The translations under genes and the position numbers were made by a program. Source: an uncultured Lachnospiraceae bacterium (GTDB taxonomy: Bacteria > Bacillota > Clostridia > Lachnospirales > Lachnospiraceae). Taken from it: a DNA stretch of 64,000 nt. Where the stretch lies: the NCBI GenBank assembly GCA_947631505.1, contig CANRLR010000004.1, forward strand, positions 1-64,000. Reading direction: 5' to 3'. Under the pieces are notes generated by a model. The model was given only the letters and a program-made list of their open reading frames with translations. It was not told where the DNA came from and ran no database searches. Of the stretch, positions 1 through 64,000 are shown one piece after another. Within the stretch, counting starts at the first letter, position 1. Every line of letters starts with the position of its first letter.

Positions 1-1
1 T

Positions 2-58
2 TTCGAACTGCTAAAAGGGAAACTATTGCGGCTTGAATTAAGGCGTGCCATCAACTAA
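2..58 (+). CDS. possible C-terminal tail of an upstream gene (partial)
   Basis: One frame is open from the window edge to a TAA at 56-58 and would encode a basic tail ending in LRRAIN. It is only about 18 codons, so coding is not established. It fits the position of a gene ending just before the promoter at 82. No function can be given. Confidence 0.2.
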   Translation, partial: FELLKGKLLRLELRRAIN

Positions 59-81
59 CTTTGGAAAGATTCGAAAAGGGA

Positions 82-110
82 TTGACATATTTGGTTTCGA
101 GGTGTATATT
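82..110 (+). promoter_or_regulatory. sigma-A promoter of the ytr-like ABC operon
   Basis: A perfect TTGACA (82-87) is followed after 17 bp by TATATT (105-110). Transcription would start near 117, inside the inverted-repeat operator, so a bound repressor would block initiation. Confidence 0.75.
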
Positions 111-111
111 A

Positions 112-154
112 AGTGTATTAAGTGTACTGCATTAAATGATACACTTGATACACT
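112..154 (+). promoter_or_regulatory. nested inverted-repeat operator, YtrA-type
   Basis: AGTGTATTAAGTGTA (112-126) and TACACTTGATACACT (140-154) are inverted repeats with one mismatch. The inner pair AGTGTA (121-126) and TACACT (140-145) are 13 bp apart. From memory this is the geometry described for Bacillus subtilis YtrA. A second AGTGTA/TACACT pair (112-117, 149-154) surrounds the first. The operator covers the predicted start site. The likely ligand is the GntR protein encoded at 1304. Confidence 0.7.
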
Positions 155-175
155 GGGGATTGGAGGCAGGAAAAA

Positions 176-1273
176 ATGTTGAAAAGAAAATGCAGAACAG
201 TTCTGTTACAATATGAATTCCGGCGGACATGGTGGATATTGGTGCTGGGAATTCTATTTGCATTGGGAATGTCAGTCGCTCTATGGTATCATTTGAACTA
301 TGAGATGGACGGTCATTTGGGAAGTATATTCAGTGAGGCTCTCTGTGATGTGCTGCAATATGGTCATGCTCTTGTTGTCTGTGTGTTTTCTCTTATTACA
401 ATTCATGTATTTCGAGATCAGGACAAGAGAGATACGAGAGAGTATTTGGAAACACTGCCCTTTTACAGCAGTGAGAGATTCTGGGTCAAAGTATGGGGCG
501 GATATGGTGTTATTTTCCTATCATGGCTTCTTATGTTTGCTGGAATAATGATTTTACGGTGGGCTTACATAGAAGAAATTTATGAGCGTGCCCTGCTGTC
601 ACCATGGTATCAGACGATTCTGGATAATGAAACGGTTTGGAATGCTGCCCGTTCCCTTCTTCTGTTTCTTGTTACTATGTTAGCGGTCTATTCCGTATAT
701 GTCATGATGCATATGCTTGTGAAAAACGGAAAGCTGGCGAGTTTGATGGGAATAGGGGTAATCACGGCATCCATTATTTTTGTGGCAATTTATGCTAATT
801 TCATTGATGAAATGAGTGATGTTTTTACTTCCTCTCTTATGCGATTGATTTATGACCATCAAATGGATGGCAAGGCCATTCCTTATGACCTTGCCAGCAC
901 ATTTTGGGGATTTAACTGCGGGAAAGTGACAGAACTTACTTATGCGGGATGCTCGAATCGGATTGTGCTCTATGATGGTATCGGTATACGGTTCATAGAG
1001 ATGATAGCAGTTTCATTTGTTTCTGTCGGAATAGCCGTTCTGGCAAGGAGAAAAAGGGATCTGTCGAAAAATACGGCGATTGTGCCGTTAAAGACAGCGA
1101 GAGTCATTTTGGCGGCAGGTATGGGAATTTGCTTTGGCTTTGCGTTTGCCCTGATTTGCGCTTATAGGATCAATGCGGAGCAGACGGTTTTTATTAATAT
1201 ATTATTTCCGATTTGGGCAGTAGCGTGTAGTTTGGCAGCTTATTTTCTGCTGAATTTAAAGACAAGAAAATAG
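176..1273 (+). CDS. ABC transporter permease-like membrane protein
   Basis: This 365-residue protein has about six or more hydrophobic segments, the first near residues 21-40, and reads as the membrane subunit of an ABC-2-like transporter. It is paralogous to the product of the gene at 2584: both share a loop of the form LLSPxYxxxLxNETxW followed by RSLxLF and an aligned hydrophobic stretch. The two may therefore form a heterodimeric permease. The start at 176 has GGAGG at 162-166. It is first in an operon with a GntR regulator, an ATPase, a second permease and a lipoprotein, the arrangement of ytr-type systems that respond to cell-envelope stress in Bacillus. The transported substrate is unknown. 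Confidence 0.75.
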   Translation: MLKRKCRTVLLQYEFRRTWWILVLGILFALGMSVALWYHLNYEMDGHLGSIFSEALCDVLQYGHALVVCVFSLITIHVFRDQDKRDTREYLETLPFYSSERFWVKVWGGYGVIFLSWLLMFAGIMILRWAYIEEIYERALLSPWYQTILDNETVWNAARSLLLFLVTMLAVYSVYVMMHMLVKNGKLASLMGIGVITASIIFVAIYANFIDEMSDVFTSSLMRLIYDHQMDGKAIPYDLASTFWGFNCGKVTELTYAGCSNRIVLYDGIGIRFIEMIAVSFVSVGIAVLARRKRDLSKNTAIVPLKTARVILAAGMGICFGFAFALICAYRINAEQTVFINILFPIWAVACSLAAYFLLNLKTRK

Positions 1274-1303
1274 GAGGATGAAAGTGGAAAGGAGAGTGAA
1301 CTC

Positions 1304-1687
1304 GTGATTCAAATCGATTTAAGAAGCAGCCAGCCAATTTATGAGCAGATCATATCCCAGTACAAATATATGCTGCTACAGGGATATTTACATCCGGGGG
1401 ATGGGATTCCTTCTGTACGGAAATTGGCACTGGAATTAGATATTACACCGGGAACGGTGGCGAAAGCTTATAAAGAATTGGAACAACAAAAGATTATCGA
1501 GACAATCCGGGGAAGAGGTACATTTATTGCGGCCATGCCGGATGAAACAAGAAATGAAGGAGTGATTCGTAGAGTGAAAGAGGAACTGCGGGAACAATGT
1601 ATGGAGCTGATTTATCAGGGCATGGACAGAAAAGAAATTGTGTCTATGATAGAGGAAGTGTTGGATTCGTTGATGAAAGGAGAGTAG
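1304..1687 (+). CDS. GntR-family regulator, YtrA subfamily
   Basis: This 127-residue protein has a GntR winged helix at about residues 8-72 (QPIYEQI, then PSVRKLALELDITPGTVAKAY, then GRGTF). A short C-terminal helical segment of about 50 residues replaces a large effector domain, which is the YtrA hallmark. The start is GTG at 1304 with an AAAGGAGAG ribosome site just upstream. Its stop is 4 bp before the ATPase start, so the two are translationally close. It probably represses its own operon through the operator at 112-154. YtrA regulators in Bacillus are relieved by cell-wall antibiotics; whether that holds here is inference. Confidence 0.85.
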   Translation: MIQIDLRSSQPIYEQIISQYKYMLLQGYLHPGDGIPSVRKLALELDITPGTVAKAYKELEQQKIIETIRGRGTFIAAMPDETRNEGVIRRVKEELREQCMELIYQGMDRKEIVSMIEEVLDSLMKGE

Positions 1688-1691
1688 AAAA

Positions 1692-2591
1692 ATGATTGAA
1701 GTAAAGGGTCTGTATAAGGGTTATGAAACCAATGAGAACTATGTTGTAAAAGACATGAACATTAAAGTGGAGAAAGGAACGATACACGGTCTGATCGGTC
1801 ATAACGGTTCCGGAAAGACCACCATTATTAAGTGTCTTACGGGTATTTATCCGCCGGATAAAGGGGAAGTTCTTGTAAAGGGAAAACCAGTTTATGAAAA
1901 TCCTGCGGTGAAAGAAATTATCGGTTACGTGGCAGACAGCAATCAGATGTTTACCGAGTATAAAATCAGCCGGCTGGTAAAAATGTATGATGATATGTTT
2001 ATTAATTTTTCCATGGAAGATTTTAAGGCACTGAACCGTATATTCAATGTAAATGTCAATAAACGTGTGAGCCAGCTGTCCAAGGGGCAGCAGATGAGAG
2101 TATCCTTTATGCTGAATCTGGCACGAAATCCGGAAGTTATGATTCTGGATGAGCCGACTTCCGGCTTAGACGCGATTGCCAAAAATGATTTACTTGATTG
2201 TCTGGTATCCGCGGTAGAAAATCATGGAATGACGGTATTGATTTCCTCTCATCACTTGAGTGAACTTGAGAAAATATGTGATTCTGTGACAGTGATTAAA
2301 AATGGGCGGGTGCATGTGGATGATGATTTGGATGAAGTGACCGGACAGGTGGTAAAATATCAGGTGGTATTTACCAAAGGAGCTCCGTCAGAGCTTTACA
2401 ATCGAAGGGATGTCATTCATATGTCCAATGTGGGAAGCGTATATACGGTTATTGTTCCGAAGACCTCCACGGATTTTCCGGAGGAAATGAAAGCACTGGG
2501 TGCTGTATTAGTAGAAGAAATGCAGGTGGGACTGGAAGAAAGTTTTGTATATATGAACAAAAATAACAGGGGAGGTGATGTTCGTGAATAA
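1692..2591 (+). CDS. ABC transporter ATP-binding protein
   Basis: This 299-residue ATPase has Walker A GHNGSGKT at residues 36-43, a signature motif LSKGQ at 129-133 and Walker B VMILDEP at 150-156 followed by the D-loop SGLD. A switch histidine follows in ISSHH. The C-terminal 80 residues are the variable extension typical of antibiotic-type exporters. It would power export by the flanking permeases at the inner face of the membrane. The AAGGAG ribosome site overlaps the GntR stop. The last 8 bp overlap the next gene, which argues for one translationally coupled operon. Confidence 0.92.
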   Translation: MIEVKGLYKGYETNENYVVKDMNIKVEKGTIHGLIGHNGSGKTTIIKCLTGIYPPDKGEVLVKGKPVYENPAVKEIIGYVADSNQMFTEYKISRLVKMYDDMFINFSMEDFKALNRIFNVNVNKRVSQLSKGQQMRVSFMLNLARNPEVMILDEPTSGLDAIAKNDLLDCLVSAVENHGMTVLISSHHLSELEKICDSVTVIKNGRVHVDDDLDEVTGQVVKYQVVFTKGAPSELYNRRDVIHMSNVGSVYTVIVPKTSTDFPEEMKALGAVLVEEMQVGLEESFVYMNKNNRGGDVRE

Positions 2592-3726
2592 AAAGAAAGC
2601 TTTATATATGCATGAACTTTACAAAAGCTGGTGGATCTGTCTGGTCGGAGTATGTATGGCATTCATTGGCTGCTTCATTGTATGGCAGGCGACTGGTTCC
2701 AGACCGTATTATGTTATTAGCTATGATTTTTTCATGGATGTATCAGTAGGCAGCCAGTTCAGTGCCGGACTTGTGCAGACTCTGCAGATGGGACATCATG
2801 TTCTGGTGCTTGCTGTTGGAATCATGATGCTGCTTGTATATATGGATTACCACAATCGGAAAAATCAGGAATATTTACATTGTCTGCCATATACTAAGAC
2901 ACAGCGGTTTATCGCAAGAACGGTCCTGATGTATATTTATATAACGATATGCTGTCTGGTATTTTCTTTCGGCATCATTTGCATCCGGCAGATCGAGATT
3001 GATAGGATCCATTACAATTCCTTATTATCACCGGTCTATGAGGGATTACTGGCAAATGAAACCATTTGGCACACCATTCGCTCTCTTGTACTGTTTTGGC
3101 TTGTATTGATAGCACTTTATACGGTATATTTAATGGTACACAATTTGGTGAATAATTCTGCTCTGGCAAGTGTTATGACGGTTGGTGTCATATCAGCACC
3201 GAGATTACTGGTCTGGGCAATCAATCAATACTATGCCATATTTACAGGGAAAGGGATTGGACATTATTCCGGAATAAAGAAACTTGCTGACATCTTTTGG
3301 GGAAATGCTGTTTATGCAGGAGAGGGAGGCTTTTTTGATGGGATTGAATCACGTCCGGTGGGAGTGGGAAATTCCTCTTTACAGACTTATGTGGTCGGCT
3401 ATGAAAATATGCTTCTGCAATACTGTCTCATGATTGTAGTAATTGTGGCTGCCCTTTGGATTGCATGGAAAGCGAACAAAAGTTATGACTTGGCAAAGGA
3501 CCGGATGCTGGTATCCGTCCGCTGGGCAAGAATTACTTTTGCTGTTGGAATGGGGGCATGCGTGAGTGCACCTATTTCTGTGGCAATCGGCTGGATGGCA
3601 ACCAGTGCACAAAGGGTTGAGTTCAGCACATTGGGAGGGATTACCGCACTGATAACATTTGGGCTGATTGGCAGCGGTTTTACAGCGTTATTCCATATGT
3701 GGCTGAGAGTGAAAGTGAAAAATTAA
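2584..3726 (+). CDS. ABC transporter permease, paralogue of the gene at 176
   Basis: This polytopic protein of about 380 residues has hydrophobic segments at the N terminus, mid-protein and C terminus, and matches the first permease in the LLSPxY...NET.W...RSL block and the following helix. The reading frame opens with GTG 2575, ATG 2578 and GTG 2584. GTG 2584 is preferred because GGGAGG at 2570-2575 sits 8 bp upstream of it, while the two earlier codons overlap the ribosome site. The gene overlaps the ATPase gene by 8 bp. It is presumably the second membrane half of the transporter. Confidence 0.78.
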   Translation: MNKKKALYMHELYKSWWICLVGVCMAFIGCFIVWQATGSRPYYVISYDFFMDVSVGSQFSAGLVQTLQMGHHVLVLAVGIMMLLVYMDYHNRKNQEYLHCLPYTKTQRFIARTVLMYIYITICCLVFSFGIICIRQIEIDRIHYNSLLSPVYEGLLANETIWHTIRSLVLFWLVLIALYTVYLMVHNLVNNSALASVMTVGVISAPRLLVWAINQYYAIFTGKGIGHYSGIKKLADIFWGNAVYAGEGGFFDGIESRPVGVGNSSLQTYVVGYENMLLQYCLMIVVIVAALWIAWKANKSYDLAKDRMLVSVRWARITFAVGMGACVSAPISVAIGWMATSAQRVEFSTLGGITALITFGLIGSGFTALFHMWLRVKVKN

Positions 3727-3743
3727 GGAAAGGGGCGGTATAA

Positions 3744-4814
3744 ATGAAAAGAAAGATAATTGGGTTCAGTTTAATTGCAGTGTTGCTCCTTACCGGCTGC
3801 GGCAGGAAGGAACAGATCTGGAAACAGGCAGTGAATCCGGAAATGACATTTTTGGATACGGAAAAAGAGGTAAACGATTTACTGAAACAGGCAGATGCCC
3901 AAACGGAAAACGAAATCTTTTCACAGAAAATGATAGAGGAAATAGGAAAGTTAGAGGAAGCATTGAAAGAACCGTTGGCGAAAGGGCTGCTGGTGAATGA
4001 TGAAGCGGACGAAGGCTATGAGGATTATGAAGAAGATGAGGATTATGAAGACTACGATGAGGATTACGAAGATACTATGAGCTTGTCCTCTTTCTGTGAG
4101 AAATTCCAATCTGGTGCGGTAAAAGAGCTTTCCCTTGGAGAGGAGATCTGTTCGGATTATGTGGCAGATAATACAGAGGCATTGCAAGGAGCCTTTCGCA
4201 TGTTAGAAAAGAAAGGTTATGCCGGTCTTGGCAGTTTAATAGAGAATTACAGTGACAATGAATATACGGGAACGGCAAAAATAATCCATGGTATCGAATT
4301 TTCTATTTATACGGAGGGAAAACAGTGGAGCTTTAGTGTCAGGGTATGTGCCAGACAGCTATATCATGCAAAAACAATCGATGATTTTATCCAAAGTAAT
4401 GTCGAGGATTGTTTTGTGGTCAACAATTGTATTACCGGAGGGTACATTGAGAGAATTAAAATGTCCGGTAATAAAGGATTGAAAAATGAAGATTTTTCTA
4501 ACATTATCATAGCGGATATTCGTGAAAACAAGACAATCCGTCTGGCAGTTAATATAGAGAGCAATAAAAAGCAGGTATCCGGCAAGGCATTTACAGAAGA
4601 GCAGCAGCCAACGGTAATTCGGCTGCTGACACAGATGACAGGAGATGAAAAAGCGTCGGAAGAGTTTGTAAAGAATCTGGAACTTAAAACGGATAAGAAA
4701 GGACGGCCGATTACTGGCGCGAAAACCGGGAAAATCGGAAACAAATCTTATCAGCTGCAGGAAAGTGATTCCTTTTATAGTGATTTTACAACGTTTATTT
4801 TGAATATAGAATAA
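3744..4814 (+). CDS. lipoprotein with acidic low-complexity segment
   Basis: This 356-residue protein has a classic lipoprotein signal: basic MKRK, a hydrophobic core, then lipobox LLTGC with the lipidated Cys near residue 19. Residues about 88-112 are almost only D, E and Y (a repeated EDYDEDYED-like pattern). No enzyme motif is recognised. It follows the second permease by 17 bp with its own GGAAAGG ribosome site, so it is probably the surface-anchored fifth component of the ABC operon, perhaps a substrate or envelope-stress sensor. The function is unknown. Confidence 0.8.
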   Translation: MKRKIIGFSLIAVLLLTGCGRKEQIWKQAVNPEMTFLDTEKEVNDLLKQADAQTENEIFSQKMIEEIGKLEEALKEPLAKGLLVNDEADEGYEDYEEDEDYEDYDEDYEDTMSLSSFCEKFQSGAVKELSLGEEICSDYVADNTEALQGAFRMLEKKGYAGLGSLIENYSDNEYTGTAKIIHGIEFSIYTEGKQWSFSVRVCARQLYHAKTIDDFIQSNVEDCFVVNNCITGGYIERIKMSGNKGLKNEDFSNIIIADIRENKTIRLAVNIESNKKQVSGKAFTEEQQPTVIRLLTQMTGDEKASEEFVKNLELKTDKKGRPITGAKTGKIGNKSYQLQESDSFYSDFTTFILNIE

Positions 4815-4833
4815 AGAGAGGCATGATTTTTTG

Positions 4834-4862
4834 TTTACTTTTGTTGTGCATTGTGATATGAT
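4834..4862 (+). promoter_or_regulatory. extended -10 promoter for the GH43 gene
   Basis: TTTACT (4834-4839) is separated by 17 bp from TATGAT (4857-4862), with TG at 4854-4855 giving an extended -10. The transcript would begin near 4869, before both candidate start codons of the surface enzyme. Confidence 0.6.
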
Positions 4863-4895
4863 TGATAGTAAATAGGTGCATGTTTTTTAGAAAAA

Positions 4896-7800
4896 ATGCA
4901 CAAATATTATCAGAAAGAATGGAGGGTGCACATAAGCAATTTATCGAAAGTTTGCAAATGGGGTGTTGTTTCGGCAATGGCTGCGGTATTGACGATCGGA
5001 GCTGTGATGGCGGATGAAACACCGGCAAGTGCGGCAAAGAAAGTAAAAAGTATAAAAGTGACCGCCTCGAACAGCATTTTAGGTTCTTCTAAGACCTTGT
5101 ATGTCAAAGGACCAAAAAATGTGAAATCTACAAAATTGAAAGTGACAGTAAAACCAGCGAAGGCTTCTAAAAAGGTGACGTATAAGTCTTCTAAGAAGAA
5201 AGTAGCTACCGTTTCCAAATCGGGAAAGGTAACGGCGAAAAAGGTGGGAAAAACAACAATTACCGTTACTTCCAAGAGCAATAAGAAAGTAAAGAAAAAA
5301 ATTAAGATTACCGTTAAGAAGTATACGTATCCTACTTCTTTAAGTGTATCTGCATCGAAAACGGCTCTGCAGATCGGAGAAACTTCAACTATAAAGGCAA
5401 CGGTAAAACCGGCAAAGGCCAGTGTGAAGAAAGTGACTTACAGCTCCAGTGATTCATCAGTAGCAACAGTTTCTTCTAAAGGAGTTGTAACGGCAAAGAA
5501 AGCAGGTAACGTTACAATTACGGTGAAAGCGGTATCAAAAACAAAGAAAAATAAGACTTTGTCAAAAACCGTGAGCATTACAGTGACTGGTACGAATACT
5601 GGTTCAACAACGGTTCCGGCAACCGGCATTGAACTAAAAGATGAAAATAAATATTTCACAAAGAATGGTAGAAAGCCAAATCCGAGTGAAAAGCTGGAGG
5701 CAACGCTTACACCGGCGAATGCAGAACCGGCTATTACATGGACCAGTTCCAATCCTGAAGTTGCGACGGTTAATGCGGAAGGGGTAGTAACTGCTCTGAC
5801 AACAGGTAAGACTGTAATTACGGCAACAACAAAGAGCGGTAAGAAAGATTCCTGTAATGTAAAGGTCAGTAAATCAACCGTAGCAGTCCATGATCCATCT
5901 ATTTTTAAGGATCCGAATTCGGATAAGTACTACACCATCGGAACGCAGGTAGCAATGGCAGAATCCTCTGATTTGCAGGCATGGTCACAGACCACTTCCG
6001 GTGCGGGGCTGTTCAAGAATGGGATAGATGAACTGAAACCATTGTTTGACTATACCGGTAATACCGATATTAACAGTGTGTGGGCTGCTGATTTGATTTA
6101 CAATACGAGTATGAAAAAATACTGTATGTATACTTGTGCGGCGGCAAGCGGATTCAAAACGGTAATCGGTATGTTTGCTTCCGATAAGCCGACCGGACCT
6201 TATGAGTATCAGGGGATTATTGTGTGTGCTGATTTTAATAAGACAACACTGGAGAAAACGAATATTGTGTCAGCATTAGGTCTGAATGATGTGTCTGAAG
6301 TTCCGTCGTCTTATTATGACGCAAAAGAGACGGGAACTTCCGGTTCTGCTTATTATAAAACGAATTTCCCAGATGCTATTGATCCGGCACCGTTTTATGG
6401 ACATGACGGTAACTTATATTTGACTTATGGTTCTTTTACCTGCTATGGTGGTATTCGTGTACTGAAGCTGGATCCAAAAACAGGTCTGAGAAGTAAGGAA
6501 TATAATTATGAAGCGGTAGAAGGAGTAAGTGATCCTTATTTTGGTAAGAGAATCACAAACAAAGCAGGAGAGGGACCTTATATTTTGAAGGTGCCTTGTG
6601 AGAAATCTTCTACCAAATATTATTACTATCTGTATACATCATCAGGTATTTTGAGACATTCCGGTAACTATACGATGTCTATGTGGCGTTCAGAAAATCC
6701 TGACGGTCCATTTGTGGATGCAGCGGGAATCGATGCCAGGGATGGTGGCGGAAATGTTGTAATGTATAACTACAAATATTCATTTATGGAATATGCCCAT
6801 ACTTCAATGGGCGGTAACTCGGCATTTGTGGATCAAGATGGAAAGGTATATCTTGTATTTCATAATAAATTCTCCGATACCTCACCGGCACCGGGTACTC
6901 ACAGAGTAAAGATTCATCAGATGTTCATGAATGAAGATGGCTGGCTTGTTACGGCTCCATTTGAATATCATACAGAAACGCTGGCAGCAAGTTATGATAA
7001 AGCGAGCGTAGTTGGAAATTATGAATTTGTAATGCATAAACAAAGTACGGCAACGTATGTCGGCGATTTCAACTACAATATTGGTGCTCCACTTCGTTTG
7101 AATGCAGACGGCAGTATTACCGGAAGTGCAGAGGGAACATGGAAGCTCTCAGGAAACAATATTACGATAACGATCGGTGACGTTGCATACAAAGGGGTAG
7201 TAGTAGAGCAGTATGAGGATACTGGTGGAAATAGTTATGTATCCAGTTATGATAAAACGATTGTCTTTACCGCAATGGGAAGTAACCGTGTGAATATTAC
7301 CGGCACAAAGGTTACCATGACGGATGAGGAAGCAGCTACATTGGATGTTTCTAATATCAGTGTTCCGGAAAAAACGGAGAAAGCTTTCACCGTACCGGTT
7401 ATGGGTGTTGGCGGCTCCGACATTACATGGGCATCAGATAATGCAGCAGCGATTAAAGTTGAGGGAAATACGGCAACAGTTGTAAGACTGGATGGTGATG
7501 CTACTGTCACCCTGACGGCAACGGTAAAACGTGGGGCAAAAACAGTTACCAAGCAATTTAAAGTATTAGTTCCGGCATATGAAATTGTATTGCCGACAGC
7601 AGTTACCGAAAATACAACGCTGACGCTTCCAACAGAATCGGTTCAGGGAAATGCCATTACTTGGACTTCCAGCGATGAGACGGTAATTGATCCGAAAACA
7701 GGAGCGGTAACAGTTCCGGAGAACCGTATTGTAAAAGTTACCTTGACGGCAAAATATGGTGAGGTGACAAGAGATTTTGAAATCCGTGTAGGGGAATTGA

Positions 7801-8423
7801 CGTTGACTAATCTTGTATCACAGGATTATGAAACAGCTGGTATTACGACTGCGGCAGCAGGTTGGAAAACGCACGCTGCTTTGACTGGTGAAATTGTTAC
7901 GGATGGAGGCAATTCCTTTGCGAAGTTCACCTCTACCGGTTCCGGTCCGAGAAGTGGATTGCAGAACTTAGGAGTAGCAGCGGATGACCTTTCTTCCACT
8001 TATGTGGTTTCCACAGATTTTTCGGTGACTACAGCAACTTACAGCGGTTCCAGACAGCCAACAACACAGGTTGCATTAGTCAGCCAGAGCAATACGTTGT
8101 CTGGTGATACAAATGTTATCGCAGGCAGTGAGTGCATTGTAGATCTGCAGGCAGTTGGAATGTCAGCAGATACCTTTACCATTAACGGAAACGAAGAAGC
8201 GAAAGTGACGATTCCGGCAGGCACATGGTGTCATATGGATGCAACGGTAGACCAGACTCAGAAACAGGTGTTTATCCAAATTACTGATGCAGAAGGAGCA
8301 GAACTGTACTCCGGTACCTTTGCTGTCACAGGGGATACCCAGATAAAAGGTATTTATACTTTGAATGGCCGCGGTGGTACAGTAACACAGTTTGATAATA
8401 CGGCAGTAAAAATCGCAGAATAA
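4896..8423 (+). CDS. secreted GH43 arabinanase-like enzyme with Ig-like (Big_2) repeats
   Basis: This large secreted protein (up to 1175 residues) starts with a signal peptide ending around ETPASAAK. Three Lys/Thr/Val-rich Big_2 domains follow (about residues 45-325), then a GH43 five-bladed propeller (about 328-690). Candidate catalytic residues are base D333 in HDPS, D496 in IDPAPF and acid E559 in GEGPY. After it come a beta-sandwich typical of arabinanases, two more Ig-like domains and a LamG/CBM-like C-terminal domain. It probably cleaves arabinan-type plant polysaccharide at the cell surface. No sortase motif is visible. The start is uncertain: ATG 4896 has no good ribosome site, whereas GGAGGG at 4921-4926 lies 5 bp before an in-frame ATA at 4932. 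Confidence 0.85.
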   Translation: MHKYYQKEWRVHISNLSKVCKWGVVSAMAAVLTIGAVMADETPASAAKKVKSIKVTASNSILGSSKTLYVKGPKNVKSTKLKVTVKPAKASKKVTYKSSKKKVATVSKSGKVTAKKVGKTTITVTSKSNKKVKKKIKITVKKYTYPTSLSVSASKTALQIGETSTIKATVKPAKASVKKVTYSSSDSSVATVSSKGVVTAKKAGNVTITVKAVSKTKKNKTLSKTVSITVTGTNTGSTTVPATGIELKDENKYFTKNGRKPNPSEKLEATLTPANAEPAITWTSSNPEVATVNAEGVVTALTTGKTVITATTKSGKKDSCNVKVSKSTVAVHDPSIFKDPNSDKYYTIGTQVAMAESSDLQAWSQTTSGAGLFKNGIDELKPLFDYTGNTDINSVWAADLIYNTSMKKYCMYTCAAASGFKTVIGMFASDKPTGPYEYQGIIVCADFNKTTLEKTNIVSALGLNDVSEVPSSYYDAKETGTSGSAYYKTNFPDAIDPAPFYGHDGNLYLTYGSFTCYGGIRVLKLDPKTGLRSKEYNYEAVEGVSDPYFGKRITNKAGEGPYILKVPCEKSSTKYYYYLYTSSGILRHSGNYTMSMWRSENPDGPFVDAAGIDARDGGGNVVMYNYKYSFMEYAHTSMGGNSAFVDQDGKVYLVFHNKFSDTSPAPGTHRVKIHQMFMNEDGWLVTAPFEYHTETLAASYDKASVVGNYEFVMHKQSTATYVGDFNYNIGAPLRLNADGSITGSAEGTWKLSGNNITITIGDVAYKGVVVEQYEDTGGNSYVSSYDKTIVFTAMGSNRVNITGTKVTMTDEEAATLDVSNISVPEKTEKAFTVPVMGVGGSDITWASDNAAAIKVEGNTATVVRLDGDATVTLTATVKRGAKTVTKQFKVLVPAYEIVLPTAVTENTTLTLPTESVQGNAITWTSSDETVIDPKTGAVTVPENRIVKVTLTAKYGEVTRDFEIRVGELTLTNLVSQDYETAGITTAAAGWKTHAALTGEIVTDGGNSFAKFTSTGSGPRSGLQNLGVAADDLSSTYVVSTDFSVTTATYSGSRQPTTQVALVSQSNTLSGDTNVIAGSECIVDLQAVGMSADTFTINGNEEAKVTIPAGTWCHMDATVDQTQKQVFIQITDAEGAELYSGTFAVTGDTQIKGIYTLNGRGGTVTQFDNTAVKIAE

Positions 8424-8470
8424 ACCGGGAACTTTATTGCCGGATAAACGTAATATTTATGAATCACAGA

Positions 8471-8513
8471 GCCCCTCAATTTTCATGAAGGCATGAATTG
8501 AGGGGCCTTTGTC
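8471..8513 (+). terminator. intrinsic terminator after the GH43 gene
   Basis: GCCCCTCAATT pairs with AATTGAGGGGC around a small loop that itself contains CATG/CATG, followed by CTTTGT. It ends the surface-enzyme transcript. Confidence 0.75.
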
Positions 8514-8553
8514 TGATTCCTTCCTGACGCTTATAAAAAATGGAAACGAACTC

Positions 8554-8582
8554 TTGACAATTCCCATTTTTCATACTATGAT
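8554..8582 (+). promoter_or_regulatory. promoter of the ileS T-box leader
   Basis: TTGACA (8554-8559), a 17 bp spacer and TATGAT (8577-8582). It lies immediately upstream of the T-box RNA. Confidence 0.75.
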
Positions 8583-8589
8583 AATGCGT

Positions 8590-8843
8590 AGAAAACCCCA
8601 TCAAAGACTTTGACGAAGACAGTAACCCTTTTGGAAGTGTTACAGTGAGCCGGCGGCAGTGGAAAGCCGGTACTAGTACAAATTGGTGAAAATCACTTCT
8701 GAGTTGTATCTCCGAACCTGCTCTGCAGAAATAAGAGATACCGGTATCCCCCGTTACACGGATATATGTGACTGCATAGACGAACAGGTGGTATAGTGAT
8801 TGCGATATTACGCTCTCATCCTAAGTCGGATGGGGGCTTTTTT
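8590..8843 (+). promoter_or_regulatory. T-box riboswitch, isoleucine specifier
   Basis: This leader RNA senses uncharged tRNA. Stem I carries the GAAGACAGTA start, the GTGAGCCGG bulge region and the apical GGCAGTGGAAAGCCGG element. The likely specifier is ATC at 8708-8710, an Ile codon in the loop before TCCGAACC. The T-box bulge AGGTGGTATAG lies at 8785-8795. The competing terminator pairs GCTCTCATCC (8812-8821) with GGATGGGGGC (8828-8837) ahead of six T. The downstream ileS gene agrees with the specifier. The rest of the 513 bp gene-free stretch 8424-8936 holds terminators and the repeated element described separately. Confidence 0.9.
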
Positions 8844-8865
8844 ATCTAATAGGAAAGTCCGGCAT
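8837..8865 (+). repeat. copy 1 of a repeated post-terminator element
   Basis: C, a T-run, ATCTAATAGGAAAGTCCGGC and AT. A near-identical copy lies at 21455-21485 in the same position after the other T-box terminator. Its role is not known. Confidence 0.7.
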
Positions 8866-8877
8866 TTGCGGAGTTGG

Positions 8878-8904
8878 AGCGTCGGATTTTCACGACGCTT
8901 TTTT
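8878..8904 (+). terminator. second intrinsic terminator between T-box and ileS
   Basis: AGCGTCG (8878-8884) and CGACGCT (8893-8899) form a perfect 7 bp stem with an 8-nt loop, followed by six T. It sits downstream of the T-box terminator and only 32 bp before the ileS start, so ileS transcripts must read through two hairpins. TCCGGC at 8858-8863 could pair with GTCGGA at 8881-8886 and disrupt it. Confidence 0.65.
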
Positions 8905-8936
8905 AGTTAGAATAAGAAATAGGAGGAAGGAAGAAA

Positions 8937-11900
8937 ATGTACAAAAAAGTATCCACCGGCATGGATTTTGTCAGCCGGGAAAAAGAAATTGAAAATTTTT
9001 GGAAAGAACATGACATTTTCAACAAAAGCATCAAATTGCGCGAGGGATGTCCTACGTATATGTTCTACGACGGACCGCCGACGGCCAATGGTAAACCGCA
9101 TATCGGCCATGTACTTACCCGTGTGATTAAGGATATGATTCCAAGATACCGCACGATGAAGGGATACCGGGTTCCTCGTAAGGCAGGATGGGATACCCAC
9201 GGGCTTCCGGTTGAGCTGGAAGTAGAGAAACTTCTTGGCCTGGATGGGAAAGAGCAGATTGAAGAATATGGAATGGAGCCATTCATCAAGCAGTGTAAAG
9301 AATCCGTTTGGAAATACAAAGGAATGTGGGAAGATTTTTCTGACACGGTAGGCTTTTGGGCGGATATGGATAATCCGTATGTAACTTATGATGATAATTT
9401 TATTGAGTCTGAGTGGTGGGCGTTGAAACAGATTTGGGATAAGGAACTTCTTTACAAAGGCTTTAAAATTGTTCCGTATTGTCCTCGCTGTGGAACACCG
9501 TTGTCAGCTCAGGAGGTAGCACAGGGCTATAAGACAGTAAAAGAGCGTTCTGCTATCGTTCGTTTTAAGGTGGTGGACGAGGATGCCTATTTCCTTGCAT
9601 GGACAACAACACCGTGGACTTTGCCAAGTAACGTAGCACTTTGTGTAAATCCAAAGGACAATTATTGTAAAGTAAAGGCTGCGGATGGATATACTTATTA
9701 TATGGCAGAGGAGCTTTTGGATTCGGTTCTTGGCAAGCTGGTGGAGGATGAGGAAACGAAAGCGTATGAAATATTAGACCGTTTCCCGGGTACTGCATTA
9801 GAGTATAAAGAGTACGAGCCATTGTTTGCCTGTGCGAAAGAGTGTGCTGACAAGCAGAACAAGAAAGGCTTTTTTGTTACCTGTGATACTTATGTAACCA
9901 TGACCGATGGTACTGGTATTGTTCATATTGCACCTGCATTTGGTGAGGACGATGCCAACGTGGGAAGAAACTATGATTTGCCGTTCGTACAGTTCGTGAA
10001 CGGGAAAGGAGAATTGACAGAGGAAACGCCGTTTGCCGGAATTTTTGTAAAAAAAGCAGATCCGGAAGTGTTAAAGGATTTAGATGCCAGAGGACAGCTT
10101 TTTGCTGCACCGAAATTTGAGCATGAATACCCGCATTGCTGGCGTTGTGATACACCACTGATTTACTATGCAAGAGAGTCATGGTACATTCGGGAGACTG
10201 CTGTTAAGGACGACTTGATTCGTAATAATAATACAGTAAACTGGATTCCCGAATCCATTGGCAAAGGCCGTTTTGGAAACTGGCTGGAGAATATTCAGGA
10301 CTGGGCGATTTCCCGTAACCGTTATTGGGGAACTCCATTAAATATCTGGGAGTGTGAGTGTGGACATCAGGAGTGTATTGGAAGCCGTTCGGAATTAGTG
10401 GAGCGGGCCGGAGATGAAAAGGCAGCGGAAGTAGAGCTTCATCGTCCCTATATTGACGAAGTGACATTTACCTGTCCAAAATGTGGCAAGACAATGCATC
10501 GTGTGCCGGAAGTAATTGACTGCTGGTTCGATTCCGGAGCAATGCCATTTGCCCAGTATCATTATCCGTTTGAAAATAAAGAATTGTTTGAGAGCCAGTT
10601 CCCAGCTCAGTTTATCTCTGAGGCAGTAGACCAGACCCGTGGATGGTTTCACTCGCTGATGGCTGAATCTACCCTGTTATTTAATAAAGCACCATATGAA
10701 AATGTAATTGTTCTTGGACATGTGCAGGACGAAAATGGTCAGAAGATGAGTAAGAGTAAGGGAAATGCGGTAGATCCGTTTGAAGCATTGAAAAGTTATG
10801 GTGCGGATGCGATTCGCTGGTATTTCTATGTGAATAGTGCTCCATGGCTGCCAAACCGTTTCCATGGCAAGGCCGTCATTGAAGGACAGCGCAAATTTAT
10901 GGGAACTTTGTGGAATACTTATGCATTCTATGTGTTATATGCGGAAATAGATAATTTTAATCCGCTGGATTATACATTGGAATATGATAAATTATCTGTT
11001 ATGGATAAATGGCTTCTGTCTAAATTACAAACAACAGTGAAAGCGGTAGACACGAATTTAGAAAATTATCGTATTCCGGAAACAGCGAAGGCATTACAGC
11101 AGTTTGTGGATGATATGAGCAACTGGTATGTACGCCGTTGTCGTGACCGTTTTTGGGCAAAGGGCATGGAGCAGGATAAAATCAATGCATACATGACGCT
11201 TTATACCGCACTGGTAACGATTAGCAAGGCAGCAGCTCCGATGATTCCTTTTATGACAGAAAGCATCTATCAGAACCTTGTATGTGGACTGGACAGAAAG
11301 GCGCCGGAGAGTATTCATCTCTGTGATTTTCCAGTGGTAAACGATGAGTGGGTGGACAAAGAATTAGAGGAAAAAATGGAAGAGCTTTTGGACATTGTTG
11401 TTCTTGGGCGTGCCTGCCGGAATACGGCAAACATCAAGAACCGCCAGCCAATTGGTAAAATGTATGTTAAGGCAGAAGGCGAATTGTCCGATTTCTATAA
11501 AGAGATTATTGCGGATGAGCTGAACGTAAAAGAGGTTGTTTTCACACAGGATGTAACAGATTTTACTACCTATAGCTTTAAACCACAGCTTCGTACGTTG
11601 GGCCGCCGGTTCGGAAGCAAAATCAATATGGTAAAAGAGGTGCTTGCCGGACTGGATGGTAATCAGACAATGGATGCACTGAATACGACGGGAGAAGTAA
11701 CGGTAATGGTTGATGGTGCAGAAGAAGTTCTCACGAAGGAAGATTTGCTGATTGAGTCGGCACAGATGGAAGGTTATGTAAGCGAGTCTGACCGCGGCAT
11801 TACCGTTGTGCTGGATACTAATTTGACACCGGAATTAATCGAAGAAGGGTTTGTCCGTGAGATAATCAGCAAAATCCAGACGATGCGAAAGGATTCAGAC

Positions 11901-12098
11901 TTTGAAGTTACCGACCACATCCGGGTATATCAGGATGGAAATGATAAAATCCGCAAGATTTTTGAAAACAATGCAGAAACCATTAAAGCCGATGTTCTGG
12001 CGGATGAAATTTTCCTTGGAGAAATGAAAGGTCATACCGCCGAATGGAAAATTAATGGTGAAGCAGTTGTTCTGGGGGTAACCAAAATTACTATATAA
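8937..12098 (+). CDS. ileS: isoleucyl-tRNA synthetase, type 2-like
   Basis: This class I synthetase charges tRNA-Ile. The 1053-residue product has the HIGH box in GKPHIGHVLTR near residue 58, an editing (CP1) domain, the KMSKS loop in GQKMSKSKGNAVDP and the anticodon-binding helical region. Length and motif context resemble the eukaryote-like type 2 IleRS (in other bacteria linked to low mupirocin sensitivity) rather than the shorter type 1. The classic C-terminal Cys4 zinc knuckle is not seen; internal CPRCG and CPKCG pairs are present. The ribosome site is AGGAGGAAGG just before ATG 8937. Expression is controlled by the Ile T-box upstream. Confidence 0.96.
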   Translation: MYKKVSTGMDFVSREKEIENFWKEHDIFNKSIKLREGCPTYMFYDGPPTANGKPHIGHVLTRVIKDMIPRYRTMKGYRVPRKAGWDTHGLPVELEVEKLLGLDGKEQIEEYGMEPFIKQCKESVWKYKGMWEDFSDTVGFWADMDNPYVTYDDNFIESEWWALKQIWDKELLYKGFKIVPYCPRCGTPLSAQEVAQGYKTVKERSAIVRFKVVDEDAYFLAWTTTPWTLPSNVALCVNPKDNYCKVKAADGYTYYMAEELLDSVLGKLVEDEETKAYEILDRFPGTALEYKEYEPLFACAKECADKQNKKGFFVTCDTYVTMTDGTGIVHIAPAFGEDDANVGRNYDLPFVQFVNGKGELTEETPFAGIFVKKADPEVLKDLDARGQLFAAPKFEHEYPHCWRCDTPLIYYARESWYIRETAVKDDLIRNNNTVNWIPESIGKGRFGNWLENIQDWAISRNRYWGTPLNIWECECGHQECIGSRSELVERAGDEKAAEVELHRPYIDEVTFTCPKCGKTMHRVPEVIDCWFDSGAMPFAQYHYPFENKELFESQFPAQFISEAVDQTRGWFHSLMAESTLLFNKAPYENVIVLGHVQDENGQKMSKSKGNAVDPFEALKSYGADAIRWYFYVNSAPWLPNRFHGKAVIEGQRKFMGTLWNTYAFYVLYAEIDNFNPLDYTLEYDKLSVMDKWLLSKLQTTVKAVDTNLENYRIPETAKALQQFVDDMSNWYVRRCRDRFWAKGMEQDKINAYMTLYTALVTISKAAAPMIPFMTESIYQNLVCGLDRKAPESIHLCDFPVVNDEWVDKELEEKMEELLDIVVLGRACRNTANIKNRQPIGKMYVKAEGELSDFYKEIIADELNVKEVVFTQDVTDFTTYSFKPQLRTLGRRFGSKINMVKEVLAGLDGNQTMDALNTTGEVTVMVDGAEEVLTKEDLLIESAQMEGYVSESDRGITVVLDTNLTPELIEEGFVREIISKIQTMRKDSDFEVTDHIRVYQDGNDKIRKIFENNAETIKADVLADEIFLGEMKGHTAEWKINGEAVVLGVTKITI

Positions 12099-12138
12099 AC
12101 AGGCAATCATTTATCAGAATGAAGAAAGTGAGGATATT

Positions 12139-14601
12139 ATGGCATTTTTAACAGAAAAAGAGCGTAAAAAGGAATTGAAAGCAAATATTGAGAACTATAT
12201 GAAATTGCTATTCCGCAAGTCTGTTGCGGAAGCATCTCCACAGCAGTTGTATCAGGCAGTTTCTTTCGCGATAAAAGATATCGTGGTAGATGACTGGATG
12301 GCTACTCATAAAGCGTATGAGAAAAAGGATGTAAAGACCGTTTACTATCTTTCCATGGAATTTTTGATGGGGCGGGCACTGGGAAATATGATTATTAACC
12401 TAAAACAGGACGAGACAGTCAGAGCTGTTTTGAATGAGATGGGTGTTGATTTGGACATTTTGGAAGATGAAGAGCCGGATGCAGCACTTGGTAATGGTGG
12501 TCTCGGCCGTCTTGCGGCTTGCTTTTTGGATTCCCTGTCGACTTTAGGATATCCTGCTTATGGTTGCGGTATCCGTTACAAATATGGTATGTTTAAGCAG
12601 AAAATTGAAAACGGTTTCCAGATTGAGGCACCGGATGATTGGTTAAAAGAAGGAAATCCATTCGAGATGAAACGGCCTGAGTATGCGGTGGAAGTTCATT
12701 TTGGCGGATATGTAGCAGTCCGTAAGGATGAGGCAACAGGAAGAGATAAATTTGTACAGGAAAATTATCAGTCTGTTATGGCAGTGCCATATGATTTACC
12801 GATTGTCGGATATGGCAACAAGATTGTCAATACCCTTCGTATTTGGGATGCAGAAGCAATTGATACCTTTAACTTGGATTCTTTTGATAAAGGGGATTAT
12901 CAGAAGGCTGTTGAGCAGCAGAACCTTGCCCGTACGATTTGTGAGGTCTTATATCCAAATGACAACCATACAGCAGGAAAAGAGCTTCGCTTGAAACAGC
13001 AGTATTTCTTCGTATCAGCCAGTGTACAGCGTGCAGTCATGAAGTATATGGAGACTCATAACGATATTCATGGTCTTCCGGAGAAAGTCTGCTTCCAGCT
13101 GAATGATACCCATCCAACGGTAACCGTGCCGGAGCTGATGAGAATTCTTTTGGATGAATATGGCTTGGATTGGGAAGATGCATGGGATATTACAACAAGA
13201 ACCTGTGCTTACACCAATCACACAATTATGTCGGAAGCTTTGGAAAAATGGCCTCTTGAACTGTTCTCCCGTCTTCTTCCTAGAATTTATCAGATTACGG
13301 AAGAGATTAACCGTCGTTTCCAGAATAAGATTCAGGAGAAATATCCAAATGATTTTGACAAAGTGAAGAGCATGGCGATCATTTATGACGGACAGGTCAA
13401 AATGGCCCACCTTGCTATTGCAGCCGGATTCTCTGTCAATGGTGTAGCAAGACTTCACACCGAGATTCTAAAAAATCAGGAGCTGAAGGATTTCTATCAG
13501 ATGATGCCGGAGAAATTCAATAATAAGACGAATGGTATTACCCAGCGTCGTTTCCTTCTTCATGGAAACCCAAAACTTGCTGCATGGGTGACAGATAAGA
13601 TTGGTGATGAGTGGATTACCGATTTGTCACAGATCAATAGGCTTTCTATTTATGTGGATGATAAGAGAGCACAGCAGGAATTTATGAATATTAAATATCA
13701 GAATAAAGTACGTTTGGCAAAATACATTAAAGAGCATAATGGTATTGAGGTAGATCCTCGTTCTATTTTCGATGTACAGGTAAAACGTCTTCATGAGTAT
13801 AAACGCCAGTTGTTGAATATTTTGCACATTATGCATCTGTACAATGAATTGAAGAAGAATCCGACCATGGATATGTATCCAAGAACCTTTATCTTTGGTG
13901 CAAAGGCATCAGCCGGATACCGTCGTGCAAAAGCCATTATTAAACTGATCAACAGCGTTGCGGATGTTGTCAACAATGATGCTTCCATTCAGGGAAAGAT
14001 TAAAGTTGTATTTATTGAAAATTACCGCGTATCCAATGCGGAAATGATTTTTGCAGCAGCAGATGTATCCGAACAGATTTCTACAGCAAGTAAAGAGGCA
14101 TCCGGAACCGGTAACATGAAGTTTATGCTGAATGGTGCCCCGACTCTTGGAACAATGGATGGTGCCAATGTAGAAATTGTGGAGGAAGTGGGAGAAGAAA
14201 ATGCATTTATCTTCGGACTTTCTTCTCAGGAAGTAATTGATTTTGAGCAGAATAAACAGTATAATCCAAAAGAGATTTATAATATGGATGCGGATATCCG
14301 TGCTGTTCTTACCCAGCTGGTAGACGGAACCTATTCACCGGAGAATCTTGAGATGTTCCGCGAGATTTATAATTCTCTGCTTGAATCGAATGGTTATGAG
14401 CCAGCAGACCAGTATTTCATTTTGAAAGATTTCCGTTCTTATGAGGAAGCGCAAAAGAGAGTAGAAGAGGCTTACCGTGATGAAGACCGCTGGGCAAAAA
14501 TGGCAATGCTCCAGACTGCAAAATGTGGTAAGTTCTCCTCAGACCGTACGATTGAAGAATACGCAAAAGAGATTTGGCATTTGGAGAAAGTTACGCTGTA
14601 A
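12139..14601 (+). CDS. glgP: glycogen/maltodextrin phosphorylase
   Basis: This 820-residue GT35 phosphorylase releases glucose-1-phosphate from alpha-1,4-glucans in the cytoplasm. The N-terminal part has the SMEFLMGRALGNM and GNGGLGRLAACFLDS blocks. The pyridoxal-phosphate lysine lies in EASGTGNMKFMLNGA, followed by LGTMDGANVEI. Length is normal for the family. It lies 40 bp after ileS, with a weak GTGAGG ribosome site, and may be partly cotranscribed with it. The terminator at 14650 lies beyond its stop. Confidence 0.97.
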   Translation: MAFLTEKERKKELKANIENYMKLLFRKSVAEASPQQLYQAVSFAIKDIVVDDWMATHKAYEKKDVKTVYYLSMEFLMGRALGNMIINLKQDETVRAVLNEMGVDLDILEDEEPDAALGNGGLGRLAACFLDSLSTLGYPAYGCGIRYKYGMFKQKIENGFQIEAPDDWLKEGNPFEMKRPEYAVEVHFGGYVAVRKDEATGRDKFVQENYQSVMAVPYDLPIVGYGNKIVNTLRIWDAEAIDTFNLDSFDKGDYQKAVEQQNLARTICEVLYPNDNHTAGKELRLKQQYFFVSASVQRAVMKYMETHNDIHGLPEKVCFQLNDTHPTVTVPELMRILLDEYGLDWEDAWDITTRTCAYTNHTIMSEALEKWPLELFSRLLPRIYQITEEINRRFQNKIQEKYPNDFDKVKSMAIIYDGQVKMAHLAIAAGFSVNGVARLHTEILKNQELKDFYQMMPEKFNNKTNGITQRRFLLHGNPKLAAWVTDKIGDEWITDLSQINRLSIYVDDKRAQQEFMNIKYQNKVRLAKYIKEHNGIEVDPRSIFDVQVKRLHEYKRQLLNILHIMHLYNELKKNPTMDMYPRTFIFGAKASAGYRRAKAIIKLINSVADVVNNDASIQGKIKVVFIENYRVSNAEMIFAAADVSEQISTASKEASGTGNMKFMLNGAPTLGTMDGANVEIVEEVGEENAFIFGLSSQEVIDFEQNKQYNPKEIYNMDADIRAVLTQLVDGTYSPENLEMFREIYNSLLESNGYEPADQYFILKDFRSYEEAQKRVEEAYRDEDRWAKMAMLQTAKCGKFSSDRTIEEYAKEIWHLEKVTL

Positions 14602-14640
14602 GTAGATTGGTTTGTAAAAAAATTATAAAAGAATAAAACT

Positions 14641-14670
14641 GTATAACATCACCTCTCTTGGTCATACTAA
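14641..14670 (+). promoter_or_regulatory. sigF/sigG-type forespore promoter
   Basis: GTATA at 14641-14645, a 14 bp spacer, then GGTCATACTA at 14660-14669. This fits the sigF/sigG form GYATA, about 15 bp, GGNNANAHTR. It would start RNA near 14676, after the left arm of the terminator hairpin that overlaps it. The SpoIIQ-like gene downstream is the kind of gene sigF controls. Confidence 0.6.
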
Positions 14671-14694
14671 GACTAAAAAGAGAGGTGATTTTTT
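14650..14694 (+). terminator. glgP terminator whose right arm is the next gene's RBS
   Basis: CACCTCTCTT (14650-14659) and AAGAGAGGTG (14678-14687) form a perfect 10 bp stem followed by ATTTTTT. The right arm contains the GAGAGGTGA ribosome site of the gene starting at 14695, so read-through RNA from glgP would be terminated or hide that site. Confidence 0.8.
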
Positions 14695-15399
14695 ATGTTC
14701 TATAAAGAAAAGGGATTTTATATTTCCTTATTATGTGGTTTGGTTGCTTTAATTGCTTTTGGTGCTATCTGCTACAGTATGATTGGTCCAACAGAAGAAG
14801 GTGACAGTGGCTCAAAAGTAGCAGTAGAAAGCCCGAAACCTGTCCAGACAGAAGCACCAAAAACGCAAGAAACTACTTCGGATGAAGTAACATCCGAAGT
14901 AAAGGCAACTGAGACACCGAAAGCAACAAAAAAACCGAAAAAAACGGTAAAGACAGGGACAACTCCGGTACAGAATAAATTACACTTTGATCAGGAGGCT
15001 GGATTACTTTGGCCGGTAGAGGGAAAAATTCTTATGGAATACAGTGCGGATAAAGTAGTTTATTTTAAGACACTGGCAGAGTACCGTACCAATCCGGCGG
15101 TGCTCATTGAAGCGAAAGCAGGAGATAATGTTCAGGCAAGTGCCAATGGAGTGGTGAAAGAAATTTATACCTCGGAAGAAACCGGACGGACACTTACCAT
15201 GGATATTGGAGATAATTTTACCGTAACTTATGGTCAGTTAAAGGAAATTACTGTGCAGAAAGGGGATAGTGTGATGGAGGGACAAGTCATCGGAAAGGTG
15301 GCAGAGCCGACAAAATATTATTCCATGGAAGGAACAAATTTGTACTATCAGGTAAAAGAAAACAAAAATACAGTGAATCCCATGGTACTGTTGAGATAG
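14695..15399 (+). CDS. SpoIIQ-like protein with degenerate LytM/M23 domain
   Basis: This 234-residue bitopic protein has one N-terminal transmembrane helix (about residues 8-30), a Thr/Pro/Lys-rich linker (about 35-100) and a C-terminal M23/LytM fold (about 104-234; LLWPVEGKILMEYS, then AKAGDNVQASANGVV, then VTYGQLKEI). The zinc-binding HxxxD and HxH residues of active M23 enzymes are missing; the usual YxHL is YGQL. This matches a scaffold role like that of SpoIIQ, which joins SpoIIIAH across the sporulation septum. The forespore-type promoter supports that. An inactive M23-like envelope protein of another kind is the alternative. Confidence 0.75.
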   Translation: MFYKEKGFYISLLCGLVALIAFGAICYSMIGPTEEGDSGSKVAVESPKPVQTEAPKTQETTSDEVTSEVKATETPKATKKPKKTVKTGTTPVQNKLHFDQEAGLLWPVEGKILMEYSADKVVYFKTLAEYRTNPAVLIEAKAGDNVQASANGVVKEIYTSEETGRTLTMDIGDNFTVTYGQLKEITVQKGDSVMEGQVIGKVAEPTKYYSMEGTNLYYQVKENKNTVNPMVLLR

Positions 15400-15434
15400 A
15401 CCGTGGATTGTATGAGTGATATAGTGTTTTTTAG

Positions 15435-15463
15435 GAAAGTTGCGGCACTGCCGCAACTTTTCT
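15435..15463. terminator. GC-rich hairpin after the SpoIIQ-like gene
   Basis: AAAGTTGCGGC (15436-15446) and GCCGCAACTTT (15450-15460) form an 11 bp perfect stem with a 3-nt loop. The T-tract is short (CTTTTCTG), so it may work as a weak or bidirectional terminator. Confidence 0.65.
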
Positions 15464-15513
15464 GCGTAAAAGAGGGGCTTCTAATTTGTGAGCAAACCCT
15501 GCTCTTGATTGGA

Positions 15514-15542
15514 TTGCGAAAACAGACGGAATATGCTACTAT
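15514..15542 (+). promoter_or_regulatory. candidate promoter of the STM40xx-like operon
   Basis: TTGCGA (15514-15519), 17 bp, TACTAT (15537-15542). The match is moderate, but this is the only good candidate before the five-gene cluster. Confidence 0.4.
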
Positions 15543-15582
15543 ATAGGTATAAAAAACGGATATAAAAAGAAAGGGGTATGTT

Positions 15583-16452
15583 ATGTACAAGAGTAAACGT
15601 TTTTCTTACACGTATGAGGACTGGGACGAAGGAGGGAAAGATGCGAAAACTATGGTGGAGGATATTCTGAAGGATTCGGAACTTTCTGACCTGGATGAGA
15701 TTGTTATCGGCTGCTGGGGAGAGTGCTGGGATGATAATGATGGGGCACAGGAAATCATTGATGGAATCGTTGCCAATAAAGAAAAGTTCTCTCATATCAA
15801 GAGTCTTTTTATTGGAGACATGGACTATGAGGACTGTGAGGTATCATGGATCATTCAGGGAAATTATTCCAAGCTCTGGGCGGCAATGCCCCAGCTGGAA
15901 AAGCTGGTAATTAAGGGAAGCACGGATTTGGAGTTAGGAGAAATCCAGCATAGCCGGTTACAGCATTTAGAAATTATCTGCGGAGGACTTCCTTCGGATG
16001 TCATTCAGTCAGTACAGAAAGCAAAATTGCCATCTCTTCAGACTTTGGTGTTGTATATTGGTGTTGAGGAGTATGGGTTTAACGGAGATATTTCGACTAT
16101 TCAGAATTTTCTGGCAAAGTCTGATTTTCCTAAGTTATCCTATTTGGGAATTACGGACAGCGAGATTCAGAATGAGATTACGGAAGCAGTATTGAACTGT
16201 AAATACATAGACCAGCTTGAAGTGTTAGATCTTTCCATGGGTTCATTGACAGATCAAGGTGGACAGATGCTGCTGGAACAGATTCCGAAGCATTCTAATA
16301 TTAAGTCTTTAGATTTGGAATATCATTATATGTCGGATGAGATGATGGATAAGTTAAAGAACCTTTTGGGTGTTGCGGTAAATGTGGAAGACCAGCAGGA
16401 GGCGGAAGAATACGGGGGAGAAGTGTATTATTATCCGATGTTGACAGAATAA
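15583..16452 (+). CDS. STM4015-family leucine-rich-repeat protein
   Basis: This 289-residue soluble protein has degenerate leucine-rich repeats (LEKLVIKG, LQHLEIICGG, LQTLVLYIG, LSYLGITDSE, LEVLDLSMGSLTDQG, IKSLDLEYH) and an acidic N-terminal part (EDWDEGGKDAK). The family name is assigned from repeat style and from its place at the head of the STM4015-4014-4013-4012-4011 gene order. No signal peptide is seen. LRR proteins usually bind other proteins, so it may present or recognise the substrate of the following enzymes. GAAAGGGG is the ribosome site. Its stop overlaps the next start (TAATG). Confidence 0.75.
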   Translation: MYKSKRFSYTYEDWDEGGKDAKTMVEDILKDSELSDLDEIVIGCWGECWDDNDGAQEIIDGIVANKEKFSHIKSLFIGDMDYEDCEVSWIIQGNYSKLWAAMPQLEKLVIKGSTDLELGEIQHSRLQHLEIICGGLPSDVIQSVQKAKLPSLQTLVLYIGVEEYGFNGDISTIQNFLAKSDFPKLSYLGITDSEIQNEITEAVLNCKYIDQLEVLDLSMGSLTDQGGQMLLEQIPKHSNIKSLDLEYHYMSDEMMDKLKNLLGVAVNVEDQQEAEEYGGEVYYYPMLTE

Positions 16453-17444
16453 TGATGTTTCTTATTGGTGAGGAAAATTCCAAGCGGACGCTTTATATGA
16501 AAAAGGCGGCAGACAGCATGCATGTCCCGTTGCAGGTAATCAGCTGGGATAATCTGCGTCATCCATTGGATTTGGAACAGTTGCAGGGGGCGGTGGTAAA
16601 AGTAGATCCGCCCTCTTTTCAGACGGTACATTTCTGTCATATGCAAAAGCTGCTGGAGCAATATCGGGCAGTCTTAAAGAGGCTGATGCAGGCAGAATGC
16701 CGGTTCCTGAATTCACCGGGGGATATCTGCCGGCTGTTAGATAAAAGGGAAACAAAATGGTATCTGCAGGAGCAGGGAGTTCCTGTGACACAGATGTTTT
16801 CTGAGAAGTTCCAGACGGTGGAACAGCTGATAGAAATCATGAAAAAAAGACATTGCTATTCTGTCTTTGTAAAGCCGAGATACTTTTCCGGAGCGGCGGG
16901 TGTAGCCGCGTTTCGGATTCATCCCGGTCATGGGAAAATGAGGTTATATACTTCCTGCCGCTCGGAGGGAAAGGAACTGGTCAATACGAAGAAACTTTTT
17001 TGCCTGACAGATCAGAATGAGATTTACTGTCTGTTGGAAAAATTGTTATCGTTGGACTGTGTGGTGGAGCGGTGGCATCCGAAAGCGGATTTTGGCGGGA
17101 AAAGCTATGATTTACGGGTGGTCTTCCAGTTCGAGCATATTGCTCATATTGTTGTGAGACAGTCCAAAGGGCCGATTACGAATCTGCACCTGAATAATCA
17201 GGCCTTGGATATCCGGCAGTTAGGCTTGGAAAAGACAATCATAGATGAAATTACAATGGTATGTGAAAAGGCATTTGCAATTTTTCCGGGACTTTCTATG
17301 GCAGGTGTGGATATTTTGCTGGAAAAGGGCACAGGGAAGCCAAGGATTATTGAGATGAATGGTCAGGGAGATTTGATTTATCAGGATATTTATCATGAGA
17401 ACAGGATATACCGGGAACAGGTGGATGAGCTATGCAGAAAATAG
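16452..17444 (+). CDS. STM4014-family ATP-grasp protein
   Basis: This 330-residue protein has an ATP-grasp fold: a nucleotide-binding lysine in VFVKPRYFSGAAGV (about residue 140), YDLRVVFQ, and the metal-binding C-terminal block AGVDILL followed by PRIIEMNGQGD. ATP-grasp enzymes join a carboxylate to an amine or thiol by way of an acyl phosphate. The substrate here is unknown. The start overlaps the previous stop by 1 bp (a second ATG follows at 16455) and the end overlaps the next gene by 13 bp, so the proteins are probably made together. Confidence 0.8.
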   Translation: MMFLIGEENSKRTLYMKKAADSMHVPLQVISWDNLRHPLDLEQLQGAVVKVDPPSFQTVHFCHMQKLLEQYRAVLKRLMQAECRFLNSPGDICRLLDKRETKWYLQEQGVPVTQMFSEKFQTVEQLIEIMKKRHCYSVFVKPRYFSGAAGVAAFRIHPGHGKMRLYTSCRSEGKELVNTKKLFCLTDQNEIYCLLEKLLSLDCVVERWHPKADFGGKSYDLRVVFQFEHIAHIVVRQSKGPITNLHLNNQALDIRQLGLEKTIIDEITMVCEKAFAIFPGLSMAGVDILLEKGTGKPRIIEMNGQGDLIYQDIYHENRIYREQVDELCRK

Positions 17445-18235
17445 ATATGAATGAGATTGTTGGGAATTATCATATTTTATTTTTGTGTTTGGATTCCCTT
17501 CGTTATGATGTGGCATATGAAGAGCAGCAGAATCAGGGAACTCCGGTCTTGAACCGTTATGGAACATGGAGAAAATGTCAGGCGCCCGGCAACTTTACTT
17601 ATCCCTCTCATCAGGCGATGTTTGCCGGTTTTTTTCCTGTGGATGAAGATATCTGCAATATGAAGGCCCGGGAAAAGCTGTTCTTTTCAGAAGATATTGG
17701 TATGGGACGCAGGGCACCGGAAGGAGCTTTTACTTTTCAGGGGCCGAACTGGGTGGAAGGCTTGGAGAAGGAAGGGTATGAAACTTATTGTATAGGCGGG
17801 GTCAGTTTTTTTGATAAGAGGACAGATATTGGAAAGGTCATGCCTTCTTTTTTTAAACATAGTTATTGGAACCCTTCTTTTGGGTGCAAGGTACCGGAAT
17901 CTGTGAACAATCAGGTGGATTTTGCGATTCGGAAATTAGGACAAATGCAGGAGGGACAAAAAATCATGATGTATATCAATTTTTCTGCCCTGCATTACCC
18001 GAATTACTATTATATTCCGGGAGCAAAGAAGGACAGCAAACAGGCACATGCAGCAGCACTTCGTCACATTGATGGACAGTTGGAACGGCTGTTTGCCGCA
18101 TTTGGTCAAAAGGGAAGGACTTTTGTCATCTGCTGTTCCGACCACGGAACCTGTTATGGGGAGGATGGGATATGGTATCATGGTGTCAATCATCCCATTG
18201 TAAATACGGTGCCCTATAAACATTTTACGTTATAA
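17432..18235 (+). CDS. STM4013/SEN3800-family sulfatase-fold hydrolase
   Basis: This 267-residue protein belongs to the alkaline phosphatase/sulfatase fold. The metal-binding aspartate is in FLCLDSLRYD, a Thr nucleophile position in GNFTYPSHQAMFAGF, and the second metal site in CCSDHGTCYGEDGIWYHGVNHP. There is no signal peptide, so it acts in the cytoplasm, unlike most sulfatases. A Thr nucleophile rather than a CxPxR formylglycine motif points to a phosphoesterase or phosphotransferase reaction. It overlaps the ATP-grasp gene by 13 bp and precedes the radical SAM gene by 18 bp. Confidence 0.8.
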   Translation: MQKIDMNEIVGNYHILFLCLDSLRYDVAYEEQQNQGTPVLNRYGTWRKCQAPGNFTYPSHQAMFAGFFPVDEDICNMKAREKLFFSEDIGMGRRAPEGAFTFQGPNWVEGLEKEGYETYCIGGVSFFDKRTDIGKVMPSFFKHSYWNPSFGCKVPESVNNQVDFAIRKLGQMQEGQKIMMYINFSALHYPNYYYIPGAKKDSKQAHAAALRHIDGQLERLFAAFGQKGRTFVICCSDHGTCYGEDGIWYHGVNHPIVNTVPYKHFTL

Positions 18236-18253
18236 AAAAGCGGGAGGAATTGG

Positions 18254-19570
18254 ATGGATACAGAACATCGGTACAAACAATATATGTATAGTTATCCACA
18301 TAAAACGGCATATCAGACAATGCGGGATATACATTTAAAAGACTTTGCCGGGCGATTGACAGAAGGGGAAAACAGCCTTTATTTTCATATCCCGTTCTGT
18401 CAGACAAAATGTGGATACTGTAACTTATTTTCGGTAACAGGTCAGTCAAAAGATGGAATGCATGCTTATGTGGATGCCATGCAGAGGCAGGCAGAACAGC
18501 TTGCGGGAATTTTGCCGGAAGAGGTAAGGTTTACGGATTTAACACTGGGCGGTGGAACACCGCTGATTTTGCCGGAACTGTTGCTCCGCAGAGTGTTTCG
18601 GATGGCAAGGGAATATTTTGCATTTGATTCAGAGAAATATCCGGTTGTTGTAGAGACTTCGCCGAACCAGACGACAGAGGAAAAGCTTGTTCTTTTAAAG
18701 GAGGAAGGAGTAACCCGGATCAGTATCGGTATCCAGAGCTTTCAGCCAGAGGAGCTTTCCGCACTGCACCGTTTCCATACAACTGAAGCTGCCGTGAAAG
18801 CATTGAAGGCAATAAAAAAAGCAGAATTTGACTGTATGAATGTGGATTTGATTTATGGAATACCGGGACAGTCGATAGACAGTTTGCGGGATACTTTAAA
18901 ACGGGCCTTAGAGTTTGAACCGGAGGAGATGTTCATCTATCCGTTGTACGTAAAACCGGGAACTGCCCTTTACCGTCAGGGGATGAAGCCATCTGAGCTT
19001 GCTTTTTCTATGTATGAGTTTGTGCGGGAGTATTTAAAAGAAGAGGGATATCAGCAGCACTCGATGCGGCGGTTCGTGAAAAACGGGGCGGGGAGCAGTC
19101 AGAAACTGCCGGAAGCTCTTTGTGGATTTGGAAATACGATTTCCGTTGGATGCGGGGGCAGAAGCTATATTGGTGATCTGCATTTTTGCACCCCTTATAC
19201 GGTCGGACAGAAACAATGTCTTGCAGTTTTACAAGATTATATAGAGCGGGAGGATTATCTGCAGATAACTCACGGATATCTCCTGTCTGCAGAGGAACAA
19301 AAAAGAAGATATGTGATAAAGCATATTCTATTTGGCAGAGGAATTAACCGCAAGGATTACCATAGTCACTTTGGCACAGAAGTACAGGAGGATTTTCCAC
19401 TGCTGCGGGAATGGGAGCAGGCAGATTATATTACGAGCGGAGAAGGATTTGTTTCGCTTACAGAGAAGGGATTTGCCTTATCCGACTATTTGGGTCCGCA
19501 GCTGATTTCTTCCGAAGTCCGGGAGCGGTCAGAGAACTTTTATAAAAGACTTGGCATAGCAGGCATATAA
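18254..19570 (+). CDS. STM4012-family radical SAM protein (HemN-like)
   Basis: This 438-residue radical SAM enzyme has the cluster motif CQTKCGYC (C49, C53, C56), SAM-binding GGGTP and a HemN/HemW-like layout (YFHIPFC; SIGIQSFQPEELSALHR; VDLIYGIPGQS). It is separate from true coproporphyrinogen oxidase by context. The C-terminal HemN_C-like part (about 340-438) looks like a winged helix. The ribosome site is GGGAGGA. It lies between the sulfatase-fold gene and a second radical SAM gene. The reaction is not known. Confidence 0.82.
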   Translation: MDTEHRYKQYMYSYPHKTAYQTMRDIHLKDFAGRLTEGENSLYFHIPFCQTKCGYCNLFSVTGQSKDGMHAYVDAMQRQAEQLAGILPEEVRFTDLTLGGGTPLILPELLLRRVFRMAREYFAFDSEKYPVVVETSPNQTTEEKLVLLKEEGVTRISIGIQSFQPEELSALHRFHTTEAAVKALKAIKKAEFDCMNVDLIYGIPGQSIDSLRDTLKRALEFEPEEMFIYPLYVKPGTALYRQGMKPSELAFSMYEFVREYLKEEGYQQHSMRRFVKNGAGSSQKLPEALCGFGNTISVGCGGRSYIGDLHFCTPYTVGQKQCLAVLQDYIEREDYLQITHGYLLSAEEQKRRYVIKHILFGRGINRKDYHSHFGTEVQEDFPLLREWEQADYITSGEGFVSLTEKGFALSDYLGPQLISSEVRERSENFYKRLGIAGI

Positions 19571-19603
19571 CATTTGAACATAGGGAAGGAAGGGAAAGGG
19601 CAG

Positions 19604-21151
19604 ATGAAACGACAGTGGTATTACCGGGGGAGTTTAAAATCCTGTAACTATAGCTGCAGCTATTGTCCTTTTTCAAAAAAACGGGGAAGCAGCAGGGAGC
19701 GGCAGGCAGATAAAGAAGCATTGTTTCGCTTTATTAATGAAATAAATGGACAACAGGAGTTCGGTGGTGCTGTCCAGATTGTACCTTATGGAGAAGCATT
19801 GGTGCATTCGTATTACTGGGAGGGGCTTGCCCGGTTAAGCCAGAATCCAAGACTAGATGCAGTAGGGGCACAGAGCAATTTTAGTTTTCCGGCAGAACTG
19901 ATGATTTCCACTTTTTGCAAACAGGGTGGAAGGCTGGATAAGCTGCGGCTATGGGGAACCTTTCATCCGGAAATGACTTCGATCGAACAATTTGTTCAAC
20001 AGTGTCTGTTCTTATCATCACAGGGGATTTCTTATTGTGTCGGAGCGGTGGGAGTTCCCGGACAATGGGAAACAATACGCCGGTTGCGCAGTTTATTGCC
20101 TTCCTCCATTTATCTTTGGATCAATAAAATGGATGGGATGAAAAGACCTTATACCTCATCGGAGATAGAGGCTTTTCTGGAAATTGATGAATATTTTGAA
20201 ATGGAATTGCTTCATCATCGGGCAGATGCGTCATTATGCGGAGATAACTGGTTTATAGAAGCAGATGGGACAATACACCGCTGCAATATCTGTCGGCAGA
20301 GTCTGGGAAATCTCTATGATTACGATAATAAGGAAATGAATATGATCCAAAAGGAAAAGAGGAATTCCTGCAGTAGAAGGGAGTGCAGCTGTTATTTGTC
20401 ATACTGCAACCGGGAAGAAGAGCAGCTCCTATTTTTCCGCCCTTATCCGGCATTTCGGATTCCTTCTTATCCGAAGGCTGTTTTTTTAGATGTGGACGGA
20501 ACACTGATACCAAAGGGACAGAAACAGATTCCGGAGAAGTATGTGAGATGGCTTGGACGGCTGGCGGTTCACACGGATATTTATTTGGCAACGTCACTTC
20601 CCTATGAAATCGCAAAAAGGAAAGCAGCACCAGTTTGGAAGCTGCTTCGGGGCGGTGTGTTCGCCGGTGGAGGACATTGGGTGATATGGGACGACAAAGG
20701 GCAGGTGAAACGGAATAAAATATGGCAGCTGGAGACAGAATGGCTGCCCGATGCATTAGACCAGCAAAAGAAATACGGTTTTACTCTTCATACATACAAA
20801 CAGAAGGAAGGCCTCTGCAAAGTGACTTTGGTTTTCCGAAGAGGGAGACTGGCAGAGCAAATTACGGAAGACTATCGGAAGAGGCTTACTTTGGATTTAA
20901 GTATACCAGCTTCCTGTCAAGTCCTGCAGGAAGATAATTGCATTGAGATTATCCGAAAGGAGACCGGAAAATTAGAGGGGATTTTGGCGATCTGTGAAGA
21001 AATGGGCTATGGTAAGAAGGAGGTTGCGGTGGCCGGAAATGCAGAGAATGATATTCCTATGCTGGAATATTTCCCTTTTTCGATAGCAGCAAGGGGAAGC
21101 AGTGAACGGGTAAAGAAATGTGCGGGGATAAAGATAAGTTTCCCTACTTGA
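19604..21151 (+). CDS. STM4011-family radical SAM protein fused to HAD phosphatase
   Basis: The N-terminal half (about 1-280) is a radical SAM domain with C-x3-C-x2-C in SCNYSCSYCPF and a Cys-rich patch after HRCNIC (about 224-270) that may bind an auxiliary cluster. The C-terminal half (about 290-515) is a Cof-type HAD domain: LDVDGT with D296 and D298, ATSLPYE, a late lysine region and GNAENDIPML. STM4011 proteins are usually near 290 residues, so this is a fusion. ATG 19604 with GGGAAAGGG upstream is preferred to the in-frame TTG 19574. The TGA stop overlaps the -35 box of the next transcription unit. Confidence 0.8.
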   Translation: MKRQWYYRGSLKSCNYSCSYCPFSKKRGSSRERQADKEALFRFINEINGQQEFGGAVQIVPYGEALVHSYYWEGLARLSQNPRLDAVGAQSNFSFPAELMISTFCKQGGRLDKLRLWGTFHPEMTSIEQFVQQCLFLSSQGISYCVGAVGVPGQWETIRRLRSLLPSSIYLWINKMDGMKRPYTSSEIEAFLEIDEYFEMELLHHRADASLCGDNWFIEADGTIHRCNICRQSLGNLYDYDNKEMNMIQKEKRNSCSRRECSCYLSYCNREEEQLLFFRPYPAFRIPSYPKAVFLDVDGTLIPKGQKQIPEKYVRWLGRLAVHTDIYLATSLPYEIAKRKAAPVWKLLRGGVFAGGGHWVIWDDKGQVKRNKIWQLETEWLPDALDQQKKYGFTLHTYKQKEGLCKVTLVFRRGRLAEQITEDYRKRLTLDLSIPASCQVLQEDNCIEIIRKETGKLEGILAICEEMGYGKKEVAVAGNAENDIPMLEYFPFSIAARGSSERVKKCAGIKISFPT

Positions 21152-21177
21152 CACTATGATCTGTCTTGTGCTATAAT
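21148..21177 (+). promoter_or_regulatory. strong promoter of the aspS2-gatCAB T-box leader
   Basis: TTGACA (21148-21153), 18 bp, TATAAT (21172-21177) with TG at 21169-21170 (extended -10). The -35 box overlaps the stop codon of the preceding gene. Confidence 0.85.
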
Positions 21178-21185
21178 ACCTCACA

Positions 21186-21462
21186 AAGCGAAGAAGGAAA
21201 CGAATGCTTTGATAAGGACTGAACGACAGGGATAGACGTCATGGACTGAAAGCGTCTTATGGAAATTGACAGGCAGGAGAACATTCCAGAGCCGATAAGT
21301 TGAATCTGATTCTTATGTAGGCTTATCCGGTGGACACCGTTATATGTGAAAATGAGAGGAGATACGACGGGGTGTCTCAACGCGGGTGGCACCGCGGGTT
21401 TATTTTTAATGTAGAATTTCCCGTCCCAGAATTAACAGAAATGTTGTTCTGGGACTTTTTTT
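21186..21462 (+). promoter_or_regulatory. T-box riboswitch, asparagine specifier
   Basis: The T-box sequence CGCGGGTGGCACCGCGGG lies at 21381-21398. The terminator pairs GTCCCAGAA (21423-21431) with TTCTGGGAC (21447-21455) ahead of eight T. Stem I includes GACTGAACGACAGGG and a likely specifier AAC at 21280-21282 in GGAGAACATTCCAGAGCC, which is an Asn codon. The genes behind it make Asn-tRNA by transamidation, so an Asn reading fits well. It fills most of the 411 bp gene-free stretch 21152-21562. Confidence 0.88.
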
Positions 21463-21485
21463 TATCTAATAGAAAAGTCCGGCAT
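21455..21485 (+). repeat. copy 2 of the repeated post-terminator element
   Basis: C, a T-run, ATCTAATAGAAAAGTCCGGC and AT, differing from copy 1 (8837-8865) by two extra T and one base. Both copies begin in the T-tract of a T-box terminator. Confidence 0.7.
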
Positions 21486-21562
21486 GGAAGGGTTTTAGAT
21501 TAAGAAGAGGCAGCATTTCTGAAGAATAGAGAACAAATCAATTCAGAAAGGAATGATGTGCA

Positions 21563-22894
21563 ATGGAATTTGTAACAGGAGCAACAGAGAAAGAGGTCTT
21601 GAGCATCCCGGATATATTAGAAGGAGACTACGAAGGAAAAGAAATCAAAATAAATGGAGCGATCCACAAAATCCGTGATATGGGAGATGTGGTATTTGTT
21701 GTTCTCCGTAAAAGAGAGGGGCTTGTTCAGGCCGTTTATGAAGAGGGAGCAACCAATATTTCCCGGAAGGATCTGTGCGAGGAAGCTACCGTAGAAATCA
21801 CAGGTGCAGTGGCAAAAGAAGAACGTGCCCCCCATGGTTTTGAAATTCGGTTAAAAGAGGTAAGGATTCTTTCCAGACCGACAGAACCGATGCCGATTGC
21901 CGTGAATAAATGGAAAATGAACACATCGTTAGAGACAAAACTTGACCTTCGGCCACTGTCTCTGCGCAATGTGAAGGAGAGAGCAAAATTTCGGATACAA
22001 GAGGGAATTGTCCGTGGTTTCCGGGATTTTCTTCATGGTCAGGGCTTTACCGAAATCCGTTCCCCGAAAATAGGAGCGAGGGGAGCAGAGGGAGGAGCGA
22101 ACCTATTTCGTCTGGAGTATTTTCATAAGCATGCTGTGCTGGCACAAAGTCCTCAGTTTTATAAGCAGATGATGGTGGGTGTGTTTGACCGGGTGTTTGA
22201 AGCAGCTCCCGTATTTCGTGCGGAAAAGCATAACACAAAACGTCATTTGAACGAGTATACCTCACTGGATTTTGAAATGGGCTATATTGACAGCTTTGAA
22301 GACATTATGGAAATGGAGACCGGTTTTTTGCAGTATACGATGAAACTTTTGGAAACAGAGTACGAAAAGGAATTAGAAATTCTTGAAGTAACGCTTCCGA
22401 AAGCCGATAAAATTCCGCAGGTCCGGTTTGACAAGGCAAAAGAACTGGCAGCGGAAAAATACAACCGAAAGATTCGTAACCCTTATGACTTGGAGCCGGA
22501 GGAAGAGGCACTGATCGGGCAGTATTTTAAGGAGGAAATGGATGCGGATTTTGTGTTTGTCACTCATTATCCCTCGAAGAAAAGACCATTCTATGCCATG
22601 GATGATCCAGAGGATACGACTTTTACCCTGAGTTTTGATCTGCTATTCCGCGGACTGGAAATAACGACGGGAGGACAGCGTATTCATGAATACCAGATGT
22701 TAGTGGACAAAATGGCAGAGCGTGGTATGACAGATGAAGGAATGGAGCAATATATGATGATATTCAAACATGGTATGCCGCCGCACGGTGGTCTGGGAAT
22801 TGGCTTGGAGCGGCTGACAATGAAAATTCTGGGAGAAGAAAATGTCCGGGAGACAACACTGTTCCCAAGGGATCTGAACCGTTTGGAACCATAA
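21563..22894 (+). CDS. aspS: non-discriminating aspartyl-tRNA synthetase, archaeal type
   Basis: This 443-residue class II synthetase charges tRNA-Asp and, by inference, tRNA-Asn with Asp. It has an N-terminal OB-fold (about 15-110), motif 2 in FRAEKHNTKRHLNEYTSLD and motif 3 in GLGIGLERLTM. The size is that of archaeal-type AspRS, not the 590-residue bacterial form. ERAPHGFE has Pro where, as remembered, discriminating enzymes have Lys, which fits relaxed tRNA choice. The Asn T-box upstream and gatCAB downstream support production of Asp-tRNA-Asn for amidation. GAAAGGAATGATG is the ribosome region. Confidence 0.92.
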   Translation: MEFVTGATEKEVLSIPDILEGDYEGKEIKINGAIHKIRDMGDVVFVVLRKREGLVQAVYEEGATNISRKDLCEEATVEITGAVAKEERAPHGFEIRLKEVRILSRPTEPMPIAVNKWKMNTSLETKLDLRPLSLRNVKERAKFRIQEGIVRGFRDFLHGQGFTEIRSPKIGARGAEGGANLFRLEYFHKHAVLAQSPQFYKQMMVGVFDRVFEAAPVFRAEKHNTKRHLNEYTSLDFEMGYIDSFEDIMEMETGFLQYTMKLLETEYEKELEILEVTLPKADKIPQVRFDKAKELAAEKYNRKIRNPYDLEPEEEALIGQYFKEEMDADFVFVTHYPSKKRPFYAMDDPEDTTFTLSFDLLFRGLEITTGGQRIHEYQMLVDKMAERGMTDEGMEQYMMIFKHGMPPHGGLGIGLERLTMKILGEENVRETTLFPRDLNRLEP

Positions 22895-22924
22895 TGAACA
22901 TGAATTGAGAAAGGAAAGAGAACA

Positions 22925-23218
22925 ATGGCAAATATTATTTCAGATGAAACGATTGATTATGTTGGTATTTTGGCAAAGCTGGAACTATCCGACGAAGAAA
23001 AAGAGCAGGCGAAGAAAGATATGGGAAATATGCTCGATTATATTGACAAGTTAAACGAACTGGATACAACGGGCGTAGAGCCGATGTCCCATGTATTCCC
23101 TGTTCAAAATGTATTCCGTGAGGATGAAGTAGTCAATGGGGATGACAGGGAAAAGATGTTGTCCAATGCACCACAGAAAAAGGATGGCACTTATATGGTA
23201 CCAAAGACTTTTGAATAG
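22925..23218 (+). CDS. gatC: Asp/Glu-tRNA amidotransferase subunit C
   Basis: This 97-residue GatC has the typical N-terminal [16 protein letters not shown] helix, the [24 protein letters not shown] segment and a C-terminal RED...[14 protein letters not shown] tail that wraps around GatA. It stabilises the GatAB complex. It follows aspS by 30 bp with AGAAAGGAAAG as ribosome site and precedes gatA by 18 bp. Confidence 0.95.
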
Positions 23219-23236
23219 AAAGGGAGGACAGCCAGT

Positions 23237-24694
23237 ATGAGTTTAATGAGTTTAACAGCGGTAGAGCTTGGCAAAAAAATAAAAACAGGTGAAGTTACCG
23301 TTATGGATGCAGCCAGAGCCGCATTCGAGCAGATAAAAGCAAAAGAAGAAAGTATCCACAGTTTTGTAACTGTTTTAGATGAAGAAGCTGTTATGAAAAG
23401 GGCAAAAGAGGTACAGGAAAAAATCAGAGCAGGTAGTCTTACCGGACCTCTTGCCGGTGTACCGGCAGCAATCAAAGATAATATGTGTACCGAGGGAGTG
23501 CTCACTACATGCAGTTCCAAAATCCTTCACAATTTTGTGCCGCCCTATTCCGCTGAAGCGGTAAAAAAGTTGGAAGAGGCAGGGGCTGTTCTAATAGGAA
23601 AAACCAATATGGATGAGTTTGCCATGGGAAGCACCACAGAGACATCTGCCTTTGGAGTGACTCGGAATCCACACAACACGGACTATGTGCCGGGCGGCTC
23701 CTCCGGTGGTTCCTGTGCCGCTGTGGCGGCAGAAGAATGTTCTTATGCTCTTGGTTCCGATACCGGTGGTTCGATTCGGCAGCCAAGTTCATTTTGCGGC
23801 GTTACGGGAATTAAACCGACTTACGGAACCGTGTCACGCTATGGATTAATTGCTTATGGATCGTCTCTGGACCAGATCGGGCCCGTGGCAAAGGATGTGA
23901 CTGATTGTGCGACAATTTTGGAAATTATATCGTCCTATGACGAAAAGGACAGTACGTCCGTTCTGCGGGATGACACGGATTTTACATCGGCATTGATAGA
24001 AGATGTAAAAGGAATGAAAATCGGTATTCCGAAAGATTACTTTGGAGAGGGACTTGATTCACAGGTAAGGTCTGCGGTACTGAAAGCGGCAAAAGTATTG
24101 GAGGAAAAAGGGGCTGTTGTGGAAGAATTTGATTTAAGTCTGGTAGAATATGCAATTCCCGCATATTATGTCATTGCCTCTGCGGAAGCCAGTTCGAACT
24201 TATCCCGTTTTGACGGTGTGAAATATGGGTATCGCACACAGGACTATGAAGGGCTTCACAATATGTATAAAAAGAGCCGCTCCGAGGGATTTGGAGCAGA
24301 AGTGAAACGCCGTATCATGCTTGGTTCTTTTGTGCTCAGCAGTGGTTACTATGATGCGTACTATCTGAAAGCACTTCGCACAAAGGCTCTGATTAAAAAA
24401 GCGTTTGACAGAGCCTTTCAGTCCTATGATGTTATATTATCCCCGGTGGCACCGACTACGGCACCTAAAATTGGTGAAAGTTTAAGTGATCCGATTAAGA
24501 TGTATTTGGGTGATATTTATACGATTTCGGTCAATTTGGCAGGGCTTCCGGGAATGACTGTACCATGTGGAAAAGATGATAAAGGGCTTCCGATTGGCCT
24601 GCAGCTGATTGGTGACTGTTTTCAGGAGAAGAATATGATCCGTGCTGCCTATACGTATGAGCAGGCGGTAAGAGCAGGAAAGGAGTGTGAGTAA
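23237..24694 (+). CDS. gatA: Asp/Glu-tRNA amidotransferase subunit A
   Basis: This 485-residue amidase-signature enzyme frees ammonia from glutamine. The Ser-cisSer-Lys triad is visible as K80 (PAAIKDN), S155 (GGSSGGS) and S179 (DTGGSIRQP). The length is standard. It works with GatB and GatC to turn Asp-tRNA-Asn (and, if present, Glu-tRNA-Gln) into the amide. The ribosome site is AGGGAGGA. The gene ends 2 bp before gatB. Confidence 0.97.
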   Translation: MSLMSLTAVELGKKIKTGEVTVMDAARAAFEQIKAKEESIHSFVTVLDEEAVMKRAKEVQEKIRAGSLTGPLAGVPAAIKDNMCTEGVLTTCSSKILHNFVPPYSAEAVKKLEEAGAVLIGKTNMDEFAMGSTTETSAFGVTRNPHNTDYVPGGSSGGSCAAVAAEECSYALGSDTGGSIRQPSSFCGVTGIKPTYGTVSRYGLIAYGSSLDQIGPVAKDVTDCATILEIISSYDEKDSTSVLRDDTDFTSALIEDVKGMKIGIPKDYFGEGLDSQVRSAVLKAAKVLEEKGAVVEEFDLSLVEYAIPAYYVIASAEASSNLSRFDGVKYGYRTQDYEGLHNMYKKSRSEGFGAEVKRRIMLGSFVLSSGYYDAYYLKALRTKALIKKAFDRAFQSYDVILSPVAPTTAPKIGESLSDPIKMYLGDIYTISVNLAGLPGMTVPCGKDDKGLPIGLQLIGDCFQEKNMIRAAYTYEQAVRAGKECE

Positions 24695-24696
24695 GA

Positions 24697-26133
24697 ATGG
24701 GAAAGCAGTACGAAACGGTGATTGGACTTGAGGTTCATGTCGAGCTGGCCACCAGAACAAAAATTTTTTGTAGCTGTTCCACCGCATTTGGAGGAGCACC
24801 AAATACTCATACCTGTCCAGTCTGTACTGGTATGCCGGGTTCCCTTCCGGTACTCAATAAACAGGTGGTAGAATATGCTATGGCAGTAGGTCTGGCATTG
24901 AACTGTGAGATTAACAGGTATTGTAAATTTGACCGGAAAAATTATTTTTATCCGGATAATCCGCAGAACTATCAGATTTCCCAGTTGTATCTGCCGATTT
25001 GTATCAATGGAAGGGTAGAAATTGAAACAGCAGGAGGCAGAAAGAGCGTGGGAATCCATGAAATTCATATGGAGGAAGATGCCGGAAAACTGGTTCATGA
25101 TGATTGGGCAGATTGTTCATTGGTGGATTACAACCGTTCCGGTGTACCGCTGATTGAAATTGTATCGGAACCGGATATGCGCAGTGCGGATGAAGTTATT
25201 GCCTATTTAGAAAAATTACGTACTACGATTCAGTATCTTGGTGCGTCGGACTGCAAATTAAATGAAGGCTCCATGCGTGCCGATGTAAACCTTTCTGTCC
25301 GGGAAGTGGGGGCTACAGAATTCGGAACCCGTACCGAGATGAAAAACCTGAACTCCTTTAAAGCCATTGCAAGAGCCATTGAGGGAGAGAGAGCACGCCA
25401 GATTGAATTATTGGAAGACGGAAAAGAAGTAATCCAGGAGACAAGGCGATGGGATGACAACAAAGAGTATTCTTATGCGATGCGCTCCAAGGAGGATGCT
25501 CAGGATTACCGCTATTTTCCGGATCCTGACTTGACACCGGTCTCGATTTCCGATGAATGGATTCAGAAAATAAAAGACAGACAGCCGGAGTTTCAGGCTG
25601 CCAAAGCACTGCGGTATAAAGAAGAGTTCGACTTGCCGGAGTATGATATTTCGATTATAACGGCAAGCAAAAAAATGGCTGATATATTTGAAAAGACCGT
25701 TGCCCTTTGCAGCAAACCGAAAAAGGTAAGTAACTGGCTGATGGGTGAGACGATGAGGCTTCTGAAGGAGAAAGAGATGGAGCCGGAAGATATTACGTTT
25801 ACACCGGAAAATCTTGCCAAGTTAATTGATTTGGCAGATCAGGGCACGTTGAATTCCACTGTGGCAAAAGAGGTGTTTGAAAAAATATTTGAAGAAAATA
25901 TCAATGTTGACAAATATGTGGCTGAAAATGGGCTGGGAACCGTGAATGATGAGGGAGCTCTGCGTGAGATCGTGGAGAAAGTCATTGCTGAAAATCCACA
26001 GTCTGTAGAAGATTACCGGGCAGGAAAAAAGAAAGCGATTGGATTTTTAGTGGGACAGACAATGAAAGCAATGCAGGGCAGAGCAAATCCCGGTATGGTA
26101 AACCAGATTCTTACAGAATTATTAGAAAAATAA
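24697..26133 (+). CDS. gatB: Asp/Glu-tRNA amidotransferase subunit B
   Basis: This 478-residue GatB has the YETVIGLEVHVEL start, the zinc-site cysteines in CSCSTAFGGAPNTHTCPVC, the kinase cradle (KNYFYPDNPQNYQISQ) and the C-terminal YqeY-like tRNA-binding tail (GFLVGQTMKAMQGRANPGMVNQIL). It phosphorylates the tRNA-bound Asp/Glu side chain and receives ammonia from GatA. It starts 2 bp after gatA within the aspS-gatCAB operon. Confidence 0.97.
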   Translation: MGKQYETVIGLEVHVELATRTKIFCSCSTAFGGAPNTHTCPVCTGMPGSLPVLNKQVVEYAMAVGLALNCEINRYCKFDRKNYFYPDNPQNYQISQLYLPICINGRVEIETAGGRKSVGIHEIHMEEDAGKLVHDDWADCSLVDYNRSGVPLIEIVSEPDMRSADEVIAYLEKLRTTIQYLGASDCKLNEGSMRADVNLSVREVGATEFGTRTEMKNLNSFKAIARAIEGERARQIELLEDGKEVIQETRRWDDNKEYSYAMRSKEDAQDYRYFPDPDLTPVSISDEWIQKIKDRQPEFQAAKALRYKEEFDLPEYDISIITASKKMADIFEKTVALCSKPKKVSNWLMGETMRLLKEKEMEPEDITFTPENLAKLIDLADQGTLNSTVAKEVFEKIFEENINVDKYVAENGLGTVNDEGALREIVEKVIAENPQSVEDYRAGKKKAIGFLVGQTMKAMQGRANPGMVNQILTELLEK

Positions 26134-26157
26134 TGGTTTTTTGCATCGTCTGAATAC

Positions 26158-26187
26158 TTGACATGGTGATACGTTATTGTATATAAT
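26158..26187 (+). promoter_or_regulatory. promoter of the PilZ gene
   Basis: TTGACA (26158-26163), 18 bp, TATAAT (26182-26187). It lies 25 bp after the gatB stop. Confidence 0.75.
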
Positions 26188-26243
26188 TATGGTATATATT
26201 TGTATAAAATATCGTATTGCTTTTTGGGAAAGAGAGGGCTGTT

Positions 26244-26585
26244 ATGATTGAGATGAGAAGGGAGAAGAGATGGCCGGCAAGTTTGGAGCTGGAGATTTCT
26301 TCCCTGTTTAAACAGGATAATGTAAAGGTAGAAGGAATTAATGCGCCGATTGAGGTAGTTGATGTATCGACAGCGGGAATTGGATTTATCAGTAAAAGTG
26401 TGTTACCAGTAGGATATTACTTCAATGCCCGTCTGGTGTTCGGTGAGAAAGATGCGTTGAACTGTGTTGTACGGATTTTGCGTCAGAGAAAATTGGACGA
26501 GGGTTACAATTACGGATGTGAGATCGTGGGAACAGCGTCAATTATGGATTATGTTATTAATGACTATGCCGCATCTTTACAATAA
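26244..26585 (+). CDS. PilZ-domain protein, probable c-di-GMP receptor
   Basis: This 113-residue stand-alone PilZ domain carries both nucleotide-binding motifs: RREKR (residues 5-9) and DVSTAGIG (about 41-48). These bind cyclic di-GMP in the family. ATG 26244 is chosen because AGAGAGGG lies just before it; an upstream TTG at 26217 is in frame but lacks a ribosome site. A diguanylate cyclase with an intact GGEEF is encoded at 56999. The effector controlled is unknown. Confidence 0.85.
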   Translation: MIEMRREKRWPASLELEISSLFKQDNVKVEGINAPIEVVDVSTAGIGFISKSVLPVGYYFNARLVFGEKDALNCVVRILRQRKLDEGYNYGCEIVGTASIMDYVINDYAASLQ

Positions 26586-26607
26586 GAGAAAGATTTTTCT
26601 GGAAAGG

Positions 26608-26640
26608 AAGGAGGCAGCTGAAAGGCGGCCTCCTTTTTGG
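26608..26640 (+). terminator. terminator after the PilZ gene
   Basis: AAGGAGGC (26608-26615) pairs with GCCTCCTT (26628-26635), followed by TTT. It separates the PilZ unit from lacL. I see no clear promoter between it and lacL. Confidence 0.7.
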
Positions 26641-26672
26641 CTATCAAGGCTAAATTGAATGGAGGGATAATT

Positions 26673-28562
26673 TTGTTACAGGCAGAAATCGGATGGCTGG
26701 ATGATCCGAGGGTGTTTCGTGTGAACCAGCTCCCGGCACACAGTGACCATGAATTTTATAGGAGTGAAGAGGAATATCAGGAGGGAAAAAGTTCTCTCAA
26801 GCAATCCTTGAACGGAACATGGAAGTTCCTTTTTTCCCAAAATGCAAAGGCAAGACCAGTGGATTTTTATAAGGAGGATTTCGATGTTTCCCAAATGGAT
26901 GATATATCAGTACCGGGACATATTGAAATGGCAGGATATGATACGATTAATTATGTGAATATCCAGTATCCATGGGAGGGAAAGGAATACCGCAGACCGC
27001 CCTTTGCACCTTCCAGTGAGGGACAGAGAGAAGATTTATTCAGCGGTGCAGAGTATAATCCGGTAGGCTCCTATCGATTGGAATTTGACGTGGAAGAAGC
27101 TTTGCGGGGGAAAAAGCTCTCTCTCTTTTTTGAGGGGGTCGAGCAGGCAGTATATGTATGGTTAAACGGGAAATTTATCGGCTATGCAGAAGATACGTTT
27201 ACGCCATCTGAATTTGATCTGAGTGAAGTGATTCGGGACACCGGGAATGTGTTAGCAGTTGAGGTACATAAAAGAAGCTGTGCCGCCTATCTGGAAGATC
27301 AGGATTTCTTTCGTTTTTTTGGAATTTTCCGCGATGTGTCCCTGCTTGCCAGACCGGAAACTCATCTAAATGATCTGTGGATACGTCCGCTGTATGAGCC
27401 GGAGACAAATAGTGGTAAAGTAAATATCAAAATGAAGTTCGAGGGGAATATAAAGGGGTATGTTGATTACCGGATCCTGAATCAGCAGGGTGATGCCGTT
27501 CTTCAAAGTGATGCCGTTCTTCAAGATGATCTGGAAGTTACTGTGCCGATGCCGGATACGGTAATTCCATGGGAGTACGGCAATCCCTATCTGTATAAAC
27601 TGGAGTTATGCGTGATGGATGATAAAGGGGAACTGGTGGAAATTGTTCCCTATGAGTTTGGTTTCCGAAAAATTGAGATTAAAGATAAAGTGATTTTATT
27701 AAACGGAAAACGAATTATTTTTTGCGGTGTTAACCGCCATGAATGGAGTGCGGAAAGTGGCCGGTGCATTGGTGAGAAGGAACGCCAGTGGGATATGGCA
27801 TGTATGAAACGGAATGAGATAAATGCCGTCCGTACCTGTCATTATCCGGATCAGATTCCTTGGTATTATATGTGTGATAAAGAGGGAATTTACATGATTG
27901 CCGAGACGAATCTGGAAACACATGGTTCATGGGGGAAGGCCGGATGTCTGGATGCAACATGGAATGTGCCGGGCAGTGTGCCGGAATGGGAAGAAATGAC
28001 GCTCGACCGTGCCAGAACTCATTTTGAAGTGTTTAAGAATCATACAGCAATTCTTATTTGGTCTTTGGGAAATGAATCCTATGCGGGGGAAACTTTGCGG
28101 AGGATGAATGATTATTATAAAGAAACGGACCCAGATCGGCTGGTGCATTATGAGGGAGTCTTTTTCTATCCGGAGTATAAGGAGACAATTTCGGAAATGG
28201 AAAGCCGTATGTATGCTTATCCAAAAGATGTGAGGGAGTATTTGGAAAAAGACGGCAGCAAGCCATTTATCCTTTGCGAATATATGCATGATATGGGAAA
28301 TTCCATGGGGGGCATGAAATCCTATATGGATCTCATTGATGAATATCCATCTTATCAGGGAGGATTTATTTGGGATTTTATTGACCAGTCTTTATGGGTT
28401 ACGGATATGGTTACGGGAAAAAAGGTACTTCGCTATGGTGGAGATTTTGATGACCGCCCGACGGATTACGAATTTTCCGGAAATGGAATTGTGTTTGGAA
28501 ATCGTGTGGAAAAACCGGCATTGCAGGAGGTGAAGTATTATTATGGCAAATACAACAAGTAA
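26673..28562 (+). CDS. lacL: beta-galactosidase large subunit (GH2, LacL type)
   Basis: This 629-residue GH2 catalytic subunit has the sugar-binding (about 30-200), immunoglobulin-like and TIM-barrel domains. The acid/base glutamate is in WSLGNES and the nucleophile in FILCEYMHDMGNS. It stops after the barrel, so the usual C-terminal beta-galactosidase domain is in the next gene. TTG 26673 with GGAGGG 6 bp upstream is the likely start. A short in-frame tandem duplication (GDAVLQSDAVLQD, 27491-27526) lies in the Ig-like part. The 20 bp overlap with lacM and its strong internal ribosome site show a true two-gene enzyme, not a frameshift. Confidence 0.88.
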   Translation: MLQAEIGWLDDPRVFRVNQLPAHSDHEFYRSEEEYQEGKSSLKQSLNGTWKFLFSQNAKARPVDFYKEDFDVSQMDDISVPGHIEMAGYDTINYVNIQYPWEGKEYRRPPFAPSSEGQREDLFSGAEYNPVGSYRLEFDVEEALRGKKLSLFFEGVEQAVYVWLNGKFIGYAEDTFTPSEFDLSEVIRDTGNVLAVEVHKRSCAAYLEDQDFFRFFGIFRDVSLLARPETHLNDLWIRPLYEPETNSGKVNIKMKFEGNIKGYVDYRILNQQGDAVLQSDAVLQDDLEVTVPMPDTVIPWEYGNPYLYKLELCVMDDKGELVEIVPYEFGFRKIEIKDKVILLNGKRIIFCGVNRHEWSAESGRCIGEKERQWDMACMKRNEINAVRTCHYPDQIPWYYMCDKEGIYMIAETNLETHGSWGKAGCLDATWNVPGSVPEWEEMTLDRARTHFEVFKNHTAILIWSLGNESYAGETLRRMNDYYKETDPDRLVHYEGVFFYPEYKETISEMESRMYAYPKDVREYLEKDGSKPFILCEYMHDMGNSMGGMKSYMDLIDEYPSYQGGFIWDFIDQSLWVTDMVTGKKVLRYGGDFDDRPTDYEFSGNGIVFGNRVEKPALQEVKYYYGKYNK

Positions 28563-29517
28563 ATTACAGATTATATATGGTGACTGGTCTTTGGGAGTAA
28601 AAGGAGAGAATTTTCATTATATGTTCTCTTATACGACGGCAGGGCTGGATTCTCTCCGTGCATATGGCAAGGAGTGGCTGTATCGGACACCGAAACCGAC
28701 ATTTTGGCGTGCATTGACAGACAATGACCGGGGAAACCAGTTTCATCTTCGCTCGGGGATGTGGCTGTCGGCGGATGTTTTTATAAAGAATATGGGCTGT
28801 GTTGTTTCGGTAGAAGGAGAAGAAATTGCAGTAGCCGGTGCACCGGATAATAATACAAGGGGACAGGAAGAATATGCAGATACGGTTTCTGTCAAATATC
28901 ACTATGAAACGATTACCATACCAAGTACGGATGTTTATGTGACTTATACGGTGACAGCAGAAGGTAAAATTCTTGTAGACATGGAATATATAGGAAGAAA
29001 AGGATTACCGGAGCTGCCGGTCTTTGGTCTGCGGTTTGTCATGCCGACTAAGGCAAAGGGATACCGCTATGAAGGATTATCGGGAGAGACTTATCCTGAC
29101 CGCAGAGCGGGGGGAGTACCGGGCATTTATGAAGTAGAGGGACTGCCGGTGACACCATATATGCTGCCGCAGGAGTGTGGTATGCATATGGACACAAAAT
29201 GGCTGGAAATTGACCGTATCACAGAATTGGATAACCGGAACAAGAAGTGGAAGAAAACGACTCTTCGCATTGAGGCAGCAGGGGATACGGAAACAAATTT
29301 TGCATTTTCCTGTCTTCCGTATACAGCAGAAGAATTGGAGAATGCTACTCATCATGAGGAATTACCACCGGAACGGCGCACGGTGCTGTGTGTGTGCGGA
29401 GCAGTGCGGGGGGTAGGTGGAATTGACAGCTGGGGTGCAGATGTAGAGGAGGAGTACCGGATCAGCGGCGAGGAAAATATTCAGTTTTCCTTTCAGATAC
29501 TGCCCGTTGTTGGTTAA
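28543..29517 (+). CDS. lacM: beta-galactosidase small subunit (LacM type)
   Basis: This 324-residue protein equals the C-terminal beta-galactosidase small-chain domain (YTTAGLDSLRAYGKEWL; PTFWRALTDNDRGN; GLRFVMP; then a lectin-like C terminus). It completes the active site of LacL in LacLM enzymes. AGGAGGTGA at 28527-28535 lies ahead of ATG 28543, inside lacL, and the genes overlap by 20 bp, close to the known LacLM arrangement. The end is 37 bp before the response-regulator gene. Confidence 0.88.
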   Translation: MANTTSKLQIIYGDWSLGVKGENFHYMFSYTTAGLDSLRAYGKEWLYRTPKPTFWRALTDNDRGNQFHLRSGMWLSADVFIKNMGCVVSVEGEEIAVAGAPDNNTRGQEEYADTVSVKYHYETITIPSTDVYVTYTVTAEGKILVDMEYIGRKGLPELPVFGLRFVMPTKAKGYRYEGLSGETYPDRRAGGVPGIYEVEGLPVTPYMLPQECGMHMDTKWLEIDRITELDNRNKKWKKTTLRIEAAGDTETNFAFSCLPYTAEELENATHHEELPPERRTVLCVCGAVRGVGGIDSWGADVEEEYRISGEENIQFSFQILPVVG

Positions 29518-29554
29518 GCTTTTACCAGTATAACATACATTGGAGGAGAACCAT

Positions 29555-30304
29555 ATGGTGCGGATAGCAATTTGCGATGATGATGAAAATTATATTCAGG
29601 AACTGAAGCAGATAATGGGGGAATACAACAATGATCTGAGAAAGCTGGAAATTGATGAATTCTTATCAGGTGATGCTTTGCTGGCCAGCAGAGTGGATGA
29701 GCTGGATGCTATTTTTCTGGATATTCAAATGGAAAATATGGATGGAAACGAAATTGCTGTAAAATTGAAAAAACGAGGGTATCAGGGCTTATTGATTCAA
29801 TGTTCCGGCATATTTATGCCTACCCCCGAAACGATAAAAATCTCTCCTTACCGCTATTTTTTAAAACAGGATTCTCATGAGAAGACGGTAAGCGAATTGG
29901 AGGATGTTTTTGAAGAGCTGGACAGAAGGAAAAGCTGCTGTGAGATAGAGGCGTTCTATAAGAGGGAGAGAGTTTGTATCTGCATCGCAGATATTGTATA
30001 TATTTCCCATTATCGGAATGGACGGAGTATATTGCACTTAAATGATAAGAAGGCAGAACAATATATGGATGCAAAAATCATTGTACGTGCTAATTTTGAT
30101 GAACTGCTCCACCAGCTGGAGGGAGCAGATTTTGCTATTCCGCATAATAGTTATATGGTTAATTTAAGGTACATAACAAACTTTGATTACAAGGAAGATT
30201 ATATTGAAGTAAATGGCATGCCCGTTGCAGTATCAAGAGGGAAAAAAGATGAATTTTTTAGAAAATTTACAGAGTATTCAAGGAAGAAATATAGACATAA
30301 ATAG
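29555..30304 (+). CDS. LytTR-family response regulator
   Basis: This 249-residue regulator has an N-terminal receiver (acidic pocket ICDDDE, phosphorylation site D in AIFLDIQMENMDG) and a C-terminal LytTR DNA-binding domain (about 130-240; FYKRERVCICIADIVYI, IPHNSYMVNLRYI). LytTR proteins bind pairs of direct repeats about two helical turns apart, upstream of -35 boxes. The 44-bp boxes at 31694 and 38457 are candidate targets. ATG 29555 with GGAGGAG 6 bp upstream is used instead of the in-frame TTG 29540. The partner kinase gene follows after 36 bp. Confidence 0.88.
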   Translation: MVRIAICDDDENYIQELKQIMGEYNNDLRKLEIDEFLSGDALLASRVDELDAIFLDIQMENMDGNEIAVKLKKRGYQGLLIQCSGIFMPTPETIKISPYRYFLKQDSHEKTVSELEDVFEELDRRKSCCEIEAFYKRERVCICIADIVYISHYRNGRSILHLNDKKAEQYMDAKIIVRANFDELLHQLEGADFAIPHNSYMVNLRYITNFDYKEDYIEVNGMPVAVSRGKKDEFFRKFTEYSRKKYRHK

Positions 30305-30340
30305 AGTTACCTTTATCGATAATTAGGAATGGGGATTTGT

Positions 30341-31663
30341 ATGAAATATAATGGAATATTCAGTCTCTGTATGATTGTATCCACTGCAGTGGAAGTTTTT
30401 TTGGCGGCAGACTTTTATAAGGCCTTTTACCTAAAAAGGAAACAGTTTGCAGAAAGAAAAAAGGAATTAATTTTTGTCATAGGTGTGATTGCACTGAATT
30501 CTTTTGTTCATTTATTCAATCATCATTTACTGGACTTTGTGACTACCATTTTTCTTTACTTAATCATTGAAGTTGTTCTGGTGGAGGGAAACACATGGAG
30601 TAAATTGTTTCACTGGATTATATTGATTTTTGTTGTTTATAGTTCTAAATTGCTTTTTGCTTTTTTGTTCAAAATTTCTATAAACAATCCGATGAAAGAA
30701 CGATTTGAAAATGAGTTTGTTATGATCCATAGTATTATTGCCATTATTTTAATTGAGTTTCTTCTTCTTTCTATTATCAAACAGTTTTCAGAAATTCAGG
30801 TGAAAAAAATATCGGGAAAAATGTTTGGCTGTTTTTCTCTTGTTTCGGTGTCAGTGCTGGGGCTAATGGCAGCCATTTTATATTTTCGGGGGGACGGTAA
30901 AGAATTTTCTAAAGTAGATTTTATTGTCATCTTTTTTTATTTGCTGTTATTCTTTGGAATTCTTGCTTTGTTCTATACTTTCACAAAGTTTAGTCAGCTG
31001 CAGGAAGAACGAATGATGCTGGAAGTGAGTCAGACAAAATATGAAGAGCGGAGACAACGCCATAAAAGAGAGGGGGATCTGGAGCAGAAGTATAAGGAGC
31101 AGATACATGATATTAAATATTATCTGAAGCAGATTGGAATCTATATGAATGAAAAACGCTTTGATGAGATAAAGGATGTTCTAGATGAATTACAAATCGG
31201 AATTTATCAGGAGGAGAAAAATATTGTTTGCTCCAACCATTTTCTCAATGCACTTTTCGTTGATTTTAAAGGAGACGTTGGGAAAAAGGGTGTGGAGGCA
31301 GATATATTTGTAGAGGCGGGATTTAAGATTGAGTACATGAAAGAGATTGATATTACTGTAATAATGGGGAATTTGCTGGATAATGCTTTAGAAGCTGCCT
31401 CCAAATGCACGGCGGGGAAAATCTGGGTGAATCTCTATATGCAAAATCAAGGGAGTCTTGCTGTATTTTCTATTAAAAATACTTATACAGAAAAGATTGT
31501 GAAAAAGGGAAATATTTTTTTGACTACGAAAAAGGAAAAGTGGGGACATGGAATCGGACTGCAAAGTGTGGGCCGTCTGGTCGAGTCATATAATGGATAT
31601 ATGCAACAGGATTTTGATGAAAATACATATGAGGTAACTGTTATTATTCCGGTAAAAGAATGA
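30341..31663 (+). CDS. AgrC-like sensor histidine kinase
   Basis: This protein of 440 residues has about six transmembrane helices in residues 1-215, as in peptide-sensing AgrC/ComD kinases. A coiled linker follows with the phosphate-accepting His in EQIHDIKYYL, then a GHKL ATPase (NLLDNALEAA, GHGIGLQSVG). It probably senses an extracellular signal and phosphorylates the LytTR regulator. No agrB or agrD gene is seen nearby. ATG 30341 with GGGG 6 bp upstream is preferred; ATG 30329 is also in frame. Confidence 0.85.
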   Translation: MKYNGIFSLCMIVSTAVEVFLAADFYKAFYLKRKQFAERKKELIFVIGVIALNSFVHLFNHHLLDFVTTIFLYLIIEVVLVEGNTWSKLFHWIILIFVVYSSKLLFAFLFKISINNPMKERFENEFVMIHSIIAIILIEFLLLSIIKQFSEIQVKKISGKMFGCFSLVSVSVLGLMAAILYFRGDGKEFSKVDFIVIFFYLLLFFGILALFYTFTKFSQLQEERMMLEVSQTKYEERRQRHKREGDLEQKYKEQIHDIKYYLKQIGIYMNEKRFDEIKDVLDELQIGIYQEEKNIVCSNHFLNALFVDFKGDVGKKGVEADIFVEAGFKIEYMKEIDITVIMGNLLDNALEAASKCTAGKIWVNLYMQNQGSLAVFSIKNTYTEKIVKKGNIFLTTKKEKWGHGIGLQSVGRLVESYNGYMQQDFDENTYEVTVIIPVKE

Positions 31664-31693
31664 AAAAATAGTACGACAGAATGCGTGTATTAT

Positions 31694-31737
31694 TTGCAAA
31701 AAATGCACTTAAAATGCAAAGATTGCACCTTCGCTTG
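31694..31737 (+). repeat. 44-bp box, copy 1: tandem TGCAA/TGCAC repeats at promoter P1
   Basis: The 44 bp are identical to 38457-38500. Inside, TGCAA (31695, 31715) and TGCAC (31704, 31724) each recur at exactly 20 bp, so the box is two imperfect 20-bp tandem units. It abuts and includes the start of the -35 of P1. This is the expected form of a LytTR operator; being an attachment site of the neighbouring recombinase is the alternative. Confidence 0.85.
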
Positions 31738-31763
31738 CAATTGTTTTTTAAATGTGGTATATA
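31735..31763 (+). promoter_or_regulatory. promoter P1
   Basis: TTGCAA (31735-31740), 17 bp, TATATA (31758-31763) with TG at 31755-31756 (extended -10). It has the same layout as P2 at 38498, and similarity continues past the -10. In this orientation it reads a 9-codon frame, then the left inverted repeat, then antisense into the aminomutase gene. Confidence 0.7.
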
Positions 31764-31794
31764 TAGAAAACAAAGGTAAGTGGAGGTGTTTTTT

Positions 31795-31824
31795 ATGTGG
31801 GGATATGGAGATACGGGAACGTAG
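31795..31824 (+). CDS. 9-codon leader-like ORF
   Basis: ATG TGG then TAG encodes MWGYGDTGT. GGAGG at 31782-31786 sits 8 bp upstream, an ideal distance, and P1 lies just before. It may be a signal or leader peptide, a translated leader, or the stub of a gene cut off by rearrangement. A 4-codon frame (MKGG) follows directly. Coding is supported only by the ribosome site. Confidence 0.35.
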   Translation: MWGYGDTGT

Positions 31825-31837
31825 ATGAAGGGTGGAT

Positions 31838-31882
31838 GAAGAGAGGATAATAGGAGATTATCTACTGTTACAAACAGAAAAA
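31838..31882 (+). repeat. left inverted repeat of the putative invertible cassette
   Basis: The first 27 bp (31838-31864) recur exactly, in inverse orientation, at 37402-37428. A further 13 bp (31870-31882) match 37384-37396, giving about 41 of 45. The centre is GATAAT-AGGAG-ATTATC (31846-31862): two inverted arms around an asymmetric 5-bp spacer, the form of a tyrosine-recombinase crossover site. Confidence 0.85.
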
Positions 31883-31923
31883 AGATGATGGATAGTTACT
31901 ATTCAATTTAATTAAGCAGAAAA

Positions 31924-33159
31924 TCATAAAATTAATTTATCCGGAATGGAAATAGGGATACCTTCCCAAGTAGTTAAGTCAAAGATATCATTATGTTTCT
32001 TTAATATAGAATCCCGAGTGATTTCTATTTTACCCATTCCTTTTGGTGCACTAACAATATACCGCGGTATGGAAAGACCAGAAGTGTTTCCCCATAAATG
32101 CGTAAGAATATCTATTCCTTCCGTAATAGATGTTTGAAAATGCATAGTTCCACTTACATTTTTGGCATGAAACATATAATATGGTCTTACTCTCATACTA
32201 AGAAGTTGTTCATTGAGACACTGAACAATAAATTTATTATTATTGATTCCTTTTAACAGTACCATCTGATTTCCAAGGATTATTCCGTTGTCTGTTAATA
32301 ATTTGCAAGCATGAAAAGCTTCAGGCGTTATTTCTAATGGATGATTAAACTGTGTATTAATATATATAGGTGCATATTGTTTTAAAATATGTACAAGGGA
32401 CTTTGTAATCCTTTGTGGCATATTTACTAGAGTTCTACTTCCAATACGAATTATATATACATGACTGATTGATTTTAACTTCGAAAGTATTTGCTGTAAT
32501 TGTGAATCGGATAATGTTAATGCATCACCCCCAGTTATAAGGACATCGTGAATTTCAGAATGATTCTGTATATAGGTAATAGATTCATCCAATTCAATGG
32601 CCGAAATCATACAGTCATGTGTTCCAATAATTCGTTTACGTTGACAGTGTCTGCAAAAAGAAGCACAACAATTTGTAATGTTGATTATTGCACGGTTAGG
32701 ATAACGACGAACAACTTTTCCTGCTGGGTTAGTATGTTCTTCGGCAGATGGATCAGATTCACCTAATTCAATCAATTCTTTTACGCTTGGTAAAGACATT
32801 TTTCCAATGGGGTCATTGATAGGCGATTCATAATCTATTAATGAAAGATAGTATGGTGAAATTGAAAAGCGAAATTGTGCAGACACTCTTTGAATATCAC
32901 TTATTTGTGATGGTGTAAATTGCATCAAATCAGAAAGAGTTTCTAAAGTATGCACACGGTGGCTGATTTGCCATTTCCAATCATTCCAATTATCTTCGCT
33001 TGCGTTAAAATATGTTTTTAGAACATGTTTTCTCTGCTGTTGTTTTTGAATTTGTATTTTGCTTAAACCACAAGGAATTAATTTTATCTGTTGGTTTAAT
33101 GATTGTCCTATTTGATGCAATTGTTTAGAACGGGTAATAGATAATATATCATTTGTCAT
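31924..33159 (-). CDS. KamA-family radical SAM aminomutase, glutamate 2,3-aminomutase-like
   Basis: This 411-residue radical SAM/PLP enzyme has the cluster motif C165-x3-C169-x2-C172 and the PLP lysine K377 in PKGMGK. Lysine 2,3-aminomutase binds its substrate amine with two Asp (CDLS and VDAPGG); here those positions are K333 (HAKNVSG) and S370 (VSAPKG). As remembered, glutamate 2,3-aminomutase has Lys and Asn there, so glutamate to beta-glutamate is the favoured reaction. GGAGG lies 7 bp before ATG 33159. It diverges from the TIR gene, is AT-rich, and lies inside the inverted repeats. Another beta-amino acid is possible. Confidence 0.82.
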   Translation of the reverse strand: MTNDILSITRSKQLHQIGQSLNQQIKLIPCGLSKIQIQKQQQRKHVLKTYFNASEDNWNDWKWQISHRVHTLETLSDLMQFTPSQISDIQRVSAQFRFSISPYYLSLIDYESPINDPIGKMSLPSVKELIELGESDPSAEEHTNPAGKVVRRYPNRAIINITNCCASFCRHCQRKRIIGTHDCMISAIELDESITYIQNHSEIHDVLITGGDALTLSDSQLQQILSKLKSISHVYIIRIGSRTLVNMPQRITKSLVHILKQYAPIYINTQFNHPLEITPEAFHACKLLTDNGIILGNQMVLLKGINNNKFIVQCLNEQLLSMRVRPYYMFHAKNVSGTMHFQTSITEGIDILTHLWGNTSGLSIPRYIVSAPKGMGKIEITRDSILKKHNDIFDLTTWEGIPISIPDKLIL

Positions 33160-33181
33160 TTTAATACCTCCAAAATATAAT
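33153..33181 (+). promoter_or_regulatory. promoter of the TIR-STAND pair
   Basis: TTGTCA (33153-33158), 17 bp, TATAAT (33176-33181). The -35 overlaps the start codon of the divergent aminomutase gene, so the two directions may compete. Confidence 0.65.
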
Positions 33182-33203
33182 ATAGTGAAAGGAAAATTAA
33201 TTT

Positions 33204-34049
33204 ATGTCTAGTTCAAAATCTTATGATATCGGAATATCCTACGCATACGAAGATGCGGATATTGTAAAAAAAATTGTAGATGCATTGGAAAAAGCAGGCT
33301 TAAAAGTTTTTTTTGATCAAAATGAAGCTGCTAAGCTCATAGGTAAAAACCTGACCTATACATTACCTGAAATTTATTCTAAGCAATGTGCTTATTGCCT
33401 TATGTTTGTTTCACACTTTTATGCAGAAAAAAGGTGGACAAATTATGAACGTGACTGGCTATTTCAAAAAAGAATTGATAGCCAGAAAGACAACGTGTAT
33501 ACAGACTGTATTATTCCTGTATTTATTGAGCATACAGAGATGCCAGGACTAAATGCTGGAATCGTTGGTTTCGATGTTCACAAACAATCGCCAGACGAAA
33601 TCGCATCTATAATGTATGAGAAAATTAAGGGGAAAAAACTTATTTCTCCTCAAAATAATTTTGTAATGTCTGATGTATTCCAAAATATTTATACAAAGAT
33701 AAATTCTTTTTTAGAAAATCAATCAGATTGCACTTATAAAATAGAGAAATACTCCGAATATGATGTAACTATTAATCTGCATTTAAACTGCCATAATTTT
33801 TTTATGCATCTTGTATTGACGGAACCATCAAAAAATCTTTTAAAAATTTCTCAAGGAGAAACATTTTCACGACAAGCAAAAGAAATTTGGGATGCCGAGG
33901 CTTATTTAAAAGATGGACAGCTATATTTTATTAACTATAATTTTTCATTAGAACTTCCAGGAACTTTGCACACATATACCGTTGATGAATTGTCAAATTT
34001 AATTGTTGAAAGGCTATTCAATTATATAAAGGAGTATTCTTATGTATAA
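33204..34049 (+). CDS. TIR-domain protein
   Basis: This 281-residue protein has an N-terminal TIR domain (about 5-145): YDIGISYAYEDADIVKKIVDAL, GLKVFFDQN, CLMFVSHFYAEKRWTNYERDW with the candidate NAD-cleaving Glu at residue 82, and VFIEHTEMPGL. The C-terminal 130 residues are not recognised. Prokaryotic TIR proteins often act in antiphage defence by consuming NAD or making a nucleotide signal. It overlaps the STAND ATPase gene by 8 bp, so the two are likely partners. GAAAGGAAAA is the ribosome site. Confidence 0.82.
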   Translation: MSSSKSYDIGISYAYEDADIVKKIVDALEKAGLKVFFDQNEAAKLIGKNLTYTLPEIYSKQCAYCLMFVSHFYAEKRWTNYERDWLFQKRIDSQKDNVYTDCIIPVFIEHTEMPGLNAGIVGFDVHKQSPDEIASIMYEKIKGKKLISPQNNFVMSDVFQNIYTKINSFLENQSDCTYKIEKYSEYDVTINLHLNCHNFFMHLVLTEPSKNLLKISQGETFSRQAKEIWDAEAYLKDGQLYFINYNFSLELPGTLHTYTVDELSNLIVERLFNYIKEYSYV

Positions 34050-36387
34050 ATGTATGATAAATAATCTCCAGACTATTGAAAAACTTTATACAATTTCTGG
34101 AAACCATCTTGTTTGTTTAGAAGGCAAAAAGGGGACTGGAAAAACCACAGTATTACAAGAGTTTGCGCATAAACATAAACATATAATACAAATCGAGTCT
34201 TTTACCAGTTGTGATAATTATTTATCGCCGATAATCAATGCTCTGTATCAATACTACAATATTTACAAAGACGAATTCGGAGAGATGTCTTTTCGTTCTG
34301 AATTTACATACGAGGAATTATTGTTACAAAAACTTTTAAATATATGTACCACCTCCAAATGTGCAATTCTTTTATATGGTTTTGCTAACTATTCAAAAGA
34401 GTTTATTAAATTTATTCAAAAATCTATTTCTGCAATTTTACGGAATGGAAAAAACTGTTCCATTTTTATTGAAATAGATTCCGACGATTCTTTGCTCTCT
34501 TCTAAAGTACAGGCGATTTATTCTTTTCCGCATCAAGAACATATATTTTTCTCTGAAGTAGAATCCCAAGAGTTAAAAAAAGTCTTTTTAGATGAGCATC
34601 CTAATATCGAGATAAAAAAAAATGACCTTGACTATATTGTTAGTTCTGCAAATAAAAATCCTGCAATAATGAATATTATCGTTAATTATTTAAAATCAAA
34701 AAAATATATTGCTTTTTATGAAACAAAATATTATTGTAAGCCTTTGCAAATAGGCATACTATCTGATATTTTGAAAGATGATTTTTTTTCACGATTTAAT
34801 CGTTTGGATGAACTTATGAAAGCTACCTTTTTGAAATCAAGTATGTTTGGAATGGAATTTTATGCTTCACATTTGGAAAACTCATTTCAAATTATTTCAG
34901 CAAGTGAAACTCTTAACAAAATAGAAAAATATACAAACTTATTATTTCAAAAAGATATGAGTCCTCAATTGTATTCTTTTTCCAACAGTGAGACGTTATA
35001 TTTTGCTAAATCTATTATTTCTGATGAACAAAAAAAGAAGTGGGGAGCAATCCTATGCGATTATTATCGGAAACTTTGGGAGCAATCAATTATGAATGTC
35101 AATCATTCATCTGTAAATTTTGCAATACGAGCAGCTTTTTATGCGGTAACAGCTTGTAAATATAATGAGGCAGTATCATTTTATATTTCAGCAATATTTA
35201 TGTGTATGAAAGAGAACAATTTTCAGCAGGTACTAATCATGTTAAAGGAAATTGAAAAATTACTTATTTACCAAGAATTACCTGAAATTATAAAAATGCA
35301 TCTGGGGGAATTTCGTGCAAATTGTTTTGAAAATCTTGGACAATACCAAAAAGCATGTCAATCATATCAAGATGCCATTCGTAAATTTAAGGATTTTGAG
35401 TATTTTGACATCATGAAAATTCAATATCATTTAGCATACTGTACTTATTATACAAGCAGAGTAGATTTAGCCTTACATTTAGCAGAATCCCTAAAAAAGA
35501 TAATTACACCTGATTCACGGAAAGATCCATTATATTATAATGTTATATCTTTACTTGCTACAATTTATCGTGAAAAAGCCAACCCTAAATTTATTGAAAT
35601 GTACCTTATTGCGATAAAGGAATGTAAAGAACATGGTTTTGAACATGAATACTATGTTCAATTAAGGAAAGCTGATCTTTGTTATGATGTTACATTATCT
35701 ATTCCTATGCTCCAACAAGCTGTTACTTATTTTAAAGACAATCATTGTCAGAAAGAATATGGCAAAGCAATACATAATCTTGGTACTGATTTCTTATATT
35801 CCGGTAACCCAAGGAATGCATTAGAATATCTGATGGAATCCAAAAATGTTTTTGCAAAGTTCGGTAGCGTGGATGAGGTGTATGCTATCAATTGCATCGG
35901 GGTATGGTATGCCATCATAGAGAATAACTATCAACATGCTTTACAGTTTTTTCATCAGGCAGAACACATGCAAATTAACGATTTTAAAAAAATGACAGTT
36001 TATGCCAATATTGCAAGTTGTTATCAAAAACTAGAATTGTATGAAAAATGTCAAGAATATATTCATAAATGTGAACTCCTTCCTGCAAGGCAACAAAACA
36101 AAGATGTTGGATTTTATCAACGTACGGTTTTGTTTACATGGGCTTTTTTCTATATGGAACAGAAAAAATATTCTGAAAGTCTAAAAATGTTCCGCTCGTG
36201 CTGGGATATAGCACTAAAAAATGATCAATCATATCTTGTTGCAAACTGCATATTAAATTTGTGTAAGCATTTAAATATTAAACCAACAAAAATGGAATTA
36301 AAATTCTGCAGTATTTCTCATAGCAAATTATATGAGAAATATTACAAAAACAAGAGTTTGTTTCATACTCTTCGATTTATTGAATGA
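34042..36387 (+). CDS. STAND-like P-loop ATPase with C-terminal TPR repeats
   Basis: This 781-residue protein has Walker A GKKGTGKT at residues 28-35, an AAA/STAND NTPase core (about 1-290) and a long helical array with TPR-like pairs (about 360-750, e.g. ENLGQYQKACQSYQDAIRKF, GNPRNALEYLMESKNVFAKFG). STAND proteins oligomerise when their repeats sense a trigger and then switch on a partner effector. Here the partner would be the overlapping TIR gene. AAGGAG lies 7 bp before ATG 34042. The gene ends 1 bp from the convergent ATP-grasp gene. The base composition is AT-rich like the whole island. Confidence 0.78.
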   Translation: MYKCMINNLQTIEKLYTISGNHLVCLEGKKGTGKTTVLQEFAHKHKHIIQIESFTSCDNYLSPIINALYQYYNIYKDEFGEMSFRSEFTYEELLLQKLLNICTTSKCAILLYGFANYSKEFIKFIQKSISAILRNGKNCSIFIEIDSDDSLLSSKVQAIYSFPHQEHIFFSEVESQELKKVFLDEHPNIEIKKNDLDYIVSSANKNPAIMNIIVNYLKSKKYIAFYETKYYCKPLQIGILSDILKDDFFSRFNRLDELMKATFLKSSMFGMEFYASHLENSFQIISASETLNKIEKYTNLLFQKDMSPQLYSFSNSETLYFAKSIISDEQKKKWGAILCDYYRKLWEQSIMNVNHSSVNFAIRAAFYAVTACKYNEAVSFYISAIFMCMKENNFQQVLIMLKEIEKLLIYQELPEIIKMHLGEFRANCFENLGQYQKACQSYQDAIRKFKDFEYFDIMKIQYHLAYCTYYTSRVDLALHLAESLKKIITPDSRKDPLYYNVISLLATIYREKANPKFIEMYLIAIKECKEHGFEHEYYVQLRKADLCYDVTLSIPMLQQAVTYFKDNHCQKEYGKAIHNLGTDFLYSGNPRNALEYLMESKNVFAKFGSVDEVYAINCIGVWYAIIENNYQHALQFFHQAEHMQINDFKKMTVYANIASCYQKLELYEKCQEYIHKCELLPARQQNKDVGFYQRTVLFTWAFFYMEQKKYSESLKMFRSCWDIALKNDQSYLVANCILNLCKHLNIKPTKMELKFCSISHSKLYEKYYKNKSLFHTLRFIE

Positions 36388-36388
36388 C

Positions 36389-37372
36389 CTAATATTTTCT
36401 AATTCTGTATTTACGGCATGCATTCTGAACAATCTGCTGAAGAACATCTTCATTTGAAATATTTTTTAAAGATGTGCATAAATTAAACGAACTATATGGG
36501 GCTAAAAGTGGAAGAGGTGCTATTTCCAAAAAATATGGGGTACCATCACTAGCTATTCGAAAATCAGCTCTTCCATAACCTTGCCCCTGTAAAAAAGAAT
36601 ATATTTTGCAACTATACTCTTCTACTTTTCTATTTATCTCATCAGATAAAGTAGAAAGTTGTTTTTGATAAGTATGTGATGTTTTAATGTTTGCATCATA
36701 CAATTTAATTTGTTGTCCTTGTGAATCAAGAATTGATAAAACTCCTACCGCATATAGTCCATGTTCATTCTCGAGGATTGGAACAGTCACTTCATCTCCT
36801 TTAATATATTTTTCACACAGAATTGGTTCATCAGGGTACAATTTACGCAAATTATTTAAAGTATCTATATATTCCATATGATTTGAAACCAGTTTAACTC
36901 CCATCCCGGTTCCTTCACAACTTGGTTTAAGAACTAAAGGGAAAGGTATTGGAGAAAAATCTTTATATTGATTGAATGTGTCTTCAGTTATGCAAAAAAA
37001 ATCTGGTGTCGGGATTTTTAAATAAGTAGCTATTAATTTTGCCTGTATTTTATCAAGGCAAAGTGAACAACCGAAAGAATCCGTGCCAGTATGGGGGATT
37101 CCATAGCCCTCCAAAATTGCTGGAATAAGTCCTTCCCTATTTCGTCCACGATATCCCCATGCTAAATTAAATACCAAATCCACATATATATTGTTATTCA
37201 AATTCTGGATTAATTGTGTTGCGTTACCCAACAAAACTACTTCATAACCGCATTTTTCAAGAGTATCTTTAACAAAAGTAACATCCGCAGCATTTAGGAA
37301 GTCAGTATAATTTAAATCTAAGGATTCAAACCCATATTGTTCTTTAATATCATATGTAATTCCAATTTTCAT
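36389..37372 (-). CDS. D-Ala-D-Ala-ligase-like ATP-grasp enzyme
   Basis: This 327-residue ATP-grasp protein follows the Ddl plan: FNLAWGYRGRNREGLIPAILEGYGIPHTGTD, FPLVLKPSCEGTGMGV, CEKYIKGDEVTVPIL, YGRADFRI, and YFLEIAPLP. In Ddl the last block reads LEIN; here Asn is replaced by Ala, so a metal ligand is changed. It may link amino acids or a beta-amino acid such as that made by the neighbouring aminomutase. ATG 37372 with GGAGGC upstream is chosen; a longer frame reaches 37438 through the inverted repeat. A terminator at 37437 isolates it from the recombinase gene, so it may be silent in this orientation. Confidence 0.82.
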   Translation of the reverse strand: MKIGITYDIKEQYGFESLDLNYTDFLNAADVTFVKDTLEKCGYEVVLLGNATQLIQNLNNNIYVDLVFNLAWGYRGRNREGLIPAILEGYGIPHTGTDSFGCSLCLDKIQAKLIATYLKIPTPDFFCITEDTFNQYKDFSPIPFPLVLKPSCEGTGMGVKLVSNHMEYIDTLNNLRKLYPDEPILCEKYIKGDEVTVPILENEHGLYAVGVLSILDSQGQQIKLYDANIKTSHTYQKQLSTLSDEINRKVEEYSCKIYSFLQGQGYGRADFRIASDGTPYFLEIAPLPLLAPYSSFNLCTSLKNISNEDVLQQIVQNACRKYRIRKY

Positions 37373-37383
37373 AAAAGCCTCCG

Positions 37384-37428
37384 TTTTTCTGTTTGTGCCG
37401 ATAGATAATCTCCTATTATCCTCTCTTC
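37384..37428 (-). repeat. right inverted repeat of the putative invertible cassette
   Basis: Inverse copy of 31838-31882; exact over 27 bp (37402-37428) and over 13 bp (37384-37396). The crossover-like core lies at 37404-37420. It is placed in the 5' leader of the ATP-grasp gene, so inversion would put that gene about 140 bp downstream of P1 in sense orientation. Confidence 0.85.
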
Positions 37429-37436
37429 CACCACTC

Positions 37437-37475
37437 AAAAAGCCTGCACCTAACTCATAATGTCAGATGCAGGCT
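37437..37475 (-). terminator. terminator of the recombinase gene
   Basis: AAAGCCTGCA and TGCAGGCTTT form a 10 bp stem. The T-run is on the minus strand (GCAGGCTTTTTG), so it stops RNA coming from the recombinase gene before the ATP-grasp gene. Confidence 0.8.
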
Positions 37476-37483
37476 TTCCGATT

Positions 37484-38404
37484 TTAAAGAGAAAAATTTT
37501 TCCTAGGATGTTTCGTTGTCAATATATCTTTTTGTTTTGACATTGCCACATGCGTATATATTTCTGTTATATTAATTGAACTATGACCAAGCATTTCCTG
37601 AATATACCGGATATCGACATCGGCCTCCAAAAGGTATGTGGCAAAGGAGTGGCGGAACATATGAGGTGTAATATGCTGTTCAATGGCAGATAGAGAAGTA
37701 TATTTGTTAATCATATCCCGGACAGATTGTTCCGATAATCGTTTTTTTAAACGGTTCACAAAAAAGTAACCGCATTCCTTGATATCGGAAAAATATTCCT
37801 GCTGATATTCGCGAAGAATTGCAATGACATCCTCATTTCCGATTTGGATTTTTCGTTCCTTTGCTCCCTTTCCATAAATCAGAATATCCCGTTCCAATAA
37901 ATCAATATCCGTTGGCTTTAAAGAACATAATTCCGATATTCTCATTCCCGTAGAAAAAAGAAGTTCTATGACAGCAATATCACGGATAATACATCTCTTT
38001 TGATATGGACTTTCAGCAAGCTTTTTTTGCATATACATAGTGGACAAAAATGTTTCAATTGTATGGAGAGGAATTATTTTCGGCAATGTGATCGGCTCGC
38101 GAAATTTGGTCTGAATTTTATTCATTGGATTGATACCAATGAGGTCTTTATATTCAAGATAATGAAAAAAAGCTTTTAGTGTGGCTATTTTCCGTTTGGA
38201 AGTTTTCGGCTTATAGGATTGATGAAGCATAGAAATGTAAGATTCCAAAATCGGTGTGTCTATCTGGGATAATAAATCGACAGAAATATATTCTCTAAAT
38301 TGCTTCAAGTCAATACGATAGGCTTTTAAAGTTTTCATATCAAGTCGTTTTTGAAATTGGCAAAAATCAATATAATTTTTAGTTATTTTTTCTAATTTTT
38401 CCAT
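37484..38404 (-). CDS. tyrosine recombinase (XerC/D-like integrase)
   Basis: This 306-residue recombinase has a SAM-like core-binding domain (about 1-100) and a catalytic domain with R in GMRISELCSL, H-x2-R in HMFRHSFA, H in MLGHSS and the nucleophile Y in TEIYTHVAM. All catalytic residues are present. ATG 38404 with AAGGAG upstream is used; the frame extends to 38491 without a better site. It lies just outside the right inverted repeat and next to the second 44-bp box, so it may invert the cassette, or excise the island, or both. It is not presumed to be the dif-acting Xer. Confidence 0.88.
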   Translation of the reverse strand: MEKLEKITKNYIDFCQFQKRLDMKTLKAYRIDLKQFREYISVDLLSQIDTPILESYISMLHQSYKPKTSKRKIATLKAFFHYLEYKDLIGINPMNKIQTKFREPITLPKIIPLHTIETFLSTMYMQKKLAESPYQKRCIIRDIAVIELLFSTGMRISELCSLKPTDIDLLERDILIYGKGAKERKIQIGNEDVIAILREYQQEYFSDIKECGYFFVNRLKKRLSEQSVRDMINKYTSLSAIEQHITPHMFRHSFATYLLEADVDIRYIQEMLGHSSINITEIYTHVAMSKQKDILTTKHPRKNFSL

Positions 38405-38456
38405 AATAAAAATCTCCTTTGTTTTTTTCTTCATTTTACCAGAATCACAAAAAAAA

Positions 38457-38500
38457 TTGCAAAAAATGCACTTAAAATGCAAAGATTGCACCTTCGCTTG
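38457..38500 (+). repeat. 44-bp box, copy 2: tandem TGCAA/TGCAC repeats at promoter P2
   Basis: It is identical over 44 bp to 31694-31737 in the same orientation. The two copies bracket the island (aminomutase, TIR, STAND, ATP-grasp, recombinase) as direct repeats 6.76 kb apart. It is likely a LytTR operator for P2. Confidence 0.85.
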
Positions 38501-38526
38501 ACATCGGTTTTAAGATGTGATATGAC
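38498..38526 (+). promoter_or_regulatory. promoter P2
   Basis: TTGACA (38498-38503), 17 bp, TATGAC (38521-38526) with TG at 38518-38519. It begins inside the 44-bp box and drives the DNRLRE/Kelch-Rhs operon. Confidence 0.75.
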
Positions 38527-38581
38527 ATAGAAAAAACTTGTTTTTGAATGAAAGCAAATAGCTTTGATATGGGAGGTATTT

Positions 38582-41500
38582 ATGAGAAACAAAAGAAAAC
38601 GAAGTAAGAAAATATTCTGCACAATATTTGTGGGGGTATTGTTGATAGCAGGATTTGCCGTTGTAAATGAGAGGACAGAACAGGAAACCAGAGTTGATGC
38701 TGCGATGGCAAATGCTACAATTACCGGGGAAATCCCAGAAAAGAGAACCAAGTTTGTCAAACAGTTCTCTATGTCTGACGGCAGTTTTACAGCGGCCACT
38801 TATTCCATGCCGGTTCATTATAAAAAAGGCGGCAAGTGGCAGGAAATAAATACGACGTTAAAGAAATCAGGAAAGAATACATATCAGACCAAGTCGACCG
38901 ATTTGAAGATCAAAGTATCAAAGAAAGCAAACCAGAAGTCTGTTATTTCCTTAAAGCGGGACAAGATGGGGTTATCTGTTGCTTTGAAAGGGAAGAAGTT
39001 GAAAAAGGCGAAAGTGAAAATCAGCAATCCCAAAAAGAAAACGAAAACAGATGTTCTCAATCAGAATCAGGTCATCTATAAAAAGGTGCTGAAAAACACC
39101 GATGTTTCTTATGATATTTTTCCAGAGAAAATTCAGGAAATAATATCAGTGAAGAAAAAGAGAAAAAATAAATCTCTATCCTTTCAGATCGGGACAAACA
39201 AATTGAAGGTAAAGGTAAAGGGGAAGAAAGTTTACTTCAAGACGAAAAAAGGAAAGACCAGATATACCCGTCTGACAACCCAGTTCACAGATGCCAATGG
39301 AGTTTCTACCTCCAAAGGGAAAGTTTCTTACAACAAAAAGAAAGGAATTCTGAAAGTAACACCGAATAAAAAGTGGTGGAACAGCAAAAAAAGAAAATTC
39401 CCGGTAGAAATACGTACTACATATATTACGGATGAGCATGAACGGGATGTGAAAGTGGGGGCAGCGTATGCGGGGGCACCAAACAGTAATTTCAGTTATG
39501 ACAAATCTCTTCTTTTACAGGCAAATAAGTGTGTAGCATTTACCAAGATGACCAGTCTGGCAGAATTAAAACAGCCGAATGTCCAGATTCTAAATGCTGC
39601 CCTTCACATCAAAAACGAGAAGACATTAAAACTGGGAGCAGGGAAGCTCTTCGACATTGGCGTGCACAAGGTAAAGCAGAATTGGAGTGTCAAGAAATTA
39701 ACCTATAACAACCGTCCGGCATATGACTCCATGGCATCGGCTACAATGGGAATCCAAAAGGCAGGCAGTTATCAGTGTGATATAACTGAGATTGTCAAGT
39801 CATGGTATAGTGGTGAGGCAAATTACGGAGTAGCACTGGCAGCAGATAATTCCAACCGTTCTTATCAGGCGAAACTGGACCGGAATCCATATTTCACTGT
39901 CCATTATGAAATTGTCGGCTTTGACGGTGCGGTAGAACTAAAAGAAGATCAACCAATAACAAGAGAGGTTCTCAAAGCGGGACAGGAGAACTATTTCTAC
40001 TTTGATGCGGAACCGGGCATTGCCTATGAACTGTATACATCATCCGATCTTGATACACAGGGTATCCTTTATGACACCAAGAAAGAACGTTCCGATTATG
40101 ATGATAACAGTGGGACGGATGAAAACTTTATGTTCGTAAAGAGTTATGACGGCAGGAGATACTTGAAAGTAACGACCAAGGGCAGCAGTGCAACCGGGAA
40201 ATATACACTGATGCTGAAAAAACGGTTTGCCAGACCGGAACCGGTAGGAAAAGAGGGCCAGGACAGCTACATCATCCAATGGGATGCCGTGGAAAAGGCA
40301 AAGGAATATCTGGTAACCGTTTATGATGAAAAAGGGAAAATTCACGAGGTAGTAGTAAAGGATACTTCCTACGAGTATAGTTATACGAATGAAACGGCAG
40401 GAAAGACTTTGGCATTTACCGTAACACCGCAGGAAAATAAGGAGCTGAAGGGTGAGAGTTCCAGAAAGATTTATAATAGAAATATGGGTTCTAAATGGAG
40501 TTATGATACACCGATGAATCAGACAAGAACAATGTTTGGCAGTACCGTCTGTAATGGAAAAATCTATGTACTGGGTGGCATGACAGAGGAAAAGAAGGCA
40601 GGTAAATCAATGGAAGTGTTCGACGTTGAGAAAAGGGCATGGACAACCCTTTCCAATTATCCGGGAGATGTCGATGGCCTATGTAACATGGCACTTGTTA
40701 CGATAGGAGATGATATTTATGTACTGGGCGGACAGAGTGATGATACTGCTGCTGCAAAGCTTTTATCGGATGTGTACTGTTATCACACAGAAAGCGGTAA
40801 GTGGGAGAAGAAAGCAGACATGCCACAGAAACGCACAGGTATGGTAACGACCGTATGCGATGGGAAAATATATGTTTTTGCCCGTATTGGAACAACAGAG
40901 CGGGTAGATGTATATGACGTGGCTGAAGATAAATGGACAAGTACGGTGAAAGCAGATACCAGTATCAACATTCAGGCACAGACTATTGACGGACATATTT
41001 ATGTTCTTCGGGAAAAAGAGGAAAAGGGTGCGGTAAAAGCAGAGATGTACTGGGAAGAGTATCTGCCGGAAGAAGACGAATATGATAATGCCGGTACGGC
41101 CTGCCCGATAGAGAAAGCAGACCGCTATCGTTATGGAACGGTAGTGGAGGGAAAAATTTATATGGTCAAGGAAAAGGAAACGAAAGAACCGGTCTGCTAT
41201 GATTTATATCTTGACAAATGGAGCAGTCTTCCTGATATGAACCTGAGGAAAGAGAAGTCGGAGCTTCTGTCCGTGGGAGCAGCTCTTTATAGTGTTGGCG
41301 GAATGACAAAAGGTTTTGGACTACTGGATGTGGTAGAAAAATACGAACCCGGAGAGGGACAGATTGAAAAGCAGATAGATGTGTCCAAAGGGGAGATATA
41401 TGAATTACAGGTAGAAGCAGGGCATTGTAAGGAAAATACGGACTATCTGGTAACGGTCCGTATTAATCCCAAGGAACTTGCATTTGAAAAGACTTCATCC

Positions 41501-41695
41501 TTTATGAGCGAAAAAGAGTATACCAAGGGAACAAATGGTGTTCAGTTGGTCAAATATTCTAAAAAGGACGGGGTTATGATTCTGAAGTTAAATGGAAAGA
41601 TGGAATCCGAAGAGACAATGGAAGCCTATCAGTCCATTCCGGTCAGGGGATTGAAAGAGGGAAAGACAACGGTAAAAATGCAAATTGCGTATTAG
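38582..41695 (+). CDS. DNRLRE/Kelch surface protein
   Basis: This 1037-residue exported protein has a signal or anchor helix near residues 10-30, a Lys-rich segment (about 90-290), a DNRLRE-like adhesive domain (about 296-446; SWYSGEANYGVAL is typical), a Fn3-like part (about 550-630) and Kelch repeats (about 640-800; GKIYVLGG, DDIYVLGG, GKIYVFAR). DNRLRE proteins often accompany Rhs/wall-associated proteins, as here. ATG 38582 with GGGAGG 5 bp upstream is used. It is the first gene after P2. No enzymatic role is seen; binding or anchoring of the Rhs protein is inference. Confidence 0.8.
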   Translation: MRNKRKRSKKIFCTIFVGVLLIAGFAVVNERTEQETRVDAAMANATITGEIPEKRTKFVKQFSMSDGSFTAATYSMPVHYKKGGKWQEINTTLKKSGKNTYQTKSTDLKIKVSKKANQKSVISLKRDKMGLSVALKGKKLKKAKVKISNPKKKTKTDVLNQNQVIYKKVLKNTDVSYDIFPEKIQEIISVKKKRKNKSLSFQIGTNKLKVKVKGKKVYFKTKKGKTRYTRLTTQFTDANGVSTSKGKVSYNKKKGILKVTPNKKWWNSKKRKFPVEIRTTYITDEHERDVKVGAAYAGAPNSNFSYDKSLLLQANKCVAFTKMTSLAELKQPNVQILNAALHIKNEKTLKLGAGKLFDIGVHKVKQNWSVKKLTYNNRPAYDSMASATMGIQKAGSYQCDITEIVKSWYSGEANYGVALAADNSNRSYQAKLDRNPYFTVHYEIVGFDGAVELKEDQPITREVLKAGQENYFYFDAEPGIAYELYTSSDLDTQGILYDTKKERSDYDDNSGTDENFMFVKSYDGRRYLKVTTKGSSATGKYTLMLKKRFARPEPVGKEGQDSYIIQWDAVEKAKEYLVTVYDEKGKIHEVVVKDTSYEYSYTNETAGKTLAFTVTPQENKELKGESSRKIYNRNMGSKWSYDTPMNQTRTMFGSTVCNGKIYVLGGMTEEKKAGKSMEVFDVEKRAWTTLSNYPGDVDGLCNMALVTIGDDIYVLGGQSDDTAAAKLLSDVYCYHTESGKWEKKADMPQKRTGMVTTVCDGKIYVFARIGTTERVDVYDVAEDKWTSTVKADTSINIQAQTIDGHIYVLREKEEKGAVKAEMYWEEYLPEEDEYDNAGTACPIEKADRYRYGTVVEGKIYMVKEKETKEPVCYDLYLDKWSSLPDMNLRKEKSELLSVGAALYSVGGMTKGFGLLDVVEKYEPGEGQIEKQIDVSKGEIYELQVEAGHCKENTDYLVTVRINPKELAFEKTSSFMSEKEYTKGTNGVQLVKYSKKDGVMILKLNGKMESEETMEAYQSIPVRGLKEGKTTVKMQIAY

Positions 41696-41747
41696 TTTGA
41701 GCGAATATACGGAATGGAACAGTATAGAGAGTTGGAGGAGCTGGAAC

Positions 41748-44700
41748 ATGGGAAAAGGCGGAAGAAAAAGTTTACAAATAAAAAATATCGTATGGGGGAC
41801 TGCCCTTTTGGCCGGTATCACAGCCGGATTTTATATTGGCAGTACAACCAGTCATGCAATTAATGTGAATTATGATTCTGCGGAAGCCGCTTATTATACC
41901 CAGAGCTATAATCAAGTGGCAGAAGATACGGCAGCAGGTTCTCCTTTGGAAGACTCCTCTGTGGATGGTGTCGATACATCTACCGGTAAACTCGTACTAT
42001 CCCGCACGGATCTATCTCTTGAGGGAATGGCTGGAATGGATCTGGAATTAACCCGTTCTTATAATAGCAGGAAAGCAAACATAGGAAAAGCGATATCCGA
42101 AACCACTGTGGAATTGGAGAGAGATACGGTAAAGATTACCTATACGAACAGTGCAGGAAATAAGCACACGGTCGTTGTGCTAAAAGAAATCTATGAAAAA
42201 CACAAGGATGCACTGAAAGATATGTTTGTGGAATATGACTTTAAAGAAACATGGAAAGACAGTGTTGTCCGAAATACCCATCAAACGAAAGTCGTGCCGG
42301 GCAGTGACTATAACGTATACGGAATCGCCACCGGCTGGTCTTTCGATTTTCCGTGGATTGAAACGATGTCGATTGAGGGGAATAGTTATGCTCAAAAGCC
42401 AATGTACCTTCATTTCGGAAATGAAACCGTAATGAAAATTGCCAGTCAGGAAGACAGTGTGAACAGATCCTACACCATTACAGGGTTTGAAAACTATGAT
42501 TATCAGGATATCAGACTGGAGGATTTTAATAAAACAGTGGATGGTGTGCCGTGCCGATACCTTCTACGGGACAAAAACGGACTCCGTACTTACTTTAACA
42601 GTGACGGAGTAATTGTGCTGCAAAAAGATAATCACAATAATACCATCCGTTTCACTTATAAAGATAAAATTTATTTTAATACGATTACAGACTCCGTCGG
42701 CCGTGCCGTAAAGTTTCAGTACAAGGAATCCGCCCATGGCCTGCCGTTACTGAGCAAAGTGACAGTAGAAGGAAAAAAAGTAAGTGGCGGTGTATCGAAG
42801 GAAACGGTCACTTATAACAGCAGCGAAACTTCTTACCAGCCAATTCGTGGCAGCAAATTATATGGGGCAAAATTAAATGATGTGACGGCAGATGGCAGCA
42901 AAGAATCCTACCGTTATAAAACAGTAGAAAGTCTTGTCAATACGTCAGGGGCAGGTGTCGCTTCCCAGCGTGCCCTGACCAATCAGACCTATCTTATACA
43001 GGGAGTGGAAGAAGATGGCTGTATCAGCAGGTACGAGTACCGGGCAGGGGCAGTCCGTGCCAAAGCGGTAGATGCCAGCCAGTCCCGTGAGGTGGTAACA
43101 CAGCATTATTATGTGACCAGAGAATATGAGCAGGACAGTAAAAATGAAAAGAAAAAAGCAAATGGCAGAAAATATGATTATTTTCAAAAGCAGTTTAATG
43201 AGGAGAAACAGGCATATGAACTGGTATCTTATGATGACCTGACCGGAGAAGCACATGAAATGGCTGCGTATGGAACGGAGAAAATACAGCCGGTTACTTT
43301 GGTCAGTTCCTACAATCCGAAAAAGAAGTCCAAAAAGAAGAAAGTAACGGATTATGTTTATAAAAAAAGTGATTTGAATTCCGGTTCGTTACAGTTAAAA
43401 AAGAAACCAAAGAAGAGTACAGCCGTATATATTTATAATCGTAACCGACTTTTGACCAGTCAGATAGAGGAAAGGAAAATAAAAACCGAAATTCAGTACA
43501 CATATGACAAAAGTGGACAGGGCTCTCTGGCAGTTTTGGAAACAGAACGAAATTATGGGACAAAACGAACAGGGAAAGCGGCTGTTTCCATACAGGGCTA
43601 TACGTATGATTCCTATCGGAATGTATTAAAAAGTCAGGCACCAAAGGCATATCGGTCAAAGTATAAGGGAAAAGAAGCACTTTTTACCACTACCTATACT
43701 TACCATGGCAGCGGTTATCCGAGCAGCGATATTGCATACACTCTTTCGGAAGTAAAAACAATCGAGAATTATGTAGATGATACAACAAAGAGTAAGACAG
43801 AAACATTTCTGGGGGCAAACAAAGTAGATGTAGTGAAAAATTGTACTTACGTCAGTGAGAAGGGCAATGCCTATCGTTTGATATCCCAGTCCGAGAGCAC
43901 TTATGACACGGCAGGGAATGAAACGGTATGTAAATATTACCCAAGCTGCAGCAGCGGAGAACTGGGTGATGTCATACAGTATACAACTACTTACAATGGC
44001 CTTGGACAGGAGACAAAAGAGGCGGTTAAAAACATTTCTGCCAGACATCCGGAGCAAAATATCTCTTACGTTGCAGAGGAAACGACCTATGATGATTTTG
44101 GAAATGTGCTGAGCAGTAAGGATCGAAAGGGACTATTATCTACCAGTATATATGATGAAAACACCGGAGAGGAAATTGCGTCAACAGAAGCAAAGGGAAC
44201 TGTTTACGAGACATCCGATAACACTTATCACACGGAAGATAACCTGAAAACGATGAGCTTAGACTATTATAATCGTTGTACCGTCAGCCAAATGGATACA
44301 TTTTCAAACCTAATCATCGAAAAAGATGAAAAAGCCGGGACATGGACGGAATACGAATATGATTACGGAGAAGACAGTGAGGATGAAGAGGAAGACGAAG
44401 AGGAGGCAGTAGTAGAAAGCCGATTAGTAGAGGAGCGGACTTATTCCTTCCAGCCAACAGAAGATAAAGTGCTCACAAAAGCCGATGGGACGACAGAATA
44501 CAACTATGATATTCCGGGAAGAGGAGATAAAATTTTATCGGCAGCACGGCACGTTTATAATGATGAGAATGAGGAAATCGTAACAGCAGAATTTTCCGGT
44601 GGGGCAATAGATGCGTCCCATTGCAGCAGCTGGCAGCTGGTAAAAAAAGAGATTGATACGGAAGAAGACAGTACGATAACGATATCTTACACAAAAGAAT

Positions 44701-47700
44701 TAAATCCGAAACATTATCAGAAAGAAGTGGATCAGGATAATTATTATAACCAGTTTGATTCCTATGTACTGGGTGAGACAATTCAAAAATCCATTGCTGA
44801 TGAAGATGGAAATGTTATATCCGAGACAACGATAGAAACAAAGGGGACAGACAAACTGATGACAGTGACAGAGTCTGACTATAATGACTTTGGAAAGGTG
44901 ATAACACAGACCAAAACCATTCAGAAAACCAAAAATGGAAAAGCAAAAAATAAAAGTGAATCCAGCAGTTCTTATGAGTATGATTATCAGGGAAATGTAA
45001 TAAAAACAGAAACAAGGAGCCGGAAAGATGAAACAGAACCTTGGGAAACCACGGTTACGAAAGCTGCCTATAACGATAACGGACAGTTAATTGAGAGTTA
45101 TGATGCGAAAGGTGTTAAGGAGAATTATGCGACTCAATATGAATATGATATCAACGGGCAGCAGATAAAAGAAAGGATTCCGGTAGACAAAAAAGAGGGA
45201 AAGGTCATTTATCAGACGAATACGAAAGAATATGATGAAGATGGAATGGTAATTGCAGAAGAAACCCAGATAAATAATAGTGAGGTACAGCGTACCGAAT
45301 ACACATATGATGTTATGGGGCAGCTGATACAGGTAAAAGCGGTACAAAGTGAAAAAGAAGCCCAATATGCCCAGTTTGTATATGACCGTGAGGGAAACAA
45401 GATTCGCCAGTTTACCGGATTGACAAAGCCTTTGATTCTCGCGTTGCAAGAGGGTGAGGGGGAAAACCCCTATACTTATATGAACCATGAGTATCATGTG
45501 GAAATATCGGGAAAGGCAAAGAAAGATATTTATAGTGAGACGAAATATCACTATAATAAAAAGAACGAACTGACTTCCTACACAGACCCCGAGGGAAATA
45601 AGGAGAGTTATATTTATGATGAACAGGGCAATCTGGTAGAGACAATAGACAAAAACGGTAATACGATAACACAGGAATACGACTACCAAAACCGTCAGAC
45701 GCAGCAGAAAGCAACCGACAAGGAAACGGAAAAAGAGACAACGCATACCTATGCTTATGATGACTATGGCAATGTAAAAACCATTGATAACCGCAGTCTT
45801 ACTTATGATGTCCTGACAGGCCAGATAGAAACAGAGACCATAAAGGGAGCTGCCGATAAAGACATTACAAAAGTTTACCACTATGATAGTGATGGGGTGG
45901 CTGCTGACTTTACGGTAATGATTGGAGGAGAAAAGAAGCTTGCCTATAAGTACCAGTATGATGGGGAGTCAAAGCTAACAAAAGTAGTTCAGACAGACAA
46001 TGGCAATCCGGAAACCATTGCCCGGTATGAGTATGACGAAAACGGTGCATTGAAGAAACAGGACGGACAGAAAGTGTCATCTGCCTATGAGTATGATTTG
46101 GGCGGAAGATTAAGCAGCCTGAAAAATGAAAGTGATACCGGTATCATGTTGTCAGCATATCATGCCGCCTATCAGCTGAACGGACAGAAAGTAAAAGAAT
46201 CTGAAGAAATATGCGGAACCGACGGACAAATGGAGAAAAGGAATCATCAGTATACCTATGACAGACTGGGACGTCTGACAAAAGAAAGCCATACGGGAAG
46301 TGACGAAATCTCCTATACCTATGACGCACACAATAACCGGAAGGAAATGATACAAGGGAAATTAAAAACCGCTTATAAATATAATAAAAACGATGAATTG
46401 CTCCGTACCGATGTATTGAATACAAAAACGGAAAAGGATACCGTCACGTTATATAAGTATGATAAAAACGGTAACCAGCTGGCAACGGTTCATCGGAGAA
46501 CGATAGATAAAACAAAAGAAGGACCGCAGTTTGATTTAAATGTGACATTAGGAAGCAACCAGTTAAATGACAATGTGGTCAGTCAGTATAATGCCTTGAA
46601 CCAGCCGACCGCAGCATTGACAAAGAATTATAAAGTATCTTATGATTATAATGATGAGGGATTGCGAACGGAAAAGACGGTCAATGGGAAAAAGCGTGTT
46701 TACGTCTGGGATGGGGATAACCTTGTTATGGAGCTGAATGAAAAAGGGAACGTAATGAAGCGATATGTGCGGGGAATGAACCTCCTCTATTCGGATAACG
46801 GACAGGGGACGGATAAGACATACTATGTACAGGACACCCATGGAAGTGTGGTGCAGCTTGTCAATGAGGATGGAAGCATTGCGAAAAAGTACAGCTATGA
46901 TTCCTTTGGCAATGAGGAAAAGCCGGGCAAAAAGGACGAGAACCCATTCCGCTACTGTGGGGAGTATTATGATAAAGAAACGGAAACGCTTTATTTAAGG
47001 GCTAGAAACTACAGTGCAGAGGTGGGAAGATTTACGACGAGGGATAGTTATACCGGAGAAAGCGATGATATCGGTTCCCTGAATCTGTATGTGTATTGTG
47101 ATGGTGATGGGGTGAATCAGGTAGATCCGAGCGGGCACTGGGGAAAGTTCAATGATAAGTATGTACATCAGGACTTGGTAAAAGAGGCTTTGACATCTAT
47201 ATACAAATCTGCAAACTATGTTACAAGTACAGAATTGCATTTTAATATTCTAAACAAAGTGCGATTAAGAGCACTATTGGATGGGGCGATACTTCCGGAT
47301 TATATGAATAAAGCAAAAAAGGGGAAAGATCCGTTTAAAAAGTCTTCTAAAAAGCTTTACAAGTCTGTAATAAAGAAATTGAAAATAAAGAAGAATGGAA
47401 ATGCCTTTCATGGCAAGAGTAAAAGTTCTTTAGAAAATTTTAAGGAAAGAGCAAGGAAAAAGCTAAAAAGAAAAGGAAACAAACAAAAGAATGCCCTTAT
47501 GATAGGATGTGTTCTGCATTCAATACAGGATTATTATGCACATTGTTATGTAAGTGAGTTGGTGGAATTTAAGAATACATATTTTGTTAAAAAGTCAATT
47601 TCCCCAAAGATGTTTTCTTATCATTATGATTGGGTGTATAAATATAGGAAAATAGTAAAACAAACGGAAATAAAAGTTGATCAAGAGGAGATAAATAGCA

Positions 47701-47873
47701 CTAGAGATAAAATACATAGTAGAACAAAAGATAATCCTAATATGGATTTTGTGCAATATGGTGATTCAATAGGAGGCTGGGTATTTGTCCCAAGAGAACA
47801 AAACAATAGATATATAAAAGCAAGAAGTGATTCAGTAATATATCTTCAAAAGTACATACAAATATATTTATAA
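41748..47873 (+). CDS. Rhs/YD-repeat protein with phospholipase C-like toxin tip
   Basis: This 2041-residue protein has a signal or anchor helix (about 11-32), an Rhs N-terminal domain, many YD repeats (about 650-1720) and the Rhs core end (PFRYCGEYYDKETETLYLRARNY ... VDPSGHWGKF near 1793). The variable tip after it (about 1797-2041) has VHQDLVKEAL (H1807), GAILPD, NAFHGKS and LHSIQDYYAH (H1924, D1928, H1932), the spacing of zinc-dependent phospholipase C enzymes. So it probably is a polymorphic toxin acting on membranes. The tip is AT-rich relative to the repeats. ATG 41748 with GGAGGAG 7 bp upstream is used; the frame opens at 41685. Confidence 0.85.
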   Translation: MGKGGRKSLQIKNIVWGTALLAGITAGFYIGSTTSHAINVNYDSAEAAYYTQSYNQVAEDTAAGSPLEDSSVDGVDTSTGKLVLSRTDLSLEGMAGMDLELTRSYNSRKANIGKAISETTVELERDTVKITYTNSAGNKHTVVVLKEIYEKHKDALKDMFVEYDFKETWKDSVVRNTHQTKVVPGSDYNVYGIATGWSFDFPWIETMSIEGNSYAQKPMYLHFGNETVMKIASQEDSVNRSYTITGFENYDYQDIRLEDFNKTVDGVPCRYLLRDKNGLRTYFNSDGVIVLQKDNHNNTIRFTYKDKIYFNTITDSVGRAVKFQYKESAHGLPLLSKVTVEGKKVSGGVSKETVTYNSSETSYQPIRGSKLYGAKLNDVTADGSKESYRYKTVESLVNTSGAGVASQRALTNQTYLIQGVEEDGCISRYEYRAGAVRAKAVDASQSREVVTQHYYVTREYEQDSKNEKKKANGRKYDYFQKQFNEEKQAYELVSYDDLTGEAHEMAAYGTEKIQPVTLVSSYNPKKKSKKKKVTDYVYKKSDLNSGSLQLKKKPKKSTAVYIYNRNRLLTSQIEERKIKTEIQYTYDKSGQGSLAVLETERNYGTKRTGKAAVSIQGYTYDSYRNVLKSQAPKAYRSKYKGKEALFTTTYTYHGSGYPSSDIAYTLSEVKTIENYVDDTTKSKTETFLGANKVDVVKNCTYVSEKGNAYRLISQSESTYDTAGNETVCKYYPSCSSGELGDVIQYTTTYNGLGQETKEAVKNISARHPEQNISYVAEETTYDDFGNVLSSKDRKGLLSTSIYDENTGEEIASTEAKGTVYETSDNTYHTEDNLKTMSLDYYNRCTVSQMDTFSNLIIEKDEKAGTWTEYEYDYGEDSEDEEEDEEEAVVESRLVEERTYSFQPTEDKVLTKADGTTEYNYDIPGRGDKILSAARHVYNDENEEIVTAEFSGGAIDASHCSSWQLVKKEIDTEEDSTITISYTKELNPKHYQKEVDQDNYYNQFDSYVLGETIQKSIADEDGNVISETTIETKGTDKLMTVTESDYNDFGKVITQTKTIQKTKNGKAKNKSESSSSYEYDYQGNVIKTETRSRKDETEPWETTVTKAAYNDNGQLIESYDAKGVKENYATQYEYDINGQQIKERIPVDKKEGKVIYQTNTKEYDEDGMVIAEETQINNSEVQRTEYTYDVMGQLIQVKAVQSEKEAQYAQFVYDREGNKIRQFTGLTKPLILALQEGEGENPYTYMNHEYHVEISGKAKKDIYSETKYHYNKKNELTSYTDPEGNKESYIYDEQGNLVETIDKNGNTITQEYDYQNRQTQQKATDKETEKETTHTYAYDDYGNVKTIDNRSLTYDVLTGQIETETIKGAADKDITKVYHYDSDGVAADFTVMIGGEKKLAYKYQYDGESKLTKVVQTDNGNPETIARYEYDENGALKKQDGQKVSSAYEYDLGGRLSSLKNESDTGIMLSAYHAAYQLNGQKVKESEEICGTDGQMEKRNHQYTYDRLGRLTKESHTGSDEISYTYDAHNNRKEMIQGKLKTAYKYNKNDELLRTDVLNTKTEKDTVTLYKYDKNGNQLATVHRRTIDKTKEGPQFDLNVTLGSNQLNDNVVSQYNALNQPTAALTKNYKVSYDYNDEGLRTEKTVNGKKRVYVWDGDNLVMELNEKGNVMKRYVRGMNLLYSDNGQGTDKTYYVQDTHGSVVQLVNEDGSIAKKYSYDSFGNEEKPGKKDENPFRYCGEYYDKETETLYLRARNYSAEVGRFTTRDSYTGESDDIGSLNLYVYCDGDGVNQVDPSGHWGKFNDKYVHQDLVKEALTSIYKSANYVTSTELHFNILNKVRLRALLDGAILPDYMNKAKKGKDPFKKSSKKLYKSVIKKLKIKKNGNAFHGKSKSSLENFKERARKKLKRKGNKQKNALMIGCVLHSIQDYYAHCYVSELVEFKNTYFVKKSISPKMFSYHYDWVYKYRKIVKQTEIKVDQEEINSTRDKIHSRTKDNPNMDFVQYGDSIGGWVFVPREQNNRYIKARSDSVIYLQKYIQIYL

Positions 47874-47894
47874 TGAGAGGGGTGGAATTATAAT

Positions 47895-49166
47895 ATGAAA
47901 AATTTATATCTCCTTGTGTGTGTGTGTTCCATTATTTTTTGTGCTTGCAGTATGGGAAATAACATGCGAGAGCAACTTTCTGACAATAGTAATGGTTCAA
48001 CTGGTGCTGCTATGTCAGTAAGTGGTAGTGCAGTACAGAAAAAGGAAACGGAACCGGCAAAAATTGTAATAGATGAAACTGGGAAACAACAAGAACTGAA
48101 ATTAGGAAACATCAACACAGCAAACAGAGCGACGCCTTTTTATTATATTGGTACACTGGCAACGGATTATGCTCAAGTGGCGGATGGACATTACTATTTT
48201 TTGCGTTCTGACGGAAACGGCAATTATACAATTTATCAGGATAAAGGTGAGATAGTTGGGGAATTTTCTGTAGAAAGTGGCTATGTAAGCCATTTTACAA
48301 GGTATGAGAATCGGTTTTATGTGTTAATGGCAGAAGAGGAGGAACCATGGGTCTATAAGTTTGGATATATTGATATGGAATCAAATAAAGCAGTTGTATT
48401 ATATGATTTGACGGATAAATATCCAACAATGTTTTATTTTTTTAATCAATATCTTTATTTTGATGATTGCAGCAAACTTAGCATATTGGACCGATTCAGT
48501 GTTGATGAGAATAATAAGAATGGTCAGCTGATGAAAATTAGTTTGAAAGACAATAAAAAAGGGTTGTCGGCAATCCCTATAAAATCAAAAATAGAGCAGA
48601 AAAAAATACAGAACAGCTTTTATTTGGATAGTAAATTTTATTATACAAAGCATGAGGACAATAAAGTTTGCGTTTATTCGATAGATGCTCATAACTATGA
48701 TGAGGAAAAAGTATTTGAATATCAATATAAAGAAAGTTCTGATAATATTCGTTTTGATATTACAGATGATATTATTTATTGTGATGATTTCGTAATACCT
48801 AGAAATGGTGGTAAAATGATACGTGCTTTAAAAAAGGCCGGAACTCTTAAGTTTACAACAGACCTTGTTTCTTGTTCCTATAATAGCAGATATATTTATT
48901 ATATTGATAAAAAATATCATCTTCGGCGAATTGATAAAAAAACAATGGAAGATATCAAAATTAGTAATATAAAATCAATGGAAGTAAGCTGTACCGAGGA
49001 TTCTGTATATGTAAAGGGATACGTCAAGGAAATACTTTTAGAGTATTTAGATGAAACGGAGGGTTGTGCAAAATATTATGAGAACCCAATCTCTAATGAT
49101 TTGTACTGTATGGATTTGGATGGGAAAAATATAAAGAAAATTTGGAATGGAGATACCCGGAATTAA
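47895..49166 (+). CDS. lipoprotein, possible beta-propeller, candidate immunity protein
   Basis: This 423-residue protein has a signal sequence ending in a lipobox-like FCAC (Cys about 18), then repeats with tryptophan/tyrosine-rich strands resembling DUF5050-type propellers (ATDYAQVADGHYYFLRSDGNG, SRYIYYIDKKYHLRRIDKK, SNDLYCMDLDGKNIKKI). GAGAGGGGTGG is the ribosome site. It directly follows the Rhs toxin tip by 21 bp and shares its AT-rich composition. Outer-surface placement suits protection from a membrane-active toxin, but this is inference. Confidence 0.7.
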   Translation: MKNLYLLVCVCSIIFCACSMGNNMREQLSDNSNGSTGAAMSVSGSAVQKKETEPAKIVIDETGKQQELKLGNINTANRATPFYYIGTLATDYAQVADGHYYFLRSDGNGNYTIYQDKGEIVGEFSVESGYVSHFTRYENRFYVLMAEEEEPWVYKFGYIDMESNKAVVLYDLTDKYPTMFYFFNQYLYFDDCSKLSILDRFSVDENNKNGQLMKISLKDNKKGLSAIPIKSKIEQKKIQNSFYLDSKFYYTKHEDNKVCVYSIDAHNYDEEKVFEYQYKESSDNIRFDITDDIIYCDDFVIPRNGGKMIRALKKAGTLKFTTDLVSCSYNSRYIYYIDKKYHLRRIDKKTMEDIKISNIKSMEVSCTEDSVYVKGYVKEILLEYLDETEGCAKYYENPISNDLYCMDLDGKNIKKIWNGDTRN

Positions 49167-49178
49167 AGGGGGTACATT

Positions 49179-49850
49179 ATGTCAAAAAGAAAAAAGTTCA
49201 TTATAACCATAGGTGTGCTACTGTTATTAATCGCTTTTTCATTGCTCATTATTAAGAAAGTAAAATTATATAAGGTGGCTCAAGAAGGCGTACTTGTAGA
49301 GGAACCAAATTATACAATAGAAAAAGGACATAAGATTTATTCGGATTGGGGAGACATGAATCGTTACAAGGTTTTTAAGAAACAGTGGTCTGATCTTAAA
49401 ATGGGTGATTCTGGTAAAACCATTTTAGAATATGGAGATTTTTTGTGCTGTATATGTGCTGTTGCTTCAACGGCTGATTATATAGGGTATGCACCAGATA
49501 AAATGAATACTATCTTAGGTGAATTAAATGGATATAAAAAAAATGGGGATATTAAAAATAGTATTTTGAAGGAACTTGTGCGTAACGTAAAATTACATGA
49601 TACAATAGATCCTCAACTTAATGATGATGAAGTGACACGGAATCCGATGGAAGATGATGTTGTATATGATATTATAAAGGTAAAAAAAGCTGGTGAATTC
49701 AGATGGGTTGTTATGGAAGGACTCTCTGAGGATGGTAAACATTATCAATGCATGGACCCGCAAGAAAAAGAGATTACATATTTATCGGATTATGGAAATC
49801 GTGTTTATGCGTGGTATACAATGGGGGGATTCAAAAGGAGATTGACTTAA
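49179..49850 (+). CDS. membrane-anchored C39-like (papain-fold) protein
   Basis: This 223-residue protein has one N-terminal transmembrane helix (about 8-26) and an extracellular domain with YGDFLCCICAVASTADYIGYAPDKMN, similar to the Cys-helix of C39-like peptidases. The later strand FRWVVMEGLSEDGKHYQCMDPQ keeps an Asp but has Arg/Trp where the catalytic His (HFVVV) usually lies, so it may be inactive. It lies 12 bp after the lipoprotein gene with AAAGGGGG as ribosome site. It may bind the toxin; the function is unknown. Confidence 0.6.
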   Translation: MSKRKKFIITIGVLLLLIAFSLLIIKKVKLYKVAQEGVLVEEPNYTIEKGHKIYSDWGDMNRYKVFKKQWSDLKMGDSGKTILEYGDFLCCICAVASTADYIGYAPDKMNTILGELNGYKKNGDIKNSILKELVRNVKLHDTIDPQLNDDEVTRNPMEDDVVYDIIKVKKAGEFRWVVMEGLSEDGKHYQCMDPQEKEITYLSDYGNRVYAWYTMGGFKRRLT

Positions 49851-49855
49851 AGAAT

Positions 49856-50002
49856 ATGGAGAGTGTTTTCAAACAAAGAGAGCTTAAAGCTGAAAAAAGA
49901 AACAGGATTATTAAAAGAGTAGCTTTATTTTTAGTATTTATTTTATTACTTGCTTTGGGAAGGAAAGCAGATCAATATTACAGCAAAGAAAATAATAAGT
50001 AG
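49856..50002 (+). CDS. small single-pass membrane protein
   Basis: This 48-residue protein begins MESVFKQREL, with a basic stretch and one transmembrane helix (VALFLVFILLLALG), then a short polar tail. AAGGAG at 49834-49839 is 16 bp from ATG 49856, so the start is not firm. It follows the C39-like gene by 5 bp. No family is recognised. Confidence 0.5.
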   Translation: MESVFKQRELKAEKRNRIIKRVALFLVFILLLALGRKADQYYSKENNK

Positions 50003-50108
50003 AGTCGGAGCGTGAAATAGATACCCTCATTTCAAGTGATTAATATTACATTCTTTTACACGGTATCAACGTGAAGAAAATATAGAATGCGAGGAAAACG
50101 AAAGTAGT

Positions 50109-51245
50109 ATGAAAAAAATAAGACCATGTAAGAAGTTATTTATAATTTTGATTGTACTTTGTTTAGCAATAGCAAGTTTAGTAATACATTTTATAATCTC
50201 TCAATATGTTTCAAATTGGAAAGGGTCGTATGTTCGATATGATGAAATGTTACTTTCGGCAAATGGAGAATATTTTGGGATAATTGATACGGCAAAGGAT
50301 AAAGTATTGATTACTGACTATTCTGGCAAAATAATTTGTGATTTGGATACAAGAGGGGATTCTGCGCAGCAGATTGCTTTGGGTAAAAATTCATTTTTTT
50401 TGCTCCATCAATGGGAAGATGAAAAGGGGGCCGGTAGAATTGTTCAATATGATTATCAGTCGAATAAAATGAAAGAGTCTGTTGCGGATAATATAGCGAC
50501 AATAGCATATAGAGATGGATATTTGTTTATAGGGGAGTGGAAAAAGGAAGAGGAGGATTTATTCTATCATTTTATTCCATTTTCTAATGGCTTTTATGCC
50601 AATTATTATTGTAAGGAAGAAGCGTTTGCGAATGAACTTAAAAATCTGAAACCAAATCATGAACAGATGTGTATGGTCGGTAATTTGAAAATGTATTATC
50701 ATCAGGATGGTTATTTTTCCATGAATCCGACACTGGATGATTACTTGGAGACATCCATTGGGACATTTACGGCAGAAGATAAAGTTTCGGGTTATGGGGC
50801 AAAAACTGAACAGGAGACTAAGAACAGGACTTTAGTATTGAATAAAATAGGCAATATGAAAGAAATTCAAAAACCAATCTATGAGATTTACGAATATCAG
50901 TCGGGAACGGATATTTATGGTGTTTGTAATATATATGAAAAAAGAATTCCGTCCCGTCCTGTTCAACCGAAAAATGTTATAAAGTCGTATTGTTATAAGA
51001 TTCGTCCAAAGGAAAATGAAATTAAGATAATGGGGCAGACAAATTCCTGTCTCGGAATTATTGCCTCTAATTTTTATTTTATATATCAAAAAGAGAATAT
51101 GATTATTCGGCAGAATCTGAAATCAGGGGATGAGAAAGTAATTTGCGAACTTGAAAAGGAGCAAAATACATATTATATACAGGGAGACTATCTATTAATA
51201 GTGGGAAACGACAAGTGCATTCCTGTTAAGTGGAATGTAGGATAA
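50109..51245 (+). CDS. membrane-anchored hypothetical protein with propeller-like repeats
   Basis: This 378-residue protein has an N-terminal transmembrane helix (about 9-32; LFIILIVLCLAIASLVIHFII). The remaining extracellular part has beta-rich repeats (GEYFGIIDTAKDKVLITDYSGKIICDLD, GAGRIVQYDYQSNKMKESV, YRDGYLFIGEW) reminiscent of the lipoprotein at 47895. No ribosome site of strong quality is seen (AACGAAAGTAGT). The gene is AT-rich like the others behind the Rhs tip. It could be an orphan immunity gene of an earlier tip. Confidence 0.6.
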   Translation: MKKIRPCKKLFIILIVLCLAIASLVIHFIISQYVSNWKGSYVRYDEMLLSANGEYFGIIDTAKDKVLITDYSGKIICDLDTRGDSAQQIALGKNSFFLLHQWEDEKGAGRIVQYDYQSNKMKESVADNIATIAYRDGYLFIGEWKKEEEDLFYHFIPFSNGFYANYYCKEEAFANELKNLKPNHEQMCMVGNLKMYYHQDGYFSMNPTLDDYLETSIGTFTAEDKVSGYGAKTEQETKNRTLVLNKIGNMKEIQKPIYEIYEYQSGTDIYGVCNIYEKRIPSRPVQPKNVIKSYCYKIRPKENEIKIMGQTNSCLGIIASNFYFIYQKENMIIRQNLKSGDEKVICELEKEQNTYYIQGDYLLIVGNDKCIPVKWNVG

Positions 51246-51339
51246 TACTGGAGCAATGTGGAAAATCTTACAGGACGATAAAAGAATATGGTCTGTGTAG
51301 GGTTAGAATTAAAGGGAATAATTGAGGTTGAATTTTGCA

Positions 51340-51816
51340 ATGGAGAATAATAAAAAATTTGGCACAAAACTTTTAATTTTAATACTTGTGATTATTGTGG
51401 GCTTACAAATCTTTTATAAAATAGAACAAAATATATTTTGTGATCAACTGTTTGATATGGAGTTTCCGGATGAAATAACGGTTGTAGAAAAACATAAGGT
51501 AAGAGGGAAATTAAATGGAAATGGTAATTCAATGGATTTTCTTGCCTGCGTTTTAGTAAAAACGAATAAAACAAAAGAAGAATTAGAACTAATGCTAAAA
51601 AATAAAGATTTTAATCCAGTAAGAAAAGATAAGGAAGAGGAGTATAATGATGTGTATAGAGAAGTTGTGAAAGTGAATAGTGTCGCACTGGAAACAGAAT
51701 TGTTGGAACATAAATCAGTGTCTTTTGAAAAATTAGAAAATGTAGCAGATTTTAAGGGTTACTATGCCTTAATCATTTATGATGGAGGATATACTTCCTA
51801 TTTTAATATTAGTTAA
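51340..51816 (+). CDS. small membrane-anchored hypothetical protein
   Basis: This protein of about 158 residues has an N-terminal transmembrane helix (TKLLILILVIIVGLQIFY) and a polar extracellular domain rich in Glu/Lys. ATG 51340 is listed; TTG 51322 (AAGGG 5 bp upstream) is an equally possible in-frame start. It is the last gene of the Rhs-linked group and lies before a bidirectional terminator. Not recognised. Confidence 0.55.
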   Translation: MENNKKFGTKLLILILVIIVGLQIFYKIEQNIFCDQLFDMEFPDEITVVEKHKVRGKLNGNGNSMDFLACVLVKTNKTKEELELMLKNKDFNPVRKDKEEEYNDVYREVVKVNSVALETELLEHKSVSFEKLENVADFKGYYALIIYDGGYTSYFNIS

Positions 51817-51822
51817 TATAGG

Positions 51823-51858
51823 AAAAAAGGGGCAGGCTTTCTCGCTCATACCCCTTTG
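51823..51858. terminator. bidirectional terminator between converging genes
   Basis: AAAGGGG (51826-51832) pairs with CCCCTTT (51851-51857); A- and T-rich flanks suit both strands. It separates the Rhs-linked genes from the convergent DHH gene. Confidence 0.65.
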
Positions 51859-51863
51859 TGTGT

Positions 51864-52781
51864 TTATTCGTTGTAATTTACCAGCTCATTCAGCATTTTT
51901 GGAAGGTCGGTATCCATATTTTCATCAGAAAACTGACAAGTGCCCACAGCTTTGTGACCGCCTCCGCCGTATTTAAGCATGAGATGACCGACATCAACAT
52001 TTGAAGTCTTGTTTAACACGCTATAGCCGACAGCGGCAGAACAGCCCTTGCCCCCTTTGCCATTTACAATCCAGCAGGAAATATTCTGTTCCGGATACAT
52101 ACTGTAAATCATAAAACGGTTACCGGAGTAAATGGGATCAACTCCACGCAAGTCAGTAATAATTACATCTTTTTCAATACGAGTATGTGCTTTGACCATT
52201 TCCTGAAATTTTTCAGATTGTTCATGGTAAATCTCAATTCGCTCTACCACATCCGGCATGGATAATATTTCTTCTGTTGTCATTGTCCGGCAGGCATCGA
52301 TTAATTCTTCCATTAACTGGTAATTCGATATTCTGAAATTTCTCCAGCGTCCCAAACCAGTACGTGGGTCCATAATAAATCCGACCAGCACCCAACCTTC
52401 AGGATGAAGGATTTCATCAATCGTGAGATTGGCAGAATCTACTTTGTCTACAGCTTCCATCATATCATCAAATTGTGGGAAGCGTTCTTTTCCACCATAA
52501 TATTCATAAATAATACGTGCACAGGAAGGGGTGATACGGCTTTCCCCCTTATATTTTCCTTCTAACTGCTGGCGTTCGTGCTCGCTGGAATGATGGTCAA
52601 ACCAAAGTCCGCACCCTTCGACAAAAGGAACGTTGGCGAGACAGTCATCCTCCGTAATTTCTACTAATCCATCTTGTAAATCTTTTGGATGAGCAAATTT
52701 CCAGTGGTCAATAATGCCGGCTTCCTTTAATAAAGCCGCACAAGCTAAACCATCAAAATCCGATCTTGTTACAAGTCTCAT
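51864..52781 (-). CDS. DHH-family phosphoesterase
   Basis: This 305-residue protein is a cytoplasmic phosphoesterase of the DHH superfamily: TRSDFDGLACA (first metal site), WFDHHSSE (DHH motif), AVDKVD (third site) and the C-terminal DHHA1 block KYGGGGHKAVGTCQF. Relatives cleave short RNAs, pApA or polyphosphate; the exact substrate is not decidable here. The minus-strand GGAGG lies near ATG 52781. It is a stand-alone gene, convergent with the Rhs-linked group. Confidence 0.85.
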   Translation of the reverse strand: MRLVTRSDFDGLACAALLKEAGIIDHWKFAHPKDLQDGLVEITEDDCLANVPFVEGCGLWFDHHSSEHERQQLEGKYKGESRITPSCARIIYEYYGGKERFPQFDDMMEAVDKVDSANLTIDEILHPEGWVLVGFIMDPRTGLGRWRNFRISNYQLMEELIDACRTMTTEEILSMPDVVERIEIYHEQSEKFQEMVKAHTRIEKDVIITDLRGVDPIYSGNRFMIYSMYPEQNISCWIVNGKGGKGCSAAVGYSVLNKTSNVDVGHLMLKYGGGGHKAVGTCQFSDENMDTDLPKMLNELVNYNE

Positions 52782-53005
52782 AATAAGTAAACCTCCATTT
52801 TTTTCATCATACTAAATATGTGTACCCAAATATAATTAAATATATTATACTATAAACAGAAGAGTGGGGCAAGATTCTTTTGGAACGATTTAAATATGAA
52901 AAACTTTTACCTTTTATTTAATCCTGATAAAATATTTTGTATTTTGCAACATTTTCCCTTGCTCAATCGTATTAGTAGTAGAAAGACCAAAAAGGGGGTT
53001 TTTGT

Positions 53006-55009
53006 ATGAAGAAACCATTGTTTGTAATTTCAGCCTTTTTTTTACTCGTAGCATTGTCAGCGGCAGGGAAAGCTGGAAAGGCAGAGGCTGCGAAAAAGAC
53101 ATCAGTGAAAGCGGAATTAAAAAAGGGGACACTGACCATTTCCGGCAAAGGTGCTATGATGGCGAAGGTAAAAATAAAAAATAAGAACAAAGTTAAAAAA
53201 GTTGTAATAAAAAAAGGTGTTACGACGATTTCCAATAATGCCTTCAAAAATTACAAGAATTTAAAATCTGTTGTCATTCCAAAAACGGTTACTAAAATTG
53301 GATGCAAAAGTTTTTTTGGCACACCAATCAGACAATTAAAGGTTCCATCTAGCGTAAAGACAATTGGACAGGAAGCTTTTAGTAATATGCCGAAATTGAA
53401 AACACTGACAGTTCCGGGGAAATTTTCCATCAAAACGGTTGGGGGAGATGACAGCTCTGCCGGGGTGTGCAGCAATGTTGATACTGTTGTATTCAATACG
53501 AAATTGAATGTAAAGCGTACGGCTGCATTTACGTCTGAGAATTTTGTTGTATCAAAAAATGATTCCAAATATAAGAGTATTGACGGAGTGATATATTCTA
53601 AGGATGGAAAATCTATTGTACGGGTTCCTCAATTGCGTAAGGAACTCGTCATTGATGCGCAATGTGAGCATTTTGCCCTGCAGTCAGTATTAGATACGAA
53701 TGCAGATAATGAGGGAGATCCGATAGGAGGAAGCCGGGTAAAAAAAATAGTAATTCCGCCATCGGTAAAAAAAGTGGAGTCTGCACAATATGCTGGAGTC
53801 TGCCGCAATGAAAGCTATTTGTCCGGTGAAGAAAAAGAGGGGATTGCTCTTGAAATTCAATCAAAGCAGCTGGATGGCACTTCTCTCAATGAATTGATAA
53901 TATGGCTGGGAGCAAAGCCACAGGATGTTATGAAACAGCTTCCACAGCAGATTCATTTTGCAAATGATATGTATATTTCTTCGGATGGTGCACTGTTAAA
54001 ATATGCGGGAAAAGAAAAAGAGGTAACGATTCCGGCGGGGGTCACAAAAATTGGAAATTATGCTTTTTGGCGGGTAAATTGTCTGGAGAAGATTCATATG
54101 CCGGAAGGGCTGAAAGAAATAGGGGATTATGCCTTTTATGCCTGTTCGGATGTAATACGGGAAAAGGAACTGTGTGTTACCTTTCCTTCGACAATTCAAA
54201 GGATTGGTAAATCTGCATTTCAGCTGAATGCCATAAAGAGTTTAGTGATTCCAAAAAGTATTTCTTCCTATGGAGAATATGCCTTTGCAGATAATAAGCT
54301 GTCTCAGGTTACATTGCCGGATACATTAAAGACAATTCCCAAGGGGATGTTTGCGGGTTGTCAGTTAAAGAAAATTATGATACCGGATTCGGTACAAGAA
54401 ATAGGAGAAGAAGCATTTCTTGACTGTACAGAGGTCACAGAAATTCAGTTTGGAAAATCAGTGAAAAAAATTGGAAATAGTGCCTTTCAAGGGACAAAAG
54501 TTACAGCGGTTATATTACCTGTATCGGTAACCCATATAGGAAAGAATGCTTTTGCGAACAACTGGGAAGATGCACCAAAAAACCGTACAATTACAATTGC
54601 TGGTTCCAGTAAAGGAATTGAAAATTCTGCCTTTAAAACGCCGGAAGATACATTAATTTATCAGAAGTCCCATCAGGAAATGAAAACATTTTTTGATTCT
54701 TCATATGGCAAATTGTTAAAACTGAAGGCGAAAATTGTATTTAAGTGGAATAAAGTAAAAGATGCCAGTGGCTATCAGGCAGTATTTTCCACAAATAATA
54801 AATTCAAGAAAAATAAAAAGACTGTTTGGATGAAAAAATCTCAAAAAAAGGTGACCGTATCGGTTAAGGTGAAAAAGAATCAGGTGAAGAAAGTATTGTC
54901 GCATAAAACAGTGAAAATATATGGGAAAATTCGTCCTTATAAAGTGGTAAAAGGGAAAAAAATTTATGGAAGATGGACCGTGAATACGTTTGAATGCGAT
55001 GAATACTAA
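53006..55009 (+). CDS. BspA-type leucine-rich-repeat surface protein
   Basis: This 667-residue secreted protein has a signal peptide (cleavage near AEAAKK) and a series of BspA-like LRR_5 repeats (about 60-130 and 330-540), such as ISNNAFKNYKNLKSVVIPKTVTKIG and IGEEAFLDCTEVTEIQFG. A Lys-rich Fn3-like C-terminal domain (about 570-667) may bind the wall. BspA-like proteins mediate adhesion to host matrix or other bacteria. AAAGGGGG lies 7 bp before ATG 53006. No sortase motif is seen. The 224 bp upstream is AT-rich, with no convincing promoter. Confidence 0.85.
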   Translation: MKKPLFVISAFFLLVALSAAGKAGKAEAAKKTSVKAELKKGTLTISGKGAMMAKVKIKNKNKVKKVVIKKGVTTISNNAFKNYKNLKSVVIPKTVTKIGCKSFFGTPIRQLKVPSSVKTIGQEAFSNMPKLKTLTVPGKFSIKTVGGDDSSAGVCSNVDTVVFNTKLNVKRTAAFTSENFVVSKNDSKYKSIDGVIYSKDGKSIVRVPQLRKELVIDAQCEHFALQSVLDTNADNEGDPIGGSRVKKIVIPPSVKKVESAQYAGVCRNESYLSGEEKEGIALEIQSKQLDGTSLNELIIWLGAKPQDVMKQLPQQIHFANDMYISSDGALLKYAGKEKEVTIPAGVTKIGNYAFWRVNCLEKIHMPEGLKEIGDYAFYACSDVIREKELCVTFPSTIQRIGKSAFQLNAIKSLVIPKSISSYGEYAFADNKLSQVTLPDTLKTIPKGMFAGCQLKKIMIPDSVQEIGEEAFLDCTEVTEIQFGKSVKKIGNSAFQGTKVTAVILPVSVTHIGKNAFANNWEDAPKNRTITIAGSSKGIENSAFKTPEDTLIYQKSHQEMKTFFDSSYGKLLKLKAKIVFKWNKVKDASGYQAVFSTNNKFKKNKKTVWMKKSQKKVTVSVKVKKNQVKKVLSHKTVKIYGKIRPYKVVKGKKIYGRWTVNTFECDEY

Positions 55010-55018
55010 AAGAAGGTG

Positions 55019-55285
55019 ATGTATATTATTTTACATCCAATTGATAAAAGTCAAAAACAGCAGGAGTGGGAAAAATTTGTTTTTGAGAAAGAAAAATTAA
55101 GAGAAAAGATTGATAAGGAAATGCTTGGAGAGATGATGGAACATCATGAGGATGAAGATGAATATACTTTTACCATATACCATATAAAAGGAAAGGAAGA
55201 TAGTGAGGTAAAAATACTTGAACAACCTCAACCTGGTTATACTTATGTAATTCCCCACAATAGTTATCTGAAGTACGAACCCTAA
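55019..55285 (+). CDS. small acidic hypothetical protein
   Basis: This protein of about 88 residues is rich in Glu, Asp and Lys (KEKLREKIDKEMLGEMMEHHEDEDE), probably soluble. GTG 55016 or ATG 55019 are the starts; AGAAGGTGA overlaps them, so the exact start is unsure. It lies 9 bp after the BspA-like gene, and may be in the same unit. No family is recognised. Confidence 0.5.
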   Translation: MYIILHPIDKSQKQQEWEKFVFEKEKLREKIDKEMLGEMMEHHEDEDEYTFTIYHIKGKEDSEVKILEQPQPGYTYVIPHNSYLKYEP

Positions 55286-55322
55286 CATTTTCTTTACACT
55301 TACCTATATTTTGTGATAAAAT

Positions 55323-55359
55323 AAAACCGTGTATATGTGGTAGAGATACACGGTTTTTC
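55323..55359 (+). terminator. intrinsic terminator
   Basis: AAACCGTGTAT (55324-55334) pairs perfectly with ATACACGGTTT (55346-55356), then TTCT. It ends the BspA-like unit before the symporter gene. Confidence 0.8.
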
Positions 55360-55416
55360 TATAGTAGAAAATACGAAGGATAGTTTGTAAAGAATCACTT
55401 CGGGATGGAGGAAAAT

Positions 55417-56931
55417 ATGACAATAAAAATTATTTTGCTGCTTGTGTTTTTTGTTGTTATGCTGGGGATTGGTTTTTACTCCAGAAAGCATGCTGCTAAT
55501 GTAAATGGATTTGTGTTAGGAGGTCGTTCAGTTGGGCCATGGCTGACGGCATTTGCTTATGGTACATCTTATTTTTCGGCGGTAGTCTTTGTAGGATATG
55601 CAGGACAGTTTGGATATAAGTATGGACTTGCCTCCACATGGATAGGTATTGGAAATGCACTGCTGGGTTCTTTGATTGCATGGGTTGTGTTGGGAAGAAG
55701 AACCCGTATTATGACAAAGCATTTAAAATCCATGACAATGCCGGATTTTTTTGCGAAGCGTTATGAGAGTGAATCGCTTCGGGTAGCGGCATCTATGATT
55801 GCCTTTGTTTTCCTGATTCCGTATACTGCTTCTGTATATAATGGGTTATCCTACCTTTTTGGTATGGCATTTGATATTGATTTTCGTATTTGTGTCGTTG
55901 TAATGGCATTCCTTACCGGAGTGTATGTAATCATTGGTGGTTACATGGCAACGGCACTGAATGATTTGGTTCAGGGAATCATTATGCTGTTTGGTATTGT
56001 GGCAGTAATCGCTGCCGTACTCAGTGGTCATGGCGGTTTCATTGCGGCAGTGAAAGAATTGGCCAATGTACCGAGTGATGTGATGCCGGGAGCATATTCT
56101 TCTTTCTTCGGTCCAGATCCGCTGAACCTGCTGGGAGTTGTTATTCTTACTTCACTGGGAACCTGGGGACTTCCGCAGATGATTCAGAAATTTTATGCTA
56201 TTAAGGATGAAAAGGCAGTGCATACAGGAACTGTTATTTCTACCTTGTTTGCTGTTGTAGTTTCGGGAGGATGTTATTTTCTCGGTGGATTCAGCCGTAT
56301 ATCCGGTGTTCAGGCGGCCGCAGACGGAAAAGTGGCTTATGACACAATTATTCCGATGATGTTATCCTCTCTACCGGATATTTTGATTGGCATTGTAATC
56401 GTATTAGTATTGTCTGCCTCAATGTCTACGTTATCGAGTTTGGTATTGACTTCCAGTTCAACGCTGACACTTGATTTTATAAAACCATTGTTCGTAAAAA
56501 ATATGAATGAGAAGAAACAGCTGATATGGATGAGAGCACTTCTTGCCTTTTTCATTGTACTTTCTGTGGTGATTGCATTAGATCCTCCTGCATTTATTGC
56601 ACAGCTAATGGGAATTTCGTGGGGAGCACTGGCAGGGGCATTTTTGGCACCATTCCTGTATGGACTGTATTGGAGAGGTGTCACAAAAGCAGCAGTATGG
56701 GCAAGCTTTATTTGCGGAGTTGGCATTACGGTTGCTAATATGTTCTTTTCCTTTATAGAGTCACCGATTAATGCGGGAGCATTGGCAATGATTGCCGGAT
56801 TGGTCGTAGTCCCAATTGTAAGTCTTATTACTCCGGGGTTAGAGAAAGCTAAGGTGGATGACATCTTTAGCTGTTTGGAAGAAAAAGTCATGGTGGAGAA
56901 AAAAGTGGCTCTGCCAAAAGAAGAAAAATAG
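55417..56931 (+). CDS. sodium:solute symporter (SSS family)
   Basis: This 504-residue polytopic protein has about 13 transmembrane helices. Its N-terminal part has GFYSRKHAANVNGFVLGGRSVGPW and AYGTSYFSAVVFVGYAGQFGYKYGL, and mid-protein IGGYMATALNDLVQGIIM and LGTWGLPQMIQKFYAIKDEKA, all typical of the SSS family (proline, pantothenate and related carriers). It would import an organic solute with Na+. ATG 55417, 5 bp after GGAGG, is used; ATG 55405 overlaps that site. The substrate is not decidable from sequence alone. Confidence 0.88.
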   Translation: MTIKIILLLVFFVVMLGIGFYSRKHAANVNGFVLGGRSVGPWLTAFAYGTSYFSAVVFVGYAGQFGYKYGLASTWIGIGNALLGSLIAWVVLGRRTRIMTKHLKSMTMPDFFAKRYESESLRVAASMIAFVFLIPYTASVYNGLSYLFGMAFDIDFRICVVVMAFLTGVYVIIGGYMATALNDLVQGIIMLFGIVAVIAAVLSGHGGFIAAVKELANVPSDVMPGAYSSFFGPDPLNLLGVVILTSLGTWGLPQMIQKFYAIKDEKAVHTGTVISTLFAVVVSGGCYFLGGFSRISGVQAAADGKVAYDTIIPMMLSSLPDILIGIVIVLVLSASMSTLSSLVLTSSSTLTLDFIKPLFVKNMNEKKQLIWMRALLAFFIVLSVVIALDPPAFIAQLMGISWGALAGAFLAPFLYGLYWRGVTKAAVWASFICGVGITVANMFFSFIESPINAGALAMIAGLVVVPIVSLITPGLEKAKVDDIFSCLEEKVMVEKKVALPKEEK

Positions 56932-56998
56932 AAGTTAGTCCGATGCTGTAAAATGAACAGGGGCATATAGCTGCAGCATCAGACAGTCAGGAGGGAGC

Positions 56999-58282
56999 AT
57001 GAGGATGACATCTGGGAAAAAGAGACAGAGTCTGCTTGTACTAATTCTGAAATTATCTGTGATACCGGTTCTAGTGCTGGGAATAATTCTAACGATTTAC
57101 AGCCGGAATGCGGTTCGTTCCGGAATGGTCTTTGAAATAGAAAAAAGCCTTTCCGGGATTGCTCACCATCTTATTAGTTCCTATAATATGGTGGATGCTG
57201 GGGATTTTGCCTATGTGGATGGAAAAGTCATGAAAGGGGAAACAGACCTTACTTCCGATTACCGGCTTTTAGATGATATCAAAAATGATACCGGTGCGGA
57301 TGTCACAATTTGTCTTGGGATGGAACGCTGCTTGACAACAGTTGTGGATGAAAATGGCAACCGGCTGACGGGGACGGCATTGTCGGAAGATGTGCGACAG
57401 GTAGTATATGGGAAGGGGGAGGAGTATTTCTCGGAAAGCGTAAGTGTTGGTGATAAAAAGTTCTTTGCATATTATGTTCCGATTCAGAATCATGACGGTC
57501 AGATTATCGGTGTGAGCTTTGCCGGACAGCCGGTTGACTCGGTTAACCGCTCCATGAATTTTATACTTCAGGGGAATGTAATTATTTGTACATTTATTGT
57601 GTTATTGGCAGGGTTCATCTGCTATTTGTCTGCACAGAAAATTATGACTACGATTTGGCATATTAAGGTGTTTTTAGAAGAACTTGCCAGAGGGAAATTC
57701 GGTCAGGAGATGCCGGATGCAGTTACAAAGCGACGGGATGAAATGGGTGAGATAGGAGAATATGCAGTTGCTGTCAGCAATTCTCTGGAAGAGATGGTGA
57801 CGAAAGATCCTTTGACCGGATTGTTGAACCGGTGCGCCTGCCTCATAGAGGTCGAAGAATACCAAAAGGAAGAGGCATTTACCATTGCGATGGGCGATAT
57901 TGATTTTTTTAAAAAGGTAAATGATAATTATGGACATGATAAAGGAGATGAGGTCCTTAAATATGTGGCTTCTGTTCTGCGGGAAACGGTCGGGGAACAA
58001 GGCTTTGCTGCCCGATGGGGAGGAGAAGAATTTTTCCTTGGGCTGAAGGAAGAAAGAGAGAAAATGCAGGAGCAGCTTGAGAGGGCAATGGAGCGAATCA
58101 GAACGCATGAATTTATAGGAAACGGTAAAAAATTCCATATAACGGTGAGTATAGGAATTCTTTCTTATAAGCCGGAGCTGTCTTTTGATGCGAATGTAAA
58201 AAAAGCAGATGAATTGCTTTATTATGGCAAGGAAAATGGAAGGAATCAAATTGTTTCAGAGGGTACTGTCTGCACCAACTAA
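56999..58282 (+). CDS. membrane diguanylate cyclase (Cache-HAMP-GGDEF)
   Basis: This 427-residue protein makes cyclic di-GMP. It has a TM helix (about 12-34), an extracellular single-Cache-like sensor (about 40-185; FFAYYVPIQNHDGQIIGVSFAGQP), a second TM helix (about 195-215), a HAMP-like linker and a GGDEF domain with an intact active site RWGGEEF (GGEEF at 341-345). An inhibitory RxxD before it is not obvious. ATG 56999 is near AGGAGGGA; ATG 57005 is equally possible. The PilZ protein at 26244 is a possible receptor in the same cell. Confidence 0.92.
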   Translation: MRMTSGKKRQSLLVLILKLSVIPVLVLGIILTIYSRNAVRSGMVFEIEKSLSGIAHHLISSYNMVDAGDFAYVDGKVMKGETDLTSDYRLLDDIKNDTGADVTICLGMERCLTTVVDENGNRLTGTALSEDVRQVVYGKGEEYFSESVSVGDKKFFAYYVPIQNHDGQIIGVSFAGQPVDSVNRSMNFILQGNVIICTFIVLLAGFICYLSAQKIMTTIWHIKVFLEELARGKFGQEMPDAVTKRRDEMGEIGEYAVAVSNSLEEMVTKDPLTGLLNRCACLIEVEEYQKEEAFTIAMGDIDFFKKVNDNYGHDKGDEVLKYVASVLRETVGEQGFAARWGGEEFFLGLKEEREKMQEQLERAMERIRTHEFIGNGKKFHITVSIGILSYKPELSFDANVKKADELLYYGKENGRNQIVSEGTVCTN

Positions 58283-58285
58283 TAC

Positions 58286-58314
58286 TTGAAAAACATTATC
58301 ATGTATGATATTCT
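58286..58314 (+). promoter_or_regulatory. promoter of the [FeFe] hydrogenase gene
   Basis: TTGAAA (58286-58291), 17 bp, TATTCT (58309-58314) with TG at 58306-58307 (extended -10). Confidence 0.55.
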
Positions 58315-58369
58315 AAAGCTAGTTAGGAAGAAGTTCAAAACGAAATTTTAGAAAGGAATGGAGGATATC

Positions 58370-59872
58370 ATGAGAGGAATTGAAACCCCGATTAAAAAAT
58401 TAAGAAAAAAGGTATTTACGGAAGTAGCTAAAGTTGCTTTTGATTCTACTAACATTAATGATGATATTGAGGCGATTCCGTATCGTATTACGCCAAGTGA
58501 TATTCCGAAATACAGAGAGAGCATATACCGAGAGAGAGCAATTTGTTCGGAGCGTGTTCGTTTGGCTATGGGTCTGTCCCTGCGTCCAGATGATGAACCG
58601 GTGCATGTAACCAGTGGATTGGATGCCAGTAATGTGGCACAGAAATATTACGAGCCGCCGCTAATGCAGGTTATTCCGTCTGCCTGTGATATGTGTGAAG
58701 ACAATGTATACGAGGTGTCGAATCAGTGTCGTGGCTGTATGGCACATCCGTGTGTAGAGGTCTGTCCAAAGGGTGCCATCTCGATTATAAATGGAAAATC
58801 TCACATTGATAAAGAAAAATGTATTAAATGTGGTAAATGTAAGGCAATCTGTCCTTACGATGCCATCGCGAAAAAAGTTCGTCCGTGTGCTGCTGCCTGC
58901 GGAATCAAGGCAATCGGCACAGACAGCTTGGGACGTGCACAGATTGATGATGATAAATGTGTAAAATGTGGTCAGTGTATGGCTAGTTGCCCATTTGGAG
59001 CAATTGCAGATAAATCTCAGATATTCCAGTTGATTCAGGCGATGAAAAAAGGACCGGTCATCGCGGAACTGGCACCAGCTGTAATCGGGCAGTTCGGTGA
59101 TGATGTAAGACTTTGGAAGATTAAAGCTGCATTAAAAGAAATTGGCTTTGCCGATGTATATGAGGTTGCTTTAGGAGCAGATATCGGTGCAGTAACAGAG
59201 GCACATCATTATGTAAATGAAGTGAAGACAGGAAATCTGCCATTCCTTCTTACATCCTGTTGTCCGGCATGGTCGGTATTGGCGAAGAGAACATTATCTA
59301 AGGAGCTGGCAGAGACCGTATCCAGTGCACTGACACCAATGGTTGCAACAGCGAGAACCATTAAGCAAAGACATCCGGATTCTAAGATTGTGTTTGTAGG
59401 TCCATGTGCAGCGAAGAAGCTGGAGGCATCCCGTACTACGGTGCGGAGTGATGTGGATTTTGTTATTACCTTTGAGGAATTAGAAGCGATTTTTGCGGCA
59501 AAAGGCATTGATATGGCAACTTATGATTGTGAGGAGCCAATTCATGATGCGACAGGAACCGGACGTGGTTATGCGGTTGCTGGCGGTGTTGCCAATGCAA
59601 TTGAGAATTGTATTAATGAATATTATCCGGGGACAGAAGTATATATTGAACATGCCGAGGGCTTGGCAGAATGTCAAAAAATGTTGATGCTGGCAAAAGC
59701 CGGTAAGAAGGATGGCTGTATGATTGAGGGAATGGGCTGTCCGGGTGGATGTGTAGCCGGAGTAGGTACGAACATTGCGATTCCTAAGGCGGCACAGGCA
59801 GTTAAGAAGTTTGTTAAAGATTCTACAACTGCATTACCGCCAAAAGAATATTCCAAGATTGAACTGCCATAA
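58370..59872 (+). CDS. monomeric [FeFe] hydrogenase, group-B-like
   Basis: This 500-residue protein reduces protons or oxidises hydrogen in the cytoplasm. It has an N-terminal region with extra cysteines (CDMCEDN, CRGCMAHPC), a two-[4Fe-4S] ferredoxin part (CIKCGKCKAICP; CVKCGQCMASCP) and the H-cluster domain with TSCCPAW (C297), VGPCAAKKLEA and GMGCPGGCVAG. These differ from the group A forms (MPCxxK, ExMACxxGC), which points to group B. ATG 58370 with GGAGG 5 bp upstream is used. It is a single-gene unit with a terminator after it; a redox partner, probably ferredoxin, is inferred. Confidence 0.9.
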   Translation: MRGIETPIKKLRKKVFTEVAKVAFDSTNINDDIEAIPYRITPSDIPKYRESIYRERAICSERVRLAMGLSLRPDDEPVHVTSGLDASNVAQKYYEPPLMQVIPSACDMCEDNVYEVSNQCRGCMAHPCVEVCPKGAISIINGKSHIDKEKCIKCGKCKAICPYDAIAKKVRPCAAACGIKAIGTDSLGRAQIDDDKCVKCGQCMASCPFGAIADKSQIFQLIQAMKKGPVIAELAPAVIGQFGDDVRLWKIKAALKEIGFADVYEVALGADIGAVTEAHHYVNEVKTGNLPFLLTSCCPAWSVLAKRTLSKELAETVSSALTPMVATARTIKQRHPDSKIVFVGPCAAKKLEASRTTVRSDVDFVITFEELEAIFAAKGIDMATYDCEEPIHDATGTGRGYAVAGGVANAIENCINEYYPGTEVYIEHAEGLAECQKMLMLAKAGKKDGCMIEGMGCPGGCVAGVGTNIAIPKAAQAVKKFVKDSTTALPPKEYSKIELP

Positions 59873-59893
59873 CGGCGAAGTAAAAAAGAAACG

Positions 59894-59933
59894 AAAGAGG
59901 GGCACACTTTGATTAGTGTTGCCCTTTTGTTAT
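59894..59933 (+). terminator. terminator of the hydrogenase gene
   Basis: AGGGGCACACT and AGTGTTGCCCT pair with two mismatches across a 6-nt loop, then TTTGTT. Confidence 0.7.
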
Positions 59934-59982
59934 AAGAATGGGGCAGTGTGAAAAATATGCTCGCTTCGGAATGGGGATTTAT

Positions 59983-61170
59983 ATGATACGTAAATTGGTC
60001 CTCTTTACAGAGGGAATTGAAACTTTGTCCTTCTTTACAAAGGAAATGGGAAAAGCATTTGAAAAGTCAGGTTATGAAGTATTTTATTTTAATCAGTGTA
60101 AGGAATATGATAGTCTGTCAAATCTGCTATGGTTCGCGGAGCCGAAAATAACAGCTGCGATTAGTTTTAATTTTAGCGGGTGCAGCGGCGAGGATTATAT
60201 GATTGACGCAAAAGGAATTAATTTCTTTGAGGCAAGGGAAATCCCTTTCTTTAACATTGTGGTGGATCCTCCCTTTTACTATCATAAATTTCTTCCCTAC
60301 TTACCGAAAGATTACACGCAGATTTCGATTGACCGGGAACATGAACGTTATCTGAAACGTTTTTTTCCAGAGATAAAACGGGGACCGTTTCTGCCTCTTG
60401 CGGGGACCCCGCTTTGGGAAGAAAATACGCTGCCGGGCTGGGAAGAACGGCCGGTGGATGTTATTTTTACTGGGAATTACATAGCACCATCCCAGTATGA
60501 AAAAACGATTACCCGGATCAATAATGAGTACACAGAGTTTTACTATTCCATAATAAGGGATTTAATCGAGCATCCACATATGGGAATGGCAGAGGGAATC
60601 ATTCAGCATATGGAGCGGGATGTCGAGGATCTGACAGAAGAGGGATTGAAAGAAAATATGCCGAATATGATTATGATTGACCTCTATGTAAGGAATTATT
60701 TCCGGGGAGAAGTGGTGAAGGCTTTGGCAGATTCCGGCATAAAGGTAGTCTGCTATGGTGCAGGATGGGATGCTCTGGACTGTAAACATCCTGAGAATAT
60801 AATCAATGGGAAATTTCAGAATTCCCTCGTATGTCTGCAGAAAATCAGCAAGAGTAAAATTTCTCTGAATGTAATGCCATGGTTCAAAGAGGGCGGTCAT
60901 GACCGGGTATTTAACTCTATGCTCAATGGAGCGGTCTGTATAACAGATTGGAGTAAGTATTTGGAGGAGGAATTACAGGACGGAAGTGATGTATTTTTTT
61001 ATGAGCTGGATGAATTGCAGCAAGTTTCGGAATTGACAGCAAAACTTTTAAAAGATAGAGAACGGTGGGAATATATGCAGAAGAAAGCGTATCAGACGGC
61101 AAAAAGAAGCCATACATGGGAACAACGTGTCATGTTCATACAGAAAGAAATACTTTGCAAGATACCATGA
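59983..61170 (+). CDS. CgeB-like glycosyltransferase family protein
   Basis: This 395-residue protein resembles the CgeB/DUF3880 group with a GT-B fold: an N-terminal domain (KLVLFTEGIETLSFFTKEMGKAFEKSGYEV), DPPFYYHKFL, and a C-terminal Glyco_trans_1_2-like part (KSKISLNVMPWFKEGGHDRVFNSMLNGAVCITDWSKYL). It probably transfers a sugar from a nucleotide donor to a surface or spore component. ATG 59983 has GGGG 6 bp upstream; in-frame starts reach back to 59938. No partner genes adjoin it. Confidence 0.75.
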   Translation: MIRKLVLFTEGIETLSFFTKEMGKAFEKSGYEVFYFNQCKEYDSLSNLLWFAEPKITAAISFNFSGCSGEDYMIDAKGINFFEAREIPFFNIVVDPPFYYHKFLPYLPKDYTQISIDREHERYLKRFFPEIKRGPFLPLAGTPLWEENTLPGWEERPVDVIFTGNYIAPSQYEKTITRINNEYTEFYYSIIRDLIEHPHMGMAEGIIQHMERDVEDLTEEGLKENMPNMIMIDLYVRNYFRGEVVKALADSGIKVVCYGAGWDALDCKHPENIINGKFQNSLVCLQKISKSKISLNVMPWFKEGGHDRVFNSMLNGAVCITDWSKYLEEELQDGSDVFFYELDELQQVSELTAKLLKDRERWEYMQKKAYQTAKRSHTWEQRVMFIQKEILCKIP

Positions 61171-61200
61171 AATAGAGTATAATGACAATTATGTATTGCG

Positions 61201-61215
61201 ATACTTAAGTATAAT
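61201..61215 (+). promoter_or_regulatory. palindrome with -10 box before the PBP gene
   Basis: ATACTTAAGTAT (61201-61212) is a perfect 12-bp palindrome whose right end begins a TATAAT box (61210-61215). A good -35 at 17 bp is not seen. It may be a regulated promoter. Confidence 0.3.
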
Positions 61216-61232
61216 TTGGAATGGAGGTAAAA

Positions 61233-63521
61233 ATGGCTCAGAAACAAGCAAAGAAGCACAGAACGAAAAAACATAGAAAATTTTGGTTTGGTTTTAAAGT
61301 ATTTATTTTGTTATTTTTACTTATTATGCTCGTTGGCGGAATTATCTTATATTTCAAATATGGAGATGATATTTTCGCTATGCAGGATGAGGCAAGGGCA
61401 TTAGTTCAGGCATCATCTTCTGAAACTTTCCGCAGTTCGGAGACGACCCTCGCCTATAATAGCAAAGGAAAGCAGATTGCAGTAATCAAAGGGGACAAGG
61501 ATGCTTATTACGTTACGCTGGATAACATTCCGGACTATGTAAAGAATGCGATGATCGTAACCGAAGACAAGAAATTTTATGAACATAATGGAATTGATTT
61601 CAAGGGGATTCTACGTGCATTTTTAGCATTAATCAAGAATAACGGAGAAAAAACGCAGGGAGCATCGACGATTACCCAGCAGCTTGCCCGTGGAGTGTTT
61701 TTAAACACAGACAAAACCTATGAGCGTAAGATCAAAGAAATTTTTATTGCTCAGGAATTGGAAAAGAAATACAATAAAGATGAAATATTAGAGTATTATC
61801 TGAATACGATCTGTTTTGCCAATGGATATTACGGGATTGAAGCAGCAGCAAAGGGATACTTCAGTAAGAGCTGTCAGGATTTAAGCTTGGCACAGCTCTG
61901 TTTCCTTTGTGCGATTCCGAACAATCCGAGCCTATATGATCCTGAGAAAAAATTTGACAACACGGTAAAACGTAAAAACCGTATATTGGACCAGATGCTG
62001 AGTGATGGCGTTATCAATCAAGTGGAATATGATGAGGCTTATAATGAAAAAATCAAATTAAAGGTTCAGGAAGTGAAGATGCGGGATTACATCCAGTCCT
62101 TTATTTCCTACAGTGCGGCAAAGGCATTGATGAAAAAAAATGGATTTGAGTTTCAATATAGTTTTGATAACAACAGTGACCGTGATGCCTATGAGCAAGA
62201 ATATAACGAGGCATATGATACGGCTCAACAGATGTTGAAAAACAATGGATATCGGATTTATACTTCCATTGATTTAACGAAACAGAAGAAACTGCAGACT
62301 GCCATTAATGAGAACCTTTCTTCCTTTAAGGAAAAGGGAACAGATGGAATGTATGAGATGCAGGGTTCGGCAGTCTGCATAGACAACAAGACAGGACGTG
62401 TTGTTGCTATTGTGGGCGGAAGAAGCCAGAAAACACAGGGGTATTCTTTGAACCGTGCCTTCCAGTCTTACCGGCAGCCGGGAAGTACGATAAAACCGAT
62501 TATCGTTTATACTCCGTCTTTGGAACGGGGAAGTACAGCAAATACTACGGTAAATGACCATCGTTTTGAAGGTGGACCACAGAATTCAAATGGAAGATAC
62601 TATGGTTACGTATCATTGCGTTTTGCAGTGGAACAGTCCCTGAATACCGTAGCCTGGCAGTTGTTTCAGAAATTAACACCGGAAGTCGGTCTGGACTATT
62701 TGAAACAGATGAACTTTAATCGTATTGTGAAATCCGATTATTATTTACCGGCATCCTTGGGAGGACTTACCCATGGTGTAAGTGCATTGGAAATGGCATC
62801 TGCATATGCGACGATTGAGAATGATGGTAAATATCGGGAACCAACATGTATTGTAAAGATTTTGGATGCAGACGGAAATGTAGTAGTTGACGACAGCGTG
62901 AAAGAAAAATATATTTATAATGCAGATGCTGCCCATGCGATGGTGGACATACTAAAAGGTGTTATGAGCCGTGGAACGGCAAGAGGGCTCGGCATAGATA
63001 ACGGAATGCCTTGTGCGGGTAAAACCGGAACGACAAACGATAAAAAAGATGGATGGTTCTGTGGATTTTCTCCGTATTATACAACGGCGGTCTGGATCGG
63101 ATATGATACTCCGAAAAAAGTAGATGATTTGTATGGCTCTACGTATCCGGGAAGAACATGGCATGCGTTTATGAATTCCATTCATGAGAAGTTAGAGATA
63201 AAAGATTTTCCGTTTGATGGGAAAACAAACAGTGGTTCCTCTGGCTCCAGCAGCTATTCCGGTAACTCATCCAGCAGCAGTCATAAAAACAGCGGTGGCG
63301 GCGGAAGCGTAGACAAAGATTCCGATGATGACAATAATGATGTAGATTACGATGAAGATGATGACATGGATGAATCAAAGCCGACCAAGGAACCGGAATC
63401 AACGAAAGTCCCTGAACCGACCAAGGAACCGGAGGCAACGAAAGAACCGACAGTTACGAGGGAACCAGAGCCAACACAGAATCCGGCGCAGGAGGGACAA
63501 GAGACAGAACCGGAGCAGTAA
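61233..63521 (+). CDS. class A penicillin-binding protein (PBP1A-like)
   Basis: This 762-residue bifunctional enzyme builds and cross-links peptidoglycan outside the membrane. It has a TM helix (about 20-41), a GT51 glycosyltransferase domain with catalytic E111 in VTEDKKFYEHNGID and the QGASTITQQLARG block, and a transpeptidase domain with S418-x2-K421 (RQPGSTIKP), SLN (VEQSLNT) and K597-T-G-T. The tail (from about 665) is low complexity: Ser/Gly-rich, Asp-rich, then Pro-Thr-Lys-Glu repeats. ATG 61233 with GGAGG upstream is used, not ATG 61221. Confidence 0.95.
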   Translation: MAQKQAKKHRTKKHRKFWFGFKVFILLFLLIMLVGGIILYFKYGDDIFAMQDEARALVQASSSETFRSSETTLAYNSKGKQIAVIKGDKDAYYVTLDNIPDYVKNAMIVTEDKKFYEHNGIDFKGILRAFLALIKNNGEKTQGASTITQQLARGVFLNTDKTYERKIKEIFIAQELEKKYNKDEILEYYLNTICFANGYYGIEAAAKGYFSKSCQDLSLAQLCFLCAIPNNPSLYDPEKKFDNTVKRKNRILDQMLSDGVINQVEYDEAYNEKIKLKVQEVKMRDYIQSFISYSAAKALMKKNGFEFQYSFDNNSDRDAYEQEYNEAYDTAQQMLKNNGYRIYTSIDLTKQKKLQTAINENLSSFKEKGTDGMYEMQGSAVCIDNKTGRVVAIVGGRSQKTQGYSLNRAFQSYRQPGSTIKPIIVYTPSLERGSTANTTVNDHRFEGGPQNSNGRYYGYVSLRFAVEQSLNTVAWQLFQKLTPEVGLDYLKQMNFNRIVKSDYYLPASLGGLTHGVSALEMASAYATIENDGKYREPTCIVKILDADGNVVVDDSVKEKYIYNADAAHAMVDILKGVMSRGTARGLGIDNGMPCAGKTGTTNDKKDGWFCGFSPYYTTAVWIGYDTPKKVDDLYGSTYPGRTWHAFMNSIHEKLEIKDFPFDGKTNSGSSGSSSYSGNSSSSSHKNSGGGGSVDKDSDDDNNDVDYDEDDDMDESKPTKEPESTKVPEPTKEPEATKEPTVTREPEPTQNPAQEGQETEPEQ

Positions 63522-63554
63522 AAGTGTCAGAACTGAGCAGGAATGAATAAGAAA

Positions 63555-63607
63555 AAGAAGTGACTACAAATGGGAGGGGCTCTCGTTTATAGTCACTTCT
63601 TTTTTTA
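63555..63607. terminator. terminator after the PBP gene
   Basis: AAGAAGTGACTA (63555-63566) pairs perfectly with TAGTCACTTCTT (63590-63601), followed by further T. It lies between converging genes and could serve both strands (A-rich on the other side). Confidence 0.8.
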
Positions 63608-63647
63608 ATACATTGCATTCATGTTTCGCCCGTGCAATGAAATAAAT

Positions 63648-64000
63648 TTACTGATGATACTTCTTCAAAATCCGCTCAATGCGTTCTGTCGGACTTAAAT
63701 ATTCAGCAATGGAAGAGTCGTGATTCAATGTATCAATAAGGAGTGCAATGTACTTGCTCATGTCAACGTCGATATAATATTCCCGATTCAGCAATTCCTC
63801 TGGCTGATACACGAGGTTTGTTGTCATTATGCGGTAAATTAATCCTTTTTCATAGGCTTCATCAAATTTCTTCAGACCATTGGTAAATAATCCGAATGTA
63901 GAAGCAACAAAAATACGATTGGCTTTTCTTCTCTTTAATTCCGTAGCAACATCAATCATACTTTCCCCGGAAGAAATCATATCATCAATTACAATAACAT
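63648..64000 (-). CDS. prs: ribose-phosphate pyrophosphokinase, C-terminal part (runs off window)
   Basis: The last 117 codons are seen. The frame continues through the window edge: VIVIDDMISSGESM is the PRPP-binding loop, followed by ATELKRRKANRIFVASTFGLF. The enzyme makes PRPP from ribose 5-phosphate and ATP for nucleotide, His and Trp synthesis. The tail (ILLNREYYIDVDMSKYIALLIDTL-like) suits the long Clostridial form. The start lies outside the window. Confidence 0.88.
   Translation of the reverse strand, partial: VIVIDDMISSGESMIDVATELKRRKANRIFVASTFGLFTNGLKKFDEAYEKGLIYRIMTTNLVYQPEELLNREYYIDVDMSKYIALLIDTLNHDSSIAEYLSPTERIERILKKYHQ

Follow-up and report, generated by a model that had tools for sequence, protein, structure and literature searches.

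The window analysed here, 64 kb of a Lachnospiraceae contig from a genome of 2.74 Mb, appears to contain a site-specific invertible cassette in which an outside promoter and a flip of the intervening DNA alternate two opposed gene sets, the cassettes themselves being exchangeable, a reading to which we give a probability of roughly 75%. The cassette is bordered by a left inverted repeat at 31832-31882 (+ strand), the far site, and a right one at 37384-37434 (- strand), the near site beside the recombinase. These 51-nt arms show 88% complementarity and contain an exact core of 27 nt (31838-31864 and 37402-37428), the longest exact inverted repeat in the window when scanned with a seed of 16 and arms more than 100 bp apart; the other two are of 16 nt. 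When the region 31501-37700 was simulated 200 times with a first-order Markov model, the longest exact inverted repeat measured 13.2 nt on average and 17 nt at most, which upholds the claim of an earlier note on this DNA that repeats flank four genes. Its description of this cargo as AT-rich also holds, with a G+C content of 30.7% in the cassette stretch vs 42.4% and 38.5% in the 20 kb on either side. Both arms carry GATAAT-AGGAG-ATTATC, present as GATAATAGGAGATTATC at 31846-31862 (+) and again at 37404-37420 (-), and thus share an identical crossover centre, as in a site-specific invertible DNA element. The exact 17-mer occurs at two places in the genome, both of them the repeat arms, with a third place at 2 mismatches. 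The window contig crosses both sites in a single orientation.

An Xer-like tyrosine recombinase, the proposed invertase, is encoded at 37484-38404 (- strand), some 60 bp from the right site. Pfam and NCBIfam matches and an alignment agree with the previous statement that this enzyme is complete, as it is full length, matches Phage_integrase at 1e-42 and carries R155, K179, H248, R251, H274 and Y283, which are invariant among 15 aligned recombinases and which we take to be the catalytic residues. A housekeeping XerC or XerD was rejected, since XerD and XerC, its best NCBIfam models, both score under their cut-offs (234.5 bits against 329.6 for XerD, 233.4 against 335.15 for XerC), as was an integron, the integron-integrase model giving 106 bits against a cut-off of 265. 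This recombinase is the putative catalyst at these sites.

With regard to the cargo, four open reading frames lie between the repeats. The first encodes a KamA-family radical SAM enzyme (rSAM; 31924-33159, - strand), recognised by profile matches of which the best, glutamate 2,3-aminomutase, gives 525.6 bits, under the cut-off of 650. It is followed on the + strand by a TIR-domain protein (33204-34049; TIR_2 2.6e-15), for which PADLOC ranks PDC-S66 best and ThsB next, and by a STAND-like P-loop ATPase with TPR repeats (34042-36387; TPR_12 3e-9), whose match to nSTAND3 (9e-4) is under the cut-off. The last gene, on the - strand, encodes an ATP-grasp ligase similar to D-Ala-D-Ala ligases (36389-37372; Dala_Dala_lig_C 1.1e-27). 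Outside the cassette, profile matches identify a LytTR response regulator (29540-30304, +), a candidate regulator of the outside promoter, and a GHKL-type histidine kinase (30329-31663, +). No RNA elements were found in 29500-39500 at Rfam gathering thresholds.

The outside promoter P1, with its upstream box, spans 31694-31763 (+) and points into the cassette, so that the left repeat does lie downstream of it as had been noted, P1 being a weak consensus match that was read by eye and is absent from the consensus promoter scan. Its -35 hexamer TTGCAA (31735-31740) and -10 hexamer TATATA (31758-31763) are separated by 17 nt, and the box, TGCACTTAAAATGCAAAGATTGCA (31704-31727), has three exact copies in the genome, each ahead of a similar promoter; box and layout are found again before two other genes. 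Additionally, the P1 region forms a 67-nt direct repeat with 38457-38523 (90%). At the right repeat, where a terminator had been claimed, a terminator-like hairpin with a T-run (37437-37477, - strand; -21.6 kcal/mol, tail TTTTTGAG) was found by a dedicated hairpin scan but is not listed by the consensus scan; it is predicted to halt leftward transcripts ahead of the right site.

In the mechanism that we propose, the recombinase would bind the GATAAT and ATTATC arms, and strand exchange in the matched AGGAG centre would invert the 5.56 kb between the sites. P1, outside the far site, would read inward and the terminator would shield the recombinase side. In the sequenced orientation, a P1 transcript would run in sense through TIR and STAND-TPR and in antisense through rSAM and ATP-grasp; after inversion P1 would read ATP-grasp and then rSAM through antisense STAND and TIR, and the earlier suggestion that inversion puts the ATP-grasp gene in sense behind P1 fits the gene strands and the position of this promoter. 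With opposed gene sets inside and a promoter, read by eye, outside one end, a flip would therefore favour either an immune-type set (TIR and STAND) or an enzyme set (ATP-grasp and rSAM). What had been described as phase variation of the whole cassette is thus retained in its crossover sites, which have a family behind them, but seems better understood as alternation of two gene sets than as an on/off switch. The window copy presumably inverts, which would change expression, and it may have an immune role.

Another reading is that the cassette inverts while TIR-STAND is expressed constitutively from its own promoter, P1 switching only ATP-grasp and rSAM on and off. It is possible, though clearly the less probable of the two, and is favoured by a promoter-like TTGTCA-17-TATAAT directly ahead of the TIR gene (33153-33181, +; 11/12 in the consensus scan), which overlaps the rSAM start, and by the hairpin now beside the near site. 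The former speaks against strict alternation and sole dependence on P1 here, but it may be due to chance, since the whole region has 37 such sites vs 41.2 in shuffles. Against a separate TIR-STAND promoter, the inner sides of 20 cassettes have promoter scores like those of shuffles, and in the L145 cassette only 20 bp separate the site from the TIR start.

Alternation by inversion remains our preferred reading, and as relatives have the same kind of enzyme and sites around other opposed genes, the block most likely flips to set which genes are read from the outside promoter. In a set of 80 named loci that encode related recombinases, GATAA-N7-TTATC was found as the site motif within 300 bp after the recombinase gene in 40 and before the gene in two, with 37 occurrences elsewhere in 992,667 bases; the strict motif is absent within 300 bp of the recombinase in 38 loci. 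A partner site of the same sequence is present in 14 of the 80 loci, with 15 inverted matches and no direct one, and excision between direct repeats was rejected on this count. In a further locus (L117) a variant site lies within a 62-nt exact inverted repeat. The 24 two-site cassettes are inverted, with constant arms and 19 distinct centres, none of them palindromic; L267, with two inverted sites, was left out of this count because an open reading frame crosses one site. For nine near sites no partner at 2 mismatches or fewer was found in the available DNA, which for L186 and L190 includes 10 kb beyond, and the two sites of G013 have different centres. The reading of GATAAT-AGGAG-ATTATC as a crossover site gains from these relatives, with their same arms, variable centres, inverted partners and related recombinase, and duplicated leaders do not account for 24 such pairs enclosing differing cargo, in which one strand mostly encodes TIR, SIR2 or ATPase/TPR proteins and the opposite one enzymes. 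A phage origin was rejected, as IMG/VR holds a close recombinase for only one of 38 loci (L267, 61% identity), the others reaching at most 35%. The window cassette belongs to a family of recombinase/site cassettes.

Genes are present on both strands in 24 of 24 cassettes and are strictly convergent in 22, compared with 28 of 174 background flanking segments; the window, with the order rSAM(-), TIR(+), STAND-TPR(+), ATP-grasp(-), is one of the two exceptions. Inward terminators occur at 17/47 near flanks vs 1/36 far flanks (p 0.0003), while outward terminators at near flanks number 8/47, with 4 in shuffled sequence. Inward promoter scores above 5 are seen at 19/36 far vs 8/47 near flanks (p 0.0008), but 11/36 far flanks score above 5 outward as well, and a plain -10 test gives 19/36 far (shuffles 14.4) and 15/47 near (shuffles 12.1). 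The far flanks of L077, L049 and L074 score below 5, and the window is missed by the far-flank scan because P1 is just over 100 bp away. Terminators are enriched at the recombinase side, the far-side promoter signal being less clear. Cassettes have been replaced between sites in one pair of genomes, G005 and G006, which have unrelated cassettes at a single locus and in which the sequences outside the sites share 76% and 80% identity and those inside give no blastn match. Together with the low G+C and the varied cargo, this suits the view that the sites serve mainly for recombinase-driven cassette exchange, inversion being a by-product without a regulatory role; we consider this unlikely, since strict convergence and mainly one-sided terminators are the order that matters if orientation matters.

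The comparison of related genomes for both orientations, suggested in the earlier note, did not yield a cassette present in both across two genomes. The homologous TIR/STAND-ATP-grasp cassettes (the window, L306 and L174) are all in one orientation, and both of the two further matches to the STAND protein at E<=1e-20, from 397 genomes drawn from the family, have the same strand toward the far side. Among cassettes of the ATP-grasp class, four have the immune strand toward the far side and three the enzyme strand, these being different cassettes. Over 733 aa, the window STAND protein shares 27% identity with the later portion of a fused TIR-TPR protein in G366, whose homologous cassette keeps the strand partition with a changed gene order.

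Assemblies of relatives show signs of mixed orientation, which also fit the crossover-site reading. Of the 80 loci, 25 have a contig end less than 200 bp beyond the recombinase, 22 of them with a site before the end, and two have one before the recombinase start. A search of 24 genomes (those of 21 of the 25 broken loci and three others) found a second contig ending within 125 bp of an identical 17-mer, or a gap right after it, in 14; the cassette contig of G212 was not found among the G212 contigs searched. In Clostridium sp. HBUAS56010, an isolate-type assembly, a 3,077-bp contig is the cassette alone, and the 18-bp repeat marks the end of this contig, of the recombinase contig and of the other flank. 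In two goat MAGs the flanks on both sides continue into one and the same 124-bp cassette segment, which contains a gene start, and in L. amygdalina src4 contig overlaps link flank, cassette and flank in one orientation only. Such ends could instead reflect repeat length or strain mixtures with different cassettes: the broken assemblies are mostly MAGs, G234 has a 134-nt repeat, the two overlaps of 141 bp may themselves represent long repeats, and repeat length is unmeasurable in most broken genomes because contigs end inside the shared stretch. This seems quite unlikely, as the repeats of HBUAS56010 and src4, neither labelled as a MAG, measure only 18 and 24 nt and exact repeats of at least 77 nt were assembled through in L139, L164, L174 and L074. 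That the repeats are relics of mobile elements or duplicated leaders, with no present recombination, would agree with the single orientation of the window and the 38 loci without a strict nearby site; it is very improbable, because the recombinase is full length, the repeat is exact over 27 nt, the arms stay constant while 19 different centres occur, and relatives show contigs broken at the site and a contig consisting of the cassette only.

A broader and rather doubtful extension of inversion with alternation is an immune platform of Lachnospiraceae and their kin, in which a resident recombinase and two inverted landing sites would flip and exchange cassettes pairing opposed programs, a TIR, SIR2 or STAND-type effector vs a small-molecule enzyme; populations could then spread their risk over two states and trade cassettes. 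The L118 and L145 cassettes encode a ThsA-like protein (1e-59 and 1e-100, respectively) and a TIR protein on opposite strands, an arrangement that sits uneasily with strict alternation if the two belong to a single system. Inversion could arm such 'split' cassettes, because both proteins would coexist only briefly after a flip. Their cargo is similar to that of Thoeris (ThsA and ThsB), except that the genes converge within an invertible cassette. The window itself was rejected as Thoeris, as it has a TIR protein, no ThsA match and no SIR2, with PDC-S66 as the best PADLOC model.

In the phage Mu G segment and the P1 C segment, an outside promoter serves opposed alternative gene sets within an invertible segment. 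The window would share this layout with them and differs in that they use serine invertases and carry tail-fibre genes. The segments flipped by C. difficile RecV are short and regulatory rather than gene cassettes, whereas the window would flip a gene cassette. RecV is nevertheless the same type of enzyme, a tyrosine recombinase that mediates inversion in a member of the Clostridia (PMC5386303, PMC2784873). In Ureaplasma, inversion at short inverted repeats alternates the expression of two neighbouring genes, UU172/UU171 and mba/UU376 (PMC3047005), with RipX, XerC and CodV as candidate tyrosine recombinases (PMC3599477). These switches resemble the one proposed for the window in both respects; their cargo consists of membrane antigens, and operon-sized immune/enzyme cargo and cassette exchange are not described in the accessible part of that report (PMC3047005). 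Among gut invertons, group 139 with tyrosine recombinase group 35 comprises 33 invertons, 32 of them in Clostridia, which are linked to a tyrosine recombinase close by and shift orientation in culture (PMC11892184); both examples are of about 0.25 kb and the motif is absent from the main text, so the likeness is by description (PMC11892184). Inversion of the PinQ/e14 P segment is linked to phage inhibition, but there, unlike in the window, the enzyme is a serine recombinase and the outcome is a chimeric adsorption blocker (PMC12529663). A literature search by titles and abstract starts, covering in several cases a part of the matches and with Milman et al. 2023 outside its scope, found no description of a GATAA-N7-TTATC recombinase cassette family.

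If true, the proposed switch would account for defence heterogeneity within a culture, the signature of recombinase, GATAA-N7-TTATC and convergent cargo could be used to look for new immune/enzyme pairs, and the association between a STAND-type protein and a metabolic enzyme could be tested in orientation-locked strains. Most known inversions act on promoters, on surface proteins or on restriction specificity; window-type loci seem to switch and swap whole opposed sets with immune-type proteins, using one gut-bacterial recombinase family.

The inverted repeat that an earlier note had proposed around the 5.6-kb cassette of the window is real. It spans 51 nt (31832-31882 and 37384-37434) at 88% complementarity, with 27 nt exact as compared with at most 17 in 200 simulated sequences, and the next-longest exact inverted pairs within the 64-kb window reach 16 nt. 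Both arms contain GATAAT-AGGAG-ATTATC, an exact 17-mer which occurs nowhere else in the 2.74-Mb genome. The cassette has a G+C content of 31%, against 42 and 39% in the flanks, and encodes, in this order, a radical SAM (rSAM) protein (-), a TIR protein (+), a STAND-TPR protein (+) and an ATP-grasp protein (-). The complete tyrosine recombinase claimed outside the right arm was likewise borne out, being full-length and Xer-like; a terminator-like hairpin, absent from the list of a simpler scan, separates it from that arm.

Related recombinases (E<=1e-50) were detected in 14 of the 39 genomes of the genus, the window's own counted, and four of these besides the window's own (genomes G036, G005, G006 and G004) have an inverted site pair beside the gene. 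Named genomes were also scanned with an alignment of 15 recombinases, and the best 80 of at least 560 confirmed loci (L handles) were retained, 50 with record titles saying Lachnospiraceae and the others from Roseburia, Acetatifactor, Eubacterium, Clostridium and more. The recombinase is followed within 300 bp by GATAA-N7-TTATC in 40 of these 80 loci and preceded by it in 2; elsewhere in the same loci the motif occurs 37 times in 992,667 bases, giving an expectation of about one locus with such placement. A same-sequence partner was found 2-6 kb away in 14 of the 80, in 15 inverted matches and no direct ones. Two results point the other way: in 38 of the 80 best loci the strict motif is absent within 300 bp of the recombinase, and nine near sites (those on the recombinase side), rechecked allowing 2 mismatches, have no partner in the surrounding DNA searched.

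The cassette set comprises 24 members, namely the window, the four genus genomes, the 14 partner loci, L117 (a variant site inside a 62-nt exact inverted repeat), L306, L229 and the cassette contigs L221 and L224; L267 was left out. Free repeat searches gave the window, L044, L077, L049 and L117, and all others were chosen by motif, so that centre identity within their pairs is a selection criterion. Across the set there are 19 distinct centres between constant arms and no perfectly palindromic site, as expected of tyrosine-recombinase crossovers with polarity. At L161, each side of a long inverted repeat (6404-6466 and 10162-10224) bears two sites with different centres.

With regard to cargo, all 24 cassettes have genes on both strands, and 22 are strictly convergent, in comparison with 28 of 174 comparable segments upstream of the recombinase (31 loci). 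The exceptions are the window, whose rSAM gene aims at the left site, and L049, whose second ATP-grasp gene aims at the near site; each of these two genes shares its strand with the other enzyme. At E<=1e-3, 16 cassettes have matches to TIR, SIR2/STALD or AAA/STAND-type domains (L158 and the TIR of L145 counted via PADLOC), several of the ATPase matches falling below the curated cut-off; four have TPR only (L049, L074, L224, L229) and four gave no immune-type domain match (L119, L164, L171, L221). The opposite strand encodes mostly enzymes, such as ATP-grasp, SHMT, GT2, rSAM, class-III aminotransferase, carbamoyltransferase and GHMP kinase, the assignments of glycosyltransferase (L044, L171) and acetyltransferase (L181) having been made by eye. 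In L306 (genome G366), the nearest homologue of the window cassette, one strand carries a TIR-TPR fusion similar in its middle and end to the window STAND protein, and the other carries ATP-grasp and KamA-like rSAM genes; the strand partition is thus kept and the gene order changed. L174 similarly opposes TIR and STAND to ATP-grasp. L119 (11022-13704) and L171 (6945-9690) have convergent pairs of similar kind (335/343 aa and 562/575 aa). Pfam gave no match to the members scanned (both of L119 and the 343-aa protein of L171), and the pair is a candidate new system. Transposase-like genes, named by eye, lie within three cassettes (L077 6650-7890, L074 4489-5871, L139 13070-13675).

Cassettes have also been exchanged in one pair of genomes. 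In G005 and G006 the same locus is found next to a gene judged CdaA-like by eye; the blastn alignment there runs at 76% as far as the near site, itself included, and resumes at 80% 33 bp beyond the far site, with no alignment between these outer stretches. One cassette opposes a TPR/AAA protein to SHMT, the other a TPR protein to two ATP-grasp proteins, and the site centres differ. One cassette has thus taken the place of another between the sites.

The flanks are asymmetric. The difference in terminators is clear, inward ones being found in 17/47 recombinase-side flanks and 1/36 far flanks (shuffles 4 and 4) and outward ones in 8/47 and 0/36, respectively. That in promoters is moderate: inward promoter-like sequences (score >5) occur in 19/36 far and 8/47 near flanks, outward ones reach such a score in 11/36 far flanks as well, and the plain -10 count at far flanks (19/36) only slightly exceeds that of shuffles (14.4). 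Inversion probably selects which of two opposed gene sets an outside promoter reads. In the window, P1 (31694-31763, +, hexamers read by eye) faces TIR and STAND in the orientation sequenced. The chief argument against strict alternation there is a promoter-like sequence at 33153-33181 (11/12 consensus match) ahead of TIR, which may free TIR-STAND in part from P1. Strict alternation would also split the putative Thoeris-like pairs of L118 (10992-13356) and L145 (7179-9334), in which ThsA-like SIR2-STALD genes converge with TIR inside one cassette, the L145 TIR matching ThsB only at 0.0085. Between P1 and the left repeat, a nine-codon ORF (MWGYGDTGT, 31795-31824) follows a GGAGGTG motif, candidate readings being a leader peptide or the stub of a gene formerly behind P1.

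Two further promoters in the genome are similar to P1; they precede the genes of a secreted Kelch protein (38582) and of a paralogue (48% identical) and share with P1 the exact 24-bp box TGCACTTAAAATGCAAAGATTGCA (window 31704-31727 and 38467-38490; G000:C6:106535-106558 in the whole genome). As a kinase and a LytTR regulator (29540-31663) are encoded upstream, P1 may be signal-regulated, and the boxed promoters perhaps form a small regulon with this system as possible controller. After the Kelch protein lies a 2062-aa protein (41685-47873), RHS/YD-repeat-like by eye, which may be a wall protein or a polymorphic toxin that is exported.

The window cassette was seen in one orientation only, and signs of inversion come from other assemblies. 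In 25 of the 80 best loci the contig stops no more than 200 bp beyond the recombinase, in 22 of them with the site still included; in 2 of the 80 it stops ahead of the start of the gene. A second contig was sought in the genomes of 21 of the 25 broken loci and of 3 unbroken ones; in 14 of these 24 it stops no more than 125 bp from the identical 17-mer or, for one genome, a gap directly follows the 17-mer. In Clostridium sp. HBUAS56010, the contig bearing the recombinase, a 3,077-bp contig consisting of the cassette alone and the other flank all stop at an 18-bp repeat; in Lacrimispora amygdalina src4, two of the contig ends fall exactly at the limits of a 24-bp repeat, which we read as assembly forks, although the overlaps among the three contigs spell a single orientation. 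The contig of Roseburia hominis An869 also breaks at the site, in a repeat of at least 38 nt. None of these three records carries a MAG label. Repeats of 18-24 nt alone should not break an assembly, and cassettes with repeats of at least 77 nt were assembled through. In the goat MAGs G212 and G228, both flanks continue into one and the same 124-bp piece of cassette, which includes a gene start, and overlap by 141 bp in each; 141 being an assembler word length, we read this as both orientations within one sample. A long repeat could instead account for these overlaps: one of 134 nt was found in G234, and the cassette contig did not turn up among the G212 contigs searched. Among ATP-grasp cassettes, the immune strand points toward the far side in four (window, L174, L306, L181) and the enzyme strand in three (L117, L152, L049).

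The window element is classed among invertible elements that have a tyrosine recombinase; model cut-offs reject housekeeping XerC/D and integron integrase as identities of the recombinase, and Thoeris was rejected for the window cargo. Judged by titles and abstract openings, no account of convergent immune/enzyme cassettes of operon size was found in the literature searched. The cassette family can be likened to the G segment of phage Mu, an alternating switch. A 2025 study (PMC11892184) connects one group of tyrosine recombinases with an inverton group of Clostridia; its examples are of about 0.25 kb, and its main text does not give the motif. In its proposed mode of working, the family likewise resembles the alternating UU172/UU171 switch of Ureaplasma (PMC3047005).
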